From positions 713,501 through 777,500 of the forward strand of contig JAWNZC010000304.1 of NCBI GenBank assembly GCA_035771165.1: a stretch of 64,000 nt of DNA, read 5' to 3'. This document shows, piece after piece, positions 1 to 64,000 of the stretch. How positions within the stretch are numbered: the first letter of the stretch is position 1; every line of letters begins with the position of its first letter. The notes under the pieces were generated by a model. It had not been told where the DNA came from. It made no database searches and saw only the letters and a list, made by a program, of their open reading frames with translations. Origin of the DNA: Paragorgia papillata (lineage: Eukaryota; Cnidaria; Anthozoa; Scleralcyonacea; Coralliidae). A program made the translations under genes and the position numbers.

Positions 1-765
1 CATTCTCTTCTGATTCTACTGTGTAGACTGGCAAATTTTCCATCTTTTGAATCACGCGATACGGACTCTTTTCCCAACGGTCGTCCAACTTGTGTTTTCC
101 TCTTGTACTTAGATTTCGCACCAGTACGCGATCTCCAGCGTGAAGACAAGACTCGCGGGCACTGGTGTCATATAATCGCTTATTTGTCAAAGCTTTCTTC
201 TTCGTTTTCTGACATACACGATCGAACACGTATGAAAGTCTCTTGCGCAGATTGTCGACATAAGCAGAATAGGGCTCAACTTCTGAAGTCTCGGTATCCA
301 CTCCAAAACAGATATCGATAGGAAGGCGGGGATTTCGACCAAACATCAGGAAATATGGGGCATAGCCAGTGACATTGTGTTTGGTGCAGTTGTAGGCGTG
401 AACGAGTGGCGATACGTACTCTGGCCAGCTCTGCTTCTTATCATTATCCAAAGTACCAAGCATATTCAGTAGAGTGCGATTGAATCTCTCTGTCTGGCCA
501 TTCCCCTGAGGGTGATATGGTGTTGTCCTAGACTTCTCGATCTCTGCCATCTTACAAAGGTCGCGAATTACCTTTGACTCGAAATCCTGCCCTTGATCTG
601 AGTGGAGCCTCCTCGGGAATCCATAGTTTGAGACAACTTTCTCCCAGAGTATTCCTGCAACTGTGCTCGCTTTCTGATTTCGGGTGGGGAATGCCCAACT
701 ATATTTCGTAAAGCTGTCCGTCACCACGAGTATATTCTCGTATCCGCCCTTTCCTCGTTGTAAAC
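1..765 (-). pseudogene. integrase catalytic core, out of frame
   Basis: Downstream of the break near 760 the minus strand keeps coding for the integrase core in another frame. It has recognisable blocks for the second catalytic aspartate region near 590-610, the glutamate region near 490-530, and a C-terminal chromatin or nucleic-acid-binding part to position 1. The element continues beyond the window. There is no host gene here. Confidence 0.75.
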
Positions 766-3700
766 CCAAAGAAATCGATTGCCAAGAGTTCCATGGGTTC
801 TGTTGCTTGAATAGTGGCCATGGGTGCCTTTAGAGGATCAAGTGTTTTGCGCTTGATACATCTTTCGCAGCCCGAAATGTAAGATATGACATCTCTAGTC
901 ATACCAGGCCAGTAGAAACGTGATCGAACTAAATCCAGTGTTCGATCGACTCCTAGATGTCCCATTTCGTCATGCAAAGCACGCAGTGCTTGTGTTCTTG
1001 TTCTTCTGGGTAATACCAACTGGTTCTGTTCTACCATTTCCACTTTCCTCTTTCGGCATAGGATATCGTTTCTAAAAAACAGGCGGTCCTTTTCTTGTAG
1101 CAATCGTCGGACATCAGTTGGTTCACTGTGTAGGTTGGTAGGCAACGGAATGTTGCCATTTAGGATATTGATAACACGACGAAGATCAGGATCATCTTGT
1201 TGAAGCTTGGGCCATTCTGGCGGGGTAATTCCTGGGAATGTGCTAAAGCTGGTGTGAGTGCAGAATTGAGAGGACTCCATATCTTCAACGACATGTGCCT
1301 TTGCGCAAACAGCTTCCACAGCGGGTGCAAACAAACTTCCCGGAGCAGACATCTTGCTTTCAACTTCATGGTACTGGATAATTGCTTTCAATGAATGGGA
1401 TGAACATAACGAATTAGTCTCTGCTGACGATATGGGTCGCAATCTCTCCAGGAATGGCTGAATGCATGTAGCATCTACATCACTTTGACTAGTATCTTGG
1501 CTGAGTTGGTAAGGTAAGCGTGACAAGCTATCAGCATCAGTGTTCATCTTCCCTGATCGATAGTTTATGGTAAAATCATAGGGTGCAAGGCTGGCTAACC
1601 ATCGGTGGTCGGTAGGGTTAAGCTTGGCTGAAGTAATCAGGTAAGTAAGAGGATTGTTGTCATGGAATCGACGCCCATAAAGGTAATCGTGAAACTTCTC
1701 GGTGACTGAGCACTTTAAAGCTAAGAACTCGCGTCGGTAAGCACAGTAGTTCCGTTCGGCTGGGCTTAATGTCCTGCTGCCATAGGCTATCACTCTTGAC
1801 TTACCCTGTTGGGTCTGGTGCAAAACAGCTCCAAGGGCGTCACCACTTGCATCAATATGGAGAACGAAAGGCTGGGAGAAGTCAGGGTAGCCAAGGATAG
1901 GTGGCTGGGTGAGCTTTGCGATAAGTGATTCGAATGCAACTTGACAGTCTTGTGTCCATTCCCATTGTGGGCGAGGTTTCCCTTTCTCTTTGCTTCCGGT
2001 CCTACCACCAATTAACTTATATAGAGGTTGGGCAATCGATGCAAAGTTGTGGATAAAAGAGCGGTAATATCCAACAAATCCAAGGAAGGTTTGCAATTGG
2101 CTATGTGATGAAGGAGGGTGAGAAAGCCATTCGGTGACTGACTCAATCTTGCTTGGATCTGGAACGATACCTTCACCTGAAACTACATGGCCCAAGAACT
2201 GAATTTGCTTAAAAAAAACCTTACACTTTGAAGGTTTCAGTTTTAGTCCAAATTGCTCAAGTCTCTTGAGGACAGCTTCTAATCGTTCCAAAGTTTCTTC
2301 AAAACTCTTTCCAAAAACCACAACATCATCAAGGTAGACCAGGCAGATCTTCATGTTTAGGTCTCCTAAACACCGCTCCATCAATCGCTGGAATGTGGCT
2401 GGCGCATTTGTCAGCCCAAATGGCATTCGATTAAATTCAAAGAGGCCAAATGGTGTTGTCATTCCAGTTTTTGCTTTATCTTCCTCAGCCATCTGTACTT
2501 GTAAGTAACCACTCTGGAGATCCAGGGTGCAAAACCACTTTGCACCTTGCAAGGCTTCCAACGTTTCTTTGATTCTTGGAATTGGGTACGCGTCCTTGAT
2601 GGTCTTCCTATTCAGTTGTCTAAAGTCGACGCAGATTCTTAATGTTTTATCTTTCTTTCGAACAAGAACGACAGGAGATGAGTAGGGACCTTTGGATTCC
2701 CTAATTACGCCAGCTTCGAGCAAGTCCTTGACAGCTTCCCGGAACTCCTCTACTTCGCCTGGTGGAACTCGCCGACATCGTTGTTTTACAGGTTGAGCAT
2801 CTGTAAGCTTGATTTCATGTTGTATTTCCGAACTGCAACCAAGGTCCTTGTTACTTTTAGCAAAAACATGGGACATTTCCTTCAGCAGTAGTTGAACTTT
2901 CTCTTTCTGTTCTTCGGTTAGTGAGGTTCCTTGCAAATCCACTGGGCAATCTACATTTGGATCTTGCTGGGCAGGTTCTTTGACAGAGGACTGCTGATCA
3001 CTAATCACTTCCGTCACCATATGTAACTCTCCAAGAACAGCCTTTGGGAGTAGGGTGATTGGCGACTCAGAATTATTGGTGAGTTCCACAGGGATCCTGC
3101 AGGTAGTTTTTCCAGGGACCAAACAAACCAGCGAAGGTGTGGTAGCAAGCTGTGATGGTAATCCAGGGGAAGAACTTGGTTCTAGAATGGCCTTACACCT
3201 AAATCCTGGCGTTGAGTGAGATAGCCCCCAGACCACCAATGACTCATTGGCCCCAATGGTGACTGGATGACGAAGAGTGGATTTGACCTTTGTATGTCCA
3301 CTGTGTGAATGACAAAATTTCTGGTGAGTTTCACATGCTTTGAAAACTTGTTTCCACACTGGGGAGATGTTATGTCCATGTGGTGATGTATTGTTATGTT
3401 GTCCGTGTCTTTCAGCATAGGACTTCAACAAGTTAGTACCAATTAGGGCTGGAACATTCTTATTATATGTAGTATTGGGGACTACAAGTGCCAAGGTTGG
3501 AATCTTCTTACATGTACCAGCTTCATTTTCAGGAAATGAAATGTCAACTGAGACATATCCTAGGAAAGGGACAGTTTGTCCACCAGCTCCAACCACATGT
3601 AACATTTCAACTGGCTCTATTTTACAGTCCGACAAGTTTTGATCATAAAAATACTTTGAAATTGTAGTGACTTGGCTACCTGTGTCTATTAGTGCTCTAG

Positions 3701-3821
3701 TCACTTGGCCATTAATAATTACTGCTCCCTCATTAGTATTTCCCACAAGTTGGTCACCAAGACTATTGCTAACTTGTTCTTTACTCTGGGACTGGAATCC
3801 TAGGACCTCTGATTGCCCCAC
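699..3821 (-). CDS. Pol polyprotein (PR-RT-RH-IN) of gypsy element
   Basis: This open frame of 1,040 codons begins with GTG in the Gag overlap, so translation would depend on frameshifting from Gag. Aspartic protease motif DTG is at residues 46-48. The reverse transcriptase spans about 340-560, with the catalytic YLDD box at about 496-499. RNase H starts with the HIDAS motif near residue 655 and the linker ends near 768 with DSLSRL. An integrase HHCC zinc domain (HX3H...CX2C) is near 955-1003. The frame then leaves the integrase core: the last 20 or so codons (about 760-699) are out of frame with the DDE core, which continues in another frame to position 1. This is a clear inactivating break. 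Confidence 0.93.
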   Translation of the reverse strand: MGQSEVLGFQSQSKEQVSNSLGDQLVGNTNEGAVIINGQVTRALIDTGSQVTTISKYFYDQNLSDCKIEPVEMLHVVGAGGQTVPFLGYVSVDISFPENEAGTCKKIPTLALVVPNTTYNKNVPALIGTNLLKSYAERHGQHNNTSPHGHNISPVWKQVFKACETHQKFCHSHSGHTKVKSTLRHPVTIGANESLVVWGLSHSTPGFRCKAILEPSSSPGLPSQLATTPSLVCLVPGKTTCRIPVELTNNSESPITLLPKAVLGELHMVTEVISDQQSSVKEPAQQDPNVDCPVDLQGTSLTEEQKEKVQLLLKEMSHVFAKSNKDLGCSSEIQHEIKLTDAQPVKQRCRRVPPGEVEEFREAVKDLLEAGVIRESKGPYSSPVVLVRKKDKTLRICVDFRQLNRKTIKDAYPIPRIKETLEALQGAKWFCTLDLQSGYLQVQMAEEDKAKTGMTTPFGLFEFNRMPFGLTNAPATFQRLMERCLGDLNMKICLVYLDDVVVFGKSFEETLERLEAVLKRLEQFGLKLKPSKCKVFFKQIQFLGHVVSGEGIVPDPSKIESVTEWLSHPPSSHSQLQTFLGFVGYYRSFIHNFASIAQPLYKLIGGRTGSKEKGKPRPQWEWTQDCQVAFESLIAKLTQPPILGYPDFSQPFVLHIDASGDALGAVLHQTQQGKSRVIAYGSRTLSPAERNYCAYRREFLALKCSVTEKFHDYLYGRRFHDNNPLTYLITSAKLNPTDHRWLASLAPYDFTINYRSGKMNTDADSLSRLPYQLSQDTSQSDVDATCIQPFLERLRPISSAETNSLCSSHSLKAIIQYHEVESKMSAPGSLFAPAVEAVCAKAHVVEDMESSQFCTHTSFSTFPGITPPEWPKLQQDDPDLRRVINILNGNIPLPTNLHSEPTDVRRLLQEKDRLFFRNDILCRKRKVEMVEQNQLVLPRRTRTQALRALHDEMGHLGVDRTLDLVRSRFYWPGMTRDVISYISGCERCIKRKTLDPLKAPMATIQATEPMELLAIDFFGFTTRKGRIREYTRGDGQLYEI

Positions 3822-4776
3822 ATCAGAGATCGATTGTAGTTTCCCGAATCTTCTTTCCTGTTGTAAGCACCTGGGGGTTTTGTATTCTTTGGTGTGTTAC
3901 GACAGCCTATCTGTATGTGACCCACTTGGCCACAACGAAAACAAGATGGTGGGTCTCCTATATCACCCCGTCTCTGATCTAATCGATTCCTTGACCCCCC
4001 TGTCGATGCTGCTTGTCTACCTGCATTCTCTTCTGGGGATGACACCACTGCTCTGACTTCCTGGAGCATACTACCATACATTTGGGTGAACCACTTGGGT
4101 GGGCTATCTGGTATTCCTCCATCACTTTCACTGGGATCATCAACCACAGTCTGGTGTGCTCTCCCCACATATTTGGCTTCATGGTTACCCCCCACTTCTT
4201 TTTCACTATACCGGGCAGCACTGATTAATTCTGCAAAGGATTTGCACTTATCCTTTCTGTGACGTGCTTTATCTTTAACCGACACCTTCAGTCCTTCCCA
4301 GAAAAGTACCCTTAACTGTTTGTCTACCGCACTTTCGTCAGGTAAAAGATCAGTTCCTCTTACCTTTGCTTTTCTTACTTGATTATCTAGCCTCGAAGCA
4401 AAAGCTGCTACTTCTTCATGGGCTGCCTGTTTCCACTTGTAAGCTTCAGCTAACATTTCATCACCGGTTGTTCCACCATCTTCTTTATAGAACTGGTCTA
4501 ACTGAGCCAACATGTCCAACAGAGAAGTCTCTGGCCCAAACCCAACGACTTTACTTTTGGCCTCACCTTGCAACGATCGACGAATCTGTTCGGAGGTGTT
4601 CGGAGATTCTTCATGGTGCTCTCTACTTCGAATCTCCAAACTCTATACGGAACACCTTTACCACGATCCCTTTCAGAAAATCCAAAGAACTGGGAAAACT
4701 GCGGTTTGGCTATGTACTGGAATTGAGCGGCTGCGACAGACCCAGTTTTGTCATGCTTTAGCTGGCTTGACAACAC
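3800..4776 (-). pseudogene. Gag polyprotein of gypsy element, frameshifted
   Basis: The main frame (4639-3800) encodes an acidic and basic Gag-like capsid region followed by a CX2CX4HX4C zinc knuckle (CFRCGQVGHIQIGC) near its C terminus, the nucleic-acid-binding signature of retroelement Gag. The N-terminal part lies in a different frame (about 4776-4600). The ORF at 4639 has no ATG, so the gene is broken by a shift near 4600. The 3' end overlaps the pol frame by about 20 nt, consistent with Gag-Pol fusion by ribosomal frameshifting, which is the usual arrangement in this family. No function is expected from this copy. Confidence 0.85.
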
Positions 4777-5036
4777 GATCTCATCTCCTACTATGCTCAG
4801 TTTACCCGAACATCCATACTTTACAAATGAATCAAACTGAACAAACGCACCTTTCTAGTGTTCTAAATCGGCTTTGTGCTTCTCTTTGTATCTCTTGGCC
4901 AAATCTCCCACTGGAATCTTTCCTTCATTTTCTTCAAGAAGTTTAACCACGCGGCCACATTCAATATGGCAGTGTTCGTCTACAGACAATTCTTCCATGT
5001 TAACACGGTGGACGGTCCCCTAGTATCGGGCTCCAA

Positions 5037-5658
5037 TGTAACGTTTACCTTATGTTACTTTATTTACGACTTTATTCGTTTACTTGGGTAAAATACCCAA
5101 ATAACTTTAATGAGTACAAAACAGAGACTATTCACAAAAACACTCTAAGTCAATGCCGCCTAGAGGGGGGTCAATATTGTGAAGCCCCTCTCAATAGTAC
5201 CAGGCCCCCTACGCGAAACTGTTTACACTGACATGCTATGTTCCCTGGTTATGACGTCAGAAAAACCAACAAAGCTTTAGGAGCGAAGTTGATCCGCGAC
5301 TATACGTCATTTTTAACTCAAATGATCTTTATTCCTGTATAAACTTAAGTTAATAGCAACCGCCGACAAAATACAATCTTTGCCATTTTTTCTTGTAGTT
5401 GACTTTGTGCAGCACAAGAGATCATCTAGCTCGAATCGTGTTATGATTATCGTCCTTAGTACTAGTCTTGGTGTTGTCGCTGTGCTCATTATTATTGGTA
5501 TTATTGTGTATCGGGTATGTGTGTATTTATAGGTTCTCGTGCGATTACACTGGCAGAAGTTGCGCTAGTCGTTGCACAAATTAGAATTCTACTCTGTACT
5601 GATTGCCGCGAATTGTCTCGCGACCATTTTTCTCTTGGCCATTGCACAGCATGTTACA
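5037..5658 (-). repeat. putative 5' LTR of the gypsy element
   Basis: On the plus strand the segment begins TGTAAC and ends GTTACA, a 6-bp inverted terminus of the TG...CA type. The side facing the element abuts a TGG-initial stretch on the minus strand (5035-5019) that sits where a tRNA primer site belongs. The boundary is inferred from these termini only, because the partner LTR is outside the window. Confidence 0.45.
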
Positions 5659-6038
5659 TGCTGCAATGATTCGTGTAACTTGTCTTACAATAATTACATC
5701 AACTCCGTTGGCGTTGCGAGGCAAGTTTCATGATTAATTGTTTTAGTAACAGGGCCTTTATAACGTATAGAAAGTTTCATAAAGAAGTAAGAGTTAATTA
5801 CCTCGAACCATATACTTCCCGAGGCGCGTGGTTCGAGGAAATTAACTAATTTAGTTCAAATTTCACAAGGTTTTGTCTTTATCTGTATACTTCCCTGGGC
5901 TTTATACAGATTAAGACCGTGCATTTATAATGACAATTCAATTCAATTGAATTCACTTTGTATGGGAGATAAAGACTTATGAATAACAAAGAAAACCGCG
6001 TGAAATTTGAACTAAATAGTATTAAGTATAGTATTAAG
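5659..6038. other. no gene; short imperfect hairpin
   Basis: No coding signal is seen. A small inverted repeat (about 5793-5850, arms reading TTAATTACCTCGAACCA and its complement) could be a MITE remnant. The rest is unremarkable AT-rich DNA. Confidence 0.4.
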
Positions 6039-6209
6039 AGAAGAGAAGAGAGAAGAGAAGAGAAGAGAAGGGAAGAGAAGAGAAGAGAAGAGAAGAGAAG
6101 AGGAGAGAAGAGAAGAGAAGGGAGAGGAGAGGATAGAAGAGAAGAGAAGGGAGAGGAGAGGATAGAAGAGAAGAGAAGATGAGAGAAGAGAAGAGAAGGG
6201 AAGGGAAGA
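6039..6209. repeat. purine-rich AGAGA/GAAGA microsatellite
   Basis: About 170 bp of nearly pure A/G tract based on the 5-mer AGAGA with AGG interruptions. Reading frames across it on both strands are artefacts of the repeat. Confidence 0.97.
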
Positions 6210-6252
6210 GTATTTTTGAAAATAGAAAGATAAAATATTAAACTGCCAAACA

Positions 6253-6256
<4 letters not shown>

Positions 6257-6302
<46 letters not shown>
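6257..6302. repeat. (AT)n dinucleotide repeat
   Basis: About 46 bp of uninterrupted AT. A second shorter AT run is at 6409-6442. A 17-bp phrase (GTGTAGCTTGGAACAAT) is duplicated on either side, at about 6358 and 6393. Confidence 0.97.
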
Positions 6303-6306
<4 letters not shown>

Positions 6307-6618
6307 CAATATAGTTCAATCTACAGATACGGTGTTTCGCTGTACAACAGCTCATCGGTGTAGCTTGGAACAATCTGAATGAATTTCATCAGTGTAGCTT
6401 GGAACAATATATATATATATATTTATATATTTATATATATACATATTAATATACATAGTAATATACATATTAATTATATCATCATTAATTACCCAAGTAT
6501 CAATTTCCACATCGCACTATACAGTCTGAACTGAGTACAGTTCAATGCTGACTTGATGAAACGAGATAGTTTAGAAATTCAGTATTTGAACCCCATTTCC
6601 TCGACCTTCTCCGGCGTT

Positions 6619-6697
6619 GACCGCGTAGCTCAGTTGGTAGAGCGTCGGACTAGCAAACTAACCGAAGGTCGCGGGTTCGAATCCAGCCGTGGTCAAG
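6619..6697 (+). repeat. tRNA-like SINE head or tRNA pseudogene
   Basis: An acceptor stem (GACCGCG with CGTGGTC), a D arm with A box (TAGCTCAGTTGG) and a perfect B box (GGTTCGAATCC) are visible. The anticodon arm carries about four extra bases and does not close as a canonical 5-bp stem, and the T stem has a mismatch. A SINE head or pseudogene is therefore more likely than a working tRNA gene. No CCA is encoded and only a weak TTTC terminator follows. Confidence 0.7.
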
Positions 6698-6774
6698 TAA
6701 CTTTTCTATACTTGCCCGGTATGCATGGCTTCGTTCACTCAAAGAACTTATATATAACTTCGGCTGTTTTTTAG

Positions 6775-7698
6775 AGAAAGCAATGGCCTTTCAATAACCG
6801 AAAGACAGCGTCTGCTGAAGGGACAGATTCAGAGCGAGAGGGACTAGTCCATCCTGATGAAGAAAGAGGTGCAGAAGGAGGGCTGGGGCAAGGAAATGCA
6901 GGTTATCAAGTACAGAACCAGAGAAAATATGGAGGGACGGGAAGAACTGCGCACATAGAGAAACACGGAGTCACAGGAATGGCAGGAGATGGTCAGCACG
7001 GAGTCGTGGGACTGGGAACAAATGTGCAAGGACTTAAACAGAAAGGACTTGACGTACCAAGAACAAATTCAGAAGTAACGGGATCGAAAAGAACCGAAAG
7101 ATTAGTAAAAAATGCACAAGGCTCGGGAGAAGGAGACCAAAGTCTGGGTCGCCATGTTCAGGGAGGAAAAACAGGCGAATGTTTGACAGAAGCTGCCGTA
7201 GGATTAGCACGAGATTTACATGTATCGGGAGGGGAAAGAAAGGAGCACGAAAACGAAGATGTACTACAGAAACAAGAAGTTGTTGGACTGACAGCCAATC
7301 CAGATGGGCAACCGAACAACGTTCCGGCAGGAGGGGAAAGAATGGAGCACGAAAACGAAGATGTACAACAGAAACAAGAAGAAGTTGTTGGACTGACAGC
7401 CAATCCAAATGGGCTACCGAACAACGTTCCGGCAGTAAAAGTAGTGGGTCACAAGGGCCGCCATGCACCAAAAGTAAATGGTCAAGACACACTACAATCA
7501 ATGGGTCAAAACCGAGCGACAATACATTCAAATGGTCGAGAGGTACCGCAAGCACAAGCAACGCATGTCTGTCATCAAAACGATCTTTCAGCATGTATAC
7601 AAACTAATTGCTTATCGCCAACGTCGACACCAATCCCGACACCAACACTAACGCCAACATCAACACCAACAGATCCAGGGTGTGTGCCGGTAGTATGA
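6775..7698 (+). CDS. unidentified repetitive hydrophilic ORF, possible last exon
   Basis: The frame is open for 308 codons from just after a strong acceptor-like site (pyrimidine run then TTTTTTAG at 6766-6774) to a TGA-type end near 7698. The first internal ATG is at 6979 (239 residues). The product is rich in Gly, Glu, Lys, Asn and Gln and contains two adjacent imperfect repeats of 34 and 35 residues (7228-7329 and 7330-7434). A Thr/Pro tail (PTSTPIPTPTLTPTSTPT) precedes the C terminus. I recognise no family and see no signal peptide or membrane segment. Caveat: other frames here are also fairly open because the DNA is stop-poor, so coding status is uncertain. Confidence 0.4.
   Translation, partial: RKQWPFNNRKTASAEGTDSEREGLVHPDEERGAEGGLGQGNAGYQVQNQRKYGGTGRTAHIEKHGVTGMAGDGQHGVVGLGTNVQGLKQKGLDVPRTNSEVTGSKRTERLVKNAQGSGEGDQSLGRHVQGGKTGECLTEAAVGLARDLHVSGGERKEHENEDVLQKQEVVGLTANPDGQPNNVPAGGERMEHENEDVQQKQEEVVGLTANPNGLPNNVPAVKVVGHKGRHAPKVNGQDTLQSMGQNRATIHSNGREVPQAQATHVCHQNDLSACIQTNCLSPTSTPIPTPTLTPTSTPTDPGCVPVV
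7228..7434. repeat. two-copy tandem repeat (102 + 105 bp)
   Basis: Both units start GGAGGGGAAAGAA and end AACAACGTTCCGGCA. The second is 3 bp longer (an extra GAA), so the frame is kept. Confidence 0.95.
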
Positions 7699-7837
7699 CA
7701 ACAATTTTATAAATTATGTATATATTCTCGCTTTCTATTGTTGTTACACCAATATTACAAAGAATATATACTATATAGTTAAGTTTTATAACTGAATCAC
7801 TTATCACTGTAATAGACCACTTTCATAATGCGACTAA

Positions 7838-7972
7838 TTTGAATATTCTTTTATGCGCACCTCAATAAGCCTTTCTTGTCTCTCTTGTTTGTCTACAATT
7901 CAAAATATTTTTTGCTTCAGAACGAGGCCAAAGAGGCTCATTAAGATGCACATAAAAGAATATTTAAAGCGA
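7838..7972. repeat. palindromic MITE-like repeat
   Basis: The left arm containing TATTCTTTTATGCGCACCTC is mirrored at 7936-7970 by GATGCACATAAAAGAATA. There is no coding capacity. Confidence 0.7.
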
Positions 7973-8028
7973 AAGCCGGGGGGAACTTTCGAATTCTCTC
8001 AAGTAAACTCATTCTCGTGTTTGCATAA

Positions 8029-8182
8029 GGCTATAGACCACTTGCACTTATTCCCTTGGTGGAGGACAAATGCTTATAAACAACAACATTTTCATTGATT
8101 ATTCGCCAGGTTGAACATCGGAACTTTGAAGTTGTCCTCCAGATGACTGTTTTGACGTCATGTGCAAGAGGTCTATATAAAC
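8029..8182. repeat. palindromic MITE-like repeat
   Basis: Outer arms CTATAGACCACTTGCAC and GTGCAAGAGGTCTATAT and inner arms GGTGGAGGACAA and TTGTCCTCC form an interrupted hairpin. Confidence 0.7.
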
Positions 8183-8505
8183 ACACGTGGCGATTTTATA
8201 TTTCTTAAATATCTATTTGAAAATAGGGAGCGATGTTTTAACTAGCTTGGCTGTATTTAGACACCGGAGAACGAACACTGACCAGTGTTGCATATAGCTT
8301 AAGAGAAAATCGAGCTAAATTTGACCATAATCTTCCTCCAATTTCCAATTACTAATTAAACATTTCTTTTGAATTGTTCTCATTAATGATTTGAGAAGAT
8401 TAATTTCAATATAATGGGTGTTATAACTGTGACTTCTTTAAATTATAGAATTTACAGTATGTTGCTCTTTATTACCACCGTCGTCCTAGCTTCTTAACCC
8501 TTAGG

Positions 8506-9600
8506 GCCTGTTTATATGGAGGCGAGTTACCCCGGTCAGCCGAGTTACTCGGTTTCCCGGAAGTAAACTTTACGATCTGTTAATATGAAAGCGAGTTACT
8601 TGGCGGGTTGTAATATTTGAGATCATTCTCATCAACGAAAGTGACATGAAGTAACGAATATATAAAATTCATCCCGCTATGCCGAGTTACCCGGGAAAAA
8701 GTTTTTATATGGGGAAATGTTTATCCTGCCTTGCCCAATCTCCAACCTATAGCCTGCGATCCTTTTGGCCAGTACCAAGGAAAGGAGGATCTGGGGAACT
8801 CCGATGAAAAAAAAAATTAGGTTTTTGTTCCCAGTCCCTATAATTTGTTACTGTCATCGACGATCTTTAGCTTGTTCGAATATCAGGGAAAATATTTGTT
8901 TACTAATAAAGAATGGCCCAGTAAGTTTTACAAAGCTCTTGACAAAGCGTTGCGATACAAATGGTCTTTCTTAGCTTTTCTCTAAATCGTCAACCGGACA
9001 ATTTGACGAGAGTGTTCTATATATGTCCGCGTGGCCGTCGACACTCGGCAGTGATGGGCTCAGCCGCTCAGGTAAGGAAGTGTACTTTCTGTCAGGAATT
9101 TTGGCTAAACTACGTCGACCTTGTATTCTCTAATATAATTTTAAAGTTCTGAGACGAAACTGCGAAGAATTACGAGACGAGTCGGACGATGGATGTCTGT
9201 TTGGCGACTAAAAATAGTTTTAACTTGTAAATTGTCGGGAGTTTTGCTGTTTTGAATTATTTCCTGTGTTCAATTGTATTTTGTATAATTATGTGTTACA
9301 GAACGTCGAGAAATCGATTAAACAAGTTAGCAACGTGCACATTTGAAATTTTACTGTTTTTAAACTAACCAATCAGATGACAAGTTTCATTGGAGTTCCC
9401 CAGAGCCTAGGTACGAGATTGCTGCCTTGCCGAGATCCTGGCTGCTATAGTGCCCAGTTCTCGCCAGGGCGAGTTAGCCGTCTGTCTCATATAAACACTG
9501 CGGAGGGAAAAACAGTCTTTGCTCTACCTACCATGCAAGAACTTGCCATGTACCGAGTAACTCGGCTAGCAGGGTAACTCGCTTCGATAAAAACAGGGCT
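8506..9600. mobile_element. MITE with GGGCCTGTTTA termini
   Basis: The left end GGGCCTGTTTATATGGAGGC, followed by a GAGTTAC / CCGAGTTACTCGG block, is mirrored on the right by CCGAGTAACTCGG, GGGTAACTCGC and AAACAGGGCT. The 3-bp TTA flanks both sides (8503-8505, 9601-9603). A GGG-type terminus with a TWA duplication suggests a non-autonomous PIF/Harbinger-type element. The interior (about 1.1 kb) has no convincing transposase. Confidence 0.75.
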
Positions 9601-9838
9601 TTAGATTACCAGCTGGGGTTTTTCTATTGACGAGTAAATACTAAAGTACGTGCTTGGTACTGAAAGGGTTAAACGCTGTGGTCGACTATAAAAAGGATCG
9701 TCCATTTGGAAGAATCTTCAGAAACTGTAGTAAATGGATCCGTGTGATGTGAATAGGGCTAATTCTGCAACAGTTCTCAAGCAAACAAAATAGGGGGTAA
9801 TGTAAATAGAAAAGACTATGAATATATACTTATAACTT

Positions 9839-10240
9839 AAAGTGCTTATGAAATGGAAATCAAGTCTTTCTTATTTGAAAGAACACTTAAAATGACAGTA
9901 ACATCTTTTGCAGTTTTTCGTTTCCTTCCTTGTTGATATTCAAATTAAACATTTTAGCGTCGCATGTGGATAATAACTTATCGCGGAGAAGGTTATATCG
10001 GTGTTAGTCAGTATCAAACCAAATTAATTTGAAGGAAGCATGTGTGTTTCTTCTACAACACCAAACATGTAGCATTTTCAAGTGACGATGTTTGATAATA
10101 GCAACGATATGTAACCTTTTCCGCGCGTCAAGATGTTAATTTGCATAACAAACAACCAGAAATATCTCAACGACGAAGCAAGGAAACGAAAAACTACAAA
10201 AGATGTTACAATGTCATTTTTAAGTTTTCTTTCAAATGAG
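9839..10240. mobile_element. palindromic MITE (family TTAA-A)
   Basis: The left half, beginning AAAGTGCTTATGAAATGG and running through GTAACATCTTTTGCAGTTTT, is repeated inverted at about 10150-10235. It belongs to the same family as the copies at 11322-12649 and 43413-43887. Confidence 0.8.
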
Positions 10241-10320
10241 GTAGACTCAATATCAAATTATTTAACTAAATCGGTGTTTCTTCATTTTATTATTATTTTT
10301 TCTATTTTTTCTCTCTGTTG

Positions 10321-10932
10321 AATTGAATTTGAGTTTATTGAATTTTACAACAAAATAAAAGATTTACAATAGCAGTTGAAAAATAACATGTATAGTAGAC
10401 CAGTGGTGAGGAAGTAATAGATAAAAAACGTTAAGGCTTATAACAATTATGACTTAAATTCCTAGAGTTAAGTAAGTACAAAATAATGAAAAAGTATTTT
10501 GAAGATAATCAAATGTTAAACAGTATCATGTTACTAATAAAGTCAAAACGGGAAATAAATAAAATAACCTTACTCAGAATATGATTGACAACAAAAAATA
10601 TTTGAGTTTTTCCGTAAAAGGTTTGAGGCTACTGCAATTGACAATTTCAGCAGCAAGAGAGTTGAAGAGCTTTGGACCTTGGTATCTAATTGAAAACTGA
10701 CAAATATTTGTTCTGCATAAAGGAATGGTAAATTGTCCGGCACTTGTATTATAACTGTGAATTTGACTAATTATTGGAAATAAATTTTCAAAGCTTTTAG
10801 GTAACATTCCATGCTTGTAAGAAAACATAAGTTCTATTTGTAATGGACAAATATGGATTTTTAAAATTTTACTCTTCTTAAATAAAGGACTGCTGTGCGC
10901 ATCAAATTTACTGTGTGTGTGTGTGTCTTTTA
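10321..10932 (-). mobile_element. LINE 3' end (RT C-terminus)
   Basis: A minus-strand frame from about 10915 to 10574 encodes the typical C-terminal tail of non-LTR retrotransposon reverse transcriptases. Visible blocks are an IHSYNT-like phrase, an IPLCRTN-like phrase, then YQGPKLFNSL and a final LKYFLL. The element is 5'-truncated and lies immediately next to the gamma-glutamyltransferase stop codon (10935-10933). On the minus strand an AATAAA hexamer is at 10339-10334. The gene's 3' UTR and perhaps its polyadenylation signal are therefore LINE-derived (inference). Confidence 0.82.
10334..10339 (-). promoter_or_regulatory. possible polyadenylation signal AATAAA
   Basis: This is the first canonical hexamer I found downstream of the gamma-glutamyltransferase stop on the minus strand, about 590 nt away, inside the LINE 3' end. 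Its use by the gene is inference. Confidence 0.35.
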
Positions 10933-11205
10933 TCAATAGCCCGCAGCCCTTCCGAATTTTCGAGGATCGGACATGGCGTGTATCCGTCCTTGGTTATCGA
11001 CAGCTAACGCCTGCACAACGCTTGTACTAGACAGAAACTTGTACGTATGTCCAAGTTTTTCGAGCCCATCTAGGATCGACTGTTTCAGCCTGTACTTTTC
11101 ATTCTTCTCCACGCGAATGTACGTCGGAACCAGCTGGTGATGTACCCGAGGTTGTATTACGGCTTCCATGAGGCACATTTCGAACCACAGGTAATTCATT
11201 AGAAC
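10933..11205 (-). CDS. gamma-glutamyltransferase exon 7 (terminal)
   Basis: The acceptor is ATATCCATAG/GTTCT at 11205 and the stop is TGA at 10935-10933. It encodes [16 protein letters not shown] and the conserved C-terminal end GRAAGY. Confidence 0.96.
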   Translation of the reverse strand, partial: VLMNYLWFEMCLMEAVIQPRVHHQLVPTYIRVEKNEKYRLKQSILDGLEKLGHTYKFLSSTSVVQALAVDNQGRIHAMSDPRKFGRAAGY

Positions 11206-14200
11206 CTATGGATATACAAAAAAACAAAATAAAAAAAGAGCTGGGATGCATTTACTTCTTGATAATATACATAAATATATATATTTTTTAATTTTGATGG
11301 ACGAGAGCAGCGCAGTTTTAAAGTGCCCATGACATGAAAATTAAGTTTGTCTTATTTGAAAGAACACTTAAAATGACAAAGTAACATCTTTTGCAGTTTT
11401 TCGTTTCCTTGCTTTCGTTTTTGAGATATTTCAGTTTGTTTGATATGTTAATGTCACATATTGTGACGTACATGCAATGTGCATAATGAGTTATTGGAGA
11501 AGGTTATATATTTTAGCTATTATCAAACAGAATCACTTGAAACTCTACATGTTTGGTATTGTGGGAAGAACACACACATACTTCCTACGACTAGTTTGGT
11601 TTGATATTAATTAGCAAAGATTTTTTTCTCTGATAAGTCATTATGCAGTTTTATTATATGACACAAGCTACTTCCGGTGGAATTGCGTACTCTGATTTGA
11701 TTGGATGAGACGCGTCACGTGCCGGTCCGTAATTTCCCGGTAATGGACCGGTCCGGATTACGGATTTGGTTAGCCATTTTGTTTACAAAGCCCGTACAAC
11801 GAAAGGAAACTTTGAAAAGCCGCAAAAATTGAACGAATTTAGTAAACTAAGCACTAAATCGTGTATGAGTCGGACGATGAACAGTCAAAAAGAGGGCCTT
11901 ACTATCATGAAAGCAATAGAAGAACAAGATTGAAAATGACGATTCTATGCCACGCTATGCGTATGTAAAGTATGTTGTTTAAAAAAGCCATGCCATATAA
12001 TAAACCTCTTATTAACCTCGACCGCTTGGTCATTACGGGAAATATCAGACCTCGGTCTTTTATGTACGAACCTCGCCCTATGGGCTCGGTCCGTACTGTC
12101 AAGACCTCGGTCTGATATTTTCCCGCAATGACCGCGCTCTCGGTTAATAGGGACTTTAAGATCCACGACACGGCAAGCTTAATAAAAACAAAGTAAATGA
12201 ATAATTTGTAATCCCAAGAGTATATATCAATACCGTCCTCGTTCTCTAAACAACGCCACCCTCAGCATTTTCACGTCTTCAGAACAACGCGAACACGCTG
12301 AGAAATCAGAGTTGCTCCTAACGTTGACTTCAGCTCAGACACTGCAGCCGTTTTAGCAAGAACCAGAGCGTCTTGAAAGTCGTTAAACAAGCTTAAACAT
12401 GAAATACGGCAGTTAATTTACCGTGTCTTCTTTTAAATGCATTGCTTTTTAACGTTTTTAAGGCCGCGTCGTCGAGCTAGCCGCGTCGTAGATCTTAAAG
12501 TCCCTAATAAGAAGTTAGTACGTCACAACATGTGACATGCACATATCAAACAAACTAACCTAGGAAACCGAAAACTACAAAAGATGTTACTCTGTCATTT
12601 TAAGTGTTCTTTTAAATAAGACAAACTTAATTTCCGTGTCATAGGCACTCTCAGGGAAATACAGTGCAGAAAAAAGAAAATGCATGCAGCGCAAATTTTT
12701 GGAGCCATTCAAAAGCAATATATACCGAAAAGAGCCAATTATGTTTGACAGCGGATTTTGGCGGATGGTATTTTTCAACCTGGTAGACAGGCTTTTTCTG
12801 CACAAAGTAAATAAATATGGCGGCGAAGTTTCGGAGTAGTGGATGACAATTCGTTGAATTTTTATGCTATAAATTATTCTTTAATATTGTCAAATAAAAC
12901 GCCTGCAAGAAGACTAGAAGATTCTTATAAGTGCTTTGAGTAAACTTTTTTAGTTAGTGCATGATGATAGGAGTGCAGCGCTTTTAAACAACCAAACTGA
13001 TATAGAAGGAGTAGACGGGCCAAAGGGTACTCTATTAAATGTAAGTATATACAGTTGACTTGAACATTTTTTCATGTACATTATTTAACAGTTATTCGCC
13101 GAAGGCGAGGTGAATATCGGTGTATAATAACCGAGACGAAGTCGAGGTTATTATTCAGCGATATTCACTGAGCCTGAAGCGAATAATTGTTTTAGTATAA
13201 ATACACATTTTCGTACTTTTAGGAACAACATTTTCTTTAAAATTGTTAATTTCCTCGTCTGTCGCATTGACAACTTGGCTGGCGGCCATTTTGAATAAAC
13301 GCTGTAGGTGATTATCGAGAATTAATCCGAAGTAGCTTGACCAATCAGCGCGCGTGATTTTCTATAATCACCTGTGTATTTATACTAATAATAAATAGTA
13401 GCATAGTTTAGTTTTTCATGCAATTTTGAAAAACATTCACTGTTTCCACTTGCCACGAGATCAGTGGTAAAGCGACGTTGAAAAAAAACAACCAGAAACG
13501 CGGCCTACCATAGAAGCCTTAGCAACTCATGCCGACTTTATTGCCAGATACAAAATAATAGATATATGACACCCCCAACTGTATGCCCTTATCCATTTTA
13601 TATAGAAATCAGTGGTCTTACCTCACTGACACTGATCTAGTGGTATTATAGCGTAGTTGCTATTAACGCGTTTCGGAAGTGATCCGAACGGACCCGCTGG
13701 GGAAGGCCTAGCAAAATTCGTAAACACTTTCACTTTACAGCTTGGTTGTTTATTGAGGAAGAATTGTGATGTTATGATGTCCTAAGTGTTTCCCAACATT
13801 TACTATTTCCTTCTGCATAAAATAATACAAGCCTGCTCACCTCGGATCGACGAAGTTTCACTAGCCTAGCTTTTTTATCACTAGCTTTCCTTCTGCAACC
13901 GCCAAACGTTGAAAGTTATAAACAGTTAAAGTTTCATTTCGGGCTCCAATTAGAATATATTTTATAATTTCCCTCTTTCGATCGCCAAGATCTTTGGTAA
14001 AATCTTCGCATACATCCTTATACTTTTATACCGTCACTCATTGTTGTTTACGGTAGATGTACTAGATCCCAGGAACACTCGAAGGGCCAAAACGATTCTG
14101 CGCAGGCACGATCGGAAATCGCATAGAAAATCGGCCACTTTCATGGGACAGTTCGCAGTCCACGTGCGTGCTGGCTCAAGTGAGTTGTCGGCCGTGTATT

Positions 14201-17200
14201 GATGACGTTTACACGCAAGATATTCGTTCTACGCATGCGTAGCTAATACGGGTCAGCCCGTATTTCGCGAGCCTCGACAGCCGCCATTTCCGATCGTGAC
14301 AACACTGCTGCCAAACGTTTGCGCATGCGTGAATTTGCAAGAAGTGGGAAATAGCCGTGGCAACAACAACCAGACAGTGAAGACTAATTAAGACTCGACT
14401 ATTCATTTGTGTTTTAAAAAAATGGTGAAGGGTCATGAAAATTACGAAGGGGTCATTTCAGGATATTGTCAAAGAAGCCATGCACAAATTACCTACCTTA
14501 CCTTTTTGGCAGTATGCTTATAATTTTAACTTTTGTGTCGGACTCTCGGACCAATCCAAATATTTCAGTGTTTCCCGCTGTTTTTTTGAGGTGCGGGCTC
14601 GGATGTCGCGCAGGCGCAAAAAGTTTGGCAGCGGTGTTTACGCGGCCAAGCTCATGACGGAAAAGAAAGGCCTATATAGAAACTAGGCTAGTGGCCTCAC
14701 CTGTGCAACACCAGTGGTAATACGTGTCCCACCAGACGCTCCGAGAATCAGTCGAACTTGGCCCGACTTGTCGACGACAATAGTTGGGGACATGGATGAC
14801 ATCATGCGTTTCCCAGGTTTAATGTAGTTCCTTGGGGAGGGCTCGACACCAAATGCGTTGATTAAACCAGGAGTGGAAAAGTCGTCCATTTCATTGTTAT
14901 AAATTATTCCTAGCGTCGGGGACCGTATCCTAGAACCAAACCTGTAAAAAAAGATTCAGACACGGAGCTATTAAGTTGGCTCCCTACTGCTTTTTTAAAA
15001 AGTGGAAAAAATGCAAGCGTTCTTATGGATCTTTTGGAAAATAATGAAACTAAAATCACACATAGTTCAATTTTCAGTATAATTTTATATCTAATTTTTT
15101 AAAAAACTAAAAAACTGTGATTTTTTTTCGGTAAGAAAATTGGATCTATGGAACTTTTTTTAAATCTGCGCATTGGTTACGTAAACTTATTAAAATGTTT
15201 TAACGAAAAAGAAGTCGTTGGCAACCAAACTCGTTTTTGAAATATATTGGATTAAATGAAAATTTTGAAACTGTCATCCCAACATGCAGTTGAAACTTGA
15301 AACACTTCATCTATTAATAGTATTTGATGTTCTTGGCGTTATTCTACACATTACAATAGTTTCATTCTTTTACAAAATATCAATGCAGGCATGCACACTT
15401 TTTGAGATTGAAATTTGCATTGTACTGATTTGAGGGGACGTTTAGGGACTATTAGGGAACTAGGCCAGACTAATCAAAGATGGCGACCGGTGGAACTCAA
15501 CAGCTCTGGAATCGAACCGTTTCGGTGATTTTATACCTCTAAGAATTAGCAGGTAATCACTTTACTGTTTGGGAGAATGTACTTTTCCTATTCCAAGGTA
15601 AGTTACAATACTTTCTGTTGGAGTTTTTGATAAATTTAGATACTTCAAATTCGATAAAGGTCGAGAAGTCGACTACGACCGTCGACTGCATTTTATTCTT
15701 AATTCGACAATCGAGTGAATCGATATATATTCGTAACTATTTATTAACATTTAAACGTTGCGTTTGAGCTGTATTTTCGAAGGGTGTTTTGGCCATTAAT
15801 AACTCATTCCTTTTCCGAGTAGGGGCGTAGGCCGCAACCTCGTACCCAGGGCCCTCTCTGCTTTCAAAATGGCGCGAGGAGAAGACCCTGGCAAAGGCTG
15901 GTCACGTGATTCCAAAATACTCCAAGATTCTTGGAGTATTTGGTCACGTGGATAATTTGAGCTTCGCCCGTCCTGGGCGGAGCGGTTGATTCGGTTCTTA
16001 TAAACGTCAAGGTTGTTGCAAGTCCGGTAACGTTAAATTCGAGCGGTAAATTTAATATATATATTTCAAAATTTACGACATTTGCTGGATAATTCATATT
16101 TGTTGCCGTCAATCGCCAGAAATGAAGCCGAAGGCGACGAACGAACATAAACTGATAAACAGAAACCCGCTCTGCGAGTCTGCGGTTACAGGTACAGATA
16201 CATACACTAAAAATATTCGAATGCTGTTGATTGTTGGAAGTATATTTACTGTCCAGTATAGCACATTTATGTTTCTTGTCCACACGTTTTGGATTTGTGG
16301 AAATTTAATTGTTGTATCTGTCGATTTATACTCAAACGGCATATTCGAATCGAATCTGCTGTCCTCGTTGACTTTGAGGTTGTACTTGTACTTTAATACA
16401 AATATACGATCAACAACAATTCTTCGATCGACGAACATTAATATAGATCAGCACTGAAGACTTTGACTTTGTATATTTCTAAACTTTTTAAATTAGATTC
16501 GGAAAGTCCAGAAACCGAAATATTAATAAACACTTCATGCTTGCATAATAAAGCAAATATGTTGTAGTGTAGACGCTTCTTACTAAACACGGTCATTAAC
16601 TGATTTGATAAACTTGTTAAGAGAATGTCTTGTTATTTGTGCGATTTGGTTATTCTTGAGTGCCTAAATAGTTCGCTGAATAGTTTTATATACGCAAGCC
16701 AACTATACTCTGTTTATCAGTGATGTACCGCGCGCCCCGGTACAGTGTGAGTCATCATCAAAATTATTCCAAAATTATTGGTGTCACGTGACCAGCCTTT
16801 GCCAGGGTCTTCTCCTCGCGCCATTTTGAAAGCAGAGAGGGCCCTGGGTACGAGGTTGCGTAGGCCGTAGGGCTTCCCCAGAGGTAGCCTACGCATAGAC
16901 GTTCGGAAAATCCCCGGAGAAGAACGTCTATGAATCAGCTCCGTAATTCTTGTTCTGTGACGTCGTCTGTCCGCATGGATTCCGGGGACGCTCTCTGATT
17001 GGCCAAATATTTATACACGATATTCAATTGGTTAATTACAACTGCTTCCGTTTTGAATGTTTTGTTGTTTACCACGCAGACAAAGGCAACGGACTTTTTG
17101 ACTCGTCCGCTACAACGCATTAATCGAGACTGTATCAAAGCACGGACAAAAATGAGTTCGTTAATTCTTTAAAAAGCTTTTATAGTCGGCGTAATGTTGT

Positions 17201-20200
17201 TTGAGAACGATCAAACAGCCGAAAAAGATGCGGGACTGAACTTGTAAATCGCTTCAAACATCACAGTGAAATACGACACTTATAGTTATAGCATATACGT
17301 CCTTTGCTCCTGTTCGTTTTTGTTTTATTACCTTCCTACGAAGCTCCGAGTATCCTATTTATCGATTAGAGTTTCTCTCTTCATATGGATTCTTAAGTTG
17401 TTAGCGAATACTCATTGGTCGTTGACACTCCCTGTAAGCATTGCTGAATTGTAAATTAATCGGAATAAATTACAGAACACGGAATTTGGCGCTTGATTCG
17501 CAGACGCTCCGAACTCCCGATTATTTGGGCTGCAGCGTCTGCACGCAGGCTACCCCAGAGGTGAATAAAAGCGTAATGGCCGTTTAATAGTGGTGGCAGA
17601 ACAATCTTGATAACTTATATATTGGAGAGGTTAATTTCATCAATAGAATGATAAAGAGTGTATTTGACCGCCCCTCCCCAGAAAATTTTACACCATTCTT
17701 TTAAAGATATATATTGCGGGGAGGGGGGGGGGGGGGTTAGGCCCCTCGTTGGAGATTATAGGGACCTTAAGATCTTCGACGGCAACTTCGAGGACGACGT
17801 CCTTCAAACAAAAGCATTCTTCTTGCAAAACAAAGATAATGAATAATTTGTAGTCCCAAGAGTAATCTGAACACCGTCCTCGCTCTGTATACAACGCCAC
17901 TCAGAGTTTTTTCACGTCTTCAGGACGACGTTGACTGAGACTCGTGGGGTGATGAGAACTGTTGTCTGAGATTGCCTTAACACAGACAGTGCAACCGTTT
18001 TAACACTTTGAAAATTATAAAACAAGCTTCAAGTATTGAATACAGTAGTCAGTTAACCGTGACTTAGTTTTAATGCTAAAATTTGAATTGCTTTTTAACC
18101 GCCATCGTCATCCTAAACCGAATCAGTAAGGAAGCAAGTTGATCTTGGAGGGGCACAGCTTCAAAAGGGCACTTTGTTCAGGGGGTAGGACTTCAAAAGG
18201 ACACTTGAAACACATGTTTTATCATAAAAAGGGCACTTTTCTGTTGCAAAAAGGGCACTTCATGACATGCCTCGTTTTCCCTGCAGTTCGTATGCCCCTG
18301 CATAGATTTGCTGACCAATGGGCTGCCAGTTGAGTAGTCCAGTGCCTATATATAGCTCCAATCTATATTACAAAAGTGGAGCTGTATATTTTTGGCCATT
18401 TAGCCAAAATTCGAATCGCCAAGTTATTTGGTACTTTAATTATATATCATTATAGCGTTAATTTTGATATGAAAATGACCTGTTAATTCATAAATTCTTC
18501 ATAGCAGCAATAAGCTTCCAAGACTTTTTTGGCCTTAATTGATCCAGGGTGCTATAAACATTATAAAGAGCAGGGATGTCTTTGTATTGCATGACAGCCA
18601 TTTTGTGTTCATTCAGATGTGAAAATAACCTGTTAATTCATAATTTTCTTCATAACAACAATAAGCTTCCAGGGTGGTGTAAACATTATAAAGAGCCATG
18701 TCTTTGTATTGCATGACAATTATTGGGCATTTTAATTATGTGTCATTTTTGTGTTCATTCTGAAATTATCTGTTAATTCATAAATTCTTCATAGGCAGCA
18801 ATAAGCTTCCAAGACTGTTTTTAAGTAACTGGGCCTTGACCCAGGGTGCTGTAAACATTAGAAAAGTCATGTCTTTGTATTGCATAACAATTATTGGGCA
18901 TTTTAATTATATGTCATTTTTGTGTTCATTCTGATGTGTGATGTGAAAATGACCTGTTAATTCATAAATTCTTCATAGCAACAATAAGCTTCCAAGACTA
19001 TCTGTTATGACTGGGTGTTGGCCCAGAACACTGTAAACCTTAAAAAAGAGCCGTGTCTTTATATTGCATTACCCTTATTTGGTATTCTAATTATATGTCA
19101 TTATAGTGTTAATTTTGATGTGAAAATGACCTGCTACTGCCATTTGCAAGCCACCGTTAGGCTTGCGAATATTTTCACGTTTGTTTACGTTTGAAAGTTG
19201 CAAGTTTCACCAGAAAACGTTGAACATTTAAGAACAAACCAATCAACTTGCAGCGTGATTTCAAAGAAACCTGTCAAAATGACGCCGCAAGTTGATTCAT
19301 TTGTTTTTAAATGTTCAACGTTTTCTGGTGAAACTTGCAACTTTCAAACGTAAACAAACGTGAAAATAATCACAAGCCTAACGGTGGCTTGCAAATAGCA
19401 GTAACTCATAAATTTTTGTGCTGCTTTAAAGGTGACGTACAGTCCGTTCTGCGCATGACCGCAATGTTGTCCCCAAAACATGACATTCGTAGATAATTAC
19501 ATGAAGTACTCCGCTCAATGTAAACCGTTAGGAACAACATGGCAGAAAACCAAGCGATTCGGCGAGGATATCTCCTCGGATTTCTCTATTTCTCCTGAAA
19601 ATATTTTGTTTTGGGTACAAGTAATGAATGGGAACCAAGAAAAGCTTACAATCTTGAATAAGGTATTACCGTCGGTTGCATCTAAGGATGGACACCACCA
19701 ATGAAAAACATGTTCTACGCTGACGTCAAACTTAAGCTTCTATGTTTATATTATGCTGCGCATGTGACATGTTTGCTTGTTCGGACGCCAAACTTGGGCA
19801 ATGAATTTATCATGGCCGGTCGGTTGACAATTGAGGAGTTTTTGAGCTCAATAGACGAGTGAAACAAACGAGTGAAACGACCGTTGGGCTCAGAGACAGC
19901 TAGAAAATGTAAAATCAAAGAAGTTCCATGCATAAACATAGAAGTTTGACGTCAGTGTAGAACATGTTTTTCATTGGTGGTGTCCATCCTTAGATGCAAC
20001 CGATGGTAGTATTTTTTTTGTAAATAAAGATGTAAACATTAGTTTCGTACATGCGCAGAACGGACTGTACGTCACCTTTAAGCTTCCAAGACCTGTTGTG
20101 ACTGGGCATTGACCCAGGGCACTGTAAACATTAGAAAGAGTCATGTCTTTGCATTGCATTACAATTATTGGGTATTCTAATTATATGTTATTAGAGTGTT

Positions 20201-23200
20201 AATTTTGATGTGAAAATGACCTGCTACTTCATAAATTCTTCATTAGCTGCAGTTAGCTTCCAAGACTATCTGTTGTGACTGGACGTAGGCCCAGGGCATT
20301 ATAAACATTAGAAAGAGCCATGTTTTTGTATTACATTATAATTATTTGGCATTTTAATTATATGTCATTATAATGTAAAATTTAATGTGAAAATGGCCTG
20401 TTAATTAATATAACAATAAGGTTGTTCGTGGGCATAAATAATATGTTTTTGGCCCGACTCACTACTACTCTGTAGTATTTTGAATGAATAAAAAAGCAAT
20501 TATTGAATTCAGCTTTCGTATGATATAGAGAATTATATACAGAGGGAGTACGCTTTAACGAGAGTTGACTGTAGTAACTTACCAAGTGTTGATCGTTGAC
20601 GTAACAGCTACAGCATCTCCTTCCTTTGAAAGTACAGAAAGATGAGTCGTCCCTCCGTCGTTCCAGTCAGAATAAAACCCACCGTAGTACGATACATCGT
20701 GAGTCATATTGTCAAATATCTTCAGACGTAGGTTCTCTGTAAATATATCACTAGTCATGTTCTCAACGACCTACATAATAAATGATGCAGCTTGTGTTAA
20801 GGGGCATGCAACTGATCAGGGTGGATACAACTGATGTTAAATTGTAAAGCTAGACGTAGTTGCAAAACATATCGTATTAGAAAAGAGCAGAGAAAAGATG
20901 CTATTTATTTCATTCCGTGCAATGGCTACCGGCGCCCCTGAGAATACAGCTTCACCTGTGATGACAGGTAGTACGTTACCTATATACTTCTTACTTGCAT
21001 GTTAAATTAAACGATTAAAACAAGCATTTCAAATAAGTTAAATGTAGCTAAGTTGACTATTTTCTGCTGTCCCAAAATAAAATAGTTAAATTTAACTCAT
21101 TAAAAATTGGCCAAAATAAACTATTTCGAAAATTCGTGTATTAATCAAATTATAATTGGTAAAAGTTACCAGACCATATAATATTTTGCATTAAATGTAT
21201 TTATTCAGCTGATGATATTGTTTTGTTTTACACCACCTGCATGCGTCAGGTCTGAGCTTGAACACAGCTCTCAAGTGTACCATTACGCCCTGCCAGATTA
21301 TCTAACTAAAGCCTAAATAAATAGAGCGTGTTCAGAAACGAGTCCTCTCGATCATATACTGTATCCCGGCTCACCTTACACTAATAGTCTGAAGTTATGT
21401 AATTTAGATAGCCTCTATATTATTATTATTATTATTATTATTATTTATTTAAGGAGGATAGGTTTTTCAGCAGAGCTGGTGGGGTCCTCCATTTACAGCT
21501 AAGACCTATAGGTGTTGATTTTACGGAGGGAGGAAAACCGGAGAACCCGGCGAAAAACCCTCGAAGCACAGGAGAGACCAACTAAACTCTACTCACATGA
21601 GTCCCCACCCCGAGAACGGGCTATTCCCAGACGGTCACCCATCCAAGTACTAACCCCGTCTAACTGGGCTTAACTATTGGTGAGAGGCAGCGCCCTAATA
21701 GCACACGCCACCCGTGCTCCCCTATGTCGCATGTCGGCTAGCTTTTTGTTGAAGTACGTACGTTTGAATCCCCAGCACAAGCTTGCACATCTTATTCCAA
21801 GTAGGCATACTAACCAGTATAATCTTAGAAGACCTAGACTTTTTAACTTTTCGAAGTGTAAGACTGATAGGTTCCGTAATATGTTTATTCCCTCTTCTGT
21901 TTGTATACTTTCAATAGTAGAGTATGATTGACTTTATATATAATATATTTTATTGTAATTATTTACACATCGTTTTTAAAAACTATATTCATCGCGAGTA
22001 TGGTCAAGTTTTCATCAATCAACCATTTCAAGGCGAAAGTCCGATTCTTCCGGACATAAAGCCAATTACGCAAATAGATAATACAATCTCTGCACTGTGA
22101 CAATCTCAGACCGCCACACCACCTTTCTCCATACCTCATTTACTCCACTCTCGTAATCAGGATCTCCCAGCAAGGCGCGGTAAGCATAGGCAAACTTGAA
22201 GGCTTCAACAATACGATGGTAACTTCTGGTCATGTTTTCGTCCCCATTTTTGTCTTCAGCTGTAAATCTAAATCCTGTTTAGCACAAAAAGGATTTTTAA
22301 AAATGTGCTGTACACAGGTACTGTAAGACTACAATTTAAAATAGAATAGAATAGAATAGAATAGAATAGAATAGAATAGAATAGAATAGAATAGAATAGA
22401 ATAGAATAGAATAGAATAGAATAGAATAATAGAATAGAATAGAATAGAATAGAATAGAATAGAATAGAATGGAATGGATGGAATGGAATGGAATGGAACG
22501 GAAGGGAATGGAATGGGATGGGATAGGATAGGATAGGATGGAGTGGAGTGGAATGGAGTGGAATGGCATGGAATGGAATGGAATAATTTATTTAACCGCG
22601 TTTCGCCCATGAGCTATTAAAGCTCGTTCAATCGTTCAGTTTGTGGAGGCCCGTCACGGTATTTCTTAATTTTTATTAAAGTGTCTATGATGAACTCGTT
22701 GACATTTTGTTTTCAATGAACAGAATGCATTCACTGAAAATTTTAAGAGAATCTGGTGTATAATCGTCGGGGGTGTCACGGATTTGTGTCAGTATTTAAA
22801 CCAATTGACGTCATAATTTAAGCGCGGAAGTTCCTGCATACCAATAAATAGTCACGGCAATCGAAATGATGTGTAACAGTGTAGTATATAATAAACACTT
22901 TGTTTGCATACAAGATCAAATTTTTATTCCGCGTCGCAAACGAGTCGAAGATAAAATGGCCAAGGAAGGGAAATATAACTTCGTCTTCGTAAGTTATGAT
23001 TGTTAATAGCGAGGTTATAATAGTGGTATTCAGCAGCTATCGTAATACGTTACTCCGCACTAAACGACAACATAATCTAGAAGAGGTGTTTATACGCTGT
23101 AGATGAATGTCATTGATTGTATTGTTAAATGGTAAGCTGTTTTCAATTCAAAACTTATAAGAACAAATAGTTTATATTCCAAATCCGAAACCCAGAAAAA

Positions 23201-26200
23201 TCGCTCGTGTATTGTTAAATATCTCATGAGATTGGCGAGAACGAAGAATTTCGTGCCATGCATGTATGCTGATTAAACTCGATTCCCTACAAGCGAAACA
23301 AGTCGACTACCTGCGACTTCATCGCTCATAATAAACAAGCGAAACAAGTCGACTACCTGCGACTTCATCGCTCATAATAAACCCAATTATCTCCTGGCAT
23401 TACCACCTTAATGTATACAGAACTCGCGATCAAGCTCTCGGCAACGGCCTCCGTGGCTCACTGGTCAGAGCATTGCACCAGAATCGCAAGGTCGTGGGTT
23501 CAATTCCTGCCGGAAGGCCTGTGTAGTTGCATTTTTCGCAACTGGTCCTGGTTTGGTCTTAAAATGTATATATTCTACACTCGAATTTTCCTTCACCCAA
23601 AATCCTTAGAACATGCTATGTAATCGAGTGAAATGCCCAATATTACTTCTAATAAACCCAATTCTCTCCTGGCATTACCACCTTAATGTATACAGAACTC
23701 GCGATCAAGCTCTCGGCAACGCCCTCCGTGGCTCAGTGGTCAGCACATTGCACTAGAATCGCAAGGTCGTGGGTTCAATTCCTGCCGGAAGGCCTGTGTA
23801 GTTGCATTTTTCGCAACTGGTCCCGGTTTGGTCTTAAAATGTATATATTCTACACTCGAATTTTCCTTCACCAAAAATCCCTAAAATATACAGGTAGTCG
23901 ACGTGGGCAAGTCTGTCCGCCACTGAAAGAGTACGTATAACAACCTGGACTAATTTTTGGCAATTACCTTTTAATATTTTAAGAATCATTGCTAAAACCG
24001 CACCACTTGATGGTGGAGGTGAGGTCACAATGCTGTAATTTTCGTCCAAACTAATGCTGATCGACTCCAGCGGCTTCACATCATAATCCCGCAAGTCATC
24101 TTCTGTGATGATTCCACCTAATCTTTGGATGTCTTTGGCTATTTCCGTTGCAAGTTTCCCATTGTAGAAACTCATTGGCTCGTTAGCAATTTTCTCTAAT
24201 GTATCTCCGAGTTCAGGATTTATAAGTATGTCATTTAAGCCTAGCATAGTGCCGTCATCTTGGAAGAAAAGCTCCCTAAAATAGTTAAAGTTGTCGTTGT
24301 AAGATGAAAATATCATCGTTAGTCCACGATGTATGTGGTCAGCATGCAGAGATTAACAACAACAAAAACACTCATTTACTTGTATCTTTTAACTATGTAC
24401 ATCCATTTATTTATTTACTTATTTATTCATTTATTAAATTATTTAATTATATTTCAATTGACGGGACCAAAAAAGATGGCGGCGGTACATTTAACCACAA
24501 TGCTTTGCAGCCTCAAATTAGCTCAAATAACGACTAAACATTGTTTATATTACATTTTTATATTTAAAACCATATCTTCCAATAATTCTGCAAGAAACAA
24601 TATTTACTGCACGCAAAAGATTGTGGTTAAATGTACAAGTCGCCATCTTTTTCGGTGCGGTGAATCGATTTATTCATTAATTTTTTCATTCATTATTTGG
24701 TTGGTTGGTTGGTTGGTTGAGTGGTTCGTTCGTTCGTTCGTTCGTTCGTTCGTTCGTTCGTTCGTTCGTTCGTTCGTTCGTTCGTTCGTTCGTTCGTTCG
24801 TTCGTTCGTTCGTTCGTTCGTTTTTTGAAGCCAACGTGTGTCGTTCTGCGTTTTTGGTTCCGAGATGTGCAAGAAAAGCGTTTATATTGAATTACATGAA
24901 GTGTCACAGAAATATATGCTAGCAAAATAAACAATTCTAGCAAGACAGCGGAGAACTAGCTAGAAATTGCTTCAAGTTTAGCTAATTTTTTAAAAGTTTT
25001 CAGCTTTGAATACAACTAGTGACAAAAATAGAAGAAAGAAGGGTCACTAAATTTGAACATAAAGGTATCAACATATTTGTAACATGCATGCGCAGAACGA
25101 GTTGGAAATCGTCTATATAGCTACAGTCTATATGTCTACTAATAACAATACCTAAATCCTGGATCTTTATAAAGGGAATCCTTTCTCTTCTTCATGACAT
25201 CATATAGTATTTTATGAATCGGGAATCCCTTCCTACAGAGCTCAATCGATGGCTGAACCAAGTCTTTCCACTCTATTCGGCCATGGTCTTCCCAGACCTT
25301 GTACATGGCCCTCACTTCCCCTGGAACGCCGATTGCGAGAGCACCTGCATGAAAGCAGAATTTAAAACTTGAATCAATGTTTTGGTTTAGGATAAAAATT
25401 GGTACGCTTGTGAGAGTGGTGAAGAGCTCCCCTTTTTATGAACAGAAGAACTTGAAAAGAACATTTACTGAAAATTTCAAGATAATCTCGCGTATAGTTC
25501 TCGAGTTATGAACTCTCAAACTTTACCATGGCTTGTTCGTTTTTGGAGAAATATGGCCTTCTCGGTAACGATGCCTTATGATGTACGCAAATGGATCATT
25601 GATGCTAAAATCCATTGTTCTTATATGCGTAGTTATCCATTTGCGTACGTCATAAGGGCCAAAAGCCCAAATTTCTCCAAAAATGAACTAGCCATGGCAA
25701 ACTTTGAGAGTTGGTAGCTCGAAAACTATATATACATCAGATTCTCTTGAAATTTTCAGTGAATACTCCTACCACACTCCTTTATATTCATTAATACAAT
25801 ATATACACCTGATAAAAATTCTCAATTTTGATTGGCTGAGAGCAGTGTAGTTTTAGGGAAATACAGTGCAGAAAAAATTGTAGAAATACAGTGCAAATTT
25901 TTGAAGCCAACGTGTGTCAATTAAAGGCAACATACATGTAGACCAATCGCGTTCCACAACGAATTTTGACGGATTGTATTTTCCGTACCCAGGTACGTTT
26001 TTCCTGCGCAAAATAAATAAATATGGCGGCCAGAATTCGGAGTAGATGAAAACAATTCCTTCAAATTTGGAGCTTTTTTGGATTTATTCTTTAGTATTGT
26101 CAAGTAAAATGCCTGCAAGAACACGGCTAGAAGAGTTTCAGTGGTTCGAGTAAACTTTTTCAAGTAGCGGCGAGAAGAGCGAAGCGCTTTTAAACAACCA

Positions 26201-28379
26201 AATGTACGAGGAATGGACGGGCAAAAAAGGGCACTGTAAGTGTACAGTTGACTTGAACATTTTTTCGTGTATATTGTTAATAAACAATGGTATGATAGAA
26301 GCGATGATTTTATTTATTTTGGGTAACATTTGACAGTATTTAGATACTGATAACCCAATGGCCCTCATCTTTTGATAATTAACAATTATTGGACGAGGTT
26401 GAGCAAAATATCGTGATTTGTCAGTGGCGAGCAGATCAGTTATTTGCCGATGCCGAAGGCAGAGGCAAATAACTGAACTGCGAGACACTGACAAATCACG
26501 ATATCTTGTGAAAACCGAGTTCAATAATTGTTTTATTATTCGATTTATATTTTATTTGACATTGTTTACCTGTAATTGTCCATTCATTTCTTTCCAGCTT
26601 GGCTGAACGAGCGATTTACGTTTGCCGAAATTGAGTGTAACGCGCATGAGTAGAATATTATTTGCTGCAAAACAACATCTCCGACTAATGCGCATGAGCA
26701 GACTGTTATTTGCAGGCAGTTGTTTATAAATCGAATAATAAAACTAGTTATTATACAATTAACTGGGGGGGAACTATGGTGTTAACTTTGCGAAGGGAAG
26801 AAAACCTGAGAACCGGATGATAAACATTCGCCGTACAGTAGAGAAGCAACAACTTACTCACATGAAGCTATAAGAAGGTCATCCATCGAGGCATATGTTG
26901 GTGCGCTCCCCCTACTGCTGAAGTTAAGCCCAATCGAATGAGGTTAGTGCTCAGATGGGTGACCATGCACCATCTTAGTTTCGTGTGAGCAGAGTTGTTG
27001 ATCCTCTCCTGCATGTGCTTCGAGGGTTTTTCAACAGGTTCTCCGGTTTTCCTCCTTCCGTAAAATGAACACCACGATCTCCCTAGTTAAATCTACTAAC
27101 TAGTTCCTTCAAGGGGTCAACGTCATTGGGTTATCTAATCAGTACCAGTTATAAATAAAGTCATAGTTAATAGAACATGCATGGTTTGGAAACTCGTCCA
27201 AAGTGATTGTTCTATGTTTTTGTTCAAGTTTATGGAAATTTGTGCAATTTCACGGTATTGTATTTTCTGTATAGTGAAGCAGTCATCCAATAGCAACGCT
27301 CGGGTTTAATTAGTGAGTTGCTTCATCGTCACGTGTTGTGGTTCTTCATTGTCACGTGTCCATAGAATTTACTTCCATATAAGGAACTCCATCGTCAGTT
27401 CAACATGACCATACTTCATGTTGAAAGACAATAGAGCTTCCAAACCATGTATATGTTCTATTAACTATGATAAGGTAAATAAAGTCGCTTTATTCATCCA
27501 AGTACTATATAGCACCATTCAACTGGGCTTAACTTCATCGGTGGGAGGAAGCGCGCTAAAGGTAAGGTAATACGGGCAACATTTTTCTTCAACTTGGAAT
27601 GCAACTTTGTTGCAAAGTTGAAAAGCGTTGTTGCACATGTTACCACCCACCTTAAACATTGTCACGCAACAATGATTTTGTTGCAAGTTGAAAAAATTTG
27701 CTGAAAAAATTAAAGTAGACTCCAGTTCTACTTGCTGCAACATGCTGATTCAACTTGCAACAAAATCATTGTTGCGTGACAATGTTTAAGGTGGGTGGTA
27801 AAACGTGCAACAAAGCTATAATTCAATTTGCAACGCAACAATGTTGCAGCAATTTGTTGCTCCTATTACTTCACCTTAATAGCTCCTGCATGCCTTTTTC
27901 CCAAATCGCACTTGAAACTATATGCTATTGCCTATACAAATATTTGCACCGTTATTTCCAACCTGACCTGTTTTAGATGATCCAGTTTTATTTACAAACA
28001 TATCTCGAAATGCATTTCCAGGTGCTTTTTCGCGTCCGTTGTAGAATGACGACGATCTCGTTTTATTTAAATAGACGACAATAAACAAACCACCACCGAT
28101 CCCCGACGAATGGACGTTGTTTACTCCGACGCAAAACAGCGTTGCTATGGCAGCGTCGACAGCCGAACCACCCTTTTTCAGAATATCGACACCGATGTCG
28201 GAGCACATTCCAACGTCGGCAGCCACCGCTCCAGTCAAGTAGACGCCATCGTCGATCGTCGCCGCAGGTCCGTCAGATCTCGTAAGTACTACCGCAATGC
28301 ACGTCAGGCTCACCAACACCAATATGGTGACAATAATTCCCGTAATCAACAGGCTATTTTTGAAGGTAGGATATCGCAT
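10933..28379 (-). CDS. gamma-glutamyltransferase, complete 7-exon gene
   Basis: Joining seven exons with GT/AG junctions and compatible phases gives 584 residues plus stop, close to the usual length. Gamma-glutamyltransferases sit in the plasma membrane facing outward. They cleave glutathione and transfer its gamma-glutamyl group after autoprocessing at a threonine that becomes the N-terminal nucleophile of the small subunit. Visible here: a short cytoplasmic N terminus, one membrane anchor (about residues 8-30), SGIGGG and an RE.AP substrate-binding block in exon 1, DGGTTH with the processing threonine at about residue 392 (exon 5), NNEMDDF (about 429-435), an SSM-P block, GASGGT, and the conserved C-terminal AGY. 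All key residues are present, so activity is expected. Introns total about 15.7 kb and are full of transposons. Orthology to one particular vertebrate paralogue cannot be decided. Confidence 0.95.
11322..12649. mobile_element. TTAA-flanked MITE (family TTAA-A) inside R1
   Basis: It begins AGTGCCCATGACATG after TTAA (11318-11321) and ends with the inverted ATAGGCACT at 12649. The terminal halves mirror each other through GTAACATCTTTTGCAGTTTT. It carries further insertions (palindrome about 11993-12520, and R2 at 12149-12505). The TTAA target suggests a piggyBac- or Kolobok-type mobiliser. Confidence 0.75.
12149..12505. mobile_element. R2 element with AGGGACTTTAAGATC termini
   Basis: The 357-bp element starts AGGGACTTTAAGATCCACGA and ends with the inverse, GATCTTAAAGTCCCT. 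It is flanked by AAT on both sides and splits the right arm of a palindromic element. A related 3'-truncated copy is at 17760-18117. Confidence 0.75.
13401..14289. other. intron DNA, nothing recognised
   Basis: This is gamma-glutamyltransferase intron sequence. No coding, RNA or clear repeat structure could be supported. Confidence 0.4.
14290..14650. repeat. inverted-repeat element in intron
   Basis: The arm CTGCTGCCAAACGTTTGCGC (about 14306-14325) is mirrored near 14610-14637 with several mismatches. It is probably a decayed MITE. Confidence 0.5.
14701..14941 (-). CDS. gamma-glutamyltransferase exon 6
   Basis: The acceptor is TTTTTTACAG/GTTTGG at 14941 and the donor GCACAG/GTGAGG at 14701. 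It encodes [15 protein letters not shown], the paired-serine block and GASGGTRI, all lining the active site in the family. Confidence 0.96.
14942..15825. other. intron DNA, nothing recognised
   Basis: AT-rich intron sequence with short A and T runs. No supported feature. Confidence 0.4.
15835..16858. mobile_element. 1,024-bp TIR element with 9-bp TSD
   Basis: The termini CAACCTCGTACCCAGGGCCC and its complement extend as arms of about 79 bp. They are flanked by a perfect 9-bp direct repeat CGTAGGCCG (15826-15834 and 16859-16867). The interior has small opposing open frames (16109-16457) with no recognisable transposase. The class is uncertain (Mutator-like by TSD length, or hAT-like if one base is shared). 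Confidence 0.85.
16885..17552. mobile_element. Mutator-like MITE with 9-bp TSD (copy 1)
   Basis: The 668-bp element begins TAGCCTACGCATAGACG and ends CGTCTGCACGCAGGCTA. The 9-bp direct repeat CCCCAGAGG lies on both sides (16876-16884, 17553-17561). The termini match the elements at 37004-37086 and 62517-62726. Confidence 0.85.
17720..17736. repeat. poly-G run
   Basis: A G-rich run, at least 15 nearly uninterrupted G residues, just before the R2 fragment. Confidence 0.9.
17760..18117. mobile_element. R2 element, 3'-truncated copy
   Basis: It starts AGGGACCTTAAGATCTTCGA and matches 12149-12505 through phrases such as AATGAATAATTTGTA and TTTTTCACGTCTTCAG. The right terminus is lost. Confidence 0.7.
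19137..19401. mobile_element. palindromic MITE with TA duplication
   Basis: The left arm CTGCCATTTGCAAGCCACCG and the long block up to ACGTTGAACATTTAA are mirrored on the right, with TA at both borders (19135-19136, 19402-19403). A Tc1/mariner-type origin is plausible. It interrupts a satellite unit. Confidence 0.8.
19430..20077. mobile_element. TTAA-flanked MITE (family TTAA-B), 648 bp
   Basis: The termini AGGTGACGTACAGTCCGTTC and the inverse are flanked by TTAA (19426-19429, 20078-20081). Inside lies a second inverted pair (about 19668-19747 with 19935-20008), suggesting another element nested within. The same termini occur at 47018-47337. Confidence 0.87.
20583..20770 (-). CDS. gamma-glutamyltransferase exon 5 (catalytic Thr)
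   Basis: The acceptor is TTATGTAG/GTCGTT at 20770 and the donor CTTG/GTAAGT at 20583. It contains DGGTTHLSV. The first threonine after GG is the expected autoprocessing site and nucleophile. TSTIN follows at the 3' end. Confidence 0.96.
20771..21415. other. intron DNA, nothing recognised
   Basis: AT-rich intron sequence between gamma-glutamyltransferase exons 4 and 5. No supported feature up to an (ATT)n run at 21418-21445. Confidence 0.4.
21466..21716 (-). mobile_element. 5S rRNA-derived SINE
   Basis: On the minus strand the 5S-like head holds the internal promoter phrases AAGCCCAGTTAGACGGGGTT, AGTACTTGGATGGG-like and GACCG. A tail with CATGTGAGT, GCTTCGAGGGTTTTTC and CCGGTTTTCCTCCCTCC follows. 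This is the architecture of SINE3-type elements. Confidence 0.85.
21725..21935 (+). mobile_element. LINE 3' end (RT C-terminus) fragment
   Basis: The frame contains [12 protein letters not shown] and [12 protein letters not shown], matching the terminal YNLR...R...FKNSFIPS pattern of LINE reverse transcriptases. It is 5'-truncated and directly abuts a 5S-derived SINE. Confidence 0.7.
22135..22274 (-). CDS. gamma-glutamyltransferase exon 4
   Basis: The acceptor is AAACAG/GATTT at 22274 and the donor AATGAG/GTATGG at 22135. It encodes [13 protein letters not shown] and LLGDP, hallmark blocks of the family, and ends in phase 0. Confidence 0.95.
22336..22590. repeat. ATAGA / GGAAT pentamer microsatellite
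   Basis: About 130 bp of (AATAG)n grades into about 115 bp of GGAAT/GGATA-type units. Serine/proline/isoleucine-rich frames across it are artefacts. Confidence 0.97.
22591..23285. other. intron DNA, nothing recognised
   Basis: No supported gene or clear repeat boundary between the microsatellite and the SINE pair. Confidence 0.4.
23290..23382. repeat. 46-bp direct duplication
   Basis: Two adjacent copies of a unit starting GCGAAACAAGTCGACTACCT and ending CGCTCATAATAAAC. Confidence 0.9.
23386..23655 (+). mobile_element. tRNA-derived SINE (family S1), copy 1
   Basis: The tRNA-like head has an A box (GTGGCTCACTGGT) and B box (GGGTTCAATTCC). A body with TTTTTCGCAACTGGTC and TGTATATATTCTACACTCGA follows. 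It is nearly identical to copy 2, about 275 bp downstream. Confidence 0.85.
23656..23895 (+). mobile_element. tRNA-derived SINE (family S1), copy 2
   Basis: It repeats copy 1 from CCCAATTCTCTCCTGGCATT through the tRNA-like head (GTGGCTCAGTGGT and GGGTTCAATTCC) to the S1 body. The two form a direct tandem. Confidence 0.85.
23968..24275 (-). CDS. gamma-glutamyltransferase exon 3
   Basis: The acceptor is CTATTTTAG/GGAG at 24275 and the donor AAAAG/GTAATT at 23968. It encodes about 102 residues including the conserved FYNGKLA block, GGIITEDDL and a [13 protein letters not shown] block of the large subunit. Confidence 0.96.
24468..24657. repeat. palindromic MITE-like repeat
   Basis: ACCAAAAAAGATGGCGGCGG and GTACATTTAACCACAAT are mirrored at 24621-24657. 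Confidence 0.75.
24722..24822. repeat. (TTCG)n tetranucleotide repeat
   Basis: About 25 perfect GTTC/TTCG units, preceded by a short (TTGG)n run. Open frames in both directions are artefacts. Confidence 0.98.
25152..25344 (-). CDS. gamma-glutamyltransferase exon 2
   Basis: The acceptor is TTTCATGCAG/G at 25344 and the donor TTTAG/GTATTG at 25152. It encodes [16 protein letters not shown], the conserved GVPGE block of the large subunit, and reads on to [11 protein letters not shown]. Confidence 0.95.
25412..25790. repeat. palindromic MITE-like repeat
   Basis: The block TTTACCATGGCTTGTTCGTT...TTATGATGTACGCAAATGG is mirrored by CCATTTGCGTACGTCATAAG...CTAGCCATGGCAAA. Outer arms include GAGAGTGGTGAAGAG and the inverse near 25770. 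Confidence 0.75.
25812..26760. repeat. dispersed repeat R1, uninterrupted copy
   Basis: It matches 11285-11321 plus 12650-13400 without the MITE, so it serves as an empty-site copy. The 3' part is a palindromic section (about 26385-26760). Confidence 0.8.
26771..27095. mobile_element. head-to-head pair of 5S-derived SINE fragments
   Basis: A minus-oriented fragment (about 26771-26895) meets a plus-oriented one (about 26905-27095). The latter has AAGTTAAGCCCAATCGA, CAGATGGGTGACCATG and GCTTCGAGGGTTTTTC. Both are diverged. Confidence 0.75.
27162..27471. repeat. palindromic MITE-like repeat
   Basis: CATAGTTAATAGAACATGCA at the left is mirrored by TGTTCTATTAACTATG at the right. AAATAAAGTC stands just outside both ends. 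Confidence 0.78.
27490..27558 (-). mobile_element. 5S-derived SINE fragment
   Basis: A short minus-oriented piece containing the complement of GTTAAGCCCAGTTGAATGG and AGTACTTGGATG. It is cut by the next palindrome. Confidence 0.6.
27559..27877. mobile_element. palindromic MITE (TTGCAACAA type)
   Basis: AAGGTAAGGTAATACGGGC at the left is mirrored by GCTCCTATTACTTCACCTT at the right. The central arms share CACGCAACAATGATTTTGTT. It lies about 90 bp from the donor of gamma-glutamyltransferase exon 1. Confidence 0.82.
27968..28379 (-). CDS. gamma-glutamyltransferase exon 1
   Basis: The start is the ATG at 28379-28377. An in-frame extension to 28415 has only TTG and is not used. The exon encodes the membrane anchor, [20 protein letters not shown] and SSGIGGGLF, then the NGREKAP block. 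The donor is CAG/GTCAGG, with the last exon base at 27968 (phase 1). No upstream 5' UTR exon could be identified. A MITE begins about 137 bp upstream (28516-29054), so the proximal promoter is partly transposon DNA. Confidence 0.93.
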
Positions 28380-28515
28380 TTTGAATCGGAAAGGTCTAGG
28401 CAAGAAATAGTTCAAATAAAACTACTGATAATCGTAATCATATCTTCAAAAATATTAATGGATAATTCATGAAGCTATTCAGAACACTCGCAGTACATGT
28501 TTTATCAGATCTAAA

Positions 28516-29054
28516 GCCCTTTTTACACGGCCAAAATTTAAGCACGCTTAAGTTAAGAGTGCTTAAAATGCGCCACCTTGGTGCGTTTACACGGTCATTT
28601 AATAATCCCTTACTAAAACATGTACACCATTATTCAACATGGCGGACGAGCTATATTTTTGGTTTTCGAAGCCTCATATGGGTAGCGTGCGCCAAAAGAG
28701 CAACGGAAGACATCGGTACACGAGAAAGAGTAATAGCTAAAAGAAAGAAACAAACAAACAAAGGAACAAAGAATGGCGAGATGGAAGCTTCTACAGCAGG
28801 GCAAAAAAATGCATTTTATCGTATTAATAACACCGTATTAATAGCAAGCGTTTTTCAATCCCGTTGCGTTTACACGGCCAAGTATAAGTGCGATTAACTG
28901 ATCGTGCTCAGTTTACTGAATCCACCTCCTTGAGGTGGTGCAAACTAATCGCGATTAATTTACGCCGATCTGTTTACACGGACATTTTAAACCCGCTTAA
29001 AGTCAGATGTGGCTCAGATCCCGCTTAAATTTTGGCCGTGTATAAAACAGGGCT
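28516..29054. mobile_element. MITE with AGCCCTxTTTACACGGCC termini
   Basis: The left end AGCCCTTTTTACACGGCCAA is mirrored by TTGGCCGTGTATAAAACAGG at the right. The interior repeats the acacggc motif. It sits just upstream of the gamma-glutamyltransferase start codon. Confidence 0.78.
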
Positions 29055-29953
29055 AAAAACACCCGGCTATCTTATAAAACACTGCTGCTCATGTTTTAAA
29101 TAGTACATAATCGTAAACTTTTACTGCATGGAAAACGAAAGTAGATTTACCGAGTTTAAAGTAATATTTCCTATAATAAGTGCCTATGAAAATCAAGTCT
29201 GTCTTGTTTGAGAGAACATTTAAAATAACAAAGTACAGAGCCGGCAGAAGATGTTTTGGAGTGTAGGGGCGAGATGCTGTTCGCGGCCTTTCTAGGGGGG
29301 TATGAATTTTTTGGGGGGTGATTTTTTTTAACTCCCCGGAAGCCATTTTCGGGCTATTTCCAGGGTAACAACGTACTAATAAAGTTCGTTTATTTTAATG
29401 GTAGTTTATTAGAAGCTTTCATTTCAGACCCGTTGTTATAACATGTATCTTAATTTAGAGTACCATCATGAATTTGTAAAAATTTTGTGGGGGCGAAAAC
29501 TGTCTGTCACTCCCACATGTAAAAATTTGGAATTTATTTGGTTTGATAAGAGCAAAAATACATATAAACTTATCCGATAAGTCATGCACATGTGACGTCA
29601 AGATGTTTGGATTGCGTATCAAACAACAACTTTTTAAAGTTCCACATATGAAATTATAGCCAGGTGCTTCATTGGATCTCAAATAGCCTTCATCGTCTTT
29701 TGAGTTCGATTGAAATAATTTATAGTATTCATATTTCAAAAAGACATATCTATTTCATCCAACGATCTTTAATAAACTGCAGACATTCTTCGCAATTAGT
29801 TCCCAAGTCGATGTTTTTAATATGTTCAGTTTGTTTAGGGGGCCTTTACACCAGCCCGGGTTGACTTGACCCGGGCTCGTGCAAAGTGTCGGCGATATGA
29901 TAATTTCTGTCCAATCTCGTACGGGCGAACGTGTCTTTGGCGGCAAGTTCGAG
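29055..29953. other. no gene; MITE fragments
   Basis: A piece of the TTAA-A family (TGCCTATGAAAATCAAGTCT, about 29188) and a short GGGCCTTTACACC-type terminus with a CCCGGGTTGACTTGACCCGGG palindrome (about 29840-29878) are visible. Nothing else is recognised. Confidence 0.5.
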
Positions 29954-30759
29954 TCTGCCTCCTTCGCATGCCCTATTGCATCATGGACAGGTCACACTTT
30001 TGAGAGGGCCTGCCAGATCCTGTAAACAAAGTGGGGACTGATCCCATTATGCACAGCGAGACTAGGCCCTATAGTTTTGAGAGGGCCTGCAAAATCTTTC
30101 CGGTCGCTGTTCGACAAACGTACGTCAAGTTCTTTTAACACTGTGACCCACCAAGAAATTCGGTCTAAACTTTCTCACAGATCATGACAATGAAGAAACC
30201 AGTATGTTTTAGAATTACCGACCTTCTGCCAATAATATTTTTAGCAACAAAAAGGAATTGAAGGGGAAAATATCTGCCGAACAAAAGCAAATTCGACGGT
30301 CAGGAAAGTACAGGTTTTTCTTATTGTTTTTTGGTTTATTTAGCTATCGAAGACAGTCAACTGACCAAGAGTTAATGAGATTTAATTTTGTTAAATTGTA
30401 GGCTATAGTGCAGCGTAATTCAAGTTTCAGTTGTTGTGGAAACCGAAAAAGTATAAACCCTCGAATCTCTGGGTAGACTAAAGTGCATTTTCGTTGATTA
30501 TTCCGGCCGAAAGTTGACAAAGTTCAACCGTAATTGCTTTTTTCAACAATTCCTTCATTTTAAAGCTAGGATTCGTATGTCGCAAGTCTTCAATGTCCTT
30601 CAAAATCGTCGGATATAGCCATGGCTATTAACAATGGTAGTCAATTATGCAAATTTATTCCGTGCCAAGTTTTGCCAAATTTTTTACAGGATCTTGCAGG
30701 CCCTAAATTCGGCGTGTGTGACCTGTCCATGATGCAACGAGGGCCTGCGGAGGAGGCAG
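29954..30759. mobile_element. hAT-like non-autonomous element with 8-bp TSD
   Basis: The 806-bp element has terminal inverted repeats built on CTGCCTCC and ATGATGCAA/CATGGACAGGTCACAC. The 8-bp direct repeat AGTTCGAG stands at 29946-29953 and 30760-30767, as expected of hAT. A second partial copy of the interior is at 49724-50303. Confidence 0.83.
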
Positions 30760-30767
30760 AGTTCGAG

Positions 30768-31740
30768 CGCTCGAAAAGACCTGAATTCGAATTCTCAAGT
30801 TTCATCATGGCAGTGGTCTAGTGACAAGATCAAATATTTGATTGTATGTCTATAAAGGACTACAAAACTGAATTGGATTAGAAAAATGCGACTTCAATTC
30901 AGATATTGCTGCCTTCTTTTCTCGCTTACGCTCGAACGCATACGCGCCGAGAATAAAAAGCAACGGCATCGATCTGAAACAATCGAAATTTTCTAACGAC
31001 GACGTTGTTTTTCAACATCACCTGCCGTGTTGTTGTTCGCCATGTTGTTTAGTGAATAATTATCGACCACATATTTTGACACTGCTCGGACAGAAAAACA
31101 TTCCCAACCTGAGTTGAGAAAAGGTGCCCCTGCCCAACAGGAACGATATGACCGACGGATAACATTTCCATCAAATGAGTAATAACGGCCATTATTATAT
31201 GGCAGCAGCGCTGAGAGGTCCGAATAAGAAAATCCTGTAATTTGATTGGTTAATAAGCGGTCGGATATTTCCCGTATCCGCCCGCTCAGAGCGGAATCTG
31301 CCGTTCGGGACCGTAAGTTTTATAAACAAAATGGCAGTCATGTCAGTTAGTATATGCAACAAGATGGATTATAATTTCAGAACTACTCATTGTTGAAATA
31401 TATCGTGCAGGTATGTTTTTCATTTGATGTATAGTTTGAGTTTCCACGTTTTGTGAAAGTTTTTAAATGTCCAAAATGTTCGTAACATTGTTCGTAATAA
31501 TATAACATTTACTTCTCGCAGGTATTAGAATTTCAGATGATTTTTTATTCAACTACTTAACGTACGATCTTGAGCAATATGTCAAACAAAAGCAATTGAA
31601 AAATACTATTTGAGGTAGAAAGTTCAGGATTCTACCTCAACGGAAAGCACTTTAAAAATGGGAAAATGTCTGCCATTTTCGTTTAGTTCGCAAGAAATAT
31701 GGGTCGAATTTTCACAGAACGTTCACAACATTTATGGCCA
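30768..31740. other. no supported feature
   Basis: Intergenic DNA without a recognisable gene. Inverted fragments cannot be bounded. Confidence 0.4.
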
Positions 31741-31918
31741 TATAATAAACTACTTATTGACCTCGCTTGTTTGGTCTGTACTAGTGAAATATCGGACCTC
31801 TGTTTTTTGCACAGACCTCAACTCGATCGCTGCGCTCGTCTCGGTCCGTACTAAAAAAACATCGGTCCGATATTTCACTAGTACAGACCTCACGCTCGGT
31901 CAATAAGTAGTTAGTATA
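31741..31918. repeat. palindromic element
   Basis: TATAATAAACTACTTATTGA is mirrored by TCAATAAGTAGTTAGTATA. Inner arms carry GTACTAGTGAAATATCGG. It is related to the palindrome near 11993-12520. Confidence 0.8.
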
Positions 31919-32114
31919 GGACAACAGCTCTTCATATTACATCTCAAACTCATTAATAATTCATGAAGAAAACACAAAGGAAATCAGTACCGTGTCGGTG
32001 GTTTGGATATCGGAGGAAGAAATTACATAAATTAAGCAAACTTTCATCTTGATTTTCTCTTAAAATACTGATTTGTTTGAGATGCTATATCATACACTTG
32101 GAGGAGTGTTTCAT

Positions 32115-32215
32115 CAGGAAATCCAAACACCTCGAAGTTTGTTCAAAAACCTCGGCTTAGCCTCGGTTTTCAACAAACGTCTCGGTGTTTGGATATCCCC
32201 CCCCCCCCCCCCCCA
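32115..32215. repeat. short palindrome ending in poly-C
   Basis: GGAAATCCAAACACCTCG is mirrored by CTCGGTGTTTGGATATCC, followed by about 16 C residues. Confidence 0.75.
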
Positions 32216-32397
32216 ACAAGTGTTTATTAAACCCATTCCTGCCTGACAACAAAATCAGCCCTTTTTTGTTTTACTCTGTCTAACGCAAGACGATTTTACT
32301 TTCAAAGGAACACCCTCTGGCTCATGTATGCAGACATCAACGAGTTATTTCTGTGTAAGGTAGAACCTTTCATTTGAAGCGTTGATGTCTCCTTTAA

Positions 32398-33872
32398 TAG
32401 ACGGCCGGCCAAGGCTTCAAAATATTACCTTTGATGGCATTTTTTGTTACAAGCAGGCAACCATGCAAATCACATCGGATAGTGCATACTTTGAAGGGGA
32501 GGGGGGTTGCCATCTGTAATTATTGATTTATATACTAAAATATAGAGCTTTTTGAAATTACAATATGATGGATGGGATATCTGTAAAGAGCTGTCTGATA
32601 TACGTTGGTGTTTTATTTGAATTGCTAAATTCAGAATGCATCCAATCAGCGTGCCTGAAGTTCTTATTATTCTAATTCGCATAACTCACAATCATAAACA
32701 AACAAGAAACATGGCGCAAATTCACCTAAATATAACACTTCGAAGAACAGCCATAACAAGCAGCCAACTTTTTGTTACAAGCAGGCAACCACCATAGAAA
32801 TGTAGCTTAGACATTGATCAAGATGACTAGACCGGTTGCTTTTGGTGTATCACAAGATAGCACTGTTGAACCGTCAGAACCAGTGAGTTAAAGTGCCACT
32901 AACCCCAAAAAGTTTTTTGCACGAATAAACATCGCCAATCCAAATGATGAAGAATGCAATATAAATTAACTAAATTGGTAAAATTCTCTTGATTTAAGAA
33001 TCGATTGAAGTGGATTTAATGATGGACATGACGGAGCACTTCGGAGACTGCGTCGAGAAGGGTTTGTGACGTAATACCAGAAATTCTATATTTTTTTTAC
33101 TGTAAAGTAAATAGGAAAGAACGTACCCAGGTTACGTGTATAGCCAGTTTGGCGATATTTTTCATTTTAATTATTTTATTATAGTTCCAGTGTACTACAC
33201 TTCATAGATTTTTGAAGACGAATTCCTGGTATTACGTCATACGCATCCTATACCCATTCCCCTCACTGCTCCGCCATGGGACAAACAGATGCGAAATTTT
33301 GCAAGTTTGAAGGGGCATAAAAAATGAAAGAAGTGTTCAATAACAGAAAAGATATGTTGGTGCTAATATACTCAACAAGGGCTATTTGGATCCCGAGAAA
33401 ACAATTTTGGGGTTAGTGGCACTTTAAATGTCTAAGGGACAATATAAGTAACACTACACTGTAATACAAAAGCTCAGCTTTATAACAGTAGATAAATGGC
33501 GGTATCGGCAAATTTCTGATTCTTTGCAAGCTTGTGTTGGTGTAGCTTTTCTTTGAATTGTTATATTTAGGTGTATTTACGCCATATTTCTTGTTTGTTT
33601 ATCATTGTGAGTTATGCGAATTAGGTTAATCATAACTCCACGCACGCTGATTGGATGCATTCTGAAGTGAGCTATTCAAAATAGAACATCCATTCCAATG
33701 TGTTTTTAAAAACCCATAAATTTTAGTATATAAATTCAAAATTACGGCTGGCAACCCCCCTCACGTTCAAAGTATATACTATCCGATACGATCTGACATG
33801 GTTGCCTGCTTGTAACAAAAAATGCCATCAACGGTGTTTTTGAGACACTTTTCGAGGTTGGCCGGTCGTCTA
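32398..33872. mobile_element. large palindromic element with nested MITE
   Basis: TAGACGGCCGGCCAAGG at the left is mirrored by TTGGCCGGTCGTCTA at the right. Arms of several hundred bp pair through GGCATTTTTTGTTACAAGCA and ATGCATCCAATCAGCGTGC-type blocks. The TTAA-flanked element at 32892-33423 sits in the middle. Confidence 0.83.
32892..33423. mobile_element. TTAA-flanked MITE (family TTAA-C)
   Basis: AGTGCCACTAACCCCAAAA is mirrored by TTTTGGGGTTAGTGGCACT. TTAA stands on both sides (32888-32891, 33424-33427). Confidence 0.88.
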
Positions 33873-34269
33873 CTGAATCCAAACAATCAGTGGCATCAAG
33901 TGGTTTAATAATGAATTAGATTTATAAGGGCCTAACGTGCTATTTCCAATCGTCTACTGCCGAAATCGCACGAGCTGTACTCGGTTATATTAACATTAAC
34001 ATTAACATCTCGAAAACAATTCAAAGTATAACTCGAGTTTCTCAGTATATGCCGTCAGATCTTAATTGCTGTTCGGAATGTTTACATATTTGAGTATAGA
34101 ATTTGACACGGATACAATGGTAAATGGATATACATATTGTTAGAATATATCGCGGGATTTACAGTATATCAACGGTATCGTTCAAGGTCGCAAATTCGTC
34201 TTTTATTCGCTATCAGTTTGTACTGTTTTAAATTAAGACTATACAATATATATATCGGCGACATTGCGC
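33873..34269. other. no supported feature
   Basis: Short intergenic stretch between two transposons. Nothing recognised. Confidence 0.4.
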
Positions 34270-34273
34270 CTAT

Positions 34274-34634
34274 CAGGGACGTAGCCAGGATTTTGAAAAG
34301 GGGGGAGGCTGAAGCAAAATAATTTTTAGGGGGTCTGGGGGCATGCTCCCCCGGGAAATTTTGAAATCGAGAGTCGCTGAAATGCCATTACCTGGCTTTT
34401 GGAGGAAGATTTTACAGACTCTAAAGGTTAAAAACGTCATATAAAATACTCAAAACACGCAAACGTCACATAGATACTCAAAATACATACACTCGGTAGA
34501 TTGAATACACTGTTTACAGTTTATTTCCTGACACAATTGATATTGCATCAGTTTTGTAGTTACATGTCTGTTGTTTTATATCAAAAGGGGAGCCGGCTCC
34601 CCCCCCCCCCCCCCCCCCCCTGGCTACGTCCCTG
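34274..34634. mobile_element. MITE with CAGGGACGTAGCCAGG termini, 4-bp TSD
   Basis: CAGGGACGTAGCCAGG is mirrored by CCTGGCTACGTCCCTG at the right end, preceded by a run of about 22 C. CTAT flanks both ends (34270-34273, 34635-34638). Superfamily unsure (Academ-like or another 4-bp-TSD group). Confidence 0.83.
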
Positions 34635-35019
34635 CTATCAATGTAACTTGTCGTAAACAAGCCGTATACCTTAAACGCTAATCGTATATGCAAGCGATGC
34701 GGTAAAATCATTACCGGTTAGCGTATAATACTATATAAGCTGTAAATTCACTAATTTGTTGCCTATAGACGCAACTACACTGACACGCAACCTCACCACT
34801 AAAACCTAATTATATACAATGAATCTGACTACATGAAATCCCAAGAACCAAATATTTACAAGATACTTGCCTACCCCCTTCCAGATATCATAAGTTAGGC
34901 GACGTACTTGTTTCGACACCAACGTCTATTGAAATCTTGGCTAGGATTCTCTAATGAATGGTTATGATGGGGTAGGGATAAAACGCGGAAGCGGAATGGC
35001 AGAATGGCGGAAACGGAAT

Positions 35020-35150
35020 GGCGGAATTGGGGATAAAACGCGGAATTGGGGATAAAACGCGGAATTGGGGATAAAACGCGGAATTGGGGATAAAACGCGG
35101 AATTGGGGATAAGACACGGAATTGGGGATAAAACGCGGAATTGGGGATAC
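35020..35150. repeat. left 19-bp minisatellite arm
   Basis: About seven units of CGGAATTGGGGATAAAACG with single changes (for example AAGACAC in one). It forms the inner part of the left terminal repeat. Confidence 0.96.
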
Positions 35151-35223
35151 AAGAATATAATGAAAGCACGCTGTAAAGCACAGGCAGCCCAGACTTGTAC
35201 TCCGCCTTTTATAGAATGAAAAT

Positions 35224-35388
35224 ATTGCCGTATTTTCTGTCATTATATGCAGAGAGAACACCGCTCAACTACGGCCGTTCAAAGTAATGCTATTACAATG
35301 AATGAGTTGAGACTTGTAATAGGATTACTTTGAACGGCCGTAGTTGAGCGGTGTTCTCTCTGTATATAATGACAGAAAATACGGCAAT
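35224..35388. repeat. 74-bp-arm hairpin inside the foldback element
   Basis: The arms at 35224-35297 and 35315-35388 pair almost perfectly around a spacer of about 17 bp. The right arm overlaps the first codons of the DIRS-like ORF. Confidence 0.92.
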
Positions 35389-36082
35389 GTTAGGGCATGT
35401 AGCATCTGCTTTACAACATGTTTCAGGTGAGAATTTTATTCAAGTCTCACAACCTGCTTCGTCAGGTTTGTCTAATTTTAACTCAGTTAGCGTTGCAATT
35501 GATGCTCAAGTTAGCGCCAAATTAAAGGCCAAAATTTGGGCCAATGAATTTTTGGATTTTGGTTTATTACTTAGCTCAGGGGCAAGTGATACCCGGTATC
35601 ACTTGTCTGTGAGCTCTCAAACAGGTTCATCATTACCAACGTTGTCCTTGGAACCAACCCAAAAAACTAAACCAATTTCGAATATCGAAGCGTGGACATC
35701 GGCCTTTCAAATTTTTGTTGGGGTTTACACTGGGAAATATCCCATGGAGGCCCCCGCATTAATGAAATATGGTGAAGTCGTTCGGGATTTGGCCGCGCGC
35801 GGAGGTGACTGGCGATTTTATGATACGCAATTTCGCAATTTACGTCAAACCAATCCGTCCGAAATGCCTTGGGGTTCAACTCATTGGGAACTTTGGATCC
35901 GTGCGCAGAATTTTAATAATTCGCGTTATCCAAAAAGCCAAACTATATATATGCGCAATAATTCTACGTCCTCTGTTGTCGGACCATTTGTTCCCAAGGG
36001 GTTTTGTAAAATGACATACAAAAGACAACGCAGCGGAATAATCATGGCAACAGCGAAGGTAGCCGCAATTGAATATCCCTGA
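35369..36082 (+). CDS. DIRS-like ORF1 (Gag-like) fragment, 237 aa
   Basis: The first true ATG is at 35369; an in-frame extension to 35351 begins with GTG. The product has a WTSAFQIFVGVYTGKYP block followed by ALMKYGEVVRDLAARGGDW, YDTQFRNLR and PWGSTHWELWIRAQ, then PKGFC. I recognise this as the ORF1 region that precedes the reverse transcriptase and tyrosine recombinase in DIRS-type retroelements (family recognition from memory of the pattern). The cysteine-rich end expected after PKGFC is missing, so it is a truncated capture. The frame is intact over 237 codons. There is no DIRS reverse transcriptase nearby. It could alternatively be a domesticated gene. Confidence 0.65.
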   Translation: MTENTAMLGHVASALQHVSGENFIQVSQPASSGLSNFNSVSVAIDAQVSAKLKAKIWANEFLDFGLLLSSGASDTRYHLSVSSQTGSSLPTLSLEPTQKTKPISNIEAWTSAFQIFVGVYTGKYPMEAPALMKYGEVVRDLAARGGDWRFYDTQFRNLRQTNPSEMPWGSTHWELWIRAQNFNNSRYPKSQTIYMRNNSTSSVVGPFVPKGFCKMTYKRQRSGIIMATAKVAAIEYP

Positions 36083-36689
36083 GTGCTGCAAATGATATAT
36101 ATAAAAAATTATGTACGAGCAAACAATGTTGAAATCTCAACGTGGGCATCTGAAAACAGTCAAGTTGCTCTAGCCCATAAAACATGAAACTACTTCATGA
36201 ACATAAAACTGTAGCAATGGGAAGTATAAATTGCTAATATAAAGAATAGAATATATAAAGATGGTATAATACACAAGGTAACCACAAGAATAGCAATAGC
36301 GCAAGGCTAACAAAATCAAACTTCCCATGCACAGGCAAAAATTGGACAGTGTTTGTCAATGCTCAAGGGCCCTTTTTGAATTAATCAGTAATTAAATTAA
36401 AATAAGTGCGAATTGCAAAATCATATCAAACTAAACAGATGAGTAAATTAGGGGCTAAAACTTAACATTCCGATTGCTCTCAAAATAGCCCCACGATAAT
36501 TACTTGGCAAACGCCAACAACGCGAACATTATATTTGTCGCGGAAAAGGCGCGCAAGATAGGAGTACAATTGGGTATATTACAAGTAATATTTGGCATTT
36601 CACTCGATGAAACTGGATATACTAGGTAATTTTGGTAAAGGAAAATTTTCACATAGGCATTTCATCGATTGGCTATTAGCAATTAAGTA

Positions 36690-36831
36690 GAATTCCGCGT
36701 TTTATCCCCAATTCCGCGTTTTATCCCCAATTCCGCGTTTTATCCCCAATTCCGCGTTTTATCCCCAATTCCGCGTTTTATCCCCAATTCCGCGTTTTAT
36801 CCCCAATTCCGCGTTTTATCCCCAATTCCGC
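36690..36831. repeat. right 19-bp minisatellite arm (inverted)
   Basis: About seven units of CGTTTTATCCCCAATTCCG, the reverse complement of the left arm, with higher homogeneity than the left. Confidence 0.96.
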
Positions 36832-37003
36832 CATTCCGTTTCCGCCATTCCGCTTCCGCGTTTTATCCCTACCCGGTTATGATGAATGTGATGAGATATA
36901 TCCACCTGGAAGGTGTCGTATATCTAACCACTTTATATCTGGCATATCTCCAATCAGAGAAAAATATTTGGTCATGTGTATGAGTTTTGAAGCCCGGTAA
37001 AGG

Positions 37004-37086
37004 TAGCCTGCGTGCAGACTTCCCCCGTTTCCGTTCGCCGTTTACCCTCCGGGGAACTGAAACGGGGGAAGTCTGCACGCAGGCTA
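37004..37086. mobile_element. Mutator-like MITE, 83 bp (copy 2)
   Basis: TAGCCTGCGTGCAGACTTCC is mirrored by GGAAGTCTGCACGCAGGCTA in an almost complete hairpin. It is flanked by GGTAAAGG (36996-37003, 37087-37094), 8 bp or 9 if the T is shared. Confidence 0.87.
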
Positions 37087-37350
37087 GGTAAAGGTCGCGC
37101 AAACTGAATTTATAATTAAGAAATCAGATAATAAACGGCACAAACAAAGAATTGTTATTACCACATTTCTTAATTATAAATCCAACGTGAAACCATTGTC
37201 TAATCTAATATGCACCAATATCACCAAGTCCCTCTACTATATAATTGACGATTGAGAAGCTATTTCATAAACTCGTGTATCGTGTTTCACCAGGGGTTTA
37301 CATTATTCTCTCATGTTTTACAAACACTCGAGAACAATGAAAATTATTAT

Positions 37351-37485
37351 AAGTAATAGCATAACATATAGGTTGATTAGTGATTAAATGTACCCGAAAG
37401 CCGAGGGAGTTTTAGACTTTTACTGAACCTCCCAAGGCTTGAGGGACATTTAATCACTAATCAACCAATATGTTATGCTATCACT
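37351..37485. repeat. palindromic repeat
   Basis: AGCATAACATATAGGTTGAT...GATTAAATGT is mirrored by ACATTTAATCACTAATCAACC...ATGCT. Confidence 0.8.
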
Positions 37486-38835
37486 TTGTAATATTACGGT
37501 TACCGAGGAAGAAGAAGAGTATATCCAAACGTGGCCATCTATCGTGTGTGTAAAGGCTGACAATTTTTTACGGTAACTATCTTTATTTGAAATGCAATCG
37601 CCATTTATATATCTATATATCTGCATGTAAATATCTTACAAGCGCTTTTAAATAACAATATATGTATATCATTATGATCGGTTCAATGGTTACCATTGAC
37701 CTAATGCAAATTCACGCACATAAACTAATATTAGATAGTTGTCTATAAAAACAACAACAGTGTAAAGACATGCGCATTGATTTAGTATTAGTCCCACATT
37801 TTATGTTCTAGGCAAACTGTAATAAATTCTTGAGATAACAAAGCAGTAACACAATGAAAATTTGCCTTTTGTTTAGGGTGCTGCCGCTACAAGCGGGTTC
37901 AGCGAACCTACTTCGAGATAGGCAAACACTTGTCTCTACTTCTCGATTGGGGGCGCTGCCAGTGTAATCTACTCGAAATGTTTTAGGCAAGGTCCCGTTG
38001 CATTGGGCAATGATATTGCCTATTGCAAACTCACGGGAATCGTATACCTTGTGCATAAACATTAGGTATGATTAGTTACTAATCGTACCTCATCGTTATG
38101 CATCGGGTTATTACTCGGGCTACCTGTGGTAGACGAGTCTAGGTTTTGGCTCCGTTATTTTTATTATTTTTTTGTCTATGTTTCGAAATGGCAATCGTTA
38201 CGTCATCCCGTCAGGCTTTGCGAAACTGATGCGTGCTAAAATTTCATACGTTCTTTCTATAAATCTTCACTTTCCTGATGTCTGATCAAGTTGTTTGAAG
38301 TGAAGTGTTCTTTCTTGGACATGTTCAGTGTATTCACAGAGTAGTTATTGTTCAGTAATTTCGCTGGCAGGTATCTTGATACAATCGCTGATTAAACATG
38401 ATCGTGCTGTGTTGATATTTAACACCCGAAGGGACTCGACATATGAACGCTGTGTGGAAATATTACCTTAAATACAGGCAATAGTGTTTTGTGTATTGCG
38501 AATTGTGTTTTCTATCGGAGAATTAGATAGTGCTTAGACTATTTTCGGTGACGAATGACGTTTAGACTTTTATCAGTAATCTTGCTGACAAAGTTTGTCC
38601 ATGAAGACAGAATAGACGATTAAGACGAAGTTATTACAGACGTGAAAAAATGCCGTGTTGACATGAGTATACTTGAGGACGAGAGACACAAGAAAGGGCC
38701 ACAGTATATTAAAAGAACATATACGTGCTGTTTACCTAGTAAGCGCTTTCTCCTGTTTGTTGACATTGATCACGACAGTATCTTTATATTTTTGCTTTAT
38801 TACTAAACGAGTTTTATATTTGTTATGCTGAGTAG
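37486..38835. other. intergenic DNA, nothing recognised
   Basis: No coding or RNA signal could be supported. Only a small palindrome near 38060-38090 is visible. Confidence 0.4.
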
Positions 38836-38915
38836 GAAACTTGTATACAAATGTATGTTCTGTGTACCATGTGAGTAGGAAACTTGTATACAAATGTATG
38901 TTCTGTGTACCATCA
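38831..38915. repeat. 41-bp tandem duplication
   Basis: GAGTAGGAAACTTGTATACA... occurs twice in a row, ending each time in TTCTGTGTACCAT. Confidence 0.93.
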
Positions 38916-39179
38916 CTACCATGTGTTTTTACTGACTGTTGCTTGTCTTTGAGTTTGAGATCGGCAATGGACAGTAGTCTTATTGATCCATTAGGATTTA
39001 TATTCAATGTTGTAAGTGCTTTGAACCTTTGAGTATGTAATTTTGTCACAAGTATGTTTTATAGCCATATCTTGATGTTCATTTTGGTATAAATTTTGAT
39101 GCATAGATTGAGTATTAAGATATTCATCATAGAAACAACTTTGAACCAGTCATGTTCCTCATATGTACACAGTAAAACT

Positions 39180-39335
39180 TTAATGACATATTGGCCATTA
39201 TAACATCAGCAGCCAAGTGTGTGTTATATGCGGATGGTACCAAAATGTATAGAGAGAAATTAGAGCTAGTGTCTGACATTAACTACAGTACTAGCACTGC
39301 AACGTTGAAGAGCCTTCCCAACATGCTCTAAAGCA
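39180..39335 (+). pseudogene. possible LINE RT fragment
   Basis: A short frame reads LYADGTKMY followed by a serine/aspartate-rich stretch. It resembles the YADD catalytic box region of LINE reverse transcriptases with the second Asp replaced by Gly. Too short to be sure. Confidence 0.35.
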
Positions 39336-39977
39336 AAAACACGGAATCAGGATTCATGTTGTATGAAGATATTGCACAGCATAGATGTGGGGTGCGGATA
39401 TATTTTACTAGTCACCTATTGCATATTTGCTAGTGCATCTGTACCAGCCCACTCCCGGTCTCCCACCTCTTTGCTCGCGCGTTATAGAGACCTCTGCACT
39501 TTCCAGTAGCCCAAGTGAACACCTGACCCAGGTGTCTTGTTTCGATATTAAATGTGCGTGTGGAAACAATGAAAACCGAGGTGGCCGTGATATTACTCGG
39601 TTAACGGTCTCGTGATTTTCATTGTCCTCTCGTGTTTGTAACCCCTGGTAAAACACTCCCACTCGTTTATGAAATATTACTTACAATTACCACGCATATA
39701 CACATGCTGTGTTTGATTATTCAAGGCCACCAGCAAATTTGAACTGTGTTTTAAAACATTCATGCATGCATACATGCACGTGTCTATACGCCATATTGTT
39801 CCAGAGGCTCTCAGGATTTGTGGCTAGATGAATCATGTCAGTCCATTACTGTTTGTGAGCATCTTTTTCAGATAAATTATATCGGTTAACTGTAACGCGT
39901 TACTTTCGGGTAGTCCTTACTTTTGGGGGGACCTCTATTTTCGGAAATTATAGTCACAGTTATAGTGTCGAAAATTT

Positions 39978-40475
39978 GACGTCACTTTCGGGCAGCCGTA
40001 CTTTCGGGTAGCCGTACTTTCGGGCAACCGTTACTTTCGGGCACGGAACGTAACTTTGGGGCAGAACGTAACTCGGGCAGCCGTACTTTCGGGCAGCCGT
40101 TACTTTCGGGCAGCCGTACTTTCGGGCAGCCGTTACTTTCGGGCAGCCGTAATTTTCGGGCAGCCGTACTTTCGGGCAACCGTTACTTTCGGGCACGGAA
40201 CGTAACTTTGGGGCAGAACGTAACTCGGGCAGCCGTACTTTCGGGCAGCCGTTACTTTCGGGCAGCCGTACTTTCGGGCAACCGTAATTTTTGGGCAGCC
40301 GTACTTTCGGGCAGCCGTTACTTTCGGGTAGCCGTAACTTTCGGGCAACCGTTATTTTCGGGCAGAACGTATATTGCGGGCAGCCGTACTTTCGGGCAAC
40401 CGTTACTTTCGGGCAGCCGGTAATTTTTCGGCAGCCGTAACCTTCGGGCAGCCGTACTTTCGGGCAGCCCGGAGG
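39978..40475. repeat. CGGGCAGCCGTACTTT minisatellite
   Basis: About 30 degenerate units of 15-18 bp (CGGGCAGCCGTACTTT, CGGGCAGCCGTTACTTT, CGGGCAACCGTTACTTT), with a longer higher-order block including GGCACGGAACGTAACTTTGG repeated at about 40031 and 40192. ARKYGCPKV-type frames on either strand are artefacts. Confidence 0.95.
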
Positions 40476-40753
40476 GCACTATTTTGGGAACTATACAGTA
40501 TTGCAATAAAGAATGAAGTTAAGCCTGCGACATAGGGACAGTCATAATCATAATCAAAAGATCATAAGCAAAGAGCAGCACAAAAGACGAAACAAAGAAA
40601 AAGTCTCATTGTTTTGTCTTCGCAAGTCCCAGACTAGAAGTTATGCTTTGTTTTTGTGCTTACGCTTATGTCGCTCGTGTAAACCAGACTTGTGTAATCA
40701 CCCCGTTAAGTTGCTTTTAATTCAAATGAATATATGAGAAACCTCGTAGAGTT

Positions 40754-41128
40754 AGGGGTGTTTACATGAGGCCGGCCCGAGCTCTGGCCGGATTGATTTC
40801 GTGTCGGTTGTAGTGTTTTACTATTTCATGAGTCCGGCCTGAGATTCATGATCATTAATTTCACGCCGGCCTATTCCCAGGTCGCCTGCTAGACCGAACT
40901 GAAGCACTTTCACCTCTCAAACTCAATATATATATTGAGATTGGTGTCAAATCCACATAAAATAATGATTCTCCGGCGGTCACGAGCTGTAAGGCAATTG
41001 ACACAAATCTTGAAGCAATAGCGAAACCAAGCCTATATAGTTTCAAGGCCGGCCTCATGTAAACAAAAACTAAAATGCAAAATTCAGGCCGGTCCGAGTT
41101 CAGGCCTTGCCTCGTGTAAACAGCCCCT
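40754..41128. mobile_element. MITE with AGGGGxTGTTTACA termini
   Basis: AGGGGTGTTTACATGAGGCC at the left is mirrored by TGTAAACAGCCCCT at the right, with GGCCGGC-rich inner arms. Confidence 0.78.
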
Positions 41129-42035
41129 CAAAGGCTCAAACGGAAACACAACTCACCAGGACAATAGGGAAACTTGTCCAAATAAATGTCAATGATCAAC
41201 TTGTCTGCCCGCTTGGGATGATCAGGAAGAATATAATTCTGTCTTGCATGGATAAATTAGGCTTGAGCTTTTCTCAAGTCCTACTGAAGGTCAGTTTCCA
41301 ATTTGCTACGTTTATCAGTGGTGATCTTTTCTTTTCTCTCGCTCTCTTTTGTCTTGTGAGTTCTCGACTGGTTTTGTTCTGAGGGTTGGCACAAGACAAA
41401 AGAAAGCAATCGGAAGAAGTCAGATTGCGAGATAAATATAGCTTGTGGAAACCAGCATTTAATTATAAGGGGGCGATTACATGGACTGGGCTGGCCCGCG
41501 TCTTATATGAATTGTAGGTTTTTTCAACGTTTCGATTACATGTACGCAGGCTCTGTGTACGAGATTGTCTTGAATCCTGCTTGAATCCTTCTTGATTCGG
41601 CTTGTTTTTGGAGCAACAAGAGGCAAGAGCAACTACTAAACTATACGGTAATTTATATATAATATGCATGTGTGTATGGATGTATATACTGTTTAAAACA
41701 AAAAATACATGTTAGAGCTCCCTGTGCTGAGGGTTGAGCTAAGATGACGGCTAAAAACAAAACTGTCGGGAACAGATGCGACACGAAGCGGTGATTATTA
41801 TAAGAGAAATTATGATTCTCGTAAACGGCAAACGGCAGAAAAGATCTCGTGACGAATGTTTTTCCCATCAGCCATTTTGCACAAAATGTTTTTAAACCAT
41901 ATAGATACCAAAACGAACACGAAAAAGCAACCTTTTTATCGACAACTTCTATATACCTCTTTTTAGCCGCCATCTTGGATCTGCTCACGTCAATCTTAAT
42001 CTCTCTAGTTTCAATCAGGCGAACGTCAAACGGCT
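41129..42035. other. intergenic DNA, unbounded MITE pieces
   Basis: A GGGGGCGATTACATGGACTG-type terminus at about 41469 suggests another decayed MITE. No gene is supported. Confidence 0.4.
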
Positions 42036-42039
42036 ATTT

Positions 42040-42232
42040 CACGTTTGCCGACGAAAGCTTCTGGGATAATCCGTTTCACATCGATATTTCATTGGCTGAT
42101 GAACATGATTTCTCTTCTACCGGATAACAAGAATCCTGTGATGACGTGAACGGATTATCCCAGAGTCTCTCGTTTCCCACCCGCTGGGTAAGGGGAACGT
42201 GGGCTCTGGGAACGAGCTTGCGTTTACCTGAA
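42040..42232. mobile_element. hAT-like palindromic MITE, left end lost
   Basis: It shares GGGATAATCCGTTTCACATC, ATTTCATTGGCTGATGAACA and the right terminus GGGCTCTGGGAACGAG with the intact copy at 63155-63364. Confidence 0.78.
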
Positions 42233-42524
42233 TCACAATCTCTCTAATAGCAGAAACCCCTCTTTCTCCTGATTAGTTGATATGTTTGGAATCAATTTTT
42301 TTAGCAGTGGTAAAGGCTTAGCTAATATAAACGAGTTTTCTGATTAGCTGTAAGTAAGCAATCACAATGTCACATAACTTATTCATTACCGTGCTTGCTC
42401 ATGCTAGGATTGGCTAAGGTTTTTGTTTCATGGGGTTATCTAAACCAAGGCCATTTGCACGATGACGTGCATGAGATGGTGTTGGGTGACTACAACTATA
42501 CCAGAATGCTTTGCCAGTATTCTG

Positions 42525-42840
42525 GGGTTTCGGCTAAAAGGAATGATTTCCAAAATATATCATCAAATATGTTTTTCCAAAACGCAGGCGGTAAACCAGT
42601 TTTTGTTGTGGTTAGATTATCAAAAAGATTGCTAAAATCTTGAGACTCACTGAACTCAAAGTTACCCGTGCAGTCCTTTCGCAGCTTTTCCAAAATATGT
42701 CGTCAAATTTGGGTTTTTATCCAAATTTGTCAAGGCTTGACAAATTTGGAAAAAAACAAATTTGACGACATATTTTGGAAAAGCTGCGAAAGGACTGCAC
42801 GGGTAACTTTGAGTCATCCCCTTTAGCCGAAACCCTAATC
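42525..42840. repeat. palindromic element with long hairpin core
   Basis: Outer arms GGTTTCGGCTAAAAGG and CCTTTAGCCGAAACC enclose a near-perfect hairpin (42654-42814, arms about 78 bp). Confidence 0.85.
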
Positions 42841-42925
42841 TCGTTCTGCAGAGCCCACGTTCCCCACCCGGGAAACGAGAGACTCTGGGATAATCCGTTT
42901 CAAATCACAGGATTCTTGTTAACGT
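42838..42925. mobile_element. left half of hAT-like palindromic MITE
   Basis: CTCGTTCTGCAGAGCCCACG...GAGACTCTGGGATAATCCG matches the left half of 63155-63364. The rest is lost. Confidence 0.7.
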
Positions 42926-43412
42926 TATTCCGGTTGAGGTACGCATGCGTAAATATCCGAAGCGGAATCTGGATAGTATGTTCTCCTTGTTTGACTTTTC
43001 CCCAAACAAGTCAATGGGGTTGCTGGCGAAGCTTGAATTACAGCATCTACACGCATACGGCGAAGATATCGATCGCGGCAACGTCTTCACTGGAGTCTTG
43101 TCGTCCGATTAATCTACTTCCGGTCACTTCAGACCAACTCATGCGATTAACGATTAGGAATAACGTAACGATTTGTTTTCTTGGGATGTATCATAGATAC
43201 ATCTCTACTGAAAGAACAAGGAAAACCTACTCAACTATTAAATTATAAAAGTAAATTTATACTTTGATTATAGTATCACCAAAAGCCGTGTAAGAATCGT
43301 GTAATTAATGCGCTATAGTGGGTCTTGTTCATTTAGAATATAAGTTCAATGGTATAAACATGGTTACTGATTAGAGTTAGGGTTTTTTGTAGTGTTAAGT
43401 GATCATTGTTAA

Positions 43413-43887
43413 AGTGTATATGAAATTAAAATTAAGTTTGCCTAATTTGGAAGAACTCTTGGAATGGTAAAGTAACATCTTCTACAGTTTTTCTATATCT
43501 TACTTCGTTCTGGAGATATTACTATTTGTTTGATGTGTAAATGATCACACTGCATACGTCACAGTGTATAATGAGTTACTGAAAAATCGTGCACATCATT
43601 GATATTAATCTGTTAAATCGCTTGAACCTGTGTTTGTTTAAAGTCATGAGACAAATACAACTACATGCCCAGTTTCGTGCGACTTTGTTTGATAACTTCA
43701 ACAATATTCCTAATTTTCCAACAACTCATTATACAATGTGACGTATGCAGTGTGATCATTTACATATCAAACAAATAGTAACATCTCAAGAACGAAGTAA
43801 GATATGGAAAAACTGTAGAAGATGTTACTTTACCATTTCAAGAGTTCTTCCAAATTAGACAAACTTAATTTTCATTTCATATACACT
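43413..43887. mobile_element. intact palindromic MITE (family TTAA-A), 475 bp
   Basis: AGTGTATATGAAATTAAAAT is mirrored at the right by ATTTCATATACACT. The arms are about 200 bp and include GTAACATCTTCTACAGTTTT. It is preceded by TTAA, and followed by TTAT (one change). Confidence 0.87.
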
Positions 43888-44019
43888 TTATTAACATTCA
43901 TTCAAAAATATTGTGGCATTTCGTTCTGTAAGAGAATGAACTCATTCCAATCTTCTGGCGTGTGTGTTTTTATTGGTCGTCGCTAAGTGATGAATCAAAA
44001 GGACATGCCCAGTCTTTTT

Positions 44020-44160
44020 GCGGCTAAATATGTCGTCAAATACGTTTTTCCAAAAAGCTAGGGGGTAAACCACATTTCTGACTAGGGTTAGGGTTTTTGT
44101 TGTGTTGAGGTTATCCAGAAGATTGCTAAAATCTTGAGACTCACTGAAGCTTGTCACTGG
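44020..44160. repeat. repeat related to 42540-42655
   Basis: It shares TTGCTAAAATCTTGAGACTC, CACTGAA and an AAATATGTCGTCAAATACG block with the earlier element. Confidence 0.7.
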
Positions 44161-44185
44161 GAGGGTCATTGTGAGTCAATCATTT

Positions 44186-44590
44186 AGGGGCCTGTTCGTT
44201 CACATGAAGTGAGTTATCCCGGGGGGTAGGGTTACCCCTATCCCCGAGATCAGATCTCGGTGTTAGTTCATTTCTATGTCAAGAAAGTATAAACCGTTCA
44301 CATGAGACCGAGATAACTCGGGTGATAGGGCTAACTTGGTCTGAGCGATAGGGTAACCCTAGGACCAGAGTTAACCCTACCTCCATGTGAACGCTTTCAC
44401 CGGAGCTATCTCGGGGGGTAGGGTCAACTTTTGTATAATTACACGTGTATAATTATGCTGTTGCCCAGGATAATTCGGGGTGAAGCGTTCACATAAAGCT
44501 AGGGTTATCTCGTGGGCCAGGGTTAACTCCCCCCCCCCCCCCCCCCCCCTTAGACCACGAGTTAACCCGGTCTCATATGAACAGGCCTTT
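44186..44590. mobile_element. MITE with GGGGCCTGTTC termini
   Basis: AGGGGCCTGTTCGTTCACAT is mirrored by CTCATATGAACAGGCCTTT. Inner sequence repeats GAGTTAACCC/AGGGTTA motifs. A run of about 20 C is at 44530-44549. Confidence 0.77.
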
Positions 44591-44809
44591 AGTGACGACC
44601 GTTTTCAATCTGATCAACCATTTTGTGTGAAACCGCTGATGTATCGCTGATTCAGCAATTCAGCATCCTCCGCCCGTGGAAGAGTTACTCTTATAGATTA
44701 CGTTGTGGTTACGTCATAAAGCGTGTCTAAACTTTTTTGGGCAAGCAATATATCTTGTTCCTCCAATAAAAACTTCTTGCGGCGCCGCTGCAGCCTTCAC
44801 CTTAACAAT

Positions 44810-45542
44810 CTATTTGCGTTCAACCTTTTTGTGTAGCCTGGCAACCAAACGCATCGCGTATGTCGTGGTGTGCATCGACTTTATAGCAGTCTGAACATTG
44901 CGCAGACGAATCAACTCGTCCTCGTGAAAGAGGTCATGCTGTTCCTCCGGCGGCTGGCAGTAAAGTACGCAGATACGATACACCTGTAGCATAACGAGCA
45001 AGGCATTCTTTGCCGTGAGGAACAAAAACGTCCCACTTCCAGTGACCTTGTAATACGACACCAACACCAGGCGCACGACAAGAAATGGTAAGTCCTGAAG
45101 CAGCATCGGAGTCAGAAGTTGAATTAGATTGAGATTTTTGCGAACTAAATTCTGAAACTTTGTTACGCCGTTGAAAAATATCCCAAATATAGACCTGTTG
45201 TTTTTGACGGCTGGATTTCCATCATTTTCTGTAACGTCTTTTGTTCCATCTTGAATGTCGATTTTCCGATCGGAGTTTAGTTTCAACTGCAAGTTTTCTA
45301 GTCGTTCTTTTTGTTTTTCCATGGCTTTTTTGTGGGCTATCTTGTGTGTATACAAGGCCGGGGCAACTTGGGTTCGTTTAATTTTTACGGCTTTGTTTTC
45401 CTCGTTCGACAGTGCCGCTTCTTGTTTCAAGAGCTGTTCTTTGAATTCCTCGTGTTCCTTCGCCCTCGTTTCAACGGCCATGATTGTTACACTGAATTGA
45501 AAAAGGCTCATGGACCACACTGTCATCAATGCTCGTACGAGA
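44810..45542 (-). CDS. TMEM26-like terminal exon
   Basis: The acceptor is TCTATTGCAG/T at 45542 and the stop is at 44810. It encodes WSMSLFQF, then a Lys/Glu/Gln-rich, probably coiled-coil segment of about 110 residues, then LLQDLPFLVVRLVLVSYYKV and FLTAKNALLVMLQVYRICVL membrane segments and a basic tail. Confidence 0.87.
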
Positions 45543-48500
45543 CTGCAATAGAGACAGTTTATTGCATGTTAGCCACTGGCGTAACTTTGGGCTAGGGTGC
45601 CCCTGGCCCAAACTGAAAAGGGCTCCCCTGGCCCCGAGGGACCTAGGGCGCGAAGCACCCCGAATTGAGTTTCACATGCCCCAGAAGTGCATTTTCTGCG
45701 ATTTCAGCGAGGGATTTTCCAAAAAAATTAATCGGTATAGCAAGGGGAAATTCATCATTATATCAAACGTTTGTTGGATTATACGAATATTTATCAAGAA
45801 TATAGTCACTGACGAAAATACCGTAATCACGTAACTACATCGTTGAAAACTCACTTTACAATATCAACACAGATTTATTTACAAACAAAACAAACTAACT
45901 GGCTCTTCACTGCTGCATTAAAAGCAAAAATAAAACATTTTGTTTTTATGATTTGGGTGAACACAAAAATGGTTAGTCTAACTGCTATGCCTGAGATAAT
46001 ACAGGTCTTTCGACAATACACTTCAACTTTATAGTTTATATCCTGCTGTTTGACAGAGAAAACTTCACGATGGACTGGGTATGCGCAAAAACGGTAATTT
46101 GACCGTGCGCAAAAGGCCTGGGACAAGAAGCAGAATAGAAATCCATTTTCGTACCTTTAACCTGTTGCAACGTTCTGTATTTTTATGTACTATTTAAAAA
46201 ATGAGCAGCAGTGTTTTATCAGCTTTTAAAGCACGAGGCGATAGCCAAGTGTTTTAGATCTGATAAAACGCGTACTGCGAATGTTTTAAATGGCTTCAAA
46301 AACTATCCATATAATAAGCTCATATAGACATCAATTTCGAAAATTGAAGTTCTCTGAGCCGCAAAATCGAAGAAAAAGTTCATCGAAAATAGCGAGCGTG
46401 TCTCCATCACATATAGAGACACGTCACGGTCATGATTTTCCTTTGTATTTTCCTTATGAATTATTAATGAGTTTTTGAAGAAACTGTTTGAAACTTCGTA
46501 CTTCGTGGGGTGTTGGTGGCACAGTGGTTAGTGCACGTGCCTTTCACCTCTACGAGCCGGGCTCGATTCCTGCACCTTGGCCGCATGTGAGAAGAGTGCT
46601 TCCAGTTTGACTCTACCAAACACCACAGGTTTCCTCCGGGTCTCCGGTTTCCTCCTCTAGTAACACTGGACCAATGAGGGTGGGCCCTTACTATACCTCT
46701 GAGGATAACAGTTTAGATAAACTGATAGAGTTATCCAGTATAAATTATGTATTTTTTATGAAACTGTTTGAAACTTCGTACCAATATTTAAATGATGGAC
46801 AGCTATATCCAGTTCAACGACGACTGACGATTTCCCAATAAATACGTGAAAATGACGGAATGTCGGAATCCTCATAAAGGACATCCGACATCCTGGCTCA
46901 GGGGGCCCCCTGTGACAGGGGCCCCGCGGCTCTTGCCGTGCAGCGCCTATAGGAGTTACCGCCACTGATGTTAGCGTTTTAGTTTCTTAAATTACGTGCC
47001 TATGAACCAAAGATTAAAGGTGCTGTCCAGTCCGTTCTGCGCATGTACGAAACTAATGTTTACTTCTTTGTTTATAAAAATATTTACTGATACCTAATTG
47101 AAGATTGTAAGCTTTTATTGCTTCCTCTTCATTACTTGTACCCAAAACAAAACATTTTCAGAAGAAATAGAAGAAATCCGAAGAGATATCCTCACCGAAT
47201 CGCTTGGTTTTCTGCTATGTCGCTTCTAACGGGTTACATTGAGCTGAGTACTTCATGTAATTGTCTACGAATGTCATGTTTGAGGGTCCCGATAAACAAA
47301 GATGCGGATCATGCGCAGAACGGACTGGACAGCACCTTTAAGTTTGCCTTATTTGAAAGACCACTTATGGGCTCTGTTTATATGAAGCGGATTGACAGTC
47401 CAATCGGATCGAAAAACGCGAGTGAAGTCAACCCGGGCACATGTTTACATGGAGAATCCGATCTGCTTGGAAAATTGTTTTCGGTTTTGGAACACTATAT
47501 TCTGTGCTTCCCTCAATGCCTGCCATCTAGCACAACGCACTAACTTCACTCATGCGTATCAAGTCATTTTTAAGTCAAACAGTGTTTAGATGAATCAGAT
47601 TGGAGACATTCAAGTCCGCGATCCTCGTGGATTGACTTCAGCCATCCATTTCGATCAGATCGAAAACTTTCAATCTTCTTCATGTAAACACAACAAGGAG
47701 AAACAACATGCGAGGTTTCACTCGAACACTCAATCCGCTTCATGTAAACAGGGCCTTAGAGTTGAATTCATATGTATTACTTTACCACTGTGTGTTGCGA
47801 AGGTCCTTAAGAACTTATGAACTACGTTGTCAACAAGGTTGTCAGTTATTCAATAAAATTGAGTTTTGATTTAAAGGGTATTGGCAATAAAAATTACGTT
47901 TGTCTGATTTGAAAGAACTCGTCAAATGGTATAAGAAGACCTTTTACAATTTTTCCGTATCTGTTTTGGTTTTGGAAATATTTGGACCAAAGACAGCGTG
48001 CTGTCCGCCATCTTGGAATTATTTTCGATATGCATGTGACATCATAAGCAGGGTAAAGTGAAATTTTTATGTTGCCAACCTTATGACATTATGAACTAGA
48101 AACTCGATTTTGTTGCGCTATTTCCATTTTAAATTGACCCACAACATTTAAAAAGCCTTCTGTGAAAGCGGCGGATTGCTGATTTCCCCAATAATTGAAT
48201 TCGGATTATGGATATTTTTCTTGTAGTTTTCTACGGAACCTTGATCTTATTCGAGTCTCGGAATCTCGGATTGTGGATTTCAGATTATAACGTGGGAGCA
48301 CGAGTGATTACGTGCTGTAAGCGCGCTGCCTCTCACCAAAAGTTAAGCCCAGTTAGACGGGGTTGAGTATATGCTTGGGTGGGTGACCGCTTGGGAATGA
48401 CCCCGTTGTCGAGCTTGGAACTCATGTGAGTAGAGTTGTAATTGAGCAACTGTGCTTGGAGGGTTTTTCACCGGATTCTTCGGTTTTCCTCCCTCTGTAC

Positions 48501-50766
48501 GTAAAATCAACACCTACATTTTAGCTGTGATCCGAGAGCGCCTTTCATATGCCTCGATACACGGCCACGTTGATCCGCGTCCTTCGTAATTCAGGTAAGG
48601 ATGACTAGCCCCCAGTCCTTTATCCTTATCCTATCCACTGATCTCGAAAGAAGACTGGGTCGAGTAACTCATTGTTTATCAGGATCATTGTATATCGATT
48701 TGGTTCCTTGTTAATGGCGCCGATCAGGCAATTGTGTAGGTAGATCAATACGAAGATGGTAAATTCTGGACACAGTGGCGAATGCTGTGATTTTGATTGT
48801 AAAAAGCGAGAAATGAAGAAACAGGATGAGAACAACTCCATAGCGACATTTCACACATACAGTTGGTCCCTTAGTATAATGGCGGATTCTGGCTTCATTT
48901 CCCAAACAATAGTTGCCCGATCTAGTCTTCTTTCGAGATCAATGATCCTATCCCATTAACAACTTTTGAGTTTCATTGTCATGCATGAATGAGGGAAAGA
49001 AATGATCATGGACTAGTCAACACGTAGTTCAAGTAATTATCAGCGTGTTGAATTTGCGTGAATCGCGCGAATTCAAAAATTTCAACAAATTTATAACTGC
49101 GGAACCGACAGCCGGGCTAGCCCGGTTAACTGGGCTCACGCGATTGATTAGGAACTCACTGTGGTTTTGAAACTCACATAAACTAAATTTACAAAGGAGA
49201 ATTGGTTTAGTTTAGATGTAAACGAACCCTAACGTTGATTAACCTATCTCCTTTTGTGGCCGAGGAAAGAATTTCGTGATAATCAGCCCCTGACGCCGTG
49301 CCTCCTTAATTCGGGGGCGGCACTCGGTTACGGTAAAGGATCGAGAATATAGAAAATTTGAAATGTCTGTGAACTTACACGTCATTGCTCGCGACATCTG
49401 ATTCCTGGTATATTTCAGTCAGCTCGACTATGTCTGCGGCAGTGGCAATATAAACTAATAAAAGACTGGAAAGCTGGTCCCGTGATATCGCGCCTTTTGG
49501 AAGCATCCACCTGCCGACGACGAGGAGAAGAACAAATGTCTGATCCAATATTGAGAGGCGTTGTTCATCGTCAGCGCTGAGCTCGAAAATCTAAAAACAC
49601 GATATATGCAATGAATGGCAAAGAACAAATCAACATTACCTTCAAAGATCGTCAACACTCTTATTGAGAATTCTACGTTTTTGGTGCACTGACGCCCGAT
49701 TTTCCTTTCTTCCTCAGCTACCCCTGCCTCCTCCGCAGGCCCCTGTTGCATCATGGACAGGTCACACTTTTGAGGGCCTGCCAGATCCTGTAAACAAAAT
49801 GGGGACTGATCCCATTATGCACAGCGAGACTAGGCCCTAGAGGCGATAGTTTTGAGAGGGCCTGCAAAATCTTTCCGGCCGCTGTTCGACAAACGTGCGT
49901 CCAAGTTCTTTTAACACTGACCCACCAGGAAATTCGGTCTAAACTTTCTTACAGATCATGACAATGAAGACACCAATATGTTTTAGAATTACCGACCCTC
50001 TGCCAATAATATTTTTAGCGACAAAAAGGAATTGAAGGAAAAAATATCTGCCGAACAAAAGCAAATTCGACGGTCAGGGAAGTACAAGTTTTTCTTATTG
50101 TTCTTTGGTTTATTTAGCTATCAAAGACTATCAACTGACCAAGAGTTAATGAGATTTAATTTTATCAAATATAGGCTATAGTGTAGCGTAATTCAAGTTT
50201 CAGTTGTTGTCGAAACCGAAAAAGTATAAACCAAAGAGTCTCTGGGTAGACTAAAGTGTATTTTCGTTGATTATTCCGGCCGAACGTTGATAAAGTTCAA
50301 CCGTGAAATAAATTTAAATAAATAGATAAAAACTTTCTTCTTACCAATTTTCTCTCCTCGCAGAAGTTCTTTCGGAGATCGGCTATGTCGGGGATCGTCG
50401 GAGATGCATCGAAAGCCTCCGAGCATCTCCGACGACCCCAGCAACCTCCAATCTCCGAAATTTAACCTCTGCGGAGGAGACTCAGAGAGTGGTCTTTCTT
50501 TGAGATATAGTTTTTGTTAGGCGCAAATGATTACCCTACGTTGGATTATATTATATTGATGCTATCTAGCTTACCTCTCCGAAAGGATTCGTCCCATTGA
50601 TCGTGGTTGAACACTTAATGCCTTTATTATAGCCAAGGTTCTTTTGTACGCAATCGACTTGCTGAAGACGAAGGAACCAAAAACAGGGAATTTCAGTAAT
50701 AGTGAAAATGAAAATACTTGGACAAAACCTAAATGGGTAACAATTATGAAACGACGTAATATCAGC

Positions 50767-50827
<61 letters not shown>

Positions 50828-53800
50828 GCAGTAGTAGCAGTATCATCATCATTATCATCATCATTATCATGATCATCATCAGCAGCAACAACAACAACAA
50901 CGCAGAAGCAGCAGCAAAAGTAGTAGCATCATGATCAGCAGTAGTAACAGCAGCAGCAACTACAAGAACAGCAGCAACATCACCACCACCACCACCACCA
51001 AGAACAGCAATATATAGCAGTAACAACAACTGCAACAAGAACAGCAACAGCAACAACAGTATCAGCAGAAACAGCAACAACATTACCACTACCACCCCAA
51101 TAACAACAACAATACAGTATTACAGCAACAATAACAACAGGCGAGTTCACGCGCGCTAAATCGCGCGAAACGCCAACTCGCGGTTTGATGCCTGGAGTCT
51201 GGGCACTAAAATACTAAAATCATGATTTATGAAACTTCTGCCAAAATAGTTTTCTCGAAGCATTTTAGCCGTCTAAAACTTGTTGTATATCTTGTAAAGT
51301 AACTAAACAAGTTAAAGAAACTTCAAGAATGTATATCAACAAATGCTTGGTGGACAATACTATAGCCAGTCAACCGCAAACGTTTCGGTGGGTGGGAAAT
51401 GGCTGGAGCCTGGAGGATTTGTTCAAATAAGCAAGATTTTGTAAAGGATTATTAACAAGCGAAGGTACGAATATTGTAGAAATTAATGTTTGCGGGAATT
51501 TGTGGATACGTATTCCTAGTTATATTGATTGTCATAAAATGATAACTGAACTTGAAAGTTTGTTGATCGTTTTGTTGCGGTTGACAGAGTTTGAAGTGCA
51601 ACCTATCAATGTTAAGCCCCAGGGGGGAGGGGGGATTGCAACCCACGGGATATTGATCATTCGACATATCCCAAGACAGGGAAATTTGACTTTCTTGACA
51701 AGCTCGAGGGATGGGATTTTTGACATGTAAAATGATCTTAATATTATATTTTAGCACTTGATATTTCCCAGGGTATTTTGACCAACAAAGCTATTTCTAC
51801 TGCAGGGGAATTTGATGATATCCCCATGGGTTGCCCCACCTGCCCCCCACCCTGGGGCTTAACATTAATAGGTGCATAGGGATTTTATAAGCTGGGAAAA
51901 CAGATGACAGAAAACTTCTGTTTGGTTTCATTGTCAGGTGGCTGTTTATAGTAAGGATACTGTACCTGGGGGCATGGGGCTCACCATGGGCACAGAATAG
52001 TAATTATACAACCAGAAGTCCAACTTGAGTGAAAACTTGTCCGCATTTCTTCAATGTGCATGCGCGATATTTTACACCATCTGACACCATCTGGCTGCAT
52101 ATAAGATGAAGGTTAAAACTGCCAGGGGAACTTGCCAGGATTGCATTAAGGATGGCGAGGAATAAAGATGTGTGAGGTGACATGCGTGAGGACATAAACT
52201 TCAAAGGTTCTGATGCGAGTTGGACTTCTGGTTGTATTACTATTTTGTGCCATGGGTGTAGGGTCATCCTCTTTCCAAAGCATAGTGACTTTAGAGGTGA
52301 GCTAACTTTTCTCTACATGAAAACAGTTTACATTGCCTGCCAGTGACAACTTTTGCATATTTATGGCACTGCCTGCATTTATATAGCCTGATGCAAACAC
52401 AAGAGTAGGTTGGGAAAATTCAAAGCACTTTTGAATTCTCTCAAACTTACTCGAGTAATTAGAGTTTAAATACTGGACCAATAGTCTTCTAGGGGAAACA
52501 TTTTTTATTAATACAGTTTTTATATGATAGCTAGGGCTATCTATCCAGTATAAAAAACTAAAACTAAACTAACCTTATTTATACTGGATAACTCTATCAG
52601 TTTATCTAAACTGTTATCCTCAGAGGTCCAGTAAGGGCCCACCCTCATTGGTCCAGTGTTACTACAGGAGGAAACCGGAGTACCCGGAGGAAACCTGTGG
52701 TGTTTGGTAGAGTCAAACTGGAAGCACTCTTCTCACATGCGGCCAAGGTGAATTTTTTTTAATCAGATAACTGCACCGTGCAGGAATCGAACCCGGCTCG
52801 CAGAGGTGAAAGGCACGTGCACTAACAACTGTGCCACCAACACCCCATAAATAAAGTTAGTTTACTGGATTTCCCCTTCTGTGGGAAACGTTTGTGTTGT
52901 GCAGGGGTTCTTTTAACAAAAATGTTGTGGCAACAAGAAAATACATACAGGGATTTTAAAGGGACCTTAAAAACCTTTCAGTTGCTACGTTTTAACAACT
53001 GTCACTTTTATGGTGCTTTTTATGGTAACTTTTGTCACTTTCATAGTGACTTTTTTGTTATTTTATGGTGACTTTTTTGTATTTTATGGTGACTAATTTT
53101 ACATTGGGCAACTTTTATGACAATTGTCACTTTTATAGCGATTTTTATGGTAACTTTTATGATGATTTTCATGGTGATGTATCTGGCATGAACTTCTATT
53201 GTGCTTTTTATGGCAACTTTTATTGTCACTTTTATGGTGAATATTTGCAGTATTACTTTAATGGCCACTAATTTTATTGCAACTTTTATGGGAACTTTTT
53301 GATTATACTTGTTTGTGACTTTTATTGTCACTTTTATGGTGACTGTTACAGCGATTTTTATGACAATTTTTATGGCAATTAATTTATGGTGACTTTTATG
53401 ATGATTTTATGGTGTCTTATAATGGTGATTTACATGTACGGTATATGGCAACTTACATTGTCTTATTTATGGCGATTTTATCGTCACTTTTATGGTGAAT
53501 TTTACAAGCGATTTTTATGGTAACTTTTATGATAATTTTTATGGTGACTTATATGGCAACTTTTATTGACTCATTTATGACGATTTTATCAGTGTCCTTT
53601 TTATGGCAATTTGTTATCAGTTTATGGTGAGTGACTAATTATATTTGCAACTTTTATGGGAACTCTACATGTATATAATGTCTTTTATGGGAACGTTTTG
53701 GTGACTTTTGTGGTGACTTTAATTGTCACTGTTACTGCGATTTTTATGGCAATTTTTTATGGTGACTTTTATGGTGACCTATATGGCAACTTTTATTGTC

Positions 53801-56800
53801 ACTTTTATGGTGATTTGTTATTACTTAATTTATGGCCACTAATTTTGTTGCAACTTTTATGGGACCTTTCTGATTACTTTTGTGGCGACTTTTATTGCGA
53901 CTTTTATGGTGATTTTTACAGCGATAAATTTTTATGGCTACTTTTAAGGCAACTTTATATGCAGTTGCCGGCGGTGACACCAAAATTACAAAGTGTTGTA
54001 CTCATTTTAGTAATTGACGGGCGCGCAATGAGCGAACCAAATTTCCTGCATAAACACATGAGTTTCATATGCATGTACATACAGTAACACTCTAAGTTTA
54101 GGAATTCAGAAATTTTTTAGAACAAAATACAGTCGGACCCATATTAAGCGGACACATTTGGGACCTCACTGAGGTGTCCGCTTAAAAAGGGTTGCACAAG
54201 GGTGGAGGGTACGCATGTGGTGACCAGTTTTTTGTGTCTATATACGTAGTTTGTTTTCACTATAATTCTATAAAACAATCAATACAGCACTAAGTAACTT
54301 AAACATGTTCTCTCTCGGTTAATCTCAAGTGTTGATTATTACTGTTATGAAAGAAAACGTTAATTTTGATATGGGTTTGTCCGCTTAGGAGAGGTTAATT
54401 TGCTCAGCAAAAGCAATCCACATAATTTAATTCATGTCCAGTGCCATCAAAATACATCGAAGAATCAAAAAGCTCTATGTTCGTGCCAGGACTTACTTAC
54501 TGTCTAATGTTATGTCCTTATCTCCGAAAATGGACGAAATAAGACCATTCGTCTTAAACTCGAACGCAGAAGTTGCCGCCTTTACCGAGACATGGTTGAA
54601 GGATTCCATCCTAAATTCGATACTTGACATTCCTGGCTGCCAATTAGTGCGAAAAGATCGTGTTAATAGATTCCATGGTGGAGTTTGCATCTATATTCAT
54701 AATCAGGTAAAATTTTCTGTTTTACATGATTTACATAACCCATTGTTTGAAGTTCTTTGGACGAAGTTACAACCTAAAAGACTTCCTCGTGGGATAACTA
54801 GTATTATTATATAGCATGCTATCGGATATGAGCTTTTGCGTAATCTGATTGGTTCCCTACTACCAGGCTATCAGCTCATATCCTACTAGTAGAGGAAAAA
54901 CAAGATGGCGGCATGTTTTTTAAAACTGCCGAAAAGAGTTGAAATTGACGGATTTTAATACAGAAAAACATCAACACCCTCAAACCAATGTATAAAAAAA
55001 CAACATTGTGTAAAAATATATTAACAAATACACAATTTAGCATGTTAAATGGTAAAATTCACCTAAAAATTACGTCTTTTTACTTCAAAAACCCGACTAA
55101 ATTATCGGGTTGATATTAATTTGTTGCCAAACAAAGAAACTCACGGTTAAAATCAAGCTTACAACACACATTTCCTAGGAGATCACCAGTAAAGAGACTA
55201 TTGATTTAGATAAGCATTTGAAGTAGTAAAAAGCATGTTCTTTTTCAAAAACAACCAACTAAGTAATTTAGTTTCACTGCCGAAGGTGTTTCAGTTTCAT
55301 TTTTGCATGAAATCAAAACCTTTTCCCGACAGCAACGCTAATATAAACAACTGACCCACCTTTTGACTTCATAAAGGTACCTTTTAATCTTTTTTGTTGA
55401 TCTGCTTAACACATTTTTTGCCTCTCGAGCAACATTTATACAACATTTCGAAGTTGTTTACCGAACAGCTCAGCGAGAAACTCTGTGTGAATGCATCATT
55501 ACGCATGGCGGAAGTATGTAGTTGCCTATGCCGGAAGTTTGTTGTTTCAAACATTTCCGGCGCTGTAATTTTGTCTCTTGTACAGTGCTTGGCTATATAA
55601 TAAAACAGTTATACCATTCGCTCTCGTTGTATACGAACTAATAGCCAACTCGGCGAAGCGCCTCGTTGGCTATGAGCTCATATACAACTCGAGCTCATGG
55701 TATAACTGTTAATTATCATAGGAACAATAAATATATCACCCACCAGGTTCAGACAACCTTTCGAGATAATTAATTCCTTAACCAGTATTGAAGCATCGAA
55801 TGCTAATTGCGGAATTATCTTAATGGACGATCTAAACAGGTTGAATACTTCCCGTATTAATCGCCAATTTAAGTTGAAACAACCAATAAAATTTGCTACT
55901 AGAAGAGAGACGGAACTTTTGACGTTATTTTATCCAACATTAGCAAGTTTGATGACAATCCACAAAATTTTTCACCCTTTGGCCTTTCTGACCATTTTAC
56001 AATAAAAGACACGAGATCTGAGACAAAGTAACAAAAGAGTCCTCTCAACGGTGGATTGGTCATGCTTAGACAAAACTCTATTCTTGTGAGAATAAACTAA
56101 CAGTCTTCAATAATATTTTGTCTAAAACTCTAGACACAATTATGCCATTAATGATAAGAAAATCCATGTAAATGATGCCCCTTGGATGACGGAAAAACTT
56201 AAATCCGCAATAAAAAACCGACAACGTGCGCTGAACACTGGAAATAAAACTGCCTTTAAGTACTATCGGAATCAGGTAAACTCTGAACGAAAGAAATGTA
56301 GACAGTTTTACTTCCATGGTAAAATTAATAATCTTAAACATACTAAGCCCAAAGACTGGTGAAGAGCTGTTAAAAAGATTAGTGGAATGGATCCTTTTAC
56401 AAAATCTGACATTTTTTCAATATTACAAGTTGACAAACTTCACCAGATGAGTAATACGGCGATACTGTAGCTAACGAAATTAATGACAACGTTTCAACCG
56501 TTTAAAGCTCCTAGTTATGTGCGTATATCTCGGATAATATAAATAATTTTAGCTCCGAATTGCTGTCGGTGTCAGAGGAGCCGAGGAGGATGTTTATAAA
56601 TGCCTGCAATCGCTCAATCCTTACAAATCTTCAGGCCCGGATGATATCCCATCTTGGATCTTTAAATAATTCGCAGAACTACTATCACTGCCCATCAGCA
56701 AGATCTTAAATTGCTCCTACCAGGAACAACAATTATCCCCAGTCTGGAAGATGTCCAACATTGTCCCAATTCCAAAGACCACACCAATAAACAATATAAA

Positions 56801-59800
56801 TAAACATCTTCGCCCAATTTCCCTAACACCTGTTCTTTCGAAAATAGCTGAAGAATTTGTGGTAAGAGAACATTTGAAACCAGCAGCACTTGAAGCTCTG
56901 GATCCAAACCAATTTGGTGTCATCCATCAACAAGCCAAGCCCTGGGTAAAAATGTTCCATAAATGGACTGAAGCAACGGATGGAAATGGAGTTTCTGTTT
57001 GGGTTATCATGTTTGATTACCAAACTGAAGTTTTTGATTATGTTGACCATAGCATTCTTTTATCTAAACTTAATCATCTTCGTGTCCCTAATACGACCAT
57101 AAATTTGATTGCAGATTTTCTCTGCAATAGGAAACAACGTGTAAAAATGGGAAATGATTGTTTTTCTGAATGGAGAAATGTTCCAGCTGGTGTCCCACAA
57201 GGTACAAAACTTGGACCTTGGCTGTTTATTATAATGATCAATGACCTGTCTCCAAATAGGGATGATCAAGTTAAATTTGTTGACGACTTGACTATTTCAG
57301 AAACAGTGCCAAAATTTAGCCACAGTAAGGTCCAAGATTATGTAACGGATATCCAAAGGTGGTCTGACACTAACCTGTTCCGTTTGCACGACGACAAATG
57401 CAAGGAACTAAGGATCGATTTTAAAAAGAACAAGAGCATTTTCACTCCAATCCACGTAAATGGAAAACAATTAGAAGTAGTTGAGGAGGCAAAATTACTT
57501 GGTCCCACGTCCGATTTAAAGTGGAATAATCATGTGAATAACATTGTGTCGAAATGCTCAAAACATTTATATCTTCTCGTGCAATTAAAGCGCGCCAAAG
57601 TTCCTGTTAAAGACATCACCCAATTTTACTCTACATGTATCTGTCCAATATTAGAATATGCTTCCACTGTTTTTCATTATTCACTCCAGAAGTACTTGAG
57701 TGAAGATATGGAGCGCATTCAAAAACGTACTCACTCCGTTATATATCCACTACTTAAATACGAAGACGCGTTAGTGGAAAGTGGCTTAGCAACACTTCAT
57801 GACAGAGGTGAAACAAGCATGTGAAAAACTTTTTAAACAAATTTTAGAAGACCCTAATCACAAAGTAAACAATCTTATTTCGAAAGTAGATACGTCTCTT
57901 AATTACAATTTGAGAAATATAAAGAGATTCATATTCCTAGTTTTAATACAGTTCGTTTTAAGCGCTCATTTTTAGTAGCAAGTAGTCTTAATATCAACAA
58001 TTAATGTCATTATATTTTATTTTATTTTAATAATTCTGTAATTTTCATACATAACTATTATGATCTACAAAATTTTGTAACCACCATGTAATTCAGTAAT
58101 TTCTACTGTAAATGTGTGAATTGTTAAACTATCTATCTATCTCAGTCATTGGAACCCAAGATAGATGTCCGTTTCCGCACAAGAGGGGTGTCCGCACAAG
58201 CTAGAGGGGTGTCCGCTTAATAGGGGTTGTAACTATATGGTGTTTTATTAAAGAAATGGCTGGGACCTCGCCTAAGTATCCGCTTAAGAGAGGTGTCCGT
58301 TTAAAAGGGGTGTCCGTTAATAGGGGTCCGACTATATATTAAAGAAGAATTTTTGTATCCACTGCGCATGCGAGTAGATGCTTTGTTGGCATGCAAGGTT
58401 TTCCGATATTAGTTAAGTAACAATAGAATATTCTTCGGGACTAACAAATTTCAGAAGGTTTTTCCGATCTCATCCCGTGTCAGTCCGAGCAGTCTGACGC
58501 AGTCGATTCGTGTACGCCCAAGCGTGTCTATTTGTATACTTGTATTCTTATCAATATAATATTCTTAAAAATATATAATAAATGCAACCTATACAACCTA
58601 TACAATCCCAAAAAACTTGTTTTAAGAAAAAAAGTACTTGTTTTAAGATTTTCTTGTCGCGTCTGCAAGATAATAATCTTGCTGGGTTTTCTTGACAAGA
58701 TATTTTGTCTTGAAACAAGATTAAATATCTTAAAACAAGAAATAAAATCTCAAAACAAGAAACATTATCTTGACAAGAATTGGAGGTTTTGCAGTGTAAC
58801 ATACTGTTCTTGTATTGCTAGATATATACTCTTATAAAGGTACTTTTGACATCATTTGAACACGAAAGAAGTGTAAAGGCACTCGGCTATCGCCTCGCGG
58901 TGCTCCCACTCAACTTCTTTCGTGTATAAATGACGTCAAACCCCTTGATTATAATATAAGAGTAAATATGCTTTATGTTTTATTTGTTAAATAATGAGTC
59001 GGTGTGTGATGGCGTATAGCGGATGACGTCAATGACGTGAACTTTTTCGCGTTTCCATGGTTATACATAAACACGGCTTTCACTGTCAATCACCGCACAT
59101 GAATTTTCAAAATGTTATTATATAAAAGTATTTCGCGTTTCGCTCGATTAAACTACATATTCTAGGGACTTTTGCTGAAGGAAAATGTCGAGTGTTAGAA
59201 TATATACATTATACGACTACCCCGGAATTGACTCATTTTAAAAAGCTTTCCCGGTTGGAATCGAACATGCGACCCCGCCATGGTAGTGTATAGCTAGACT
59301 ACATGTTCTCTAGGGATTTTTGTTGAAGAAAAACTTTGAGTGTAATTATAATATATATATATATACATTATACCAAACTGTATGGGACCATTTGCGAAAA
59401 TGTATCATCAAAGCCTCCCGGCTAAAATTGAACCTGCATCGCCAGTGCAGTGCTCTGACCACTGAGCTACTGAGGGTGTTGCCGTGTTGCTCATAGTCAT
59501 AAGTTGTTAGTTCTCAGTGGATATACATTGTACGGCGATCGAATGATAGACATTTACAAGTCTAAATATTCTAGGGATTTTTGGTGAAAGTAATTGCGAA
59601 AATGTATCATCAACTCAAGGCTTTTCGGCTTGAGTCGAACCCGCGAGCATGTGACACAATCAATGCAGTGTCGAGTGCTCTGCGCTATGGAGGCTGAAAG
59701 AGAGAGGCCTAGAGCTAAATTACAAGTTCTGTATATAGTAATACATGATAGTGACAGATATTTTACATGCATTGACACCATCAAAGTACATGTTCCAAGA

Positions 59801-60765
59801 CTCTGCGTTTTTTGGGTAGGTATACTCGATTTTCACAACAGCCGGGTATACACGTATAACGTAATGACATAAAGTAAGCCTATAACACATGCACTACGAT
59901 CAAATTTGACACATCCACACTCACGACAAGTACAGTGTAGGCGCAGGAACCGAAAACACAAACTGGTCGTCAGGATATATTGGTAATTTTTGGGTCTTTT
60001 TCTTTACAAATTCTTGTTGCTGTGTTCATTGAAGACTGATATTGGTGGTAACGCCGGTGAAGAATTGGGTATATTATGAGCATACAATATTTGGCATTTC
60101 ACTCGATTAAGCTACATGTTCTAAGTGTTTTTGGTGAAGGGAAATCTTCAGTGTGTATATACATTTTAAGACCAAACCGGGATCAGTTGCGAAAACGCAA
60201 CACCATGCAAAGCCTTCCAATTATAAGAATTGCGGAAGCCGCGACCCTGCGACTCTACTTATGCAGTATCCGAGTATCCACGAATACCCGTCACAGTTTT
60301 AACATGCGCGTTCTGTTGATTTTTATACGGATGGCCTTATATACTGTTGTATATTCCATAACACTCGAAATTTTCTCTCTCAAAAAATTCAGAATATACA
60401 TATATAGTTTGAGTGAATTGCCAAATAAAACTTGTATACTTATTATACACGTACTTCACATTCTACTAGCTAGCGCTGCCGTATATTTTCTACTGCATTT
60501 TACATAAGCTTCGGTCAACGGCAAGTCTCGTTAACCCAGGGTTTAAAAAGAAAGACATGTACATTACGTACCAATAGTACTCGTGGCCTCGGCGATGAAA
60601 GACTGTTACAGCAGTTTCCCATACGAGCATGAACAAAATAACGAGAAACCACCAATACGTTGCGTCTCTCTTCACTTGTGTTACCCACCATATTAATAAA
60701 CAGGCATGGAAACAGAAAACGAAGCGACTTAGAAATGCCGCGATGTACGTAAAAATCCTTTCCAT
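44810..60765 (-). CDS. TMEM26-family membrane protein, one exon not found
   Basis: Four minus-strand exons encode a TMEM26-like protein, a little-studied animal family of multi-pass membrane proteins without known catalysis. They are 60765-60572, 50661-50575, 49590-49379 and 45542-44810. Conserved blocks are the first membrane segment and W..TQVKRDATYWW (exon 1), VGRWMLPKGAISRDQLS with IATAADIVEL, and WSMSLFQF, PFLVVRLVLVSYYKV and AKNALLVMLQVYR (last exon). The phase-2 end of exon 1 and the phase-0 start of the 87-nt exon require at least one further exon, which should hold the second membrane segment. Compared with vertebrate TMEM26 the last exon has an added Lys/Glu-rich loop. The introns are full of SINEs, LINEs and minisatellites. 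Confidence 0.85.
45543..46500. other. intron DNA, nothing recognised
   Basis: Part of the TMEM26-like intron. No supported element except short unbounded inverted pieces. Confidence 0.4.
46505..46757 (+). mobile_element. tRNA-derived SINE (family S2), plus copy
   Basis: The tRNA-like head has TGGCACAGTGGTTAG and CTCGATTCC. A conserved body follows (TTTCCTCCGGGTCTCCGGTT, CACTGGACCAATGAGGGTGG, AACTGATAGAGTTATCCAG). The minus-strand copy is at 52545-52850. Confidence 0.88.
46996..47370. mobile_element. TTAA-A family fragment split by a TTAA-B MITE
   Basis: TGCCTATGAACCAAAGATTA and AAGTTTGCCTTATTTGAAAG, normally adjacent in this family, lie on either side of the nested element. Confidence 0.7.
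47018..47337. mobile_element. TTAA-flanked MITE (family TTAA-B), 320 bp
   Basis: AGGTGCTGTCCAGTCCGTTC is mirrored by GAACGGACTGGACAGCACCT. TTAA stands at 47014-47017 and 47338-47341. Related to 19430-20077. Confidence 0.87.
47369..47757. mobile_element. MITE with GGGCTCTGTTTA termini
   Basis: GGGCTCTGTTTATATGAAGC is mirrored by GCTTCATGTAAACAGGGCC. The interior repeats CGATCAGATCGAAAA-type motifs. Confidence 0.8.
48297..48535 (+). mobile_element. 5S rRNA-derived SINE
   Basis: The head has AAAGTTAAGCCCAGTTAGAC and TGGGTGGGTGACCGCTTGGG. The tail has CATGTGAGTAGAGTTG, GGAGGGTTTTTCACCGG and GGTTTTCCTCCCTC. Best-preserved plus-strand copy here. Confidence 0.88.
49379..49590 (-). CDS. TMEM26-like core exon
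   Basis: The acceptor is GTTTTTAG/ATTTTC at 49590 and the donor GACGT/GTAAGT at 49379. It encodes LSILDQTFVLLLVVGRWMLP, GAISRDQLS and an ATAADIVELTE block, the family's most recognisable segment. Confidence 0.9.
49724..50303. mobile_element. hAT-like element, second partial copy
   Basis: It matches 29954-30530 closely (for example ATGGACAGGTCACACTTTTG and ATCTGCCGAACAAAAGCAAA) and lacks the right terminus. It lies in the TMEM26-like intron, 134 bp upstream of the core exon. Confidence 0.83.
50575..50661 (-). CDS. TMEM26-like luminal-loop exon (87 nt)
   Basis: The acceptor is TTCGTCTTCAG/C at 50661 and the donor GAGAG/GTAAGC at 50575. It encodes 29 residues with two cysteines and two possible N-glycosylation sites (NGT and the CSTT region), ending in phase 0, which matches the next exon. 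Assigned by splice sites and phase; sequence similarity is weak. Confidence 0.5.
50766..51140. repeat. CAA/CAG/ATC trinucleotide-rich region
   Basis: A (AAC)n tract followed by mixed AGC, ATC, CAC and AAC triplets. Poly-Asn and poly-Leu frames are artefacts. Confidence 0.95.
51598..51880. repeat. palindromic MITE-like repeat
   Basis: CAACCTATCAATGTTAAGCC at the left is mirrored by GGCTTAACATTAATAGGTG at the right, with pyrimidine/purine C and G runs inside. Confidence 0.78.
51980..52260. repeat. palindromic MITE-like repeat
   Basis: GGCACAGAATAGTAATTATA and CAACCAGAAGTCCAACT are mirrored by AGTTGGACTTCTGGTTG and TATTACTATTTTGTGCC. Confidence 0.8.
52545..52850 (-). mobile_element. tRNA-derived SINE (family S2), minus copy
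   Basis: Reverse complement of the family at 46505-46757, with a short insertion next to the head (AATTTTTTTTAATCAGATAA). B box complement GGAATCGAACC. Confidence 0.87.
52985..53960. repeat. GACTTTTATGGT minisatellite, about 1 kb
   Basis: Degenerate units of about 12 bp (variants of GACTTTTATGGT, AACTTTTATGGC, GATTTTTATGGT), often in 24-36-bp higher blocks. FYGNFYCHFYGDF-type frames (plus) and KVTIKVAIKV-type frames (minus) are artefacts. It lies in a TMEM26-like intron. Confidence 0.93.
54434..54811 (+). pseudogene. LINE endonuclease N-terminal part
   Basis: The frame contains LNSNAEVAAFTETWL and GCQLVRKDR, followed by GGVCIYI, which is the AP-like endonuclease start. There is no ATG where needed; the coding is broken by the inserted element and continues at about 55716 with an MDDLNRLNTSRI block. 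Confidence 0.75.
54811..55715. mobile_element. palindrome-bearing insertion inside the LINE
   Basis: About 900 bp split the endonuclease frame. The borders hold GGATATGAGCTTTT...GCTATCAGCTCATATCC near the left and AACAGTTATACCAT...ATGGTATAACTGTT near the right. The exact target duplication is unclear (an ATTAT-like repeat). Confidence 0.7.
56751..57824 (+). pseudogene. LINE reverse transcriptase
   Basis: 357 open codons cover most of the reverse transcriptase: PISLTPVLSKIAE, a VPQGTKLGPWLF block, FVDDLT (catalytic Asp pair) and CPILEYAS. The N-terminal fingers (NPYKSSGPDDIPSW) lie upstream beyond a stop codon and the C terminus continues in another frame to about 57970. Defective copy. Confidence 0.9.
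58824..58968. repeat. palindromic repeat
   Basis: ATATACTCTTATAAAGG...ACACGAAAGAAGTG is mirrored by CAACTTCTTTCGTGT...AATATAAGAGTAAATAT. Preceded by a degenerate CTTGTTTTAAGA-rich stretch (58590-58800). Confidence 0.78.
59146..60265 (-). mobile_element. cluster of S1 SINE copies, minus strand
   Basis: At least four degraded copies (about 59146-59290, 59291-59490, 59535-59720, 60065-60265) carry the reverse of the S1 body (TCTAGGGATTTTTGTTGAAG, ATATACATTATAC) and tRNA-like head (GACCACTGAGCTACTGAGG in the second). They match the plus-strand tandem at 23386-23895. Confidence 0.75.
60572..60765 (-). CDS. TMEM26-like exon 1 (start)
   Basis: The ATG is at 60765-60763. A hydrophobic segment (FVFCFHACLLIWWV) and a second one (WWFLVILFMLVWETAV) follow. 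The donor is TATTG/GTACGT, with the last coding base at 60572. 64 codons plus 2 nt. Confidence 0.85.
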
Positions 60766-61450
60766 TTCTTTAAAATTTCTTTAGTGCTTAATTGGTGTCG
60801 TTCTTTCGGTGAGTGGTATTCCAACCGAATTGCTGCGTTGTCAGGTAAACACTCGTGTTGGAGAGCAAAACGAATCTTTCTCATTAACTCAACTTGTCAA
60901 ATTCCGCCTTCTGTTGGATAATGAGGTCGGAGTAAACAAGGATTTGTTACGGGGCGGCTAACAATACAATTCTTGACACACGGTATGGTAATTTAGTCTG
61001 TATTGACATTCGAGAGAGTCTGTTTGTCTCGACTGTTGAAGTTACAGATAAAAAATTGTTCCGATATAAAGTTTCAGAATCAGTTTTCAACTATATACGT
61101 ACATCTATATACATCCACAGGCTTTAGTGCGGAAAAGCTTAATTTACTTTGAGCAACACAAGGAATACATAACTTAATATAATACATTTTTATAAGCAAT
61201 TTAAAGAGAAATGTTAATCTATCTTACCTTCTTGAACTCATTGGATATTCTTGTTAATTTTTCTTTTTAATTATTACATAGGAAAGTGTTTTTATTAGCA
61301 GTGTTTTAATTGACAACAAGAAGTATTTCAGACAATCGGCGGAAACTATGAATAATGATTAGAAGTAAAGGATGCGAATATAGAGAGTGTGCATGTGTTA
61401 CGAAATATCGTCATTGTATTAAATTGACTCTATTCTTCCATGCTGGAAGA
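60766..61450. other. upstream region of TMEM26-like gene, no element recognised
   Basis: A possible donor on the minus strand (GAAG/GTAAGA near 61228) could mark a 5' UTR exon, but nothing else supports it. Confidence 0.3.
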
Positions 61451-61460
61451 TTTTTGTTGA

Positions 61461-61462
<2 letters not shown>

Positions 61463-61508
<46 letters not shown>
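61463..61508. repeat. (AT)n dinucleotide repeat
   Basis: About 46 bp of uninterrupted AT. Confidence 0.97.
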
Positions 61509-61512
<4 letters not shown>

Positions 61513-61601
61513 TATTGATATTCACGTAAAACTGAATATACATTGCTACTTAAAGTTTCATGCCCGTAGGCAATCTTCAGGCAATACTGGAATCCGTTAG
61601 T

Positions 61602-61898
61602 TCATTGAACTGTTTGCTGACGCATGCATGCATGGGCATAGTCTTGCGTAAGATGGCCTGGCTTCTTTTTCTTCTTCGCGTGGTAGATATTTCCCGCCAA
61701 AAATCTTCTCTGGTGGCGGCACTTGGAAAAAACTTCGGATCTTTTGTCAGTTAGAAAACAATTCTTGTTGGCTTTCATGATATACAACTTCTCATGGTCA
61801 CAAAGATTACATCGCTTTCCCCCGGTTGCGTACGATGCAGCACGTCTTAAGATTGACAAGCTAATGTTAAAAGGCCGTCCGCTCTGCTTCAAACCCAC
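61602..61898 (-). pseudogene. C-terminal fragment of GIY-YIG-type retroelement
   Basis: A minus-strand frame with RRAASYATGGKRCNLCDHEK and SKCRHQRRFL resembles the cysteine-containing C terminus of reverse-transcriptase proteins with a GIY-YIG nuclease end (Penelope-like and related animal elements), recognised from the K.CNLC...KR.E...CRH pattern. The fragment starts without the upstream domains. Confidence 0.6.
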
Positions 61899-62348
61899 TG
61901 ATCTCTATATAAACTGGATTGCTCATCTGGCTCCCTGAAAAATGAAGCCAGCAGAGATGACGAATTGGGAGCACCAAGCCGCCACGGAAACTTTGTATGA
62001 TTTCGTAGGGAACACAAGGTGACCATGCAGTGAGGTAGACGCTGTCCATCCGGTATTCCTGTGTGCACGCATTTGTTTTCGTAAACACTCTCTGACTCTG
62101 TGTTTACCTTATTTTGGAGAATGTTTCCAATAAGTCGTTGCGGGTTTACAAACGTCTGTGGGACTTGTCGAAAATACCCTGACAAAGCTCAATTCAACCA
62201 CTGATGACACGACGTTTGGAGATTGAAGGCGATTCCTGACCGAGCTAACTCTTTCCTGTCCGAATTAGTCAAATAGTATCTTATTCTGGCTAACGCCAGA
62301 CGATTTTATTCACCTCTGGGGAAGCCCTCAGACAGGAATGACTTAAGG
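61899..62348. other. no supported feature
   Basis: Intergenic DNA. Open frames overlap here but none shows family motifs. Confidence 0.35.
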
Positions 62349-62480
62349 CTGTTTTCCCATTACGTCCGCTTTTCCCGCGCGGGCGGAGCGCGGGCTTTGA
62401 AAGTTGGAAATATTTCAACTTCCAAGGCGAACTAAACAATGCTCGCTCCACCCGCGCGAGCAGACGTAACGGAAAACAGA
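62349..62480. repeat. GC-rich palindromic MITE-like repeat
   Basis: CTGTTTTCCCATTACGTC and CCCGCGCGGGCGGAGCG are mirrored by CGCTCCACCCGCGCGAG and GACGTAACGGAAAACAG. Confidence 0.78.
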
Positions 62481-62516
62481 AACGGAGCCGAAACCTAGCC
62501 ACGGCTACCACAGTAG

Positions 62517-62726
62517 TAGCCTGCGTAGCAGGCGTTCTGTTCTGGGGGAAAGGGTTGAGAGGGGCAGCGGAAAGAGGCTTGAGCGCGCGCGAGAGGCGAG
62601 AAAAAACTTCTCGCCTCGCTTTATTTTTTTCTCGCCGCGCGCGCGCTTCACCGCGCGCGCTCAAGCCTCTTTCCGCTGCCCCTCTCAACTCTTTCCCCCA
62701 GAACAGAACGCCTGCTACGCAGGCTA
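62517..62726. mobile_element. Mutator-like MITE with 9-bp TSD (copy 3)
   Basis: The 210-bp, nearly complete hairpin starts TAGCCTGCGTAGCAGGCGTT and ends with the inverse. CCACAGTAG stands on both sides (62508-62516, 62727-62735). Confidence 0.9.
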
Positions 62727-62959
62727 CCACAGTAGCCCAAGTAAATAAGTTATAAATACCACAATGCATGCCTCTTATACGCGCATTAAAGATAGAAACG
62801 TGAAATGCGACCTGTTGCCTAATCGCCCATTTTTCCTTTTCTGGAAATCCCATTTCATTTTTTGGCCTCACATTTACTCTTATTTTGTCGAAGAACTTTG
62901 ACTCGAAACGTCATAATTATTTTGTTTTTTTCAAATATCGGCGGTTTACCTACATAGAT

Positions 62960-63480
62960 CTGGTATTTCACCAGTATCAATCCAAGATCTATTTCATAAA
63001 CGTTTAAATCTATATAATTTGAGAAAACAAAACTGTTTATCCTTGCCAAGACCCAGAACTGAAATGATGAAGAAGTTCCTAGCATATAAAGGCTCGGTAT
63101 TGTGGAACAATCTTGATAATGAAACTAGGGCCGGAACTGGAACAGTACAAGATACAATCTCGTTCCCAGAGCCCACGTTCCCCACCCGGGAAACGAGAGA
63201 CTCTGGGATAATCCGTTTCACATCGATATTTCATTGGCTGATGAACATGATTACTCTTCTTCCGGATAACAAAAATCCTGTGATGGCGTGAACGGATTAT
63301 CCCAGAGCCTCTCGTTTCCCGCGCGCTGGGTAAGGGGAACGTGGGCTCTGGGAACGAGATTGTGCAAGATATTAAACAAACAAGCTCTTAAACTTTTATT
63401 TGTTGTTATATTGAGGTTTGTATTTCCAATATGGTAATGAGGATGACGTCTATGGAGGTATAATTTGCATACGCAGTGTT
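62960..63480 (+). mobile_element. LINE 3' end split by a MITE
   Basis: The frame (about 62965-63147) reads LYNLRKQNC, LPRPRTEMM, KGSVLWNNL and DNETR, the C-terminal pattern of LINE reverse transcriptases. It resumes after the MITE at 63365. Confidence 0.78.
63155..63364. mobile_element. hAT-like palindromic MITE, intact, 210 bp
   Basis: CAATCTCGTTCCCAGAGCCC is mirrored by GGGCTCTGGGAACGAGATTG. CAAGATA is duplicated at 63148-63154 and 63365-63371 (7 bp, perhaps 8 originally). Relatives are at 42040-42232 and 42838-42925. Confidence 0.87.
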
Positions 63481-64000
63481 CCGTTACAGCAGAAATATTA
63501 CCCAATTCACATGTTAATGGCATACTTGAATAGTATATTCTATATTTTATCATTTTTTTCATTAAAATATTCAAGCGGTTTATCATAAGAAAAGAAAAAA
63601 ACACACACACAAATGCCTACATTAACATTTTGGAAATACAAACCTCAATATAACAACAAATAGAAATTCAAGTCAGAAAATATTTTGGCATTCAACTATT
63701 CACGTTACATAGAAATATCTTATTTGAGTTTATATATATGCACTTCAAGCATACATCCCTTAGTGACCAAATGTTTGATTGATTTTATATCTAGCACATA
63801 ATAATTACTTCTTAAATAATGTAAAATGTTTTAATTCAAACAGTAGATAGTATATATTTGTAATTTTACTTCGCATTTAGTTTAGATTTAGTTAACAATT
63901 TATTTCCACGACCCCATCAGTTTTTGCTGTATATACCTATCGTGATTAAATAAATGCTTACTAATACTCCTACTACTACTACAAGTTACAAGAATAGTTA
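63481..64000. other. AT-rich DNA, nothing recognised
   Basis: No coding, RNA or bounded repeat. A CTACTACTACT run stands near the window end. Confidence 0.4.

Follow-up and report, generated by a model that had tools for sequence, protein, structure and literature searches.

A probable deletion derivative of a Mutator-type foldback transposon in Paragorgia papillata, patched with DIRS-like pieces, and its large kinase-bearing relatives

In Drosophila and in other hosts, foldback (FB) elements possess long inverted arms composed of tandem units, the number of which varies by arm and by copy, and their standard target duplication is 9 bp. Tm1, a Mutator/Foldback element of Meloidogyne, has composite inverted arms with a variable number of tandem units, a Mutator-type transposase and target duplications of 8-10 bp (PMC3169594). 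The maize Ds2/Ds-like elements are deleted transposons of which the interior has been replaced by foreign filler, and one Ds-type filler holds a fragment of an LTR-retrotransposon polyprotein (PMC3260210). Finally, viral-tegument-like (VTD) deubiquitinases are fused to transposon-associated domains in cnidarians, and VTDs also occur in Helitrons (PMC9741609).

The window analyzed here is a stretch of 64,000 nucleotides of contig JAWNZC010000304.1 of Paragorgia papillata. It contains a foldback element of 1,905 bp at 34970-36874, and these coordinates were confirmed to be exact. The outer parts of the element and its flanks are listed below; C numbers denote contigs.

34960..34969, no strand: left target-site duplication GGTTATGATG, with an exact copy at the right side
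34970..35152, + strand: left arm, consisting of a 24-bp end, a short spacer and 7 tandem 19-bp units
35153..35391, + strand: the family's own left inner part, 98-100% identical in the C457, C419 and C42 copies and partial in C322
36560..36690, + strand: the family's own right inner part, 98% identical to positions 11587-11782 of the C457 copy including arm units
36691..36874, - strand: right arm, inverted, consisting of 7 tandem 19-bp units, a short spacer and a 24-bp end
36875..36884, no strand: right target-site duplication GGTTATGATG, with an exact copy at the left side

At both ends of the element GGGTAGGGATAAAACGCGGAAGCG is read inward. The left and right arms are 94% identical over 183 aligned columns, and they differ by one 8-bp indel, by 2 substitutions in one left-arm unit and by 1 at the inner edge. 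By simple arithmetic, the probability that 10 bp at a given position match exactly by chance is about one in a million, and the relatives described below have different duplications of their own. The size of the element, its inverted arms of about seven 19-bp units and its exact 10-bp duplication, all of which the initial annotation had read from this DNA, were borne out.

A 171-nt hairpin at 35221-35391, which lies within the left inner part and does not appear in the initial annotation, is family sequence, and a 93% match to it lies in the C153 copy. Diverged relatives of its part 35293-35363 occur in both orientations at about 30 other places of the genome, a lower bound with 40 of 60 candidates scored. 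The stretch 36560-36651 of the right inner part is about 80% similar to 23584-23670, 59129-59186 and 60063-60150 of the window, and the first of these lies near tandem repeats with tRNA-like sequence. A comparison of the arm units with viral contigs gave 0 matches.

Tm1 has the end motif CCTACCC, seven bases that are also found at the right end of the window element (PMC3169594). The ends of Tm1 are asymmetric (A1 and A2), whereas both ends of the window element read GGGTAGG/CCTACCC, and the arm units of Tm1 are 13-15 bp long, compared to 19 bp here. Neither a DIRS filler nor a kinase-deubiquitinase gene is described for Tm1 in the part of that paper available to us.

We then searched the genome (618 Mb, 473 contigs) for the family. 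That search scored 40 of 1,138 candidates, so that the counts given here are lower bounds. Nine family loci were examined, the window included, and six of them, on six contigs, have both ends. The five both-ended copies besides the window element are as follows.

C457:393820-405652, 11,833 bp
C42:446460-459413, 12,954 bp
C419:2658996-2660684, 1,689 bp
C322:4842448-4846129, 3,682 bp
C153:122285-124285, 2,001 bp

Exact target duplications of 9-10 bp flank five of the six both-ended copies. That is, four have exact 10-bp duplications (GGTTATGATG in the window, ATTGGGATAC, CAACAATTAT and CACGCTACAT) and one has an exact 9-bp duplication (CACGTATAT), compared to the 9 bp standard for FB elements; the duplication of the C153 copy is 10 bp long with 2 mismatches. 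The number of units is 2 to 7 per arm among the six copies, and the family thus has the long inverted arms of varying unit number that are typical of foldback elements. At the remaining three loci (C322:5040957, C236:143638 and C339:2181356) the sequence retrieved showed no second end, and they were counted as single arms. The copies in C419, C322 and C153 are internal-deletion derivatives of the large form. Nested in the C322 copy is an insert of about 2.06 kb with short inverted ends (C322:4843648-4845706). At C100:3241402-3256651 lies a sister foldback element; it is 15,250 bp long, its arms are built of 18-bp units, and its target duplication ACTCTAGGT is an exact one of 9 bp.

The C457 copy contains three minus-strand frames in order, of which the middle one (303 aa) matches the MULE domain PF10551 with an E value of 3e-4 and a score of 21.6 bits, below the curated cut-off of 27.6. 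A neighboring frame gave a weak SWIM match (PF04434, E 0.066), and a weak IS256 match (E 1e-3) was also obtained for the family transposase. Two related frames of the genome match the MULE domain as well, both under the curated cut-off. The 303-aa frame has 114 matching proteins in the protein database, 8 of them with a precomputed PF10551; named relatives include one protein of Paramuricea clavata and one of the mussel Mytilus coruscus, the latter named a MULE transposase domain protein. The transposase part of the C42 copy is 98% identical to that of C457 and has one stop, and that of the C100 sister element is 77% identical and has 2 stops. The transposase search scored 130 of 147 candidates and is a lower bound.

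Two large copies (11.8 and 13.0 kb) thus carry MULE-type transposase sequence, and on this basis the family is assigned, from its sequence, to the foldback transposons of the Mutator superfamily (MULEs). MULEs give target duplications of 8-11 bp (PMC6446971), so that the 10-bp duplication, which had been taken as unusual at first against a typical 9 bp, is to be expected. By description, the Phantom MULEs of the same paper are comparable: they are animal elements with 8-10-bp duplications, some have SWIM and some have a minisatellite, and the Phantom table, in the part available to us, gives no cnidarian host for group 20. The initial annotation had called the element a foldback-type transposon and had proposed a search for several copies with the same arms and 10-bp duplications and for a large copy with a transposase. 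Copies with the same arms and with 9-10-bp duplications of their own, and large copies with transposase sequence, were found; the foldback family is real.

The interior of the window element is quite different from that of the large form. Positions 1-422 and 1591-1905 of the element match 1-365 and 11587-11833 of the C457 copy, with 97-99% identity in the aligned pieces. Between these family ends, C457 has 11.2 kb, and the window element has instead a DIRS-like patchwork of 1,167 bp, which is DIRS-derived except for 16 bp of filler and one base. The pieces were mapped on the DIRS copy in C409 (L002) as reference; L numbers denote the loci compared, L001 being the window's own place.

35393..36011 (element 424-1042), + strand: piece D, gag core, forward; L002 1501-2120, 614 of 616 aligned positions equal
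36007..36103 (element 1038-1134), - strand: piece C, from upstream of gag, inverted; 99% to L002 1021-924
36104..36119, no strand: filler of 16 nt, in none of the other loci compared (L001-L048)
36120..36499 (element 1151-1530), - strand: piece B, from upstream of gag, inverted; 98% to L002 754-380
36493..36559 (element 1524-1590), - strand: piece A, part of a GDSL/SGNH hydrolase frame, inverted; 98.5% to L002 179-112

The inverted pieces downstream of the gag part do not appear in the initial annotation. Identity of piece D across 19 DIRS loci (L002-L020) goes down to about 91%. The joint between the family sequence and D is blunt with one extra A, that between D and C is a 2-nt overlap, C and B are separated by the 16-nt filler, B and A overlap by 3 nt with a GT kept that splicing would remove, and A joins the family sequence bluntly. 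Four joints and the filler were compared with the window and L001-L048, and they were absent from all other loci. Only one of the six both-ended copies carries the cargo, which is not what was expected in the initial annotation, namely several copies with the same cargo; with 40 of 1,138 family candidates scored, a second cargo copy is possible.

The source of the cargo is, judged by its relatives, a DIRS-like retroelement. In the C9 copy of this retroelement, a reverse transcriptase (PF00078, E 2e-7) lies after gag, and after it comes a frame which resembles a tyrosine recombinase by eye only and gave no match in Pfam, PDB sequences or NCBIfam. Upstream of the gag of a C409 copy lies a GDSL/SGNH hydrolase frame (PF13472, E 4.5e-11; L049:6175-6786). 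We found 284 relatives of gag. Among the 120 listed, at least 64 are 340-415 aa long, and at least 65 have a C-terminal Cys/His pattern, defined by ourselves and resembling a zinc knuckle by eye. The named relatives include proteins of Nematostella and Acropora, and that of Acropora muricata (P0118) continues, by eye, into the start of a DIRS-type reverse transcriptase. The likeness to DIRS-type retroelements thus lies in the gag relative and in the reverse transcriptase downstream of it; the window differs in holding four rearranged pieces and no complete element.

The open frame of the element is located as follows.

35369..36082, + strand: 237-codon chimeric ATG frame, open (codons 35369-36079, stop 36080-36082)

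Of its codons, about 8 at the start derive from the family hairpin and about 23 at the end from inverted DIRS DNA, and about 206 between them are DIRS gag. The codons at both ends are foreign to gag. The gag core lacks the N-terminal 110-120 residues or so of its relatives as well as their C-terminal Cys/His tail. No Pfam family matches it, the PDB sequences gave one match at the level of chance only (E 3.2), and of 10 pattern matches of the gag frame in viral contigs none was confirmed. The frame had been described as intact and as a captured ORF1 of a DIRS-type element. It is indeed open, and its DIRS-type origin stands; the capture of an intact, working ORF1 does not, as shown by the truncated core and the foreign end codons. 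We consider that the frame is most likely a by-product of repair without function.

How can these structures be explained? We think that there is a good probability that the window element arose by deletion from a MULE foldback and is non-autonomous, and that its four DIRS-like pieces were acquired by aborted gap repair with template switching. In this process, a family copy would have been excised or broken. Repair on a family template would have restored both ends before it was aborted; synthesis from these ends would have continued on DIRS sequence, with several template switches, until they were joined. Among the observations that argue for this, the family ends are 97-99% identical to C457 while the 11.2 kb between them has been replaced, the joints are blunt or have micro-overlaps or filler, and the C419, C322 and C153 copies are internal-deletion derivatives too. 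Joints of this kind are commonly seen where DNA is repaired by end joining or with template switching. The resulting element would be mobile, if at all, only with transposase supplied in trans from a full-length copy.

It seems unlikely that the element instead belongs to a cargo-bearing, Pack-MULE-like lineage, in which the chimeric frame was captured once, kept, perhaps expressed, and transposed here together with the cargo. MULEs that pick up gene fragments are known (PMC6446971), an exact target duplication encloses the cargo-bearing element, and the frame is open, all of which would suit such a lineage. However, the cargo is confined to a single both-ended copy, its joints are absent from the other loci compared (L001-L048), and sequence is missing from both ends of the gag core. 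Furthermore, the interior comes from a retroelement and not from a host gene fragment, by which Pack-MULEs are defined, and with 2 differences in 616 positions from the DIRS copy there was no time for selection to show. Still less probable is the insertion of a DIRS element into a deleted foldback copy, followed by cutting and inversion. All four pieces do come from one stretch of one DIRS family. But their order and orientation would need one inversion and two more deletions, and yet the pieces are 98-100% alike to DIRS copies; moreover, the family flanks of the cargo are not contiguous in C457 (365 and 11587), which means that the loss of the middle and the cargo coincide.

Stretches of about 170-200 bp are absent between pieces A, B and C, as introns would be, and a spliced DIRS RNA captured as a DNA copy might be thought of. 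This is very improbable, because the B/A joint retains the GT that could have served as donor, the 16-nt filler sits at C/B, the 200-bp stretch absent between A and B starts within a coding frame, and piece D lies in the other orientation; on the joints we rejected splicing as the cause of the gaps. As for an assembly artefact or two satellites that resemble each other by chance, assemblies often go wrong in tandem repeats, and yet six both-ended copies on six contigs have the same ends and different target duplications. This excludes such an explanation for the family, and it is very improbable for the window copy.

The repair reading brings the window element near the maize Ds2/Ds-like elements. 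Ds belongs to the hAT superfamily, whereas the window element is a MULE with a DIRS source, two orientations and readable joints (PMC3260210). The element records with unusual clarity how a DNA transposon can lose its core and be mended with retroelement DNA: its four pieces lie in two orientations, each joint can be placed to the nucleotide, and the sources are 98-100% alike. It is a well-preserved case of a known process, and its full-length relatives are the more novel lead.

These relatives contain a second gene. In the C42 copy its frame is 636 aa long and contains a protein kinase domain (PF00069, E 1.3e-35). The gene was located in two elements.

L042:6021-7931 (C42:456024-457931), same strand as the MULE transposase and upstream of it: kinase gene of the C42 copy
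L052:642-2444, same strand as the MULE transposase and upstream of it: kinase gene of the C100 sister element

The C100 gene is 56% identical to the C42 gene over 607 aligned positions. The kinase gene of the C457 copy is broken and the C42 transposase part has its stop, so that no copy with both genes unbroken was found among the copies compared. No Pfam family covers the C-terminal half of the kinase gene. This half has the fold of the VTD deubiquitinases, and the Cys and Asp-x-His that are assigned as catalytic in VTDs (PMC9741609) are invariant in 6 of 6 aligned sequences. From fold and residues, the half is a VTD deubiquitinase-like domain and a putative deubiquitinase. The model of the full-length protein is poor (pLDDT 50.5), and its fold matches are kinases, which merely agrees with the Pfam match. 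Kinases were also among the 60 matches listed when the PDB was searched with a profile of alignment A3, because whole kinase rows stand inside that alignment.

Between C42 and C100 the synonymous differences are saturated (pS 0.74), so that no dN/dS ratio can be given for the whole kinase gene; pN is 0.26 for the kinase gene and 0.12 for the transposase part. These values point to purifying selection. The kinase search scored 69 of 291 candidates and is a lower bound. When same-strand hits up to 3 kb apart were joined, 52 kinase clusters (75 hits) and 91 transposase clusters (123 hits) were obtained. Twenty-three of the kinase clusters lie within 10 kb of a transposase cluster and 29 have no transposase hit within that distance. 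In all 23 pairs the strand is the same and the kinase is upstream, where about 0.16 would be expected by chance under random placement in 618 Mb, a figure that ignores the clustering of transposons. Since many diverged copies have retained the gene at its place upstream of the transposase, these results suggest that the kinase-deubiquitinase gene serves the transposon.

We think it fairly likely that the MULE foldback lineage to which the window element belongs, as a defective member, encodes in its full-length copies a transposase and a conserved kinase-deubiquitinase fusion. A cut-and-paste transposon would thus carry its own two-function signaling enzyme, perhaps steadying the transposase or blunting host control. 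The VTDs of PMC9741609 are found in Helitrons, in contrast to the MULE and the kinase fusion here, and its main text does not use the words kinase or Mutator. In the literature searched, no connection was found between MULE foldbacks and the viral-tegument-like deubiquitinases that Helitrons are known to carry.

Several other features were observed in the window. An 83-bp near-perfect hairpin at 37004-37086 has GGTAAAGG on each side and resembles a small hairpin insertion with an 8-bp duplication. On the minus strand, a retroelement at 699-4639 has protease-like, reverse transcriptase, RNase H and integrase zinc-binding domains together with a gag-like frame, and exon-like frames of gamma-glutamyltranspeptidase and of a TMEM26-like protein lie at 23834-24316, 27918-28415 and 44810-45529. 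A dispersed direct repeat of 0.58 kb with 92% identity occupies 29955-30531 and 49724-50304, and a minisatellite with about 29 copies of a 17-bp unit, CGTTACTTTCGGGCAGC, extends over 39980-40469.
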